A stretch of DNA of 64,000 nucleotides from Siphonodentalium dalli (lineage: Eukaryota > Mollusca > Scaphopoda > Gadilida > Siphonodentaliidae): positions 51,933,899 to 51,997,898 of the forward strand of contig CP136067.1 of assembly GCA_032622095.1 (NCBI GenBank). Direction: 5' to 3'. A program made the position numbers and the translations under genes. Shown here one piece after another: positions 1 to 64,000 of the stretch. The notes beneath the pieces are model-generated. The model did no database searches, was not told the DNA's origin, and saw only the letters and a list, made by a program, of their open reading frames with translations. The stretch's first letter is position 1. Every line of letters starts with the position of its first letter.

Positions 1-483
1 TTAAAGATACGGGCGGCGTTGGCTGTGGGTATGCAGTTAAAATATTCACCTCCGTCAAAAACCGCCATGAACAGAAAGAATAGTAAAATGTAGACAGACC
101 TTGTTCTTATACCAATCAGAAATATGGCATAAACAGTATGTTATTGTCAAATGTTTTTCCTTTGTTATGTATACAAAAGCAAAAAACGTTACGGAATCTA
201 GTTTTTGTTTAAATCCGGATATGGTAAACATAAAGAGCGTTATTTATTACTGTTTATTACTATATGGAAATAATAAAGAGCGTTAATATATCATTTGTGT
301 GTGATTAACCAATAGAATTGCGCTGTGTTATGTAAACAGAAGCAAAACTTCTGTAACACAAGCAGGCTCGTGTTTATGTACACATCGTACGTTTATGTAC
401 ACCATCGTATGTCTTGACGACAATATACTATTTAAGCGCTGATTATGTTTGGCATATGAACAAAACTATATATATTTTAATAT
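1..483 (+). mobile_element. F1 element, right-truncated (L of unit A)
   Basis: Homologous to the R copy up to the shared TATATTTTAATAT near 483. It then diverges, so the right inverted end is missing. Relative to R it has an extra piece in the stretch around 370-410, where TACAC..CGTACG and TACACCATCGTATG are duplicated. Together with 6311-6839 it forms a direct repeat flanking almost all of L, the substrate for the collapse seen in units C and D. Confidence 0.7.
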
Positions 484-509
484 ATGTTAAGTTAGACTGA
501 TAAATAGTA

Positions 510-621
510 TATATGCATATATATATATGCAAGGCTCTCAATGGGAGACTCACATATATAAGAGAACGAACTGGCACATGAACTTTAATGCTGTACCAGC
601 GCAGCTCCAGTCATGAAAGGG
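510..621. mobile_element. E1 MITE remnant, left part deleted (unit A)
   Basis: Keeps the right hairpin arm and the right end AGCTCCAGTCATGAAAGGG (603-621). The left end, first hairpin and flank found in unit B (about 13588-13890) are missing. The junction follows AAATAGT at 509 and enters an AT-rich ATATATGCATAT run, suggesting a deletion that ended within a hairpin arm. Confidence 0.65.
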
Positions 622-719
622 ATATACAGGGTTTCCACTATGGGGTCAGGAAGTCTCATTTTGAGTAATTCACCCAAGCCATTTTTCCACCAGGCCTGTA
701 ATTATGGTGTCGGACATTT

Positions 720-812
720 GCAGAAAGGGGTCCCCAGAGGGTGATTTTAGTGACACTACCCTGAACAGTGGGCTAGCATCACCGAATTCATCATCCGGGG
801 ACCTCAATCTGC
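720..812. repeat. Foldback hairpin family FB1, L copy
   Basis: Begins GCAGAAAGGGGTCCCCAGAG and ends with the inverse-type GGGGACCTCAATCTGC. It is a decayed version of the hairpin at 10485-10577. Other copies are 14096-14188, 39382-39474 and 52758-52850. A fragment with only the outer arms (AATGAGG ... GACCTCATTCTG) lies at 971-1001. Confidence 0.65.
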
Positions 813-1049
813 TATGGGAGACCTAGACACAGATTTAAGTTCCCAGATGGTGAAGATGGTGCAATGCATTGTGTTGTCTGCCAATTTGGGGATATAGAGA
901 AACTGAACTAAAAAAGAAATAGAATCAAACTAAAAAAGTAGTTAATTTGGTAATAAAGATACTTTCCAGAGATAATGAGGCCTGTGGGGGACCTCATTCT
1001 GAAAATGTCCGGCACCATATTTTCAGGCTGCCTGATCATTGTTAACTAA

Positions 1050-1134
1050 TACAGTAATGCCCTAAGTAAAGTAATCAACAATGGGCCATAATTCTGCTGT
1101 GGTTAAGGAGTCGATTACTTAGGGCATTAGTGTA
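1050..1134. repeat. Foldback family FB2, short copy (L)
   Basis: Ends CAGTAATGCCCTAAGTAA and TTACTTAGGGCATTAGTG are inverted. The interior shares TAATTCTGCTGTGGTTAAGG with the complete FB2 element at 11367. Copies are at 14427-14506 (a 5-bp duplication fewer), 39712-39796 and 53089-53168. Confidence 0.65.
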
Positions 1135-1786
1135 CATGTATGTAAGTAGAAATTACTTCAAACTAGCCAGCGGATGAAGGTCTCATGTTAGCATGTGATG
1201 GTAAATCAAGAATATTTCATGGGATAGTATCAGGCATCAACATTAATTTAAAATTATAAAATGTTATTCCCGCTTGAAATAGTAACATTTTCAGCATGAT
1301 TAGTTGGCCCACAATGTCTGTGCCATACAATTTCAACCTATTTTTCTTCAGATTCACGATGTTCAAAACACAGAATTAGGGCCGGGAATCCTTGTCTTAT
1401 TATCATATATTTTGGGATTTAAACGGATGTGACTCATTTGAACCCCAAAATTAGTATACATAATATGGTAAGAGTTATCTCAAAATATACTTACGCGGGA
1501 GATATCTGAACAATTTTTATTTATAAATTTGAGATTGTTTTGTTTGTGCCAGTCCATTTTTGTTCTATCAGTGGTCACATAAAAATTGCACCTGTAGACC
1601 ATAGGAAGAAAATCTAGACCCGTCGTCCCTCTGAAACATTTATGGTGCTACATAATTTTGGTGATAAAAACAAACAGAATGCAATTGAGTGAAATTTTAA
1701 AATAATATCCTGTTATGGTAACCCAATGAACTTTTGCCGGACAGTCAGTTTCCGAATCCAGAATTTCAATGAATACATTTAATGGC
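1135..1786. other. L segment stretch without recognised gene
   Basis: AT-rich sequence before E2. Type A carries 16 bp more than type B near 1549-1580, where CATTTTTGTTCTATCA sits between two CAGT-type words. This could be a microhomology deletion in B. Confidence 0.5.
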
Positions 1787-2192
1787 TTAACCCTTTCAGT
1801 GCCAGGTCTGATTTTTGTATCAACCCATATACCCTGTGCCAATGCATTCTCTTATATATGCGAGTCGACCATAGGTCGCCTCGCATATATAAGAGAATGC
1901 ATTGGCCTAACAATTTTTCATCATTTGTTATTATTTTTCACAATTTTTTACAATTTTAATAATTTTTTTCTTATATTCTTTAACAGACTTATGTTGTAGG
2001 TTTAGTGCCAGGGAATCTTACGTTTTTCATGGGCATCAAAATTATTACTATGAATACTTGGTGATAGTTTTGAGTTATAACATGCCCCTAAGGTTTTATC
2101 CAGTAAAATAATTAAAAAAAAAAAAAAAAAAACGATTTTACAGATCGTAAATTAGGGCCGGTGAGATCGGCCCCTGGCACTGAAAGGGTTAA
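1787..2192. mobile_element. E2 TTAA MITE (unit A)
   Basis: The element at 1791-2188 is flanked on both sides by TTAA (1787-1790, 2189-2192). Its ends are a perfect 16-bp inverted repeat, CCCTTTCAGTGCCAGG. TTAA target duplication with CCC-starting ends is the pattern of the piggyBac superfamily, and the lack of a coding frame makes it non-autonomous. Inside, 1838-1906 is a 69-bp hairpin with a perfect 27-bp stem, and 2114-2132 is a run of 19 A. Part of the interior (TTTCTTATATTCTTTAAC region) is the reverse complement of the spacer of E5. Confidence 0.82.
1838..1906. repeat. 69-bp hairpin core of E2
   Basis: The outer 27 bases on each side (1838-1864 and 1880-1906) are perfect reverse complements. 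The 15-base centre itself pairs CGACC with GGTCG. Each arm contains TATATAAGAGAATGC in outward orientation. The same core recurs in E1, E3, E4 and E5. Confidence 0.9.
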
Positions 2193-2539
2193 TTAAATAT
2201 TTATGTTTGGCTGAAACTTGGAATATACCACTAGATGTCTAATGACAACTGGCTACATCACAACCCTTAGAGGAAACTCTGGTATATTGTAAATAACAAT
2301 GGCAATTAGTTACATACTATTAATTAAACATTCAAATCGTTTATCACATACAACAACAACATGAACATGTCATCAATCCATCAGCTTTCAAAACCTCAGT
2401 TTAACAAAGCTCTCAAATCGCTCAAACCTTTACATGATTATCACTATTGTTAACACATTCAGACGACCATGATTCAATCATAAGTGGGGGAGACAGGCCC
2501 CTAAAAAATTGTGCATAGTTTGTTCACACGAGTATGATG

Positions 2540-2750
2540 TCGTCGCAGATGAAGATATTGTAGGTTCTTTGTAAGCCATGGTTAATCACGTGATTGACAA
2601 CTCTAAGATCTTTCCATCTACGATTTTTACGTATACACAACTGCGATTACGTCGCAAGTGGAGGATTTCGCATCTAAAATCAAACAGTACTTGATATTAT
2701 TTTTTTACTCGCGATCTTGTCGTGAGCATGCGCAGTCCAACTACCGGTTA
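2540..2750. promoter_or_regulatory. E-box and NRF1-like sites (L)
   Basis: TCACGTGA at 2586-2593 and GCATGCGCAG at 2727-2736 (close to the NRF1 consensus) lie in a CpG-richer island of the AT-rich L segment, just upstream of E3. No gene follows. The A' copy is at 41202-41412; type-B copies are near 15890-16105 and 54552-54767. Confidence 0.25.
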
Positions 2751-2836
2751 CTACATACGACAGAAATAATTCAACTTACGATTGAATCAGGGTCATCTGA
2801 ACGTTCACTTACAAAGGCCGAGAAGTGAGAGAGTAA

Positions 2837-3079
2837 CCCTTTCATGGCGGAGCTTCGATGGTGCAGCATTAAAGATCCTGTGCCAGTGCATTCTTATATA
2901 TACATAGGGAGCCTCGCATATATAAGAGAATGCACTGGCTTAGAAGGCCAAGGTTAATATTGTTAGGCCAATGTATTCACTTATATATGCGAGGCTCCAA
3001 TGGGAGACTCAAATATATAAGAGAATGCATTGGCACAGGGTTATTCTCAAAATTTCAGGAAGCTCCAGTCATGGAATGG
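2837..3079. mobile_element. E3 MITE with two hairpins (unit A)
   Basis: Left end CCCTTTCATGGCGGAGCTT is answered by right end AAGCTCCAGTCATGGAATGG (about 3060-3079), an imperfect inverted repeat of the E1 end family. The flanks read GTAA and TTAC, a decayed TTAA pair. Inside are two hairpins, 2882-2939 and 2967-3034, both variants of the CCAATGCATTC core. Open frames at 2930-3292 and 2971-3396 start inside this element. Confidence 0.65.
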
Positions 3080-3260
3080 TTACCTTTTTCTTTACTACAT
3101 GGATTCTCTTGGCAATTATCAATGTATACATTGGAATGGTCCATTGTTCATTTGGAGGGATATTCAGGAAATATAAGCAGACGACAGACAGACAAAATGA
3201 TAATTATAAGATTTCAGAAGTATTGCTATTCATTGGAGGGAAATTTTCAAATAAAAAACT
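3080..3260 (+). repeat. Diverged inverted repeat, left member
   Basis: TTCAGGAAATATAAGCAGAC and flanking sequence are matched in reverse by 5555-5720. The match starts directly at the right border of E3. An open frame of 141 codons (2971-3396) crosses it, with a hydrophobic stretch. The frame is broken by a one-base deletion in unit B, so I do not call a gene. Copies are near 16412-16592, 41742-41922 and 55074-55254. Confidence 0.5.
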
Positions 3261-3993
3261 CAACAAACGACAAATGGCCTATGGCCGTATGATGAACTTA
3301 TTTTCTGAACATTTCCTGAGGGAATTTCTCATCAGTGAGTATTTAGTAGAGAAAGGGTTAAATCCAGACAGTTATTTTCAACAGGTTCCAAATTAAAGAT
3401 ATATTATGTACTTATTCAGGTGCGTGAAACTAGTAAGTTGGTATTCAGGCACTATGTCAACTGGAGGAATATAGCATTCTAGTAACATTGCCGAAAATTT
3501 CAAACAAATCGACATTACCACTCCAAAGAAAACATCGTCTGAACTACGCGCAATTGTAAATATTTACTTCTCAATTCAGGACGCAACTATCTGCGATAAG
3601 CTAACAAAAACGATTTCGCCATCGAGAGTCACTGTATTTAATTAATATATAAGAATGGCAGTGTTTGTTTTCAATTTGGATATAATATTTGTAAAAATTA
3701 CTACTTTGAGCAAGATTATTCTCCCTACCGGAGTGTTTCACACCACTTTAAAGATACAAGAATTTCACTTGAAATATTTTTCAAAGGACAAAGTAAACAA
3801 ATCAACTAACAGTTATTTTATATGATATTCCGTTGTGGAATGGCACGCTAATTCAAACAAACTCGTAATTAAACAGGTCTGGCACATTCCAAATTCAACT
3901 ATTATTGTTCAATATGGCTATTTCTATTTAACATGTTCGATAAAAGAGGCATAACCTAAAATCAGATGATACAAATATACCTGAAGAATAGTG
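3261..3993. other. L segment stretch without recognised gene
   Basis: AT-rich, between the inverted-repeat member and E4. No hairpin or frame that I would support. Confidence 0.45.
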
Positions 3994-4198
3994 TTAACCC
4001 CTTTCATGACTGGAGCTTACTGAAATTTTGCGAAAACCCTGTGCCAATGCATTCTCTTATATATGTGAGTCGCCCAAAAATACATTGGCCTAACAATATT
4101 TGCCACGACCTAACAAGCCAGTACATTCTCTTATATATACGAGGCTCCCTATGGGAGACTCACATATATAGGAGAATGCAATGGCGCAGGGTATTTAA
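3994..4198. mobile_element. E4 TTAA MITE, right end degraded (unit A)
   Basis: Begins TTAACCCCTTTCATGACTGG, the E1/E3 end family. A first, damaged hairpin is followed by a second at 4117-4185. The right inverted end is not recognisable; a TTAA at 4195-4198 may mark where the element stops. Confidence 0.55.
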
Positions 4199-4500
4199 TG
4201 TTGTGGATTGACACGCTAATTCAAACAAACTCTTTGTTTACTTTGTCTATAATCACAGTTGCTACAGTTATGCCGACAGCTATCTCCCATTGGTGAAATA
4301 CTTATAATATAATTTGATGATACTAAATATATAAGGAAGCATAAGCTGCCAAATCAGATTTAACAACATAATCCTAGTGTTATTTCATTTGCTATGTTAA
4401 AAAATAATGAGATTCTAGAAACCCTTTCAACAATGGATATTTTCTATGTCAGCTTTTAATAAGATTGTTAGGGCATGGTAAAATACGCATGTGGTAATTT

Positions 4501-4691
4501 CAACAATGGGCCATAACTGAGGTGAAAATTGGCGAGCGGAACCAAAATTCAAACTTGACCTGTATTTTGGGCTATTAAACCCACAAATCAAATTTCAGTC
4601 CATTCAGTTAAGACTTACTAAAGTTATCATCCGGAAAAGAAAAAAAGCGAACAGACGGATGGACGGCTATACAGACCAATAACATAATGCG
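4501..4691 (+). repeat. Dispersed repeat of mollusc type
   Basis: Starts CAACAATGGGCCATAACTG and runs through GCGAGCGGAACCAAAATTC and AAAGTTATCATCCGGAAAAG to ACGGATGGACGGC and CCAATAACATAATGC. From memory this order of phrases is frequent in bivalve intergenic DNA; I cannot verify it here. Copies are at about 17832-18022, 43163-43353 and 56494-56684. Confidence 0.45.
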
Positions 4692-5554
4692 TTGTTTTTT
4701 TCAACACAGGAGTATATAAATAATCCAAACTGGATTTATTGGTCAAAAGCCCAAAATATTGATGGATGGACAGATTACATAATACAATGTTTATTCCAAC
4801 GGGCATATAAAGAGGGTTTTAGCCATTCTCTAAGTCACTCTGAGTCTTTCGTAATCTCATCGACTTGTCATTCGCAAAAGGCATGAGATCTTATCCCAAT
4901 TTACATCACACTGTCTTAAGTAAATCATTTAGATTGGACTATTTCATCTTAGTGTAAGTTCTGATTGGCAGTAGTTACATGGAATCCCAGGGGTCGTAAA
5001 TAGACTCTCCAAGAGAGGTAATCAGGCCCACTACTGGAATTACCTAACCATAGATGTCAATTTTCCAGATATATAGCAAATCAGATATAATGCTAAATAA
5101 ATAAATATACTGTGTTCTCTGGCACCTCTAACCACTGTAAAGAGATTACTCAAAATTGTATTTGCAGTTTTGACCCAAATTTTCAAAAAGTTCAAAACTC
5201 TTCAGATTCTATAATTTATTCACAATTAGAAATTTAGATAGGTTTCTGACATAATGAGTAAAAGGCGTTGGAGAATAGATTTTATACATTGCTTCGAAAT
5301 TTGTAGGATTTTTTACTAAAAAATTACCCATACATCCATTAATTTCTAGAATTCTTGGGGAACAACTATTAAAAATGAAAACAAATTAGCCTCCCTCCCT
5401 CATCCAGTTTCCCGTAATACTTGACTAAGAAAACAGGTCTAACATATATGTTTGCATTACCTGATAGTGATAAATATTAATCCTTTCTTTAGTCAATAAT
5501 AATTGACAAGTAATTCCCTTGTTCAGATAATAAGTTTAACAAACAGCTGAACTT
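4692..5554. other. L segment stretch without recognised gene
   Basis: AT-rich. A 64-codon frame at 4692-4886 is interrupted in unit B by loss of 4 bases (GATGGATGGACAG reduced to GATGGACAG), which argues against coding. Nothing else recognised. Confidence 0.5.
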
Positions 5555-5720
5555 ATTGCAGGAACATTTCCCACCTACTAAAAGAAGTCCTTCTGTATTA
5601 TCTGTTTCTCTGTCTGTTGTCTACTTATGTTTCCTGAACACACCTTCAGATGAATAACAGACCATTCCATGTACGATATTATAACTGATGGAAGAGTCCA
5701 TTTAGTAAAGAAAAGGTTAA
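5555..5720 (-). repeat. Diverged inverted repeat, right member
   Basis: Contains CTGTCTGTTGTCTACTTATG and GTTTCCTGAA, the inverse of the left member with many substitutions. Read on the minus strand it also shares a short peptide-level pattern (GVFRK.K.TTDR versus GIFRKYKQTTDR) but holds stops. Most likely two old copies of one repeat in opposite orientation. Copies are near 18881-19046, 44217-44382 and 57543-57708. Confidence 0.45.
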
Positions 5721-5920
5721 AGAGTATTCTAACTTAACTTTTAGGCCCAAACAAAATTATTTGAGTCTCAAAAGAAAAATAATTCTGAAGGGATGATTTT
5801 ATTTTAATTTTTAATGTTTTTTTGTGCACATCGTAAGCATGGATCATGATAGCTTCCACCATGATATCTAGTAATATTTCAGAAAATGTAGAGGGAACTT
5901 TGTTTTGCATACACATTCAT

Positions 5921-6026
5921 AAGCTTTCCGATGAATGGCAAAAGCCATATTTCCGACTAAATCCTGAAAAGTTACCCATAATTCTGCTGTGTTTAAGGAG
6001 TCAATTAGTTAGGACATTACTGTAAC
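5921..6026. repeat. Foldback family FB2, half element (L)
   Basis: Holds only the loop and right arm of the FB2 palindrome, from GCTTTCCGATGAATGGC to GGACATTACTGTAAC. The left arm is missing. Copies are at 19249-19355, 44583-44688 and 57911-58017. Confidence 0.6.
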
Positions 6027-6310
6027 AATTACATTGTGCTACCAGTATACCTGTATGACATAGGGATTACCAATAATGTTCTAACGCCCGTGACTATTCA
6101 CAATTGTTATTGTTGTCAATAAATTGACACCTCTCCATTATAACATGTGATCGTAAATTTCCTCCAGTGCCTTTCAATTGTTTTGGAGTTACAATTTATT
6201 TTCCAGACTATGATGATTGGCTAATCATTTTCTTCAATGAAGTCATCTACTTAATGTTCTATGTCACTATGCATATACATGATAGTCAATCTATCAATCA
6301 AAGGGATATG

Positions 6311-6839
6311 TTAAAGATACGGGCGGCGTTGGCGGTGGTTATGCTGTTAAAATATTCAGCTCTGTCAAAAACTGCCATAAACAGAAATAATAGTGAAATA
6401 TAGACAGACTTTGTTCTTATACCAATCAGAAATATGGCATAAACAGTATGTTATTGTCAAATGTTTTTCCTTTGTTATGTAAACAAAAGCAAAAAACGTT
6501 ACAGAACCTGGCTTTTTTTTTTAGATCCGGATATGGTAAACATAAAGAGCATTATTTGTTACTGTTTTCCTGATATGGAAATAATAAAGAGCGTTTATAT
6601 CATTTGTGTGTGATTAACCGATAGAATTGCACAGTGTTAAGTAAACAGAAGCAAAACTTCTGTAACACGAGCAGGCTCTTGTTTACGTACACCATCGTAC
6701 GTCTTGACAAAAATATACTATTTACGCGCTGATTATGTTTGGCATAAGAACAAAACTTTATATATTTTAATATTCCTTCTGTTGATGGCGATTTGAACAA
6801 ATATGAAATTTCTGCAACGAACGCCGCCCGTGCCTTTAA
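6311..6839 (+). mobile_element. F1 MITE-like element, complete (unit A)
   Basis: The left end TTAAAGATACGGGCGGCGTT is matched in inverse by the right end AACGCCGCCCGTGCCTTTAA (6820-6839). Weaker inverted similarity continues inward about 60 bp: a CGCCATCAACAG-like stretch on the right answers TGCCATAAACAG on the left. No transposase frame is present, so it is non-autonomous. The outer TTAA could be a piggyBac-type target duplication, but the ends are GC-rich and unlike E1-E5, so the superfamily is unsettled. Confidence 0.72.
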
Positions 6840-7598
6840 GAGTTCATGTAAGTTGCAAATAATGCTCAATACATATTATATATGGATGTTGTTTTTTCTG
6901 TCATAATATCATAAATCAAAATAAAACGTCCCATGCTGGCCTGTTATTTCAAAGCAGCGGTGTCCGAGACTCAAATAATATTTTTTATTTGGCTTTAGGC
7001 TTCTTTCCATTTTATTCCACACCCATCGATACGAGGCACATGTATTCAACGGAATACGAGCCATTGAATACATATTAGTGTATACCTCTAGTTGAGTACA
7101 TGCCGGAACTATTCTCGTTGACGTTGTCGCCAAGAAAGATGACGTACATTACGTCAACGATCCTATTCGGGTGATGCCCTGAAAATTACTGGTTATTCAT
7201 CAGTTAAATCACAATAAAGGTAGTGCTAGTATCAATGAAGGTGACAGTAATGGATTTAATTTATATGACACAACGGTCTAGAAGAAATACAGAACACGAC
7301 TTGCATCATAGTCTCGAATCTTTTATCGAACTACCGTACTGACCCGCGTTTAGGCCCAGGGGGGCCTTTGTTTTATTTGAGCTCAAAAATCCAAGTGGGC
7401 TTAAACTCGAATATGACCCTTTGCAAACCAAAAATCCCAAGAAATCGGGAGAGTAAAACTGAAGAAATGGATCCAAAAAATAAAGTCGATCCAACAGAGA
7501 TTCGGGGAAATATACACGGCTTATAGATTAAATAAAGTTAAGTATAAGTTACTTTGAGAAAGTATTTTTTTCATTTTGATGTGTATATTAAAATATTA
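6840..7598. other. R segment stretch without recognised gene
   Basis: Apart from the short inverted repeat at 7116-7159 I see nothing here. Minus-strand frames of 74 and 62 codons (6909-7133 and 7306-7494) are short, unrecognised and without context, so I do not call them. Confidence 0.5.
7116..7159. repeat. Short inverted repeat CGTTGACGT / ACGTCAACG
   Basis: Nine-base perfect arms separated by 26 bases, in the otherwise featureless stretch downstream of F1. Confidence 0.5.
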
Positions 7599-7627
7599 GC
7601 AACCACAACGCGCAGGCGCGTTGTTGC
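7599..7627. repeat. GC-rich short inverted repeat
   Basis: CAACGCGC and GCGCGTTG flank a central AG, extended by GCAAC/GTTGC. It is a compact 29-bp hairpin in AT-rich surroundings, next to the CRE cluster. Present in all R copies. Confidence 0.6.
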
Positions 7628-7648
7628 TTTTCAAGTTTAGGCGTGAAT

Positions 7649-7975
7649 GACGTCATTAATTTTTACAATACCATGAAACAGCATTTCGACGCGATGAAAA
7701 TCCGGACAAGAAACATGGGTTAAAAATCACGTGACTTCCGCTTCGCTTTCGCACAGAATCATGGGAACAATAATATCCCAAAAAGAAACGGTGACACAGA
7801 ATCGGAAGTGGACCAACGGGATTGTTATAAAATTAACAACTTTAGTTTTTCTGAACAATTCCTACGTGATTTTGGCCTATAGATTAGTTTCGTTTGACCA
7901 ATTTCGTTGGTTAGCTGAATAAAATCAGCGAAGACGTCATGACATGGTCCATGACGTCATTTGCGTCATTTGGTG
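7649..7975. promoter_or_regulatory. CRE/E-box/ETS-like cluster (R)
   Basis: Perfect CRE octamers TGACGTCA lie at 7649-7656 and 7952-7959, with an ACGTCA half at 7934 in an imperfect 26-bp palindrome and a further TGCGTCAT just after. TCACGTGA (E-box palindrome) lies at 7727-7734, followed by the ETS-like CTTCCG. Such clustering is typical of metazoan promoters, but no downstream gene is visible. It could drive a non-coding transcript or be chance. Copies start at 20977, 27318, 33659, 46311 and 59639. Confidence 0.3.
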
Positions 7976-8620
7976 TTGTGGGCTAGAATCCAGAAAAAAT
8001 TGGTCTCCGCAGGAAACACTGATTTCACATCAGTATACTAGACTTGGTTGCATTTATAACCGTTTTCGCAAAAGATATATGCGAAAATAGCACAAGCAAA
8101 CGTGCCTGCTTCAGAATCAAATTACCACAGTTGATTAGCCAAGGATGTACCCTTTCCAACAATGTATAGCACGACATCGTGTGTTGCGCCGATGTTTACT
8201 TATGGTGTTTTGTAATAACGATCCCGCCTTAGCTGCGTGTAATTTTCCTCCGTACAAATTGCTTAGCGAAAAATCCCCCTAATAGGCGGACAACATATTC
8301 AATAAGTTCCCGTCTCGCAACGATTTGGCCTCACAGACATATCAGCCGCTTATCAATTCCTTCGAGATAAATGATTGAACCAATCTACCCTAACAAGGGG
8401 GATTTTTTCACGGTTGTATGTCGCGCGAATAGTATTGGCTGGCTGCCAGGTATTCACACTCAACATCGGAACGCGGCTTATTATTTGAAATCATTTGTGA
8501 GCAGTGGTGGCAGCGGGGAAGTCAAATTATATGTCCATCATAACATGGGTCGCCTTCGTTGGAGAAGTAGGAATTAAGCCTCAACCAAATTTGTTGTCAA
8601 GTTGACGTGGGGGGCTTATA
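7976..8620. other. R segment stretch without recognised gene
   Basis: Base composition is more balanced than in L. A plus-strand frame of 68 codons (8371-8577) is unrecognised and identical in all six copies, as is the non-coding DNA around it, so conservation gives no support. A short hairpin of CGAAAATCCCCC type may lie near 8270. Confidence 0.4.
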
Positions 8621-8654
8621 TGACCTTGACCTTGACCATAAAACGACCTTGACC
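8621..8654 (-). promoter_or_regulatory. TGACCTTGA cluster (orphan nuclear receptor half-site type)
   Basis: TGACCTTGA occurs at 8621 and overlapping at 8627, with a further GACCTTGACC at 8645. Its complement TCAAGGTCA is the extended half-site known for ERR/NR5A receptors. More copies occur inside T1 (near 9035 and 9050). The motif is probably a component of the repeat family rather than a selected enhancer. Confidence 0.3.
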
Positions 8655-8884
8655 TCTGTTGAAAGACATCTCACTTAAAGGGCCATTTTGCTAGATATGT
8701 GTTGCGATGTACGCGCTCATGTCAATATTCAGAGGCCTTTTATAGCTATCCTTTAGAAATATACCGGTATCGAGGCTCCTACATACGCGAGTCTGTATGT
8801 GACGAACAGAAACATGGGAGTACGATATCAATTTAAACTTGACCTCCATAAAGAATCTATTATATGTTTGAGGAAAGTTTTGGT

Positions 8885-8927
8885 CTGTGCGTGTGGGTGT
8901 GTGTGTATGTGTGTGTGTGTGTGTGTT
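8885..8927. repeat. GT microsatellite
   Basis: An interrupted (GT)n run ending in a TATGTGTGTGTG stretch. All six R copies (22213, 28554, 34895, 47547 and 60875 are the other starts) have the same length and interruptions as far as I can read. That is unusual for a fast-mutating microsatellite. Confidence 0.9.
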
Positions 8928-8934
8928 TCCGCGA

Positions 8935-9300
8935 TGGAATCGGAAACGGCTAACCGATTTTGACGAAACTTGCTACGGGTATGTAGTTTGACCTGTGGAC
9001 TAACATGGGTATATCCGTTTGCCCGTGCGGCGTCACCTTGACCTTCAAATGACCTTGAACTCAAGTTCTCCGCTGAGCCGATTTTCACCAAATTTGGTAT
9101 GTGTGGGTAGTTTCAGGCGCTGAGCAATTTCGTCACACCCGGATGCCCGTGCGGCGTGAACTTGAGATTTTAAATGACATTGAACTGTATCTGGGTATCC
9201 ACTGGGCCGATTTCCACCATTTTTTGGGGGTGTTGGTGTAGATGGGGATGCCAACAAATTTCGTCTCACCAACATGCCCGTCAGACAGGTACCCAGCTAA
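8935..9300. repeat. Short tandem array T1, three units of about 125 bp
   Basis: The motif CCGATTTT (CCGATTTC in the third unit) recurs at 8954, 9078 and 9207. Each is followed by a GGTATGT/GGTGT stretch, a GCCCGTGCGGCGT-like segment and a GACCTTGA/GACATTGA segment. Units are strongly diverged from one another. Copies are at 22263, 28604, 34945, 47597 and 60925. Similar arrays are familiar from bivalve genomes (memory, not searched). Confidence 0.7.
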
Positions 9301-9348
9301 AACCTAATGTATAGTTTGTGACTTTTGTCTGTTAGCTATGGCCGGGAA

Positions 9349-9545
9349 AACTTCCGGACGGATTTCGACGAAACTTGATACCTAAGTGTACGTTTGTCCG
9401 GGAAGTGTTTTGGACGGGTCAAAGTGTGATGCTTGATCTTCAAAATGGTCGATTCAAGATCAAATCGGGTAATAGTGGCGGATTTCGACGATATTCGATA
9501 GCTAGGGATACTTTTGTCCGGGCAGTGTTTTGGACGGCTTAACTC
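9349..9545. repeat. Short tandem array T2, two units of 120 bp
   Basis: GGATTTCGACGA occurs at 9360 and 9480. Each is followed by a GATA..TA stretch, TTTGTCCGGG and AGTGTTTTGGACGG at matching spacing. Adjacent to T1 and possibly a diverged relative of it. Copies start at 22677, 29018, 35359, 48011 and 61339. Confidence 0.7.
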
Positions 9546-9660
9546 GTAACCCCGACCTGACATTGACATTCAAAACGGTAAATTCAAGGTCAAATCTGGT
9601 CAAATTTCGCATAACTAGATCCGACGAAGCACCGCGTGTGGTTGCCCCGTTACGTGTCTG

Positions 9661-10060
9661 GCGGCCATGTTTTTCAACGAATTTCAGTCAAAATAGGAGG
9701 CTCCATCTAGAGGTCATCCTGAAGATCCATATGAAGATTGGTGGTGATCAGATGAGTGACGTGTTCTGTAGGGTGCACCAAAGGATATAGTCATACCATG
9801 AGTAAATTCCAATATGACCACTGGTGGCCACGTTTTTCAACAAATGGCAGTAAAAATAGGAGGCACCAATCAAGAGGTCACTCTGAAGATCCATATAATG
9901 TTTGGTGATAATCAGATGAGGGATGTGGTCTGTAGGTTGTGCCAAAGGATTTAATCATGCAAAGAGTAAAATCAAAGATGGCTGCCGGCATCCATGTTTT
10001 TCATCGATAATTGTTCAAATTTGATAGCTCCCATCTAGAGGTGATTCATGGAGACTTTTA
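9661..10060. repeat. Short tandem array T3, units of about 163 bp
   Basis: GGCCATGTTTTTCAACGA at 9663 recurs as GGCCACGTTTTTCAACAA at 9826 and in decayed form (ATCCATGTTTTTCATCGA) near 9990. Each is followed by an AAAATAGGAGGC- and TAGAGGTC-like stretch and GAAGATCCATAT. The third unit is partial. Copies start at 22989, 29330, 35671, 48323 and 61651. Confidence 0.72.
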
Positions 10061-10208
10061 CCTTTATCTTTCATTCGCTTACCAGGAATGTGGTACTGCT
10101 ACACCAGCTAACCCCATTTTACAACAATCTTCACCATATCTTATTTTGGATTATGCCCCTTTCATGTATTTCAAATAGACAAGCCTGCAAATAGTGTGTC
10201 TGTCATTT

Positions 10209-10300
10209 GCAGAATGAGGTCCCCAGATGGTGAATTCAGAGACGCTATCCTGGAAGGTGGGCTAGCATCACAAAATTCACCCTCTGAGAACTCAATCTGC
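10209..10300. repeat. Foldback hairpin family FB1, R copy 1
   Basis: 92-bp imperfect palindrome. The left arm GCAGAATGAGGTCCCCAGAT pairs with the right arm ending CTGAGAACTCAATCTGC, around a GCTAGC-containing centre. Copies are at 23537-23628, 29878-29969, 36219-36310, 48871-48962 and 62199-62290. Confidence 0.7.
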
Positions 10301-10484
10301 AATGGGACACCTAGGATCAGATTGAATTTCCCCCAGTTGAAGTTGGTGATGTTCACCCATTAGTCAACTCGATTATGGATTTTATCTTCTGCAAATTAGA
10401 GGATACAGAAACTTCCCAGAAGGGTAAAAGTTACTAAAAAACAATCTTAATTTGAGATTATATACTTCCCAGAAGATGAGGCTA

Positions 10485-10577
10485 GCAGAATGAGGTACAC
10501 AGAGGGTGAATTTGGTGATGCTAGTCCACTCTGAAGGATAGCATCACTAAATTCACCCTCTGGGGACCTCATTCTGC
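10485..10577. repeat. Foldback hairpin family FB1, R copy 2
   Basis: The best-preserved member: GCAGAATGAGGTACACAGAG at the left is answered by TCTGGGGACCTCATTCTGC at the right, with arms of about 42 bp. Copies are at 23812-23904, 30153-30245, 36494-36586, 49147-49239 and 62474-62566. It lies about 185 bp from R copy 1. Confidence 0.75.
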
Positions 10578-10808
10578 ATATGATCTCCTGTGTTATTCAT
10601 CCGTTTGTACTGAAATTTTGAACAAATTGAGAACATGGTAAATGCGGAACATTGTGGAAGTTAATTACCCCCATGGTTTTCTAACCTTCTTGTGAATGTT
10701 GCTTGATTGAAAATATTACCATTTTTAAAAACCACACATTCAACTTTGACGCTCAACAACGTCGCAGGTTGATGGGTTAACTGGGAGATCAGTGTTTGCT
10801 AAGTGCCC

Positions 10809-10950
10809 GATCCACTGCATTCACTCGAAAGGATCTCTGCCCCGTAAGGTGGACCAAGAAAGAAGTACCGCCTTCAATAAATCTATGGTGGTACCTCTTT
10901 CTTGGTCCATCATATGGGGCAGGGATCCTTTCGAGTGAATGCAGTGGATC
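10809..10950. repeat. 142-bp long hairpin HP1 (R)
   Basis: The left arm starting GATCCACTGCATTCACTCGA is the inverse of the right arm ending TCGAGTGAATGCAGTGGATC. The stem runs about 60 bp with few mismatches (a short unpaired patch at GTAAGG/ATATGA) to a loop of about 14 bases around TTCAATAAATC. Copies are at 24136-24277, 30477-30618, 36818-36959, 49471-49612 and 62798-62939. If transcribed it would fold into long double-stranded RNA. No transcript evidence exists here. Confidence 0.82.
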
Positions 10951-11290
10951 AGACATGGGAGTGGTTCAAAATCATGCCCCTTTGTTCCAAAGCAGGTGTC
11001 TTGAATGATGGATGTTTCACCAAATGTGATAAGAAAACTCTACCATATTTCAAGAAACAGTACTGGCTATGGGAAAGATCGCTTCACATAGCCAGTTTCT
11101 TGAAAATGAGTTTTCTTATCCCATTCGGTGAACAAAGCCATTGTATAAGACTTTCCTTACAGATGGAGGTGTTTGGCTCCAACAGATCTAAGGGTTGGTT
11201 TGCCATACAGAGCAAGATTCCATTATCTAGAGTGAAAACAGAGGACCAGATATGGAGGTGGTTCAAAATAATGCCCCAAAATTCCCACAA
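10951..11290. repeat. Direct repeat bracketing HP2
   Basis: A stretch reading ATGGGAGTGGTTCAAAATCA near 10956 recurs as ATGGAGGTGGTTCAAAATAA near 11251, each followed by TGCCCC. HP2 lies between them. This suggests that HP1 and HP2 belong to one decayed composite repeat. Type A and type B differ in the 11163-11220 part (GATGGAG versus GAGGGAG; AGCAAG versus GGCATG). Confidence 0.5.
11018..11130. repeat. 113-bp hairpin HP2 (R)
   Basis: Arms CACCAAATGTGATAAGAAAA and TTTTCTTATCCCATTCGGTG are inverted. Pairing continues through TTTCAAGAAAC and CTGGCTATG to a loop near 11070-11085. It lies 67 bp from HP1. Copies are at 24345-24457, 30686-30798, 37027-37139, 49680-49792 and 63007-63119. The 142-codon open frame at 10902-11330 runs across HP1 and HP2 and is explained by them. 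Confidence 0.75.
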
Positions 11291-11366
11291 CGTGACAACT
11301 GGTGAATTTGAAGAAAATCCTAAGCAGTAATGAAGCCAGTGACACTTAACCAACACTGATCAACCA

Positions 11367-11560
11367 GTTACAGTAATGCCCTAAATAATTGACTCCATAA
11401 CCACAGAAGAATTATGGCTCATTTTTCAGGATTTAGTCGAACATATGGCTTGAGAGCTTTCCAATGAATGGCAACAAGCCATATTTCCGACTAAATCCTG
11501 AGAAATTACTTATAATTCTGCTGTGGTTAAGGAGTCGATTATTTTGGGCATTACTGTAAC
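11367..11560. repeat. Foldback family FB2, complete 194-bp palindrome (R)
   Basis: Begins GTTACAGTAATGCCC and ends GGGCATTACTGTAAC. The arms pair along about 85 bp (TTAGTCGGAAATATGGCTTG on the right-arm strand), leaving a loop of about 25 bases around GCTTTCCAATGAATGGC. In type-B copies the left arm reads CGGAAATAT and pairs better than type A (CGAACATAT). Copies are at 24694-24887, 31035-31228, 37376-37569, 50029-50222 and 63356-63549. No coding capacity; probably a foldback MITE. Confidence 0.78.
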
Positions 11561-11817
11561 CAATCAACTCGTGATTATGTTGAGCATCAAAGTTGATTTT
11601 TGAAAATGGCAAATTTTCCAATCAAACATTCAGGATAGAAAACCCTCGGAATAATTAACATCGACAATGTGCTGCATTTATCACGCTCTTAATTCGTTCA
11701 AAATATCGATACGATCAGGTGAATAACACACACAGGGTATTACATGAGAGGTGCATAACTCCATCAGAAATGGTTGGACCAGACCCAAGTTCCATCTTCA
11801 CCTGTATCTTCGTGTGA

Positions 11818-12217
11818 TTAACCCTTTACCCAACAGAATGGCCCTGTGCCAATGCATTCTCTTATATATGCGAGTCGACCATAGGTCGCCTCGCATATAT
11901 AAGAGAATGCATTGGCTTAACACATTAAAAATTATAAAATTGTTAAAGAATGTAAGAAAAAATGGTAAAAAGTGTTAATAAACGATTTTATTTAGGCCAA
12001 TGCATTCTCTTATATATGCGAGGCGACCTATGGTCGACTCGCATATATAAGAGAATGCATTGGCACAGGGCATAACTGTAACTATCACAATGTGGTCAAG
12101 GAGCCGGTTCCAATGATATCCATATTTGTATGGTTCTATTGAGACAGACCGAAGATATTTTAGGCTGTTGAATCTTTATTTGGCCGGTTTTGGCCGGTTT
12201 GTTGGGTAAAGGGTTAA
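11818..12217. mobile_element. E5 TTAA MITE with double hairpin (unit A only)
   Basis: The element at 11822-12213 (392 bp) is flanked by TTAA at 11818-11821 and 12214-12217. Its ends are a perfect 14-bp inverted repeat CCCTTTACCCAACA, piggyBac-like by family knowledge. Inside, 11842-11916 and 11996-12070 form a perfect 75-bp inverted repeat with a 79-bp spacer. Each arm is itself a 69-bp hairpin, so the structure is a palindrome of palindromes. No transposase frame is present. The R segments of B, C, D and B' lack it and instead read GTGATTAAAGGTACTC, so the empty site is not perfectly clean (about 32 further bases differ). Confidence 0.85.
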
Positions 12218-12809
12218 AATAAACATGAGCTGCCACACACATACAGCAAACCCATTCAATCGGAGTCAATCCTATTCGATAGTCCCCATATCATCAGATT
12301 CCAACAACAACATTTTTTTAATGCTGCTTCAGTTATCAGAATCGATTAATTTCCAAAAAAATAATGCTAACCAGTCAACTATAGTATAAAATTGCCCAGA
12401 ACGTGTTATTTATCAACATTTTGTTTAACGAATTTGGCTGGATTATCAAATATCTAACACCCAAATCCACTTGATTTTAGAGTTATAAATCCATCTTCAT
12501 CCGCAATTTGATCCGAGTCCATCGGCTTGACAAATATTTGCCAGGCCACCAAAAATTACATATCGGAGAAATAACAAATTTCAAAAATCTATATCTGATC
12601 ACTCTGAGCTTTGATGGGTGGGTTCCTTGAGTCAAATAAAATATTGTTTACCCCCGAAGTCAAAGAAATAGTAATTTGGGAGCATGAATTCGGATTATGC
12701 ATATTACAAACAAAATATGAAAGTTATTGGATAACTATAACTCAAGATATCATCCTGACAACAAAATAATCAGCAAACTCCAAGTCGAAAAGGGTAAGAA
12801 CACTGTTAG
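12218..12809. other. R segment tail without recognised gene
   Basis: AT-rich sequence between E5 and T4. No repeats or frames of note, except that type B replaces the first about 30 bases by AGGTACTC before CAATCGGAGTCAATCC. Confidence 0.5.
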
Positions 12810-13005
12810 AAATGGTCGGACTGGATCCAAATTTGATATTTACCAAGACTTTCTCATAGGAAGACCATAAACCAATCTTGATGAAATTTTGTCAAATAAT
12901 TCTAGGTAAAAATGGTTGAACCAGATCTAAATGCGAACTTGATCAGTACTTTCTCATATGAAGACCATGTACCATATTTGATAAAATTCTGTAAAATATT
13001 ACTCA
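12810..13005. repeat. Tail tandem repeat T4, two units of 100 bp
   Basis: AAATGGTCGGACTGGATC at 12810 and AAATGGTTGAACCAGATC at 12910 head two aligned units, both with ACTTTCTCATA.GAAGACCAT. A related head, AAATGGTTGGACCAGACC, lies near 11771. The segment closes with GGACGGATGGATGGACAC before the next unit. Copies start at 25711, 32052, 38393 and 51472. Confidence 0.65.
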
Positions 13006-13079
13006 AGTTATTATCCTGACAACAATCTTTTTGGACGGATGGATGGACACGGCTTGGTGACCATTTCTATAATCTCACT

Positions 13080-13561
13080 TTAAAGATACGGGCGGCGTTG
13101 GCTGTGGGTATGCAGTTAAAATATTCACCTCCGTCAAAAACCGCCATAAACAGAAAGAATAGTAAAATGTAGACAGACCTTGTTCTTATACCAATCAGAA
13201 ATATGGCATAAACAGTATGTTATTGTCAAATGTTTTCCTTTGTTATGTATACAAAAGCAAAAAACGTTACGGAATCTAGTTTTTGTTTAAATCCGGATAT
13301 GGTAAACATAAAGAGCGTTATTTATTACTGTTTATTACTATATGGAAATAATAAAGAGCGTTAATATATCATTTGTGTGTGATTAACCAATAGAATTGCG
13401 CTGTGTTATGTAAACAGAAGCAAAACTTCTGTAACACGAGCAGGCTCGTGTTTATGTACACATCGTACGTTTATGTACACCATCGTATGTCTTGACGACA
13501 ATATACTATTTAAGCGCTGATTATGTTTGGCATATGAACAAAACTATATATATTTTAATAT
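13080..13561 (+). mobile_element. F1 element, right-truncated (L of unit B)
   Basis: Differs from the unit A copy by CCGCCATAAAC for CCGCCATGAAC and by one T fewer in the TGTTTTCC run. These marks show that units C and D took their left end from type A, not type B. Confidence 0.7.
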
Positions 13562-13746
13562 ATGTTAAGTTAGACTGATAAATAGTTTATTAAAATAAAC
13601 TTTTCACCCCCAATTTCATTAACAGGCATATATTGATAACAATTCCTCTTGCTTTACAAAATGTTTAATATGCAGATGACATATTTCAAAATAAATATAT
13701 CTAAAACAATTGGAATTCTACACAAAAAGAACATAACACTTAGTAT

Positions 13747-13997
13747 TTAACACTTTCATGACTGGAGCTTTGTGAAAACCCTGTGCCAATGCATTCTCTT
13801 ATATAGGTATCCCATAGGGAGGCTCGCACATATATAAGAGAATATATTGGCCTAACAAGATTTACCTTGACCTTGCAAGCCTGTGCATTCTCTCATATAT
13901 ATATGCAAGGCTCTCAATGGGAGACTCACATATATAAGAGAACGCACTGGCACATTAACTTTAATGCTGTACCAGCGCAGCTCCAGTCATGAAAGGG
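13747..13997. mobile_element. E1 MITE, complete (unit B)
   Basis: Starts TTAACACTTTCATGACTGG and ends with the inverse CCAGTCATGAAAGGG. The left TTAA is intact; the right flank reads ATAT, so the target duplication is degraded. Inside are two degraded copies of the CCAATGCATTCTC hairpin, the first from about 13786 to 13854. The end sequence matches that of E3 and E4. Confidence 0.65.
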
Positions 13998-15143
13998 ATA
14001 TACAGGGTTTCCACTATGGGGTCAGGAAGTCTCATTTTGAGTAATTCACCCAAGCCAATTTTCCACCAGGCCTGTAATTATGGTGTCGGACATTTGCAGA
14101 AAGAGGTCCCCAGAGGGTGATTTTAGTGACACTACCCTGAACAGTGGGCTAGCATCACCGAATTCATCATCCGGGGACCTCAATCTGCTATGGGAGACCT
14201 AGACACAGATTTAAGTTCCCAGATGGTGAAGATGGTGCAATGCATTGTGTTGTCTGCCAATTTGGGGATATAGAGAAACTGAACTAAAAAAGAAATAGAA
14301 TCAAACTAAAAAAGTAGTTAATTTGGTAATAAAGATACTTTCCAGAGATAATGAGGCCTGTGGAGGGACCTCATTCTGAAAATGTCCGGCACCATATTTT
14401 CAGGCTGCCTGATCATTGTTAACTAATACAGTAATGCCCTAAGTAATCAACAATGGGCCATAATTCTGCTGTGGTTAAGGAGTCGATTACTTAGGGCATT
14501 AGTGTACATGTATGTAAGTAGAAATTACTTCAAACTAGCCAGCGGATGAATGTCTGATGTTAGCATGTGATGGTAAATCAAGAATATTTCATGGGATAGT
14601 ATCAGGCATCAACATTAATTTAAAATTATAAAATGTTATCCCCGCTTGAAATAGTAACATTTTCAGCATGATTAGTTGGCCCACAATGTCTGTGCCATAC
14701 AATTTCAACCTATTTTTTTTCAGATTCACGATGTTCAAAACACATAATTAGGGCCGGGAATCCTTGTCTTATTATCATATATTTTGGGATTTAAACGGAT
14801 GTGACTCATTTGAACCCCAAAATTAGTATACATAATATGGTAAGAGTTATCTCAAAATATACTTACGCGGGAGATATCTGAACAATTTTTTTTTTATAAA
14901 TTTGAGATTGTTTTGTTTGTGCCAGTCAGTGGTCACACAAAAATTGCACCTGTAGACCATAGGAAGAAAATCTAGACCCGTCGTCCCTCTGAAACATTTA
15001 TGGTGCTACATAATTTTGGTGATAAAAACAAACAGAATGCAATGAGTGAAATTTTAAAATAATTTCCTGTTAAGGTAACCCAATGAACTTTTGCCGGACA
15101 GTCAGTTTCCGAATCCAGAATTTCAATGAATACATTTAATGGC

Positions 15144-15547
15144 TTAACCCTTTCAGTGCCAGGTCCGATTTTTGTATCAACCCATATACCCTGTGCCAAT
15201 GCATTCTCTTATATATGCGAGTAGACCATAGGTCGCCTCGCATATATAAGAGAATGCATTGGCCTAACAATTTTTCATCATTTGTTATTATTTTTCACAA
15301 TTTTTTACAATTTTAATAATTTTTTTCTTATATTCTTTAACAGACTTATGTTGTAGGTTAAGTGCCAGGGAATCTTACGTTTTTCATGGGCATCAAAATT
15401 ATTACTATGAATACTTGGTGATAGTTTTGAGTTATAACATGCCCCTAAGGTTTTATCCAGTAAAATTAAAAAAAATTAAAAAAAAGAAGATTTTACAGAC
15501 CGTAAATTAGGGCCGGTGAGATCGGCCCCTGGCACTGAAAGGGTTAA
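15144..15547. mobile_element. E2 TTAA MITE (unit B)
   Basis: Same 16-bp ends and TTAA flanks as in unit A. The hairpin is at 15195-15263 with one loop change (GTAGACC for GTCGACC). The poly-A run is broken into shorter A runs separated by TT, which separates type B from type A. Confidence 0.82.
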
Positions 15548-16191
15548 CTAAATATTTATGTTTGGCTGAAACTTGGAATATACCACTAGATGTCTAATGA
15601 CAACTGGCTACATCACAACCCTTAGAGGAAACTCTGGTATATTGTAAATAACAATGGCAATTAGTTACATACTATTAATTAAACATTCAAATCGTTTATC
15701 ACATACAACAACAACATGAACATGTCATCAATCCATCAGCTTTCAAAACCTCAGTTTAACAAAGCTCTCAAATCGCTCAAACCTTTACATGATTATCACT
15801 ATTGTTAACACATTCAGATGACCATGATTCAATCATAAGTGGAGGAGACAGGCCCCTAAAAAATTGTGCATAGTTTGTTCACACGAGTATGATGTCGTCG
15901 CAGATGAAGATATTGTAGGTTCTTCGTAAGCCATGGTTAATCACGTGATTGACAACTCTAAGATCTTTCCATCTACGATTTTTACGTATACACAACTGCG
16001 ATTACGTCGCAAGTGGAGGATTTCGCATCTAAAATCAAACAGTACTTGATATTATTTTTTTACTCGCGATCTTGTCGTGAGCATGCGCAGTCCAACTACC
16101 GGTTACTACATACGACAGAAATAATTCAACTTACGATTGAATCAGGGTCATCTGAACGTTCACTTACAAATGCCGAGCAGTGAGAGAGTAA

Positions 16192-16411
16192 CCCTTTCAT
16201 GGCGGAGCTTCGATGGTGCAGCATTAAAGATATACATAGGGAGCCTCGCATATATAAGAGAATGCACTGGCTTAGAAGGGCAAGGTTAATATTGTTAGGC
16301 CAATGTATTCACTTATATATGCGAGGCTCCAATGGGAGACTCAAATATATAAGAGAATGCATTGGCACAGGGTTATTCTCAAAATTTCAGGAAGCTCCAG
16401 TCATGGAATGG
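16192..16411. mobile_element. E3 MITE, hairpin arm deleted (unit B)
   Basis: 23 bp shorter than the unit A copy. The left arm of the first hairpin is lost between ATTAAAGAT and ATACATAG. The second hairpin remains at 16299-16366. Confidence 0.65.
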
Positions 16412-17324
16412 TTACCTTTTTATTTACTACATGGATTCTCTTGGCAATTATCAATGTATACATTGGAATGGTCCATTATTCATTTGGAGGGATATTCAGG
16501 AAATATAAGCAGACGACAGACAGACAAAATGATAATTATAAGATTTCAGAAGTATTGCTATTCATTGGAGGGAAATTTTCAAATAAAAAACTCAACAAAC
16601 GACAATGGCCTATGGCCGTATGTTGAACTTATTTTCTGAACATTTCCTGAGGGAATTTCTTATCAGTGAGTATTTAGTAGAGAAAGGGTTAAATCCAGAC
16701 AGTTATTTTCAACAGGTTCCAAATTAAAGATATATTATGTACTTATTCAGGTGCGTGAAACTAGTAAGTTGGTATTCAGGCACTATGCCAACTGGAGGAA
16801 TATAGCATTCTAGTAACATTGCCGAAAATTTCAAACAAATCGACATTACCACTCCAAAGAAAACATCGTCTGAACTACGCGCAATTGTAAATATTTACTT
16901 CTCAATTCAGGACGCAACTATCTGCGATAAGCTAACAAAAACGATTTCGCCATCGAGAGTCACTGTATTTAATTAATATATAAGAATGGCAGTGTTTGTT
17001 TTCAATTTGGATATAATATTTGTAAAAATTACTACTTTGAGCAAGATTATTCTCCCTACCGGAGTGTTTCACACCACTTTAAAATTACAAGAATTTCACT
17101 TGAAATATTTTTCAAAGGACAAAGTAAACAAATCAACTAACAGTTATTTTATATGATATTCCGTTGTGGAATGGCACGCTAATTCAAACAAACTCGTAAT
17201 TAAACAGGTCTGGCACATTCCAAATTCAACTATTATTGTTCAATATGGCTATTTCTATTTAACATGTTCGATAAAAGAGGCATAACCTAAAATCAGATGA
17301 TACAAATATACCTGAAGAATAGTG

Positions 17325-17529
17325 TTAACCCCTTTCATGACTGGAGCTTACTGAAATTTTGCGAAAACCCTGTGCCAATGCATTCTCTTATATATGTGAG
17401 TCGCCCAAAAATACATTGGCCTAACAATATTTGCCACGACCTAACAAGCCAGTACATTCTCTTATATATACGAGGCTCCCTATGGGAGACTCACATATAT
17501 AGGAGAATGCAATGGCACAGGATATTTAA
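17325..17529. mobile_element. E4 TTAA MITE, right end degraded (unit B)
   Basis: Same structure as in unit A with small changes near the right side (GGCACAGGATATT for GGCGCAGGGTATT). Confidence 0.55.
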
Positions 17530-19639
17530 TGTTGTGGATTGACACGCTAATTCAAACAAACTCTTTGTTTACTTTGTCTATAATCACAGTTGCTACAGTT
17601 ATGCCGACAGCTATCTCCCATTGGTGAAATACTTATAATATAATTTGATGATACTAAATATATAAGGAAGCATAAGCTGCCAAATCAGATTTAACAACAT
17701 AATCCTAGTGTTATTTCATTTGCTATGTTAAAAAATAATGAGATTCTAGAAACCCTTTCAACAATGGATATTTTCTATGTCAGCTTTTAATAAGATTGTT
17801 AGGGCATGGTAAAATACGCATGTGGTAATTTCAACAATGGGCCATAACTGAGGTGAAAATTGGCGAGCGGAACCAAAATTCAAACTTGACCTGTATTTTG
17901 GGCTATTAAACCCACAAATCAAATTTCAGTCCATTCAGTTAAGACTTACTAAAGTTATCATCCAGAAAAGAAAAAAAGCGAACAGACGGATGGACGGCTA
18001 TACAGACCAATAACATAATGCATTGTTTTTTTCAACACAGGAGTATATAAATAATCCAAACTGGATTTATTGGTCAAAAGCCCAAAATATTGATGGACAG
18101 ATTACATAATACAATGTTTATTCCAACGGGCATATAAAGAGGGTTTTACCCATTCTCTAAGTCACTCTGAGTCTTTCGTAATCTCATCGACTTGTCATTC
18201 GCAAAAGGCATGAGATCTTATCCCAATTTACATCACACTGTCTTAAGTAAATCATTTAGATTGAACTATTTCATCTTAGTGTAAGTTCTGATTGGCTGTA
18301 GTTACATGGAATCCCAGGGGTCGTAAATAGACTCTCCAAGAGAGGTAATCAGGCCCACTACTGGAATTACCTAACCATAGATGTCAATTTTCCAGATATA
18401 TAGCAAATCAGATATAATGCTAAATAAATAAATATACTGTGTTCTCTGGCACCTCTCTAACCACTGTAAAGAGATTACTCAAAATTGTATTTGCAGTTTT
18501 GACCCAAATTTTCAAAAAGTTTAAAACTCTTCAGATTCTATAATTTATTCACAATAAGAAATTTAGATAGGTTTCTGACATGAGTAAAAGGCGTTGGAGA
18601 ATAGATTTTATACATTGCTTCGAAATTTGTAGGATTTTTTACTAAAAAATTACCCATACATCCATTAATTTCTAGAATTCTTGGGGAACAACTATTAAAA
18701 ATGAAAACAAATTAGCCTCCCTCCCTCATCCAGTTTCCCGTAATACTTGACTAAGAAAACAGGTCTAACATATATGTTTGCATTACCTGATAGTGATAAA
18801 TATTAATCCTTTCTTTAGTCAATAATAATTGACAAGTAATTCCCTTGTTCAGATAATAAGTTTAACAAACAGCTGAACTTATTGCAGGAACATTTCCCAC
18901 CTACTAATAGAAGTCCTTCTGTATTATCTGTTTCTCTGTCTGTTGTCTACTTATGTTTCCTGAACACACCTTCGGATGAATAACAGACCATTCCATGTAC
19001 GATATTATAACTGATGGAAGAGTCCATTTAGTAAAGAAAAGGTTGAAGAGTATTCTAACTTAAATTTTAGGCCCAAAAAACATTATTTGAGTCTCAAAAG
19101 AAGAAAAAAATTCTGAAGGGATGACTTTATTTTAATTTTTTATGTTTTTTTGTGCACATCGTAAGCATGGATCATGATAGCTTCCACCATGATATCTAGT
19201 AATATTTCAGAAAATGTAGAGGGAACTTTGTTTTGCATACACACTCATAAGCTTTCCGATGAATGGCAACAAGCCATATTTCCGACTAAATCCTGAAAAG
19301 TTACCCATAATTCTGCTGTGTTTAAGGAGTCAATTAGTTAGGACATTACTGTAACAATTACATTGTGCTACCAGTATACCTGTATGACATAGGGATTACC
19401 AATAATGTTCTAACGCCCGTGACTATTCACAATTGTTATTGTTGTCAATAAATTGACACCTCTCCATTATAACATGTGATCGTAAATTTCCTCCAGTGCC
19501 TTTCAATTGTTTTGGAGTTACAATTTATTTTCCAGACTATGATGATTGGCTAATCATTTTCTTCAATGAAGTCATCTACTTAATGTTCTATGTCACTATG
19601 CATATACATGATAGTCAATCTATCAATCAAAGGGATATG

Positions 19640-20167
19640 TTAAAGATACGGGCGGCGTTGGCGGTGGTTATGCTGTTAAAATATTCAGCTCTGTCAAAAA
19701 CTGCCATAAACAGAAATAATAGTGAAATATAGACAGACTTTGTTCTTATACCAATCAGAAATATGGCATAAACAGTATGTTATTGTCAAATGTTTTTCCT
19801 TTGTTATGTAAACAAAAGCAAAAAACGTTACAGAACCTGGCTTTTTTTTTTAGATCCGGATATGGTAAACATAAAGAGCATTATTTGTTACTGTTTTCCT
19901 GATATGGAAATAATAAAGAGCGTTTATATCATTTGTGTGTGATTAACCGATAGAATTGCACAGTGTTAAGTAAACAGAAGCAAAACTTCTGTAACACGAG
20001 CAGGCTCTTGTTTACGTACACCATCGTACGTCTTGACAAAAATATACTATTTACGCTCTGATTATGTTTGGCATAGAACAAAACTTTATATATTTTAATA
20101 TTCCTTCTGTTGATGGCGATTTGAACAAATATGAAATTTCTGCAACGAACGCCGCCCGTGCCTTTAA
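19640..20167 (+). mobile_element. F1 MITE-like element, complete (unit B)
   Basis: Same ends as the unit A copy. It is one base shorter because of GCATAGAAC versus GCATAAGAAC, and carries TTACGCTCTG in place of TTACGCGCTG. Confidence 0.72.
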
Positions 20168-23100
20168 GAGTTCATGTAAGTTGCAAATAATGCTCAATAC
20201 ATATTATATATGGATGTTGTTTTTTCTGTCATAATATCATAAATCAAAATAAAACGTCCCATGCTGGCCTGTTATTTCAAAGCAGCGGTGTCCGAGACTC
20301 AAATAATATTTTTTATTTGGCTTTAGGCTTCTTTCCATTTTATTCCACACCCATCGATACGAGGCACATGTATTCAACGGAATACGAGCCATTGAATACA
20401 TATTAGTGTATACCTCTAGTTGAGTACATGCCGGAACTATTCTCGTTGACGTTGTCGCCAAGAAAGATGACGTACATTACGTCAACGATCCTATTCGGGT
20501 GATGCCCTGAAAATTACTGGTTATTCATCAGTTAAATCACAATAAAGGTAGTGCTAGTATCAATGAAGGTGACAGTAATGGATTTAATTTATATGACACA
20601 ACGGTCAAGAAGAAATACAGAACACGACTTGCATCATAGTCTCGAATCTTTTATCGAACTACCGTACTGACCCGCGTTTAGGCCCAGGGGGGCCTTTGTT
20701 TTATTTGAGCTCAAAAATCCAAGTGGGCTTAAACTCGAATATGACCCTTTGCAAACCAAAAATCCCAAGAAATCGGGAGAGTAAAACTGAAGAAATGGAT
20801 CCAAAAAATAAAGTCGATCCAACAGAGATTCGGGGAAATATACACGGCTTATAGATTAAATAAAGTTAAGTATAAGTTACTTTGAGAAAGTATTTTTTTC
20901 ATTTTGATGTGTATATTAAAATATTAGCAACCACAACGCGCAGGCGCGTTGTTGCTTTTCAAGTTTAGGCGTGAATGACGTCATTAATTTTTACAATACC
21001 ATGAAACAGCATTTCGACGCGATGAAAATCCGGACAAGAAACATGGGTTAAAAATCACGTGACTTCCGCTTCGCTTTCGCACAGAATCATGGGAACAATA
21101 ATATCCCAAAAAGAAACGGTGACACAGAATCGGAAGTGGACCAACGGGATTGTTATAAAATTAACAACTTTAGTTTTTCTGAACAATTCCTACGTGATTT
21201 TGGCCTATAGATTAGTTTCGTTTGACCAATTTCGTTGGTTAGCTGAATAAAATCAGCGAAGACGTCATGACATGGTCCATGACGTCATTTGCGTCATTTG
21301 GTGTTGTGGGCTAGAATCCAGAAAAAATTGGTCTCCGCAGGAAACACTGATTTCACATCAGTATACTAGACTTGGTTGCATTTATAACCGTTTTCGCAAA
21401 AGATATATGCGAAAATAGCACAAGCAAACGTGCCTGCTTCAGAATCAAATTACCACAGTTGATTAGCCAAGGATGTACCCTTTCCAACAATGTATAGCAC
21501 GACATCGTGTGTTGCGCCGATGTTTACTTATGGTGTTTTGTAATAACGATCCCGCCTTAGCTGCGTGTAATTTTCCTCCGTACAAATTGCTTAGCGAAAA
21601 ATCCCCCTAATAGGCGGACAACATATTCAATAAGTTCCCGTCTCGCAACGATTTGGCCTCACAGACATATCAGCCGCTTATCAATTCCTTCGAGATAAAT
21701 GATTGAACCAATCTACCCTAACAAGGGGGATTTTTTCACGGTTGTATGTCGCGCGAATAGTATTGGCTGGCTGCCAGGTATTCACACTCAACATCGGAAC
21801 GCGGCTTATTATTTGAAATCATTTGTGAGCAGTGGTGGCAGCGGGGAAGTCAAATTATATGTCCATCATAACATGGGTCGCCTTCGTTGGAGAAGTAGGA
21901 ATTAAGCCTCAACCAAATTTGTTGTCAAGTTGACGTGGGGGGCTTATATGACCTTGACCTTGACCATAAAACGACCTTGACCTCTGTTGAAAGACATCTC
22001 ACTTAAAGGGCCATTTTGCTAGATATGTGTTGCGATGTACGCGCTCATGTCAATATTCAGAGGCCTTTTATAGCTATCCTTTAGAAATATACCGGTATCG
22101 AGGCTCCTACATACGCGAGTCTGTATGTGACGAACAGAAACATGGGAGTACGATATCAATTTAAACTTGACCTCCATAAAGAATCTATTATATGTTTGAG
22201 GAAAGTTTTGGTCTGTGCGTGTGGGTGTGTGTGTATGTGTGTGTGTGTGTGTGTTTCCGCGATGGAATCGGAAACGGCTAACCGATTTTGACGAAACTTG
22301 CTACGGGTATGTAGTTTGACCTGTGGACTAACATGGGTATATCCGTTTGCCCGTGCGGCGTCACCTTGACCTTCAAATGACCTTGAACTCAAGTTCTCCG
22401 CTGAGCCGATTTTCACCAAATTTGGTATGTGTGGGTAGTTTCAGGCGCTGAGCAATTTCGTCACACCCGGATGCCCGTGCGGCGTGAACTTGAGATTTTA
22501 AATGACATTGAACTGTATCTGGGTATCCACTGGGCCGATTTCCACCATTTTTTGGGGGTGTTGGTGTAGATGGGGATGCCAACAAATTTCGTCTCACCAA
22601 CATGCCCGTCAGACAGGTACCCAGCTAAAACCTAATGTATAGTTTGTGACTTTTGTCTGTTAGCTATGGCCGGGAAAACTTCCGGACGGATTTCGACGAA
22701 ACTTGATACCTAAGTGTACGTTTGTCCGGGAAGTGTTTTGGACGGGTCAAAGTGTGATGCTTGATCTTCAAAATGGTCGATTCAAGATCAAATCGGGTAA
22801 TAGTGGCGGATTTCGACGATATTCGATAGCTAGGGATACTTTTGTCCGGGCAGTGTTTTGGACGGCTTAACTCGTAACCCCGACCTGACATTGACATTCA
22901 AAACGGTAAATTCAAGGTCAAATCTGGTCAAATTTCGCATAACTAGATCCGACGAAGCACCGCGTGTGGTTGCCCCGTTACGTGTCTGGCGGCCATGTTT
23001 TTCAACGAATTTCAGTCAAAATAGGAGGCTCCATCTAGAGGTCATCCTGAAGATCCATATGAAGATTGGTGGTGATCAGATGAGTGACGTGTTCTGTAGG

Positions 23101-25980
23101 GTGCACCAAAGGATATAGTCATACCATGAGTAAATTCCAATATGACCACTGGTGGCCACGTTTTTCAACAAATGGCAGTAAAAATAGGAGGCACCAATCA
23201 AGAGGTCACTCTGAAGATCCATATAATGTTTGGTGATAATCAGATGAGGGATGTGGTCTGTAGGTTGTGCCAAAGGATTTAATCATGCAAAGAGTAAAAT
23301 CAAAGATGGCTGCCGGCATCCATGTTTTTCATCGATAATTGTTCAAATTTGATAGCTCCCATCTAGAGGTGATTCATGGAGACTTTTACCTTTATCTTTC
23401 ATTCGCTTACCAGGAATGTGGTACTGCTACACCAGCTAACCCCATTTTACAACAATCTTCACCATATCTTATTTTGGATTATGCCCCTTTCATGTATTTC
23501 AAATAGACAAGCCTGCAAATAGTGTGTCTGTCATTTGCAGAATGAGGTCCCCAGATGGTGAATTCAGAGACGCTATCCTGGAAGGTGGGCTAGCATCACA
23601 AAATTCACCCTCTGAGAACTCAATCTGCAATGGGACACCTAGGATCAGATTGAATTTCCCCCAGTTGAAGTTGGTGATGTTCACCCATTAGTCAACTCGA
23701 TTATGGATTTTATCTTCTGCAAATTAGAGGATACAGAAACTTCCCAGAAGGGTAAAAGTTACTAAAAACAATCTTAATTTGAGATTATATACTTCCCAGA
23801 AGATGAGGCTAGCAGAATGAGGTACACAGAGGGTGAATTTGGTGATGCTAGTCCACTCTGAAGGATAGCATCACTAAATTCACCCTCTGGGGACCTCATT
23901 CTGCATATGATCTCCTGTGTTATTCATCCGTTTGTACTGAAATTTTGAACAAATTGAGAACATGGTAAATGCGGAACATTGTGGAAGTTAATTACCCCCA
24001 TGGTTTTCTAACCTTCTTGTGAATGTTGCTTGATTGAAAATATTACCATTTTAAAAAACCACACATTCAACTTTGACGCTCAACAACGTCGCAGGTTGAT
24101 GGGTTAACTGGGAGATCAGTGTTTGCTAAGTGCCCGATCCACTGCATTCACTCGAAAGGATCTCTGCCCCGTAAGGTGGACCAAGAAAGAAGTACCGCCT
24201 TCAATAAATCTATGGTGGTACCTCTTTCTTGGTCCATCATATGGGGCAGGGATCCTTTCGAGTGAATGCAGTGGATCAGACATGGGAGTGGTTCAAAATC
24301 ATGCCCCTTTGTTCCAAAGCAGGTGTCTTGAATGATGGATGTTTCACCAAATGTGATAAGAAAACTCTACCATATTTCAAGAAACAGTACTGGCTATGGG
24401 AAAGATCGCTTCACATAGCCAGTTTCTTGAAAATGAGTTTTCTTATCCCATTCGGTGAACAAAGCCATTGTATAAGACTTTCCTTACAGAGGGAGGTGTT
24501 TGGCTCCAACAGATCTAAGGCTTGGTTTGCCATACAGGGCATGATTCCATTATCTAGAGTGAAAACAGAGGACCAGATATGGAGGTGGTTCAAAATAATG
24601 CCCCAAAATTCCCACAACGTGACAACTGGTGAATTTGAAGAAAATCCTAAGCAGTAATGAAGCCAGTGACACTTAACCAACACTGATTAACCAGTTACAG
24701 TAATGCCCTAAATAATTGACTCCATAACCACAGAAGAATTATGGCTCATTTTTCAGGATTTAGTCGGAAATATGGCTTGAGAGCTTTCCAATGAATGGCA
24801 ACAAGCCATATTTCCGACTAAATCCTGAGAAATTACTTATAATTCTGCTGTGGTTAAGGAGTCGATTAGTTTGGGCATTACTGTAACCAATCAACTCGTG
24901 ATTCTGTTGAGCATCAAAGTTGATTTTTGAAAATGGCAAATTTTCCAATCAAACAACATTCAGGATAGAAAACCCTCGGAATAATTAACATCGACAATGT
25001 GCTGCATTTATCACGCTCTTAATTCGTTCAAAATATCGATACGATCAGGTGAATAACACACGCAGGGTATTACATGAGAGGTGCATAACTCCATCAGAAA
25101 TGGTTGGACCAGACCCAAGTTCCATCTTCACCTGTATCTTCGTGTGATTAAAGGTACTCAATCGGAGTCAATCCTATTCGATGGTCCCCATATCATCAGA
25201 TTCCAACAACAACATTTTTTTAATGCTGCTTCAGTTATCAGAATCGATTAATTTCCAAAAAATAATGCTAACCAGTCAACTATAGTATAAAATTGCCCAG
25301 AACGTGTTATTTATCAACATTTTGTTTAACGAATTTGGCTGGATTATCAAATATCTAACACCCAAATCCACTTGATTTTAGAGTTATAAATCCATCTTCA
25401 TCCGCAATTTGATCCGAGTCCATCGGCTTGACAAATATTTGCCAGGCCACCAAAAATTACATATCGGAGAAATAACAAATTTCAAAAATCTATATCTGAT
25501 CACTCTGAGCTTTGATGGGTGGGTTCCTTGAGTCAAATAAAATATTGTTTACCCCCGAAGCCAAAGAAATAGTAATTTGGGAGCATGAATTCGGATTATG
25601 CATATTACAAACCAAATATGAAAGTTATTGGATAACTATAACTCAAGATATCATCCTGACAACAAAATAATCAGCAAACTCCAAGTCGAAAAGGGTAAGA
25701 ACACTGTTAGAAATGGTCGGACTGGATCCAAATTTGATATTTACCAAGACTTTCTCATAGGAAGACCATAAACCAATCTTGATGAAATTTTGTCAAATAA
25801 TTCTAGGTAAAAATGGTTGAACCAGATCTAAATGCGAACTTGATCAGTACTTTCTCATATGAAGACCATGTACCATATTTGATAAAATTCTGTAAAATAT
25901 TACTCAAGTTATTATCCTGACAACAATCTTTTTGGACGGATGGATGGACACGGCTTGGTGACCATTTCTATAATCTCACT

Positions 25981-26508
25981 TTAAAGATACGGGCGGCGTT
26001 GGCTGTGGGTATGCAGTTAAAATATTCACCTCCGTCAAAAACCGCCATGAACAGAAAGAATAGTAAAATGTAGACAGACCTTGTTCTTATACCAATCAGA
26101 AATATGGCATAAACAGTATGTTATTGTCAAATGTTTTTCCTTTGTTATGTAAACAAAAGCAAAAAACGTTACAGAACCTGGCTTTTTTTTTTAGATCCGG
26201 ATATGGTAAACATAAAGAGCATTATTTGTTACTGTTTTCCTGATATGGAAATAATAAAGAGCGTTTATATCATTTGTGTGTGATTAACCGATAGAATTGC
26301 ACAGTGTTAAGTAAACAGAAGCAAAACTTCTGTAACACGAGCAGGCTCTTGTTTACGTACACCATCGTACGTCTTGACAAAAATATACTATTTACGCTCT
26401 GATTATGTTTGGCATAGAACAAAACTTTATATATTTTAATATTCCTTCTGTTGATGGCGATTTGAACAAATATGAAATTTCTGCAACGAACGCCGCCCGT
26501 GCCTTTAA
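25981..26508 (+). mobile_element. F1 element, L/R hybrid (unit C)
   Basis: The left 100 bp is from the truncated L copy (type A) and the remainder from the R copy (type B). The product is a full-length element with both inverted ends. It is the recombination joint of the unit. Confidence 0.8.
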
Positions 26509-29500
26509 GAGTTCATGTAAGTTGCAAATAATGCTCAATACATATTATATATGGATGTTGTTTTTTCTGTCATAATATCATAAATCAAAATAAAACGTCC
26601 CATGCTGGCCTGTTATTTCAAAGCAGCGGTGTCCGAGACTCAAATAATATTTTTTATTTGGCTTTAGGCTTCTTTCCATTTTATTCCACACCCATCGATA
26701 CGAGGCACATGTATTCAACGGAATACGAGCCATTGAATACATATTAGTGTATACCTCTAGTTGAGTACATGCCGGAACTATTCTCGTTGACGTTGTCGCC
26801 AAGAAAGATGACGTACATTACGTCAACGATCCTATTCGGGTGATGCCCTGAAAATTACTGGTTATTCATCAGTTAAATCACAATAAAGGTAGTGCTAGTA
26901 TCAATGAAGGTGACAGTAATGGATTTAATTTATATGACACAACGGTCAAGAAGAAATACAGAACACGACTTGCATCATAGTCTCGAATCTTTTATCGAAC
27001 TACCGTACTGACCCGCGTTTAGGCCCAGGGGGGCCTTTGTTTTATTTGAGCTCAAAAATCCAAGTGGGCTTAAACTCGAATATGACCCTTTGCAAACCAA
27101 AAATCCCAAGAAATCGGGAGAGTAAAACTGAAGAAATGGATCCAAAAAATAAAGTCGATCCAACAGAGATTCGGGGAAATATACACGGCTTATAGATTAA
27201 ATAAAGTTAAGTATAAGTTACTTTGAGAAAGTATTTTTTTCATTTTGATGTGTATATTAAAATATTAGCAACCACAACGCGCAGGCGCGTTGTTGCTTTT
27301 CAAGTTTAGGCGTGAATGACGTCATTAATTTTTACAATACCATGAAACAGCATTTCGACGCGATGAAAATCCGGACAAGAAACATGGGTTAAAAATCACG
27401 TGACTTCCGCTTCGCTTTCGCACAGAATCATGGGAACAATAATATCCCAAAAAGAAACGGTGACACAGAATCGGAAGTGGACCAACGGGATTGTTATAAA
27501 ATTAACAACTTTAGTTTTTCTGAACAATTCCTACGTGATTTTGGCCTATAGATTAGTTTCGTTTGACCAATTTCGTTGGTTAGCTGAATAAAATCAGCGA
27601 AGACGTCATGACATGGTCCATGACGTCATTTGCGTCATTTGGTGTTGTGGGCTAGAATCCAGAAAAAATTGGTCTCCGCAGGAAACACTGATTTCACATC
27701 AGTATACTAGACTTGGTTGCATTTATAACCGTTTTCGCAAAAGATATATGCGAAAATAGCACAAGCAAACGTGCCTGCTTCAGAATCAAATTACCACAGT
27801 TGATTAGCCAAGGATGTACCCTTTCCAACAATGTATAGCACGACATCGTGTGTTGCGCCGATGTTTACTTATGGTGTTTTGTAATAACGATCCCGCCTTA
27901 GCTGCGTGTAATTTTCCTCCGTACAAATTGCTTAGCGAAAAATCCCCCTAATAGGCGGACAACATATTCAATAAGTTCCCGTCTCGCAACGATTTGGCCT
28001 CACAGACATATCAGCCGCTTATCAATTCCTTCGAGATAAATGATTGAACCAATCTACCCTAACAAGGGGGATTTTTTCACGGTTGTATGTCGCGCGAATA
28101 GTATTGGCTGGCTGCCAGGTATTCACACTCAACATCGGAACGCGGCTTATTATTTGAAATCATTTGTGAGCAGTGGTGGCAGCGGGGAAGTCAAATTATA
28201 TGTCCATCATAACATGGGTCGCCTTCGTTGGAGAAGTAGGAATTAAGCCTCAACCAAATTTGTTGTCAAGTTGACGTGGGGGGCTTATATGACCTTGACC
28301 TTGACCATAAAACGACCTTGACCTCTGTTGAAAGACATCTCACTTAAAGGGCCATTTTGCTAGATATGTGTTGCGATGTACGCGCTCATGTCAATATTCA
28401 GAGGCCTTTTATAGCTATCCTTTAGAAATATACCGGTATCGAGGCTCCTACATACGCGAGTCTGTATGTGACGAACAGAAACATGGGAGTACGATATCAA
28501 TTTAAACTTGACCTCCATAAAGAATCTATTATATGTTTGAGGAAAGTTTTGGTCTGTGCGTGTGGGTGTGTGTGTATGTGTGTGTGTGTGTGTGTTTCCG
28601 CGATGGAATCGGAAACGGCTAACCGATTTTGACGAAACTTGCTACGGGTATGTAGTTTGACCTGTGGACTAACATGGGTATATCCGTTTGCCCGTGCGGC
28701 GTCACCTTGACCTTCAAATGACCTTGAACTCAAGTTCTCCGCTGAGCCGATTTTCACCAAATTTGGTATGTGTGGGTAGTTTCAGGCGCTGAGCAATTTC
28801 GTCACACCCGGATGCCCGTGCGGCGTGAACTTGAGATTTTAAATGACATTGAACTGTATCTGGGTATCCACTGGGCCGATTTCCACCATTTTTTGGGGGT
28901 GTTGGTGTAGATGGGGATGCCAACAAATTTCGTCTCACCAACATGCCCGTCAGACAGGTACCCAGCTAAAACCTAATGTATAGTTTGTGACTTTTGTCTG
29001 TTAGCTATGGCCGGGAAAACTTCCGGACGGATTTCGACGAAACTTGATACCTAAGTGTACGTTTGTCCGGGAAGTGTTTTGGACGGGTCAAAGTGTGATG
29101 CTTGATCTTCAAAATGGTCGATTCAAGATCAAATCGGGTAATAGTGGCGGATTTCGACGATATTCGATAGCTAGGGATACTTTTGTCCGGGCAGTGTTTT
29201 GGACGGCTTAACTCGTAACCCCGACCTGACATTGACATTCAAAACGGTAAATTCAAGGTCAAATCTGGTCAAATTTCGCATAACTAGATCCGACGAAGCA
29301 CCGCGTGTGGTTGCCCCGTTACGTGTCTGGCGGCCATGTTTTTCAACGAATTTCAGTCAAAATAGGAGGCTCCATCTAGAGGTCATCCTGAAGATCCATA
29401 TGAAGATTGGTGGTGATCAGATGAGTGACGTGTTCTGTAGGGTGCACCAAAGGATATAGTCATACCATGAGTAAATTCCAATATGACCACTGGTGGCCAC

Positions 29501-32321
29501 GTTTTTCAACAAATGGCAGTAAAAATAGGAGGCACCAATCAAGAGGTCACTCTGAAGATCCATATAATGTTTGGTGATAATCAGATGAGGGATGTGGTCT
29601 GTAGGTTGTGCCAAAGGATTTAATCATGCAAAGAGTAAAATCAAAGATGGCTGCCGGCATCCATGTTTTTCATCGATAATTGTTCAAATTTGATAGCTCC
29701 CATCTAGAGGTGATTCATGGAGACTTTTACCTTTATCTTTCATTCGCTTACCAGGAATGTGGTACTGCTACACCAGCTAACCCCATTTTACAACAATCTT
29801 CACCATATCTTATTTTGGATTATGCCCCTTTCATGTATTTCAAATAGACAAGCCTGCAAATAGTGTGTCTGTCATTTGCAGAATGAGGTCCCCAGATGGT
29901 GAATTCAGAGACGCTATCCTGGAAGGTGGGCTAGCATCACAAAATTCACCCTCTGAGAACTCAATCTGCAATGGGACACCTAGGATCAGATTGAATTTCC
30001 CCCAGTTGAAGTTGGTGATGTTCACCCATTAGTCAACTCGATTATGGATTTTATCTTCTGCAAATTAGAGGATACAGAAACTTCCCAGAAGGGTAAAAGT
30101 TACTAAAAACAATCTTAATTTGAGATTATATACTTCCCAGAAGATGAGGCTAGCAGAATGAGGTACACAGAGGGTGAATTTGGTGATGCTAGTCCACTCT
30201 GAAGGATAGCATCACTAAATTCACCCTCTGGGGACCTCATTCTGCATATGATCTCCTGTGTTATTCATCCGTTTGTACTGAAATTTTGAACAAATTGAGA
30301 ACATGGTAAATGCGGAACATTGTGGAAGTTAATTACCCCCATGGTTTTCTAACCTTCTTGTGAATGTTGCTTGATTGAAAATATTACCATTTTAAAAAAC
30401 CACACATTCAACTTTGACGCTCAACAACGTCGCAGGTTGATGGGTTAACTGGGAGATCAGTGTTTGCTAAGTGCCCGATCCACTGCATTCACTCGAAAGG
30501 ATCTCTGCCCCGTAAGGTGGACCAAGAAAGAAGTACCGCCTTCAATAAATCTATGGTGGTACCTCTTTCTTGGTCCATCATATGGGGCAGGGATCCTTTC
30601 GAGTGAATGCAGTGGATCAGACATGGGAGTGGTTCAAAATCATGCCCCTTTGTTCCAAAGCAGGTGTCTTGAATGATGGATGTTTCACCAAATGTGATAA
30701 GAAAACTCTACCATATTTCAAGAAACAGTACTGGCTATGGGAAAGATCGCTTCACATAGCCAGTTTCTTGAAAATGAGTTTTCTTATCCCATTCGGTGAA
30801 CAAAGCCATTGTATAAGACTTTCCTTACAGAGGGAGGTGTTTGGCTCCAACAGATCTAAGGCTTGGTTTGCCATACAGGGCATGATTCCATTATCTAGAG
30901 TGAAAACAGAGGACCAGATATGGAGGTGGTTCAAAATAATGCCCCAAAATTCCCACAACGTGACAACTGGTGAATTTGAAGAAAATCCTAAGCAGTAATG
31001 AAGCCAGTGACACTTAACCAACACTGATTAACCAGTTACAGTAATGCCCTAAATAATTGACTCCATAACCACAGAAGAATTATGGCTCATTTTTCAGGAT
31101 TTAGTCGGAAATATGGCTTGAGAGCTTTCCAATGAATGGCAACAAGCCATATTTCCGACTAAATCCTGAGAAATTACTTATAATTCTGCTGTGGTTAAGG
31201 AGTCGATTAGTTTGGGCATTACTGTAACCAATCAACTCGTGATTCTGTTGAGCATCAAAGTTGATTTTTGAAAATGGCAAATTTTCCAATCAAACAACAT
31301 TCAGGATAGAAAACCCTCGGAATAATTAACATCGACAATGTGCTGCATTTATCACGCTCTTAATTCGTTCAAAATATCGATACGATCAGGTGAATAACAC
31401 ACGCAGGGTATTACATGAGAGGTGCATAACTCCATCAGAAATGGTTGGACCAGACCCAAGTTCCATCTTCACCTGTATCTTCGTGTGATTAAAGGTACTC
31501 AATCGGAGTCAATCCTATTCGATGGTCCCCATATCATCAGATTCCAACAACAACATTTTTTTAATGCTGCTTCAGTTATCAGAATCGATTAATTTCCAAA
31601 AAATAATGCTAACCAGTCAACTATAGTATAAAATTGCCCAGAACGTGTTATTTATCAACATTTTGTTTAACGAATTTGGCTGGATTATCAAATATCTAAC
31701 ACCCAAATCCACTTGATTTTAGAGTTATAAATCCATCTTCATCCGCAATTTGATCCGAGTCCATCGGCTTGACAAATATTTGCCAGGCCACCAAAAATTA
31801 CATATCGGAGAAATAACAAATTTCAAAAATCTATATCTGATCACTCTGAGCTTTGATGGGTGGGTTCCTTGAGTCAAATAAAATATTGTTTACCCCCGAA
31901 GCCAAAGAAATAGTAATTTGGGAGCATGAATTCGGATTATGCATATTACAAACCAAATATGAAAGTTATTGGATAACTATAACTCAAGATATCATCCTGA
32001 CAACAAAATAATCAGCAAACTCCAAGTCGAAAAGGGTAAGAACACTGTTAGAAATGGTCGGACTGGATCCAAATTTGATATTTACCAAGACTTTCTCATA
32101 GGAAGACCATAAACCAATCTTGATGAAATTTTGTCAAATAATTCTAGGTAAAAATGGTTGAACCAGATCTAAATGCGAACTTGATCAGTACTTTCTCATA
32201 TGAAGACCATGTACCATATTTGATAAAATTCTGTAAAATATTACTCAAGTTATTATCCTGACAACAATCTTTTTGGACGGATGGATGGACACGGCTTGGT
32301 GACCATTTCTATAATCTCACT
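25981..32321. repeat. Unit C (R-only hybrid unit, 6341 bp)
   Basis: The first 100 bases carry type-A L variants (CCGCCATGAAC, GACAGACCTTG). From 26152 onward the sequence is type-B R (AAACAAAAGC, then TTACGCTCTG and GCATAGAAC). The switch lies in 26081-26151, where both parents are identical. The length equals the type-B R segment exactly. Confidence 0.92.
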
Positions 32322-32849
32322 TTAAAGATACGGGCGGCGTTGGCTGTGGGTATGCAGTTAAAATATTCACCTCCGTCAAAAACCGCCATGAACAGAAAGA
32401 ATAGTAAAATGTAGACAGACCTTGTTCTTATACCAATCAGAAATATGGCATAAACAGTATGTTATTGTCAAATGTTTTTCCTTTGTTATGTAAACAAAAG
32501 CAAAAAACGTTACAGAACCTGGCTTTTTTTTTTAGATCCGGATATGGTAAACATAAAGAGCATTATTTGTTACTGTTTTCCTGATATGGAAATAATAAAG
32601 AGCGTTTATATCATTTGTGTGTGATTAACCGATAGAATTGCACAGTGTTAAGTAAACAGAAGCAAAACTTCTGTAACACGAGCAGGCTCTTGTTTACGTA
32701 CACCATCGTACGTCTTGACAAAAATATACTATTTACGCTCTGATTATGTTTGGCATAGAACAAAACTTTATATATTTTAATATTCCTTCTGTTGATGGCG
32801 ATTTGAACAAATATGAAATTTCTGCAACGAACGCCGCCCGTGCCTTTAA
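32322..32849 (+). mobile_element. F1 element, L/R hybrid (unit D)
   Basis: Same hybrid structure as in unit C, with the same crossover interval. Confidence 0.8.
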
Positions 32850-35800
32850 GAGTTCATGTAAGTTGCAAATAATGCTCAATACATATTATATATGGATGTT
32901 GTTTTTTCTGTCATAATATCATAAATCAAAATAAAACGTCCCATGCTGGCCTGTTATTTCAAAGCAGCGGTGTCCGAGACTCAAATAATATTTTTTATTT
33001 GGCTTTAGGCTTCTTTCCATTTTATTCCACACCCATCGATACGAGGCACATGTATTCAACGGAATACGAGCCATTGAATACATATTAGTGTATACCTCTA
33101 GTTGAGTACATGCCGGAACTATTCTCGTTGACGTTGTCGCCAAGAAAGATGACGTACATTACGTCAACGATCCTATTCGGGTGATGCCCTGAAAATTACT
33201 GGTTATTCATCAGTTAAATCACAATAAAGGTAGTGCTAGTATCAATGAAGGTGACAGTAATGGATTTAATTTATATGACACAACGGTCAAGAAGAAATAC
33301 AGAACACGACTTGCATCATAGTCTCGAATCTTTTATCGAACTACCGTACTGACCCGCGTTTAGGCCCAGGGGGGCCTTTGTTTTATTTGAGCTCAAAAAT
33401 CCAAGTGGGCTTAAACTCGAATATGACCCTTTGCAAACCAAAAATCCCAAGAAATCGGGAGAGTAAAACTGAAGAAATGGATCCAAAAAATAAAGTCGAT
33501 CCAACAGAGATTCGGGGAAATATACACGGCTTATAGATTAAATAAAGTTAAGTATAAGTTACTTTGAGAAAGTATTTTTTTCATTTTGATGTGTATATTA
33601 AAATATTAGCAACCACAACGCGCAGGCGCGTTGTTGCTTTTCAAGTTTAGGCGTGAATGACGTCATTAATTTTTACAATACCATGAAACAGCATTTCGAC
33701 GCGATGAAAATCCGGACAAGAAACATGGGTTAAAAATCACGTGACTTCCGCTTCGCTTTCGCACAGAATCATGGGAACAATAATATCCCAAAAAGAAACG
33801 GTGACACAGAATCGGAAGTGGACCAACGGGATTGTTATAAAATTAACAACTTTAGTTTTTCTGAACAATTCCTACGTGATTTTGGCCTATAGATTAGTTT
33901 CGTTTGACCAATTTCGTTGGTTAGCTGAATAAAATCAGCGAAGACGTCATGACATGGTCCATGACGTCATTTGCGTCATTTGGTGTTGTGGGCTAGAATC
34001 CAGAAAAAATTGGTCTCCGCAGGAAACACTGATTTCACATCAGTATACTAGACTTGGTTGCATTTATAACCGTTTTCGCAAAAGATATATGCGAAAATAG
34101 CACAAGCAAACGTGCCTGCTTCAGAATCAAATTACCACAGTTGATTAGCCAAGGATGTACCCTTTCCAACAATGTATAGCACGACATCGTGTGTTGCGCC
34201 GATGTTTACTTATGGTGTTTTGTAATAACGATCCCGCCTTAGCTGCGTGTAATTTTCCTCCGTACAAATTGCTTAGCGAAAAATCCCCCTAATAGGCGGA
34301 CAACATATTCAATAAGTTCCCGTCTCGCAACGATTTGGCCTCACAGACATATCAGCCGCTTATCAATTCCTTCGAGATAAATGATTGAACCAATCTACCC
34401 TAACAAGGGGGATTTTTTCACGGTTGTATGTCGCGCGAATAGTATTGGCTGGCTGCCAGGTATTCACACTCAACATCGGAACGCGGCTTATTATTTGAAA
34501 TCATTTGTGAGCAGTGGTGGCAGCGGGGAAGTCAAATTATATGTCCATCATAACATGGGTCGCCTTCGTTGGAGAAGTAGGAATTAAGCCTCAACCAAAT
34601 TTGTTGTCAAGTTGACGTGGGGGGCTTATATGACCTTGACCTTGACCATAAAACGACCTTGACCTCTGTTGAAAGACATCTCACTTAAAGGGCCATTTTG
34701 CTAGATATGTGTTGCGATGTACGCGCTCATGTCAATATTCAGAGGCCTTTTATAGCTATCCTTTAGAAATATACCGGTATCGAGGCTCCTACATACGCGA
34801 GTCTGTATGTGACGAACAGAAACATGGGAGTACGATATCAATTTAAACTTGACCTCCATAAAGAATCTATTATATGTTTGAGGAAAGTTTTGGTCTGTGC
34901 GTGTGGGTGTGTGTGTATGTGTGTGTGTGTGTGTGTTTCCGCGATGGAATCGGAAACGGCTAACCGATTTTGACGAAACTTGCTACGGGTATGTAGTTTG
35001 AGCTGTGGACTAACATGGGTATATCCGTTTGCCCGTGCGGCGTCACCTTGACCTTCAAATGACCTTGAACTCAAGTTCTCCGCTGAGCCGATTTTCACCA
35101 AATTTGGTATGTGTGGGTAGTTTCAGGCGCTGAGCAATTTCGTCACACCCGGATGCCCGTGCGGCGTGAACTTGAGATTTTAAATGACATTGAACTGTAT
35201 CTGGGTATCCACTGGGCCGATTTCCACCATTTTTTGGGGGTGTTGGTGTAGATGGGGATGCCAACAAATTTCGTCTCACCAACATGCCCGTCAGACAGGT
35301 ACCCAGCTAAAACCTAATGTATAGTTTGTGACTTTTGTCTGTTAGCTATGGCCGGGAAAACTTCCGGACGGATTTCGACGAAACTTGATACCTAAGTGTA
35401 CGTTTGTCCGGGAAGTGTTTTGGACGGGTCAAAGTGTGATGCTTGATCTTCAAAATGGTCGATTCAAGATCAAATCGGGTAATAGTGGCGGATTTCGACG
35501 ATATTCGATAGCTAGGGATACTTTTGTCCGGGCAGTGTTTTGGACGGCTTAACTCGTAACCCCGACCTGACATTGACATTCAAAACGGTAAATTCAAGGT
35601 CAAATCTGGTCAAATTTCGCATAACTAGATCCGACGAAGCACCGCGTGTGGTTGCCCCGTTACGTGTCTGGCGGCCATGTTTTTCAACGAATTTCAGTCA
35701 AAATAGGAGGCTCCATCTAGAGGTCATCCTGAAGATCCATATGAAGATTGGTGGTGATCAGATGAGTGACGTGTTCTGTAGGGTGCACCAAAGGATATAG

Positions 35801-38662
35801 TCATACCATGAGTAAATTCCAATATGACCACTGGTGGCCACGTTTTTCAACAAATGGCAGTAAAAATAGGAGGCACCAATCAAGAGGTCACTCTGAAGAT
35901 CCATATAATGTTTGGTGATAATCAGATGAGGGATGTGGTCTGTAGGTTGTGCCAAAGGATTTAATCATGCAAAGAGTAAAATCAAAGATGGCTGCCGGCA
36001 TCCATGTTTTTCATCGATAATTGTTCAAATTTGATAGCTCCCATCTAGAGGTGATTCATGGAGACTTTTACCTTTATCTTTCATTCGCTTACCAGGAATG
36101 TGGTACTGCTACACCAGCTAACCCCATTTTACAACAATCTTCACCATATCTTATTTTGGATTATGCCCCTTTCATGTATTTCAAATAGACAAGCCTGCAA
36201 ATAGTGTGTCTGTCATTTGCAGAATGAGGTCCCCAGATGGTGAATTCAGAGACGCTATCCTGGAAGGTGGGCTAGCATCACAAAATTCACCCTCTGAGAA
36301 CTCAATCTGCAATGGGACACCTAGGATCAGATTGAATTTCCCCCAGTTGAAGTTGGTGATGTTCACCCATTAGTCAACTCGATTATGGATTTTATCTTCT
36401 GCAAATTAGAGGATACAGAAACTTCCCAGAAGGGTAAAAGTTACTAAAAACAATCTTAATTTGAGATTATATACTTCCCAGAAGATGAGGCTAGCAGAAT
36501 GAGGTACACAGAGGGTGAATTTGGTGATGCTAGTCCACTCTGAAGGATAGCATCACTAAATTCACCCTCTGGGGACCTCATTCTGCATATGATCTCCTGT
36601 GTTATTCATCCGTTTGTACTGAAATTTTGAACAAATTGAGAACATGGTAAATGCGGAACATTGTGGAAGTTAATTACCCCCATGGTTTTCTAACCTTCTT
36701 GTGAATGTTGCTTGATTGAAAATATTACCATTTTAAAAAACCACACATTCAACTTTGACGCTCAACAACGTCGCAGGTTGATGGGTTAACTGGGAGATCA
36801 GTGTTTGCTAAGTGCCCGATCCACTGCATTCACTCGAAAGGATCTCTGCCCCGTAAGGTGGACCAAGAAAGAAGTACCGCCTTCAATAAATCTATGGTGG
36901 TACCTCTTTCTTGGTCCATCATATGGGGCAGGGATCCTTTCGAGTGAATGCAGTGGATCAGACATGGGAGTGGTTCAAAATCATGCCCCTTTGTTCCAAA
37001 GCAGGTGTCTTGAATGATGGATGTTTCACCAAATGTGATAAGAAAACTCTACCATATTTCAAGAAACAGTACTGGCTATGGGAAAGATCGCTTCACATAG
37101 CCAGTTTCTTGAAAATGAGTTTTCTTATCCCATTCGGTGAACAAAGCCATTGTATAAGACTTTCCTTACAGAGGGAGGTGTTTGGCTCCAACAGATCTAA
37201 GGCTTGGTTTGCCATACAGGGCATGATTCCATTATCTAGAGTGAAAACAGAGGACCAGATATGGAGGTGGTTCAAAATAATGCCCCAAAATTCCCACAAC
37301 GTGACAACTGGTGAATTTGAAGAAAATCCTAAGCAGTAATGAAGCCAGTGACACTTAACCAACACTGATTAACCAGTTACAGTAATGCCCTAAATAATTG
37401 ACTCCATAACCACAGAAGAATTATGGCTCATTTTTCAGGATTTAGTCGGAAATATGGCTTGAGAGCTTTCCAATGAATGGCAACAAGCCATATTTCCGAC
37501 TAAATCCTGAGAAATTACTTATAATTCTGCTGTGGTTAAGGAGTCGATTAGTTTGGGCATTACTGTAACCAATCAACTCGTGATTCTGTTGAGCATCAAA
37601 GTTGATTTTTGAAAATGGCAAATTTTCCAATCAAACAACATTCAGGATAGAAAACCCTCGGAATAATTAACATCGACAATGTGCTGCATTTATCACGCTC
37701 TTAATTCGTTCAAAATATCGATACGATCAGGTGAATAACACACGCAGGGTATTACATGAGAGGTGCATAACTCCATCAGAAATGGTTGGACCAGACCCAA
37801 GTTCCATCTTCACCTGTATCTTCGTGTGATTAAAGGTACTCAATCGGAGTCAATCCTATTCGATGGTCCCCATATCATCAGATTCCAACAACAACATTTT
37901 TTTAATGCTGCTTCAGTTATCAGAATCGATTAATTTCCAAAAAATAATGCTAACCAGTCAACTATAGTATAAAATTGCCCAGAACGTGTTATTTATCAAC
38001 ATTTTGTTTAACGAATTTGGCTGGATTATCAAATATCTAACACCCAAATCCACTTGATTTTAGAGTTATAAATCCATCTTCATCCGCAATTTGATCCGAG
38101 TCCATCGGCTTGACAAATATTTGCCAGGCCACCAAAAATTACATATCGGAGAAATAACAAATTTCAAAAATCTATATCTGATCACTCTGAGCTTTGATGG
38201 GTGGGTTCCTTGAGTCAAATAAAATATTGTTTACCCCCGAAGCCAAAGAAATAGTAATTTGGGAGCATGAATTCGGATTATGCATATTACAAACCAAATA
38301 TGAAAGTTATTGGATAACTATAACTCAAGATATCATCCTGACAACAAAATAATCAGCAAACTCCAAGTCGAAAAGGGTAAGAACACTGTTAGAAATGGTC
38401 GGACTGGATCCAAATTTGATATTTACCAAGACTTTCTCATAGGAAGACCATAAACCAATCTTGATGAAATTTTGTCAAATAATTCTAGGTAAAAATGGTT
38501 GAACCAGATCTAAATGCGAACTTGATCAGTACTTTCTCATATGAAGACCATGTACCATATTTGATAAAATTCTGTAAAATATTACTCAAGTTATTATCCT
38601 GACAACAATCTTTTTGGACGGATGGATGGACACGGCTTGGTGACCATTTCTATAATCTCACT
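32322..38662. repeat. Unit D (R-only hybrid unit, 6341 bp)
   Basis: This is a tandem copy of unit C with the same hybrid junction (32422-32492) and the same length. The only difference I located is C at 28661 versus G at 35002. It is therefore most simply a duplication of C, or the reverse. Confidence 0.93.
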
Positions 38663-39145
38663 TTAAAGATACGGGCGGCGTTGGCTGTGGGTATGCAGTT
38701 AAAATATTCACCTCCGTCAAAAACCGCCATGAACAGAAAGAATAGTAAAATGTAGACAGACCTTGTTCTTATACCAATCAGAAATATGGCATAAACAGTA
38801 TGTTATTGTCAAATGTTTTTCCTTTGTTATGTATACAAAAGCAAAAAACGTTACGGAATCTAGTTTTTGTTTAAATCCGGATATGGTAAACATAAAGAGC
38901 GTTATTTATTACTGTTTATTACTATATGGAAATAATAAAGAGCGTTAATATATCATTTGTGTGTGATTAACCAATAGAATTGCGCTGTGTTATGTAAACA
39001 GAAGCAAAACTTCTGTAACACAAGCAGGCTCGTGTTTATGTACACATCGTACGTTTATGTACACCATCGTATGTCTTGACGACAATATACTATTTAAGCG
39101 CTGATTATGTTTGGCATATGAACAAAACTATATATATTTTAATAT
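38663..39145 (+). mobile_element. F1 element, right-truncated (L of unit A')
   Basis: Copy of 1-483. Confidence 0.7.
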
Positions 39146-39171
39146 ATGTTAAGTTAGACTGATAAATAGTA

Positions 39172-39283
39172 TATATGCATATATATATATGCAAGGCTCT
39201 CAATGGGAGACTCACATATATAAGAGAACGAACTGGCACATGAACTTTAATGCTGTACCAGCGCAGCTCCAGTCATGAAAGGG
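39172..39283. mobile_element. E1 MITE remnant (unit A')
   Basis: Copy of 510-621 with the same deletion. Confidence 0.65.
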
Positions 39284-40448
39284 ATATACAGGGTTTCCAC
39301 TATGGGGTCAGGAAGTCTCATTTTGAGTAATTCACCCAAGCCATTTTTCCACCAGGCCTGTAATTATGGTGTCGGACATTTGCAGAAAGGGGTCCCCAGA
39401 GGGTGATTTTAGTGACACTACCCTGAACAGTGGGCTAGCATCACCGAATTCATCATCCGGGGACCTCAATCTGCTATGGGAGACCTAGACACAGATTTAA
39501 GTTCCCAGATGGTGAAGATGGTGCAATGCATTGTGTTGTCTGCCAATTTGGGGATATAGAGAAACTGAACTAAAAAAGAAATAGAATCAAACTAAAAAAG
39601 TAGTTAATTTGGTAATAAAGATACTTTCCAGAGATAATGAGGCCTGTGGGGGACCTCATTCTGAAAATGTCCGGCACCATATTTTCAGGCTGCCTGATCA
39701 TTGTTAACTAATACAGTAATGCCCTAAGTAAAGTAATCAACAATGGGCCATAATTCTGCTGTGGTTAAGGAGTCGATTACTTAGGGCATTAGTGTACATG
39801 TATGTAAGTAGAAATTACTTCAAACTAGCCAGCGGATGAAGGTCTCATGTTAGCATGTGATGGTAAATCAAGAATATTTCATGGGATAGTATCAGGCATC
39901 AACATTAATTTAAAATTATAAAATGTTATTCCCGCTTGAAATAGTAACATTTTCAGCATGATTAGTTGGCCCACAATGTCTGTGCCATACAATTTCAACC
40001 TATTTTTCTTCAGATTCACGATGTTCAAAACACAGAATTAGGGCCGGGAATCCTTGTCTTATTATCATATATTTTGGGATTTAAACGGATGTGACTCATT
40101 TGAACCCCAAAATTAGTATACATAATATGGTAAGAGTTATCTCAAAATATACTTACGCGGGAGATATCTGAACAATTTTTATTTATAAATTTGAGATTGT
40201 TTTGTTTGTGCCAGTCCATTTTTGTTCTATCAGTGGTCACATAAAAATTGCACCTGTAGACCATAGGAAGAAAATCTAGACCCGTCGTCCCTCTGAAACA
40301 TTTATGGTGCTACATAATTTTGGTGATAAAAACAAACAGAATGCAATTGAGTGAAATTTTAAAATAATATCCTGTTATGGTAACCCAATGAACTTTTGCC
40401 GGACAGTCAGTTTCCGAATCCAGAATTTCAATGAATACATTTAATGGC

Positions 40449-40854
40449 TTAACCCTTTCAGTGCCAGGTCTGATTTTTGTATCAACCCATATACCCTGTG
40501 CCAATGCATTCTCTTATATATGCGAGTCGACCATAGGTCGCCTCGCATATATAAGAGAATGCATTGGCCTAACAATTTTTCATCATTTGTTATTATTTTT
40601 CACAATTTTTTACAATTTTAATAATTTTTTTCTTATATTCTTTAACAGACTTATGTTGTAGGTTTAGTGCCAGGGAATCTTACGTTTTTCATGGGCATCA
40701 AAATTATTACTATGAATACTTGGTGATAGTTTTGAGTTATAACATGCCCCTAAGGTTTTATCCAGTAAAATAATTAAAAAAAAAAAAAAAAAAACGATTT
40801 TACAGATCGTAAATTAGGGCCGGTGAGATCGGCCCCTGGCACTGAAAGGGTTAA
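40449..40854. mobile_element. E2 TTAA MITE (unit A')
   Basis: Copy of 1787-2192; hairpin at 40500-40568 and a 19-base A run at 40776-40794, unchanged in length. Confidence 0.82.
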
Positions 40855-41498
40855 TTAAATATTTATGTTTGGCTGAAACTTGGAATATACCACTAGATGT
40901 CTAATGACAACTGGCTACATCACAACCCTTAGAGGAAACTCTGGTATATTGTAAATAACAATGGCAATTAGTTACATACTATTAATTAAACATTCAAATC
41001 GTTTATCACATACAACAACAACATGAACATGTCATCAATCCATCAGCTTTCAAAACCTCAGTTTAACAAAGCTCTCAAATCGCTCAAACCTTTACATGAT
41101 TATCACTATTGTTAACACATTCAGACGACCATGATTCAATCATAAGTGGGGGAGACAGGCCCCTAAAAAATTGTGCATAGTTTGTTCACACGAGTATGAT
41201 GTCGTCGCAGATGAAGATATTGTAGGTTCTTTGTAAGCCATGGTTAATCACGTGATTGACAACTCTAAGATCTTTCCATCTACGATTTTTACGTATACAC
41301 AACTGCGATTACGTCGCAAGTGGAGGATTTCGCATCTAAAATCAAACAGTACTTGATATTATTTTTTTACTCGCGATCTTGTCGTGAGCATGCGCAGTCC
41401 AACTACCGGTTACTACATACGACAGAAATAATTCAACTTACGATTGAATCAGGGTCATCTGAACGTTCACTTACAAAGGCCGAGAAGTGAGAGAGTAA

Positions 41499-41741
41499 CC
41501 CTTTCATGGCGGAGCTTCGATGGTGCAGCATTAAAGATCCTGTGCCAGTGCATTCTTATATATACATAGGGAGCCTCGCATATATAAGAGAATGCACTGG
41601 CTTAGAAGGCCAAGGTTAATATTGTTAGGCCAATGTATTCACTTATATATGCGAGGCTCCAATGGGAGACTCAAATATATAAGAGAATGCATTGGCACAG
41701 GGTTATTCTCAAAATTTCAGGAAGCTCCAGTCATGGAATGG
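41499..41741. mobile_element. E3 MITE with two hairpins (unit A')
   Basis: Copy of 2837-3079; hairpins at 41544-41601 and 41629-41696. Confidence 0.65.
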
Positions 41742-42655
41742 TTACCTTTTTCTTTACTACATGGATTCTCTTGGCAATTATCAATGTATACATTGGAATG
41801 GTCCATTGTTCATTTGGAGGGATATTCAGGAAATATAAGCAGACGACAGACAGACAAAATGATAATTATAAGATTTCAGAAGTATTGCTATTCATTGGAG
41901 GGAAATTTTCAAATAAAAAACTCAACAAACGACAAATGGCCTATGGCCGTATGATGAACTTATTTTCTGAACATTTCCTGAGGGAATTTCTCATCAGTGA
42001 GTATTTAGTAGAGAAAGGGTTAAATCCAGACAGTTATTTTCAACAGGTTCCAAATTAAAGATATATTATGTACTTATTCAGGTGCGTGAAACTAGTAAGT
42101 TGGTATTCAGGCACTATGTCAACTGGAGGAATATAGCATTCTAGTAACATTGCCGAAAATTTCAAACAAATCGACATTACCACTCCAAAGAAAACATCGT
42201 CTGAACTACGCGCAATTGTAAATATTTACTTCTCAATTCAGGACGCAACTATCTGCGATAAGCTAACAAAAACGATTTCGCCATCGAGAGTCACTGTATT
42301 TAATTAATATATAAGAATGGCAGTGTTTGTTTTCAATTTGGATATAATATTTGTAAAAATTACTACTTTGAGCAAGATTATTCTCCCTACCGGAGTGTTT
42401 CACACCACTTTAAAGATACAAGAATTTCACTTGAAATATTTTTCAAAGGACAAAGTAAACAAATCAACTAACAGTTATTTTATATGATATTCCGTTGTGG
42501 AATGGCACGCTAATTCAAACAAACTCGTAATTAAACAGGTCTGGCACATTCCAAATTCAACTATTATTGTTCAATATGGCTATTTCTATTTAACATGTTC
42601 GATAAAAGAGGCATAACCTAAAATCAGATGATACAAATATACCTGAAGAATAGTG

Positions 42656-42860
42656 TTAACCCCTTTCATGACTGGAGCTTACTGAAATTTTGCGAAAACC
42701 CTGTGCCAATGCATTCTCTTATATATGTGAGTCGCCCAAAAATACATTGGCCTAACAATATTTGCCACGACCTAACAAGCCAGTACATTCTCTTATATAT
42801 ACGAGGCTCCCTATGGGAGACTCACATATATAGGAGAATGCAATGGCGCAGGGTATTTAA
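42656..42860. mobile_element. E4 TTAA MITE (unit A')
   Basis: Copy of 3994-4198. Confidence 0.55.
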
Positions 42861-44972
42861 TGTTGTGGATTGACACGCTAATTCAAACAAACTCTTTGTT
42901 TACTTTGTCTATAATCACAGTTGCTACAGTTATGCCGACAGCTATCTCCCATTGGTGAAATACTTATAATATAATTTGATGATACTAAATATATAAGGAA
43001 GCATAAGCTGCCAAATCAGATTTAACAACATAATCCTAGTGTTATTTCATTTGCTATGTTAAAAAATAATGAGATTCTAGAAACCCTTTCAACAATGGAT
43101 ATTTTCTATGTCAGCTTTTAATAAGATTGTTAGGGCATGGTAAAATACGCATGTGGTAATTTCAACAATGGGCCATAACTGAGGTGAAAATTGGCGAGCG
43201 GAACCAAAATTCAAACTTGACCTGTATTTTGGGCTATTAAACCCACAAATCAAATTTCAGTCCATTCAGTTAAGACTTACTAAAGTTATCATCCGGAAAA
43301 GAAAAAAAGCGAACAGACGGATGGACGGCTATACAGACCAATAACATAATGCGTTGTTTTTTTCAACACAGGAGTATATAAATAATCCAAACTGGATTTA
43401 TTGGTCAAAAGCCCAAAATATTGATGGATGGACAGATTACATAATACAATGTTTATTCCAACGGGCATATAAAGAGGGTTTTAGCCATTCTCTAAGTCAC
43501 TCTGAGTCTTTCGTAATCTCATCGACTTGTCATTCGCAAAAGGCATGAGATCTTATCCCAATTTACATCACACTGTCTTAAGTAAATCATTTAGATTGGA
43601 CTATTTCATCTTAGTGTAAGTTCTGATTGGCAGTAGTTACATGGAATCCCAGGGGTCGTAAATAGACTCTCCAAGAGAGGTAATCAGGCCCACTACTGGA
43701 ATTACCTAACCATAGATGTCAATTTTCCAGATATATAGCAAATCAGATATAATGCTAAATAAATAAATATACTGTGTTCTCTGGCACCTCTAACCACTGT
43801 AAAGAGATTACTCAAAATTGTATTTGCAGTTTTGACCCAAATTTTCAAAAAGTTCAAAACTCTTCAGATTCTATAATTTATTCACAATTAGAAATTTAGA
43901 TAGGTTTCTGACATAATGAGTAAAAGGCGTTGGAGAATAGATTTTATACATTGCTTCGAAATTTGTAGGATTTTTTACTAAAAAATTACCCATACATCCA
44001 TTAATTTCTAGAATTCTTGGGGAACAACTATTAAAAATGAAAACAAATTAGCCTCCCTCCCTCATCCAGTTTCCCGTAATACTTGACTAAGAAAACAGGT
44101 CTAACATATATGTTTGCATTACCTGATAGTGATAAATATTAATCCTTTCTTTAGTCAATAATAATTGACAAGTAATTCCCTTGTTCAGATAATAAGTTTA
44201 ACAAACAGCTGAACTTATTGCAGGAACATTTCCCACCTACTAAAAGAAGTCCTTCTGTATTATCTGTTTCTCTGTCTGTTGTCTACTTATGTTTCCTGAA
44301 CACACCTTCAGATGAATAACAGACCATTCCATGTACGATATTATAACTGATGGAAGAGTCCATTTAGTAAAGAAAAGGTTAAAGAGTATTCTAACTTAAC
44401 TTTTAGGCCCAAACAAAATTATTTGAGTCTCAAAAGAAAAATAATTCTGAAGGGATGATTTTATTTTAATTTTTAATGTTTTTTTGTGCACATCGTAAGC
44501 ATGGATCATGATAGCTTCCACCATGATATCTAGTAATATTTCAGAAAATGTAGAGGGAACTTTGTTTTGCATACACATTCATAAGCTTTCCGATGAATGG
44601 CAAAAGCCATATTTCCGACTAAATCCTGAAAAGTTACCCATAATTCTGCTGTGTTTAAGGAGTCAATTAGTTAGGACATTACTGTAACAATTACATTGTG
44701 CTACCAGTATACCTGTATGACATAGGGATTACCAATAATGTTCTAACGCCCGTGACTATTCACAATTGTTATTGTTGTCAATAAATTGACACCTCTCCAT
44801 TATAACATGTGATCGTAAATTTCCTCCAGTGCCTTTCAATTGTTTTGGAGTTACAATTTATTTTCCAGACTATGATGATTGGCTAATCATTTTCTTCAAT
44901 GAAGTCATCTACTTAATGTTCTATGTCACTATGCATATACATGATAGTCAATCTATCAATCAAAGGGATATG

Positions 44973-45501
44973 TTAAAGATACGGGCGGCGTTGGCGGTGG
45001 TTATGCTGTTAAAATATTCAGCTCTGTCAAAAACTGCCATAAACAGAAATAATAGTGAAATATAGACAGACTTTGTTCTTATACCAATCAGAAATATGGC
45101 ATAAACAGTATGTTATTGTCAAATGTTTTTCCTTTGTTATGTAAACAAAAGCAAAAAACGTTACAGAACCTGGCTTTTTTTTTTAGATCCGGATATGGTA
45201 AACATAAAGAGCATTATTTGTTACTGTTTTCCTGATATGGAAATAATAAAGAGCGTTTATATCATTTGTGTGTGATTAACCGATAGAATTGCACAGTGTT
45301 AAGTAAACAGAAGCAAAACTTCTGTAACACGAGCAGGCTCTTGTTTACGTACACCATCGTACGTCTTGACAAAAATATACTATTTACGCGCTGATTATGT
45401 TTGGCATAAGAACAAAACTTTATATATTTTAATATTCCTTCTGTTGATGGCGATTTGAACAAATATGAAATTTCTGCAACGAACGCCGCCCGTGCCTTTA
45501 A
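44973..45501 (+). mobile_element. F1 MITE-like element, complete (unit A')
   Basis: Copy of the element at 6311, both ends present. Confidence 0.72.
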
Positions 45502-48500
45502 GAGTTCATGTAAGTTGCAAATAATGCTCAATACATATTATATATGGATGTTGTTTTTTCTGTCATAATATCATAAATCAAAATAAAACGTCCCATGCTG
45601 GCCTGTTATTTCAAAGCAGCGGTGTCCGAGACTCAAATAATATTTTTTATTTGGCTTTAGGCTTCTTTCCATTTTATTCCACACCCATCGATACGAGGCA
45701 CATGTATTCAACGGAATACGAGCCATTGAATACATATTAGTGTATACCTCTAGTTGAGTACATGCCGGAACTATTCTCGTTGACGTTGTCGCCAAGAAAG
45801 ATGACGTACATTACGTCAACGATCCTATTCGGGTGATGCCCTGAAAATTACTGGTTATTCATCAGTTAAATCACAATAAAGGTAGTGCTAGTATCAATGA
45901 AGGTGACAGTAATGGATTTAATTTATATGACACAACGGTCTAGAAGAAATACAGAACACGACTTGCATCATAGTCTCGAATCTTTTATCGAACTACCGTA
46001 CTGACCCGCGTTTAGGCCCAGGGGGGCCTTTGTTTTATTTGAGCTCAAAAATCCAAGTGGGCTTAAACTCGAATATGACCCTTTGCAAACCAAAAATCCC
46101 AAGAAATCGGGAGAGTAAAACTGAAGAAATGGATCCAAAAAATAAAGTCGATCCAACAGAGATTCGGGGAAATATACACGGCTTATAGATTAAATAAAGT
46201 TAAGTATAAGTTACTTTGAGAAAGTATTTTTTTCATTTTGATGTGTATATTAAAATATTAGCAACCACAACGCGCAGGCGCGTTGTTGCTTTTCAAGTTT
46301 AGGCGTGAATGACGTCATTAATTTTTACAATACCATGAAACAGCATTTCGACGCGATGAAAATCCGGACAAGAAACATGGGTTAAAAATCACGTGACTTC
46401 CGCTTCGCTTTCGCACAGAATCATGGGAACAATAATATCCCAAAAAGAAACGGTGACACAGAATCGGAAGTGGACCAACGGGATTGTTATAAAATTAACA
46501 ACTTTAGTTTTTCTGAACAATTCCTACGTGATTTTGGCCTATAGATTAGTTTCGTTTGACCAATTTCGTTGGTTAGCTGAATAAAATCAGCGAAGACGTC
46601 ATGACATGGTCCATGACGTCATTTGCGTCATTTGGTGTTGTGGGCTAGAATCCAGAAAAAATTGGTCTCCGCAGGAAACACTGATTTCACATCAGTATAC
46701 TAGACTTGGTTGCATTTATAACCGTTTTCGCAAAAGATATATGCGAAAATAGCACAAGCAAACGTGCCTGCTTCAGAATCAAATTACCACAGTTGATTAG
46801 CCAAGGATGTACCCTTTCCAACAATGTATAGCACGACATCGTGTGTTGCGCCGATGTTTACTTATGGTGTTTTGTAATAACGATCCCGCCTTAGCTGCGT
46901 GTAATTTTCCTCCGTACAAATTGCTTAGCGAAAAATCCCCCTAATAGGCGGACAACATATTCAATAAGTTCCCGTCTCGCAACGATTTGGCCTCACAGAC
47001 ATATCAGCCGCTTATCAATTCCTTCGAGATAAATGATTGAACCAATCTACCCTAACAAGGGGGATTTTTTCACGGTTGTATGTCGCGCGAATAGTATTGG
47101 CTGGCTGCCAGGTATTCACACTCAACATCGGAACGCGGCTTATTATTTGAAATCATTTGTGAGCAGTGGTGGCAGCGGGGAAGTCAAATTATATGTCCAT
47201 CATAACATGGGTCGCCTTCGTTGGAGAAGTAGGAATTAAGCCTCAACCAAATTTGTTGTCAAGTTGACGTGGGGGGCTTATATGACCTTGACCTTGACCA
47301 TAAAACGACCTTGACCTCTGTTGAAAGACATCTCACTTAAAGGGCCATTTTGCTAGATATGTGTTGCGATGTACGCGCTCATGTCAATATTCAGAGGCCT
47401 TTTATAGCTATCCTTTAGAAATATACCGGTATCGAGGCTCCTACATACGCGAGTCTGTATGTGACGAACAGAAACATGGGAGTACGATATCAATTTAAAC
47501 TTGACCTCCATAAAGAATCTATTATATGTTTGAGGAAAGTTTTGGTCTGTGCGTGTGGGTGTGTGTGTATGTGTGTGTGTGTGTGTGTTTCCGCGATGGA
47601 ATCGGAAACGGCTAACCGATTTTGACGAAACTTGCTACGGGTATGTAGTTTGACCTGTGGACTAACATGGGTATATCCGTTTGCCCGTGCGGCGTCACCT
47701 TGACCTTCAAATGACCTTGAACTCAAGTTCTCCGCTGAGCCGATTTTCACCAAATTTGGTATGTGTGGGTAGTTTCAGGCGCTGAGCAATTTCGTCACAC
47801 CCGGATGCCCGTGCGGCGTGAACTTGAGATTTTAAATGACATTGAACTGTATCTGGGTATCCACTGGGCCGATTTCCACCATTTTTTGGGGGTGTTGGTG
47901 TAGATGGGGATGCCAACAAATTTCGTCTCACCAACATGCCCGTCAGACAGGTACCCAGCTAAAACCTAATGTATAGTTTGTGACTTTTGTCTGTTAGCTA
48001 TGGCCGGGAAAACTTCCGGACGGATTTCGACGAAACTTGATACCTAAGTGTACGTTTGTCCGGGAAGTGTTTTGGACGGGTCAAAGTGTGATGCTTGATC
48101 TTCAAAATGGTCGATTCAAGATCAAATCGGGTAATAGTGGCGGATTTCGACGATATTCGATAGCTAGGGATACTTTTGTCCGGGCAGTGTTTTGGACGGC
48201 TTAACTCGTAACCCCGACCTGACATTGACATTCAAAACGGTAAATTCAAGGTCAAATCTGGTCAAATTTCGCATAACTAGATCCGACGAAGCACCGCGTG
48301 TGGTTGCCCCGTTACGTGTCTGGCGGCCATGTTTTTCAACGAATTTCAGTCAAAATAGGAGGCTCCATCTAGAGGTCATCCTGAAGATCCATATGAAGAT
48401 TGGTGGTGATCAGATGAGTGACGTGTTCTGTAGGGTGCACCAAAGGATATAGTCATACCATGAGTAAATTCCAATATGACCACTGGTGGCCACGTTTTTC

Positions 48501-50479
48501 AACAAATGGCAGTAAAAATAGGAGGCACCAATCAAGAGGTCACTCTGAAGATCCATATAATGTTTGGTGATAATCAGATGAGGGATGTGGTCTGTAGGTT
48601 GTGCCAAAGGATTTAATCATGCAAAGAGTAAAATCAAAGATGGCTGCCGGCATCCATGTTTTTCATCGATAATTGTTCAAATTTGATAGCTCCCATCTAG
48701 AGGTGATTCATGGAGACTTTTACCTTTATCTTTCATTCACTTACCAGGAATGTGGTACTGCTACACCAGCTAACCCCATTTTACAACAATCTTCACCATA
48801 TCTTATTTTGGATTATGCCCCTTTCATGTATTTCAAATAGACAAGCCTGCAAATAGTGTGTCTGTCATTTGCAGAATGAGGTCCCCAGATGGTGAATTCA
48901 GAGACGCTATCCTGGAAGGTGGGCTAGCATCACAAAATTCACCCTCTGAGAACTCAATCTGCAATGGGACACCTAGGATCAGATTGAATTTCCCCCAGTT
49001 GAAGTTGGTGATGTTCACCCATTAGTCAACTCGATTATGGATTTTATCTTCTGCAAATTAGAGGATACAGAAACTTCCCAGAAGGGTAAAAGTTACTAAA
49101 AAACAATCTTAATTTGAGATTATATACTTCCCAGAAGATGAGGCTAGCAGAATGAGGTACACAGAGGGTGAATTTGGTGATGCTAGTCCACTCTGAAGGA
49201 TAGCATCACTAAATTCACCCTCTGGGGACCTCATTCTGCATATGATCTCCTGTGTTATTCATCCGTTTGTACTGAAATTTTGAACAAATTGAGAACATGG
49301 TAAATGCGGAACATTGTGGAAGTTAATTACCCCCATGGTTTTCTAACCTTCTTGTGAATGTTGCTTGATTGAAAATATTACCATTTTTAAAAACCACACA
49401 TTCAACTTTGACGCTCAACAACGTCGCAGGTTGATGGGTTAACTGGGAGATCAGTGTTTGCTAAGTGCCCGATCCACTGCATTCACTCGAAAGGATCTCT
49501 GCCCCGTAAGGTGGACCAAGAAAGAAGTACCGCCTTCAATAAATCTATGGTGGTACCTCTTTCTTGGTCCATCATATGGGGCAGGGATCCTTTCGAGTGA
49601 ATGCAGTGGATCAGACATGGGAGTGGTTCAAAATCATGCCCCTTTGTTCCAAAGCAGGTGTCTTGAATGATGGATGTTTCACCAAATGTGATAAGAAAAC
49701 TCTACCATATTTCAAGAAACAGTACTGGCTATGGGAAAGATCGCTTCACATAGCCAGTTTCTTGAAAATGAGTTTTCTTATCCCATTCGGTGAACAAAGC
49801 CATTGTATAAGACTTTCCTTACAGATGGAGGTGTTTGGCTCCAACAGATCTAAGGGTTGGTTTGCCATACAGAGCAAGATTCCATTATCTAGAGTGAAAA
49901 CAGAGGACCAGATATGGAGGTGGTTCAAAATAATGCCCCAAAATTCCCACAACGTGACAACTGGTGAATTTGAAGAAAATCCTAAGCAGTAATGAAGCCA
50001 GTGACACTTAACCAACACTGATCAACCAGTTACAGTAATGCCCTAAATAATTGACTCCATAACCACAGAAGAATTATGGCTCATTTTTCAGGATTTAGTC
50101 GAACATATGGCTTGAGAGCTTTCCAATGAATGGCAACAAGCCATATTTCCGACTAAATCCTGAGAAATTACTTATAATTCTGCTGTGGTTAAGGAGTCGA
50201 TTATTTTGGGCATTACTGTAACCAATCAACTCGTGATTATGTTGAGCATCAAAGTTGATTTTTGAAAATGGCAAATTTTCCAATCAAACATTCAGGATAG
50301 AAAACCCTCGGAATAATTAACATCGACAATGTGCTGCATTTATCACGCTCTTAATTCGTTCAAAATATCGATACGATCAGGTGAATAACACACACAGGGT
50401 ATTACATGAGAGGTGCATAACTCCATCAGAAATGGTTGGACCAGACCCAAGTTCCATCTTCACCTGTATCTTCGTGTGA

Positions 50480-50879
50480 TTAACCCTTTACCCAACAGAA
50501 TGGCCCTGTGCCAATGCATTCTCTTATATATGCGAGTCGACCATAGGTCGCCTCGCATATATAAGAGAATGCATTGGCTTAACACATTAAAAATTATAAA
50601 ATTGTTAAAGAATGTAAGAAAAAATGGTAAAAAGTGTTAATAAACGATTTTATTTAGGCCAATGCATTCTCTTATATATGCGAGGCGACCTATGGTCGAC
50701 TCGCATATATAAGAGAATGCATTGGCACAGGGCATAACTGTAACTATCACAATGTGGTCAAGGAGCCGGTTCCAATGATATCCATATTTGTATGGTTCTA
50801 TTGAGACAGACCGAAGATATTTTAGGCTGTTGAATCTTTATTTGGCCGGTTTTGGCCGGTTTGTTGGGTAAAGGGTTAA
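50480..50879. mobile_element. E5 TTAA MITE with double hairpin (unit A')
   Basis: Copy of 11818-12217 with the same TTAA flanks and perfect inverted repeat. Confidence 0.85.
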
Positions 50880-51741
50880 AATAAACATGAGCTGCCACAC
50901 ACATACAGCAAACCCATTCAATCGGAGTCAATCCTATTCGATAGTCCCCATATCATCAGATTCCAACAACAACATTTTTTTAATGCTGCTTCAGTTATCA
51001 GAATCGATTAATTTCCAAAAAAATAATGCTAACCAGTCAACTATAGTATAAAATTGCCCAGAACGTGTTATTTATCAACATTTTGTTTAACGAATTTGGC
51101 TGGATTATCAAATATCTAACACCCAAATCCACTTGATTTTAGAGTTATAAATCCATCTTCATCCGCAATTTGATCCGAGTCCATCGGCTTGACAAATATT
51201 TGCCAGGCCACCAAAAATTACATATCGGAGAAATAACAAATTTCAAAAATCTATATCTGATCACTCTGAGCTTTGATGGGTGGGTTCCTTGAGTCAAATA
51301 AAATATTGTTTACCCCCGAAGTCAAAGAAATAGTAATTTGGGAGCATGAATTCGGATTATGCATATTACAAACAAAATATGAAAGTTATTGGATAACTAT
51401 AACTCAAGATATCATCCTGACAACAAAATAATCAGCAAACTCCAAGTCGAAAAGGGTAAGAACACTGTTAGAAATGGTCGGACTGGATCCAAATTTGATA
51501 TTTACCAAGACTTTCTCATAGGAAGACCATAAACCAATCTTGATGAAATTTTGTCAAATAATTCTAGGTAAAAATGGTTGAACCAGATCTAAATGCGAAC
51601 TTGATCAGTACTTTCTCATATGAAGACCATGTACCATATTTGATAAAATTCTGTAAAATATTACTCAAGTTATTATCCTGACAACAATCTTTTTGGACGG
51701 ATGGATGGACACGGCTTGGTGACCATTTCTATAATCTCACT

Positions 51742-52223
51742 TTAAAGATACGGGCGGCGTTGGCTGTGGGTATGCAGTTAAAATATTCACCTCCGTCAAA
51801 AACCGCCATAAACAGAAAGAATAGTAAAATGTAGACAGACCTTGTTCTTATACCAATCAGAAATATGGCATAAACAGTATGTTATTGTCAAATGTTTTCC
51901 TTTGTTATGTATACAAAAGCAAAAAACGTTACGGAATCTAGTTTTTGTTTAAATCCGGATATGGTAAACATAAAGAGCGTTATTTATTACTGTTTATTAC
52001 TATATGGAAATAATAAAGAGCGTTAATATATCATTTGTGTGTGATTAACCAATAGAATTGCGCTGTGTTATGTAAACAGAAGCAAAACTTCTGTAACACG
52101 AGCAGGCTCGTGTTTATGTACACATCGTACGTTTATGTACACCATCGTATGTCTTGACGACAATATACTATTTAAGCGCTGATTATGTTTGGCATATGAA
52201 CAAAACTATATATATTTTAATAT
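51742..52223 (+). mobile_element. F1 element, right-truncated (L of unit B')
   Basis: Copy of 13080-13561, with the same type-B marks. Confidence 0.7.
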
Positions 52224-52408
52224 ATGTTAAGTTAGACTGATAAATAGTTTATTAAAATAAACTTTTCACCCCCAATTTCATTAACAGGCATATATTGATA
52301 ACAATTCCTCTTGCTTTACAAAATGTTTAATATGCAGATGACATATTTCAAAATAAATATATCTAAAACAATTGGAATTCTACACAAAAAGAACATAACA
52401 CTTAGTAT

Positions 52409-52659
52409 TTAACACTTTCATGACTGGAGCTTTGTGAAAACCCTGTGCCAATGCATTCTCTTATATAGGTATCCCATAGGGAGGCTCGCACATATATAAG
52501 AGAATATATTGGCCTAACAAGATTTACCTTGACCTTGCAAGCCTGTGCATTCTCTCATATATATATGCAAGGCTCTCAATGGGAGACTCACATATATAAG
52601 AGAACGCACTGGCACATTAACTTTAATGCTGTACCAGCGCAGCTCCAGTCATGAAAGGG
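52409..52659. mobile_element. E1 MITE, complete (unit B')
   Basis: Copy of 13747-13997. Confidence 0.65.
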
Positions 52660-53805
52660 ATATACAGGGTTTCCACTATGGGGTCAGGAAGTCTCATTTT
52701 GAGTAATTCACCCAAGCCAATTTTCCACCAGGCCTGTAATTATGGTGTCGGACATTTGCAGAAAGAGGTCCCCAGAGGGTGATTTTAGTGACACTACCCT
52801 GAACAGTGGGCTAGCATCACCGAATTCATCATCCGGGGACCTCAATCTGCTATGGGAGACCTAGACACAGATTTAAGTTCCCAGATGGTGAAGATGGTGC
52901 AATGCATTGTGTTGTCTGCCAATTTGGGGATATAGAGAAACTGAACTAAAAAAGAAATAGAATCAAACTAAAAAAGTAGTTAATTTGGTAATAAAGATAC
53001 TTTCCAGAGATAATGAGGCCTGTGGAGGGACCTCATTCTGAAAATGTCCGGCACCATATTTTCAGGCTGCCTGATCATTGTTAACTAATACAGTAATGCC
53101 CTAAGTAATCAACAATGGGCCATAATTCTGCTGTGGTTAAGGAGTCGATTACTTAGGGCATTAGTGTACATGTATGTAAGTAGAAATTACTTCAAACTAG
53201 CCAGCGGATGAATGTCTGATGTTAGCATGTGATGGTAAATCAAGAATATTTCATGGGATAGTATCAGGCATCAACATTAATTTAAAATTATAAAATGTTA
53301 TCCCCGCTTGAAATAGTAACATTTTCAGCATGATTAGTTGGCCCACAATGTCTGTGCCATACAATTTCAACCTATTTTTTTTCAGATTCACGATGTTCAA
53401 AACACATAATTAGGGCCGGGAATCCTTGTCTTATTATCATATATTTTGGGATTTAAACGGATGTGACTCATTTGAACCCCAAAATTAGTATACATAATAT
53501 GGTAAGAGTTATCTCAAAATATACTTACGCGGGAGATATCTGAACAATTTTTTTTTTATAAATTTGAGATTGTTTTGTTTGTGCCAGTCAGTGGTCACAC
53601 AAAAATTGCACCTGTAGACCATAGGAAGAAAATCTAGACCCGTCGTCCCTCTGAAACATTTATGGTGCTACATAATTTTGGTGATAAAAACAAACAGAAT
53701 GCAATGAGTGAAATTTTAAAATAATTTCCTGTTAAGGTAACCCAATGAACTTTTGCCGGACAGTCAGTTTCCGAATCCAGAATTTCAATGAATACATTTA
53801 ATGGC

Positions 53806-54209
53806 TTAACCCTTTCAGTGCCAGGTCCGATTTTTGTATCAACCCATATACCCTGTGCCAATGCATTCTCTTATATATGCGAGTAGACCATAGGTCGCCT
53901 CGCATATATAAGAGAATGCATTGGCCTAACAATTTTTCATCATTTGTTATTATTTTTCACAATTTTTTACAATTTTAATAATTTTTTTCTTATATTCTTT
54001 AACAGACTTATGTTGTAGGTTAAGTGCCAGGGAATCTTACGTTTTTCATGGGCATCAAAATTATTACTATGAATACTTGGTGATAGTTTTGAGTTATAAC
54101 ATGCCCCTAAGGTTTTATCCAGTAAAATTAAAAAAAATTAAAAAAAAGAAGATTTTACAGACCGTAAATTAGGGCCGGTGAGATCGGCCCCTGGCACTGA
54201 AAGGGTTAA
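53806..54209. mobile_element. E2 TTAA MITE (unit B')
   Basis: Copy of 15144-15547; hairpin at 53857-53925. Confidence 0.82.
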
Positions 54210-54853
54210 CTAAATATTTATGTTTGGCTGAAACTTGGAATATACCACTAGATGTCTAATGACAACTGGCTACATCACAACCCTTAGAGGAAACTCTGGT
54301 ATATTGTAAATAACAATGGCAATTAGTTACATACTATTAATTAAACATTCAAATCGTTTATCACATACAACAACAACATGAACATGTCATCAATCCATCA
54401 GCTTTCAAAACCTCAGTTTAACAAAGCTCTCAAATCGCTCAAACCTTTACATGATTATCACTATTGTTAACACATTCAGATGACCATGATTCAATCATAA
54501 GTGGAGGAGACAGGCCCCTAAAAAATTGTGCATAGTTTGTTCACACGAGTATGATGTCGTCGCAGATGAAGATATTGTAGGTTCTTCGTAAGCCATGGTT
54601 AATCACGTGATTGACAACTCTAAGATCTTTCCATCTACGATTTTTACGTATACACAACTGCGATTACGTCGCAAGTGGAGGATTTCGCATCTAAAATCAA
54701 ACAGTACTTGATATTATTTTTTTACTCGCGATCTTGTCGTGAGCATGCGCAGTCCAACTACCGGTTACTACATACGACAGAAATAATTCAACTTACGATT
54801 GAATCAGGGTCATCTGAACGTTCACTTACAAATGCCGAGCAGTGAGAGAGTAA

Positions 54854-55073
54854 CCCTTTCATGGCGGAGCTTCGATGGTGCAGCATTAAAGATATACATA
54901 GGGAGCCTCGCATATATAAGAGAATGCACTGGCTTAGAAGGGCAAGGTTAATATTGTTAGGCCAATGTATTCACTTATATATGCGAGGCTCCAATGGGAG
55001 ACTCAAATATATAAGAGAATGCATTGGCACAGGGTTATTCTCAAAATTTCAGGAAGCTCCAGTCATGGAATGG
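54854..55073. mobile_element. E3 MITE, hairpin arm deleted (unit B')
   Basis: Copy of 16192-16411; remaining hairpin at 54961-55028. Confidence 0.65.
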
Positions 55074-55986
55074 TTACCTTTTTATTTACTACATGGATTC
55101 TCTTGGCAATTATCAATGTATACATTGGAATGGTCCATTATTCATTTGGAGGGATATTCAGGAAATATAAGCAGACGACAGACAGACAAAATGATAATTA
55201 TAAGATTTCAGAAGTATTGCTATTCATTGGAGGGAAATTTTCAAATAAAAAACTCAACAAACGACAATGGCCTATGGCCGTATGTTGAACTTATTTTCTG
55301 AACATTTCCTGAGGGAATTTCTTATCAGTGAGTATTTAGTAGAGAAAGGGTTAAATCCAGACAGTTATTTTCAACAGGTTCCAAATTAAAGATATATTAT
55401 GTACTTATTCAGGTGCGTGAAACTAGTAAGTTGGTATTCAGGCACTATGCCAACTGGAGGAATATAGCATTCTAGTAACATTGCCGAAAATTTCAAACAA
55501 ATCGACATTACCACTCCAAAGAAAACATCGTCTGAACTACGCGCAATTGTAAATATTTACTTCTCAATTCAGGACGCAACTATCTGCGATAAGCTAACAA
55601 AAACGATTTCGCCATCGAGAGTCACTGTATTTAATTAATATATAAGAATGGCAGTGTTTGTTTTCAATTTGGATATAATATTTGTAAAAATTACTACTTT
55701 GAGCAAGATTATTCTCCCTACCGGAGTGTTTCACACCACTTTAAAATTACAAGAATTTCACTTGAAATATTTTTCAAAGGACAAAGTAAACAAATCAACT
55801 AACAGTTATTTTATATGATATTCCGTTGTGGAATGGCACGCTAATTCAAACAAACTCGTAATTAAACAGGTCTGGCACATTCCAAATTCAACTATTATTG
55901 TTCAATATGGCTATTTCTATTTAACATGTTCGATAAAAGAGGCATAACCTAAAATCAGATGATACAAATATACCTGAAGAATAGTG

Positions 55987-56191
55987 TTAACCCCTTTCAT
56001 GACTGGAGCTTACTGAAATTTTGCGAAAACCCTGTGCCAATGCATTCTCTTATATATGTGAGTCGCCCAAAAATACATTGGCCTAACAATATTTGCCACG
56101 ACCTAACAAGCCAGTACATTCTCTTATATATACGAGGCTCCCTATGGGAGACTCACATATATAGGAGAATGCAATGGCACAGGATATTTAA
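55987..56191. mobile_element. E4 TTAA MITE (unit B')
   Basis: Copy of 17325-17529. Confidence 0.55.
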
Positions 56192-58301
56192 TGTTGTGGA
56201 TTGACACGCTAATTCAAACAAACTCTTTGTTTACTTTGTCTATAATCACAGTTGCTACAGTTATGCCGACAGCTATCTCCCATTGGTGAAATACTTATAA
56301 TATAATTTGATGATACTAAATATATAAGGAAGCATAAGCTGCCAAATCAGATTTAACAACATAATCCTAGTGTTATTTCATTTGCTATGTTAAAAAATAA
56401 TGAGATTCTAGAAACCCTTTCAACAATGGATATTTTCTATGTCAGCTTTTAATAAGATTGTTAGGGCATGGTAAAATACGCATGTGGTAATTTCAACAAT
56501 GGGCCATAACTGAGGTGAAAATTGGCGAGCGGAACCAAAATTCAAACTTGACCTGTATTTTGGGCTATTAAACCCACAAATCAAATTTCAGTCCATTCAG
56601 TTAAGACTTACTAAAGTTATCATCCAGAAAAGAAAAAAAGCGAACAGACGGATGGACGGCTATACAGACCAATAACATAATGCATTGTTTTTTTCAACAC
56701 AGGAGTATATAAATAATCCAAACTGGATTTATTGGTCAAAAGCCCAAAATATTGATGGACAGATTACATAATACAATGTTTATTCCAACGGGCATATAAA
56801 GAGGGTTTTACCCATTCTCTAAGTCACTCTGAGTCTTTCGTAATCTCATCGACTTGTCATTCGCAAAAGGCATGAGATCTTATCCCAATTTACATCACAC
56901 TGTCTTAAGTAAATCATTTAGATTGAACTATTTCATCTTAGTGTAAGTTCTGATTGGCTGTAGTTACATGGAATCCCAGGGGTCGTAAATAGACTCTCCA
57001 AGAGAGGTAATCAGGCCCACTACTGGAATTACCTAACCATAGATGTCAATTTTCCAGATATATAGCAAATCAGATATAATGCTAAATAAATAAATATACT
57101 GTGTTCTCTGGCACCTCTCTAACCACTGTAAAGAGATTACTCAAAATTGTATTTGCAGTTTTGACCCAAATTTTCAAAAAGTTTAAAACTCTTCAGATTC
57201 TATAATTTATTCACAATAAGAAATTTAGATAGGTTTCTGACATGAGTAAAAGGCGTTGGAGAATAGATTTTATACATTGCTTCGAAATTTGTAGGATTTT
57301 TTACTAAAAAATTACCCATACATCCATTAATTTCTAGAATTCTTGGGGAACAACTATTAAAAATGAAAACAAATTAGCCTCCCTCCCTCATCCAGTTTCC
57401 CGTAATACTTGACTAAGAAAACAGGTCTAACATATATGTTTGCATTACCTGATAGTGATAAATATTAATCCTTTCTTTAGTCAATAATAATTGACAAGTA
57501 ATTCCCTTGTTCAGATAATAAGTTTAACAAACAGCTGAACTTATTGCAGGAACATTTCCCACCTACTAATAGAAGTCCTTCTGTATTATCTGTTTCTCTG
57601 TCTGTTGTCTACTTATGTTTCCTGAACACACCTTCGGATGAATAACAGACCATTCCATGTACGATATTATAACTGATGGAAGAGTCCATTTAGTAAAGAA
57701 AAGGTTGAAGAGTATTCTAACTTAAATTTTAGGCCCAAAAAACATTATTTGAGTCTCAAAAGAAGAAAAAAATTCTGAAGGGATGACTTTATTTTAATTT
57801 TTTATGTTTTTTTGTGCACATCGTAAGCATGGATCATGATAGCTTCCACCATGATATCTAGTAATATTTCAGAAAATGTAGAGGGAACTTTGTTTTGCAT
57901 ACACACTCATAAGCTTTCCGATGAATGGCAACAAGCCATATTTCCGACTAAATCCTGAAAAGTTACCCATAATTCTGCTGTGTTTAAGGAGTCAATTAGT
58001 TAGGACATTACTGTAACAATTACATTGTGCTACCAGTATACCTGTATGACATAGGGATTACCAATAATGTTCTAACGCCCGTGACTATTCACAATTGTTA
58101 TTGTTGTCAATAAATTGACACCTCTCCATTATAACATGTGATCGTAAATTTCCTCCAGTGCCTTTCAATTGTTTTGGAGTTACAATTTATTTTCCAGACT
58201 ATGATGATTGGCTAATCATTTTCTTCAATGAAGTCATCTACTTAATGTTCTATGTCACTATGCATATACATGATAGTCAATCTATCAATCAAAGGGATAT
58301 G

Positions 58302-58829
58302 TTAAAGATACGGGCGGCGTTGGCGGTGGTTATGCTGTTAAAATATTCAGCTCTGTCAAAAACTGCCATAAACAGAAATAATAGTGAAATATAGACAGAC
58401 TTTGTTCTTATACCAATCAGAAATATGGCATAAACAGTATGTTATTGTCAAATGTTTTTCCTTTGTTATGTAAACAAAAGCAAAAAACGTTACAGAACCT
58501 GGCTTTTTTTTTTAGATCCGGATATGGTAAACATAAAGAGCATTATTTGTTACTGTTTTCCTGATATGGAAATAATAAAGAGCGTTTATATCATTTGTGT
58601 GTGATTAACCGATAGAATTGCACAGTGTTAAGTAAACAGAAGCAAAACTTCTGTAACACGAGCAGGCTCTTGTTTACGTACACCATCGTACGTCTTGACA
58701 AAAATATACTATTTACGCTCTGATTATGTTTGGCATAGAACAAAACTTTATATATTTTAATATTCCTTCTGTTGATGGCGATTTGAACAAATATGAAATT
58801 TCTGCAACGAACGCCGCCCGTGCCTTTAA
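58302..58829 (+). mobile_element. F1 MITE-like element, complete (unit B')
   Basis: Copy of the element at 19640, both ends present. Confidence 0.72.
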
Positions 58830-61800
58830 GAGTTCATGTAAGTTGCAAATAATGCTCAATACATATTATATATGGATGTTGTTTTTTCTGTCATAATATC
58901 ATAAATCAAAATAAAACGTCCCATGCTGGCCTGTTATTTCAAAGCAGCGGTGTCCGAGACTCAAATAATATTTTTTATTTGGCTTTAGGCTTCTTTCCAT
59001 TTTATTCCACACCCATCGATACGAGGCACATGTATTCAACGGAATACGAGCCATTGAATACATATTAGTGTATACCTCTAGTTGAGTACATGCCGGAACT
59101 ATTCTCGTTGACGTTGTCGCCAAGAAAGATGACGTACATTACGTCAACGATCCTATTCGGGTGATGCCCTGAAAATTACTGGTTATTCATCAGTTAAATC
59201 ACAATAAAGGTAGTGCTAGTATCAATGAAGGTGACAGTAATGGATTTAATTTATATGACACAACGGTCAAGAAGAAATACAGAACACGACTTGCATCATA
59301 GTCTCGAATCTTTTATCGAACTACCGTACTGACCCGCGTTTAGGCCCAGGGGGGCCTTTGTTTTATTTGAGCTCAAAAATCCAAGTGGGCTTAAACTCGA
59401 ATATGACCCTTTGCAAACCAAAAATCCCAAGAAATCGGGAGAGTAAAACTGAAGAAATGGATCCAAAAAATAAAGTCGATCCAACAGAGATTCGGGGAAA
59501 TATACACGGCTTATAGATTAAATAAAGTTAAGTATAAGTTACTTTGAGAAAGTATTTTTTTCATTTTGATGTGTATATTAAAATATTAGCAACCACAACG
59601 CGCAGGCGCGTTGTTGCTTTTCAAGTTTAGGCGTGAATGACGTCATTAATTTTTACAATACCATGAAACAGCATTTCGACGCGATGAAAATCCGGACAAG
59701 AAACATGGGTTAAAAATCACGTGACTTCCGCTTCGCTTTCGCACAGAATCATGGGAACAATAATATCCCAAAAAGAAACGGTGACACAGAATCGGAAGTG
59801 GACCAACGGGATTGTTATAAAATTAACAACTTTAGTTTTTCTGAACAATTCCTACGTGATTTTGGCCTATAGATTAGTTTCGTTTGACCAATTTCGTTGG
59901 TTAGCTGAATAAAATCAGCGAAGACGTCATGACATGGTCCATGACGTCATTTGCGTCATTTGGTGTTGTGGGCTAGAATCCAGAAAAAATTGGTCTCCGC
60001 AGGAAACACTGATTTCACATCAGTATACTAGACTTGGTTGCATTTATAACCGTTTTCGCAAAAGATATATGCGAAAATAGCACAAGCAAACGTGCCTGCT
60101 TCAGAATCAAATTACCACAGTTGATTAGCCAAGGATGTACCCTTTCCAACAATGTATAGCACGACATCGTGTGTTGCGCCGATGTTTACTTATGGTGTTT
60201 TGTAATAACGATCCCGCCTTAGCTGCGTGTAATTTTCCTCCGTACAAATTGCTTAGCGAAAAATCCCCCTAATAGGCGGACAACATATTCAATAAGTTCC
60301 CGTCTCGCAACGATTTGGCCTCACAGACATATCAGCCGCTTATCAATTCCTTCGAGATAAATGATTGAACCAATCTACCCTAACAAGGGGGATTTTTTCA
60401 CGGTTGTATGTCGCGCGAATAGTATTGGCTGGCTGCCAGGTATTCACACTCAACATCGGAACGCGGCTTATTATTTGAAATCATTTGTGAGCAGTGGTGG
60501 CAGCGGGGAAGTCAAATTATATGTCCATCATAACATGGGTCGCCTTCGTTGGAGAAGTAGGAATTAAGCCTCAACCAAATTTGTTGTCAAGTTGACGTGG
60601 GGGGCTTATATGACCTTGACCTTGACCATAAAACGACCTTGACCTCTGTTGAAAGACATCTCACTTAAAGGGCCATTTTGCTAGATATGTGTTGCGATGT
60701 ACGCGCTCATGTCAATATTCAGAGGCCTTTTATAGCTATCCTTTAGAAATATACCGGTATCGAGGCTCCTACATACGCGAGTCTGTATGTGACGAACAGA
60801 AACATGGGAGTACGATATCAATTTAAACTTGACCTCCATAAAGAATCTATTATATGTTTGAGGAAAGTTTTGGTCTGTGCGTGTGGGTGTGTGTGTATGT
60901 GTGTGTGTGTGTGTGTTTCCGCGATGGAATCGGAAACGGCTAACCGATTTTGACGAAACTTGCTACGGGTATGTAGTTTGACCTGTGGACTAACATGGGT
61001 ATATCCGTTTGCCCGTGCGGCGTCACCTTGACCTTCAAATGACCTTGAACTCAAGTTCTCCGCTGAGCCGATTTTCACCAAATTTGGTATGTGTGGGTAG
61101 TTTCAGGCGCTGAGCAATTTCGTCACACCCGGATGCCCGTGCGGCGTGAACTTGAGATTTTAAATGACATTGAACTGTATCTGGGTATCCACTGGGCCGA
61201 TTTCCACCATTTTTTGGGGGTGTTGGTGTAGATGGGGATGCCAACAAATTTCGTCTCACCAACATGCCCGTCAGACAGGTACCCAGCTAAAACCTAATGT
61301 ATAGTTTGTGACTTTTGTCTGTTAGCTATGGCCGGGAAAACTTCCGGACGGATTTCGACGAAACTTGATACCTAAGTGTACGTTTGTCCGGGAAGTGTTT
61401 TGGACGGGTCAAAGTGTGATGCTTGATCTTCAAAATGGTCGATTCAAGATCAAATCGGGTAATAGTGGCGGATTTCGACGATATTCGATAGCTAGGGATA
61501 CTTTTGTCCGGGCAGTGTTTTGGACGGCTTAACTCGTAACCCCGACCTGACATTGACATTCAAAACGGTAAATTCAAGGTCAAATCTGGTCAAATTTCGC
61601 ATAACTAGATCCGACGAAGCACCGCGTGTGGTTGCCCCGTTACGTGTCTGGCGGCCATGTTTTTCAACGAATTTCAGTCAAAATAGGAGGCTCCATCTAG
61701 AGGTCATCCTGAAGATCCATATGAAGATTGGTGGTGATCAGATGAGTGACGTGTTCTGTAGGGTGCACCAAAGGATATAGTCATACCATGAGTAAATTCC

Positions 61801-64000
61801 AATATGACCACTGGTGGCCACGTTTTTCAACAAATGGCAGTAAAAATAGGAGGCACCAATCAAGAGGTCACTCTGAAGATCCATATAATGTTTGGTGATA
61901 ATCAGATGAGGGATGTGGTCTGTAGGTTGTGCCAAAGGATTTAATCATGCAAAGAGTAAAATCAAAGATGGCTGCCGGCATCCATGTTTTTCATCGATAA
62001 TTGTTCAAATTTGATAGCTCCCATCTAGAGGTGATTCATGGAGACTTTTACCTTTATCTTTCATTCGCTTACCAGGAATGTGGTACTGCTACACCAGCTA
62101 ACCCCATTTTACAACAATCTTCACCATATCTTATTTTGGATTATGCCCCTTTCATGTATTTCAAATAGACAAGCCTGCAAATAGTGTGTCTGTCATTTGC
62201 AGAATGAGGTCCCCAGATGGTGAATTCAGAGACGCTATCCTGGAAGGTGGGCTAGCATCACAAAATTCACCCTCTGAGAACTCAATCTGCAATGGGACAC
62301 CTAGGATCAGATTGAATTTCCCCCAGTTGAAGTTGGTGATGTTCACCCATTAGTCAACTCGATTATGGATTTTATCTTCTGCAAATTAGAGGATACAGAA
62401 ACTTCCCAGAAGGGTAAAAGTTACTAAAAACAATCTTAATTTGAGATTATATACTTCCCAGAAGATGAGGCTAGCAGAATGAGGTACACAGAGGGTGAAT
62501 TTGGTGATGCTAGTCCACTCTGAAGGATAGCATCACTAAATTCACCCTCTGGGGACCTCATTCTGCATATGATCTCCTGTGTTATTCATCCGTTTGTACT
62601 GAAATTTTGAACAAATTGAGAACATGGTAAATGCGGAACATTGTGGAAGTTAATTACCCCCATGGTTTTCTAACCTTCTTGTGAATGTTGCTTGATTGAA
62701 AATATTACCATTTTAAAAAACCACACATTCAACTTTGACGCTCAACAACGTCGCAGGTTGATGGGTTAACTGGGAGATCAGTGTTTGCTAAGTGCCCGAT
62801 CCACTGCATTCACTCGAAAGGATCTCTGCCCCGTAAGGTGGACCAAGAAAGAAGTACCGCCTTCAATAAATCTATGGTGGTACCTCTTTCTTGGTCCATC
62901 ATATGGGGCAGGGATCCTTTCGAGTGAATGCAGTGGATCAGACATGGGAGTGGTTCAAAATCATGCCCCTTTGTTCCAAAGCAGGTGTCTTGAATGATGG
63001 ATGTTTCACCAAATGTGATAAGAAAACTCTACCATATTTCAAGAAACAGTACTGGCTATGGGAAAGATCGCTTCACATAGCCAGTTTCTTGAAAATGAGT
63101 TTTCTTATCCCATTCGGTGAACAAAGCCATTGTATAAGACTTTCCTTACAGAGGGAGGTGTTTGGCTCCAACAGATCTAAGGCTTGGTTTGCCATACAGG
63201 GCATGATTCCATTATCTAGAGTGAAAACAGAGGACCAGATATGGAGGTGGTTCAAAATAATGCCCCAAAATTCCCACAACGTGACAACTGGTGAATTTGA
63301 AGAAAATCCTAAGCAGTAATGAAGCCAGTGACACTTAACCAACACTGATTAACCAGTTACAGTAATGCCCTAAATAATTGACTCCATAACCACAGAAGAA
63401 TTATGGCTCATTTTTCAGGATTTAGTCGGAAATATGGCTTGAGAGCTTTCCAATGAATGGCAACAAGCCATATTTCCGACTAAATCCTGAGAAATTACTT
63501 ATAATTCTGCTGTGGTTAAGGAGTCGATTAGTTTGGGCATTACTGTAACCAATCAACTCGTGATTCTGTTGAGCATCAAAGTTGATTTTTGAAAATGGCA
63601 AATTTTCCAATCAAACAACATTCAGGATAGAAAACCCTCGGAATAATTAACATCGACAATGTGCTGCATTTATCACGCTCTTAATTCGTTCAAAATATCG
63701 ATACGATCAGGTGAATAACACACGCAGGGTATTACATGAGAGGTGCATAACTCCATCAGAAATGGTTGGACCAGACCCAAGTTCCATCTTCACCTGTATC
63801 TTCGTGTGATTAAAGGTACTCAATCGGAGTCAATCCTATTCGATGGTCCCCATATCATCAGATTCCAACAACAACATTTTTTTAATGCTGCTTCAGTTAT
63901 CAGAATCGATTAATTTCCAAAAAATAATGCTAACCAGTCAACTATAGTATAAAATTGCCCAGAACGTGTTATTTATCAACATTTTGTTTAACGAATTTGG

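Follow-up and report, generated by a model that had tools for sequence, protein, structure and literature searches.

How does a tandem array built of 13-kb units come to hold units of half that length? The question is raised by a 64,000-bp stretch of DNA (hereafter, the window; G000:C7:51933899-51997898, from a 2.23-Gb genome in 9 contigs) that lies inside such an array.

Organization of the array

Mapping in 200 kb fetched around the window gave the array an extent of some 120 kb, its limits lying near -28617 and near 91565 (window coordinates). Its units follow the order P (partial), A0, B0; A1, B1, C1, D1; A2, B2, C2; A3 and B3 (truncated). A and B units consist of one copy of a transposon (F1_L), an L body, a second copy (F1_R) and an R body, while C and D consist of one F1 copy and an R body (Table 1). 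There are 0 short units after B0, 2 after B1 and 1 after B2 (B3 being truncated) and, given the presence of C2, the copy number of the short unit varies along the array. A genome search with the L body, a lower bound from the best 40 of 9,567 candidates, returned 8 copies in the array (that of B3 in two pieces) and, elsewhere, short pieces 71-89% identical. No Rfam match was found within the window at gathering thresholds, nor any Pfam family for three scanned window reading frames (E 0.001).

Table 1. Units, F1 copies and related features in window coordinates; offsets count from the unit start.
Feature	Position	Strand	Description
Unit A1	1..13079	+	F1_L, L body, F1_R, R body; extra TTAA MITE near the R-body end (self-comparison, alignments)
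Unit B1	13080..25980	+	Layout of A1 without the extra MITE; further 298 bp near the start (split by the aligner into 198 + 100)
Unit C1	25981..32321	+	6,341 bp; hybrid F1 and B-type R body only
Unit D1	32322..38662	+	6,341 bp; best read as a copy of C1, one difference (35002)
Unit A2	38663..51741	+	One difference from A1 (48739 vs 10077)
Unit B2	51742..64000	+	Identical to B1; runs to 64642 beyond the window
Unit C2	64643-70983		Third hybrid, just beyond the window, between B2 and A3
F1_L of A1	1..485	+	Left TTAA present, right end short by about 66 bp; L parent type, G at offset 69
F1_R of A1	6311..6839	+	Complete, TTAA at both ends
F1_R of B1	19640..20167	+	Complete, TTAA at both ends; R parent type
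Hybrid F1 of C1	25981..26508	+	L-type at offsets 1-100, R-type from offset 172
Hybrid F1 of D1	32322..32849	+	Same L/R pattern as C1
Crossover tract	26081..26151 (offsets 101-171)	+	71 bp, same in both parents
Second TTAA-bounded MITE	11822..12213 (A1)	+	Ends CCCTTTACCCAACA; B1 has a single TTAA at 25148-25151

The F1 family

F1 is a dispersed, TTAA-bounded MITE family of 528 bp. Searching the genome with the C copy as query gave 2,819 first-look candidates; among the best 40, which were scored, the array accounts for 10, and the remaining 30, from other places in the genome, are 93-95% identical. Twenty of these 30 non-array copies, those nearest to C, were fetched, and the consensus of the 20 leans towards C. 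TTAA at both ends and differing flanks were found in 20/20 of these copies, chosen as the nearest to C, and it is this combination that identifies F1 as a dispersed MITE. Inside the TTAA, both ends of F1_R in A1 and B1 read AG(A/G)(T/C)ACGGGCGGCGTT as terminal inverted repeats; ends of the ACGGGCGGCGTT type also occur, with scattered changes, in the 20 genome copies. Among frames of at least 80 aa, the longest stop-to-stop frame overlapping F1 of A1 or B1 has 91 aa. By its TTAA target, F1 may be a piggyBac-like MITE.

In the array, F1_L keeps its left TTAA end and lacks about 66 bp of its right end (in A1 and B1, with which the six other L copies agree); F1_R and the F1 copies of C and D are complete. 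The F1 parts of C, L and R each lie 3-6% from the 20-copy consensus outside the crossover tract, C being no odder than L or R. A polarity was also sought in the F1 family and discarded, the consensus favouring none of L, R and C.

A single switch from L to R in the hybrid F1

The alignment began with ten F1 regions of the window and was then made for 18 F1 copies across the array, of which 8 are L, 7 are R and 3 are hybrid; the 33-bp F1_R stub of B3, too short to align, stands outside these counts. Over their common part, F1_L of A1 and F1_R of B1 differ in 62 alignment columns. In each of C1, D1 and C2, the first 11 of these diagnostic columns are of L type and the other 51 of R type, with one switch and no interleaving. 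With contiguous gaps taken as single events, C1 reads 11 L then 31 R, an order whose chance is 1/C(42,11) = 2.3e-10. The 71-bp tract holding the switch is the longest identical run between the parent copies, the next being 28 bp.

A first-pass annotation, made from the letters of the window, had claimed that C changes from L to R variants within 26081-26151 and that the parents are identical there. Both statements hold: the alignment that it proposed, with diagnostic sites mapped, put the switch in that very interval, and the interleaving of L and R variants that it named as contrary evidence is absent from C1, D1 and C2. Variants found in neither parent, which it had likewise named, number 0 in C1 and 0 in C2; D1 has a single such change (offset 2681, window 35002).

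Over offsets 1-171, C1 is identical to each of A1, A2 and A3; from offset 101 up to the unit end it is identical to B1, with 0 changes in 6,241 bp. The flanks of the hybrid come from the respective parents, the upstream one being as before an A start and the downstream one matching B1 over those same 6,241 bp. A composite of an A-type L start and a B-type right half matches all 6,341 bp of C without a single mismatch, which bears out the earlier proposal of a crossover between the F1 opening an A unit and the F1 inside B, with homology supplied by the MITE and a full-length F1 regained. Among the 8 x 7 parent combinations composed for C1, 0 mismatches were obtained only for A1, A2 or A3 starts with B0, B1 or B2 right halves. 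Starts from A0, B0, B1, B2 or B3 with these same right halves leave 1 mismatch, and composites with A-type right halves have the wrong length. The sole discriminating site is offset 69, where A1-A3 carry G while A0 and all of B0-B3 carry A, so the A-specific origin of the L part of C comes down to one SNP.

C1 displays three features of non-allelic homologous recombination (NAHR): a prefix/suffix hybrid with one switch, a switch placed in parent-identical sequence, and flanks from both parents. Judged by its sequence, C is very probably the joint of a non-allelic homologous crossover between the F1_L of an A-type unit and the F1_R of a B-type unit. The reciprocal F1, with an R start running into L, occurs in 0/18 of the array copies, which is expected if the reciprocal product was lost and confirms nothing.

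Gain or loss of DNA

The array still shows the hybrid together with both parental copies and the 71-bp tract of exchange, and from them we infer the pathway. In the one that we prefer, sister chromatids or homologues would be misaligned so that the F1_R of a B unit paired with the F1_L opening the next A unit, and an unequal exchange between copies 6,341 bp apart would leave a duplicated B right half, with a hybrid F1 between the two copies. The array has that arrangement, the hybrid F1 lying between two B right halves (that of B1, and C). At the B0-A1 boundary, the spacing from F1_R (-6340) to F1_L (+1) is 6,341 bp, the length of C, so the substrate of such a gain still exists; so does A1-B1, the substrate of a loss.

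The first-pass annotation had described a loss, in which an A-B dimer shed 19639 bp to become C. Its unit lengths and its arithmetic are right (19,739 - 100) and its crossover stands; the deletion is not unique, as a 6,341-bp gain gives the same sequence. On the deletion path, the F1_L of an A unit would recombine with the F1_R of the following B unit by crossover or single-strand annealing, with the same product in sequence and length as the gain, and A-B pairs are there to serve it (A0 B0, A1 B1, A2 B2, A3 B3). Theory also speaks for it: the review PMC2583991 holds that, for one direct-repeat pair, deletions should in principle be more numerous than duplications in every case, a point against the gain. 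Parental SNPs do not separate gain from loss, because the right halves of B0, B1 and B2 are mutually identical (0/6,341) and A1-A3 are identical over offsets 1-171. Set against the deletion, none of it decisive, are the additional A-B dimer that it requires and that has since gone, a pairing over 19.6 kb as opposed to 6.3 kb, and the later changes at this spot (from C to C-D, and from one A-B-C block to two), which are most simply gains. Since a gain needs no vanished dimer, pairs the nearer copies and has later gains beside it, we lean modestly towards a 6,341-bp duplication; the deletion is a serious possibility that we place second.

Other explanations of the joint

Replication template switching between F1 copies, as opposed to a repair crossover, would make the same joint and is inseparable from it by sequence alone. 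Microhomology-mediated switching usually involves a few bases, and the 71-bp identical tract is what a homology-dependent exchange predicts; a few-base joint at the end of B3 means that other joint types do occur in the array. We regard template switching as unlikely here.

An assembly artefact, with C, D or the copy of the A-B-C block being a mis-join, gains some ground from the 1/32,321 bp that separates A1-B1-C1 from A2-B2-C2: over the roughly 22 kb between 10077 and 32493, the point of first difference between D1 and A3, no base distinguishes the two blocks, and the copy number could be wrong. About 600 bp of context, for their part, suffice for the hybrid joint, which is seen three times, and a mis-join would hardly pick the 71-bp tract with 0 mismatches on both sides. 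The local hybrid is thus hard to explain as a mis-join, and we hold an artefact to be very improbable. Equally little can be said for duplication of the B right half by some other mechanism, followed by conversion of its F1 by an F1_L tract. Mosaics do exist in the array, as in the A-type stretch inside the B-type unit B0, but this route takes two events, a duplication boundary matching F1 by chance, and a conversion tract that ends in the same 71 bp and extends to the unit start.

The least credible reading makes C ancestral and derives A and B from a circle, carrying an F1 with R start and L end, that integrated into the F1 of C: homologous recombination is reversible on paper and the F1 parts of C are no odder than L or R against the 20-copy consensus, but such a circle would itself have to be recombinant, C-type units are identical or nearly identical to B halves, and parental contexts are already present at the array edges, in the most diverged units (P-A0 and B3), on which ground C was rejected as ancestor of A and B.

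Divergence and order of events

A1 and B1 differ at 20/6,338 sites in their right halves and at 59/6,255 in their left halves (Fisher p 7e-6); the left halves are about three times more different, as if right halves exchanged more often. B1 and C1 differ at 0/6,241 sites (upper 95% limit 0.05%), and C1 and D1 at 1/6,341. Differences between P and the other right halves range from 25/2,988 sites (B, C, D) to 41-43/3,371 (A), and B3 carries many private changes. Both edges have the parental context: at P-A0 the end of a right half is followed by F1_L, and at B3 the L body runs into F1_R, of which 33 bp are left. The hybrid context is confined to units that match B halves exactly or with a single-base difference. 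These divergences, together with the parental contexts of the edge units, indicate that C most likely formed after the A/B split, and the most likely order, as far as sequence comparison can tell, is that the split was followed by the formation of C, and that in turn by the steps from C to C-D and the doubling of A-B-C.

C would have been duplicated once to give D, and the 32,321-bp A-B-C block would have been duplicated to give A2-B2-C2, in an order relative to D that cannot be fixed. Alternatively, the C-D pair could have been duplicated and one copy then lost. The first-pass annotation had named both C and D as recombination products; this applies to C, and D is best read as a later tandem copy of it. 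An independent origin of D was set aside in view of the common junction and a distance of only 1/6,341 bp from C.

Comparison with known systems

The case is one of ordinary NAHR between transposon copies, with unusually sharp evidence. It resembles NAHR between direct repeats, as treated in PMC2583991, in the direct repeats themselves, in an exchange within a run of identity and in a deletion or duplication as outcome; the substrates here are MITE copies of about 0.5 kb in a tandem array, and the process is the same. Hybrid monomers of human alpha-satellite (PMC8336445) likewise join the prefix of one type to the suffix of another and are proposed there as a driver of the birth of new monomers. 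Alpha-satellite monomers are about 171 bp long, whereas here the site of exchange is a transposon that belongs to a 13-kb unit, and unit length is halved. Chimeric Galileo transposons (PMC3573991) are a near parallel; they concern copies in the Drosophila genome and ours is an event internal to an array. That NAHR via paralogous transposon copies may yield tandem duplications is stated in PMC9659126; that is a general scheme, and here we have a single case with a mapped exchange. PMC3849761 was consulted with regard to TTAA MITEs lying in rDNA, itself a tandem array.

The process itself is textbook and the event of a known kind. What the locus adds is a base-level case in which a transposon insertion can alter the period of a large tandem array, with parents, hybrid and exchange tract still side by side and with divergence that suggests the order of events. 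We tentatively suggest, as a possibility that we would not put at even chances, that a new tandem repeat with a period of 6.34 kb is arising within an older array of 13-kb period by way of the direct MITE repeats internal to its units. If so, MITE insertions in units would switch large satellites to half their period, and this array would display all stages, from no short unit (after B0) through one (after B2) to two (after B1). The birth of a satellite period through internal MITE copies thereby becomes testable in other individuals of the species.

Further rearrangements in and near the array

The second TTAA-bounded MITE is present in P and in A0-A3; the corresponding sites of B0-B2, C and D hold a single TTAA, and were either never filled or precisely excised. 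Near 95444 and 128686, in the right flank, there are relatives of this MITE with 98% identity across some 400 bp.

B0 is a mosaic. It starts as B-type, turns A-type for at least 1.3 kb (the equivalent of about 17964-19270 of B1, in alignment columns 4933-7047 of the L half) and is of B type once more in its right half, the right switch falling between B1 coordinates 19270 and 20057, an interval that includes part of F1_R. The A-type stretch of B0 reflects either a conversion tract or a double exchange. In B3, F1_R (window 91500) is cut short at 33 bp and continues directly into the R body, at the equivalent of 7267, with about four bases in common, a microhomology-like deletion near the right edge of the array.

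To the left of the array, at about -50547 to -31523 of the window (G000:C7 near 51.883-51.902 Mb), lies an element with inverted repeats and matches to DNA polymerase B and to an integrase with chromo domain, a putative Polinton-like element. Two copies of a diverged F1 relative, in direct orientation, flank it; they are 99.8% identical and lie 18.5 kb apart, possibly the trace of another F1-mediated exchange or of two young insertions.
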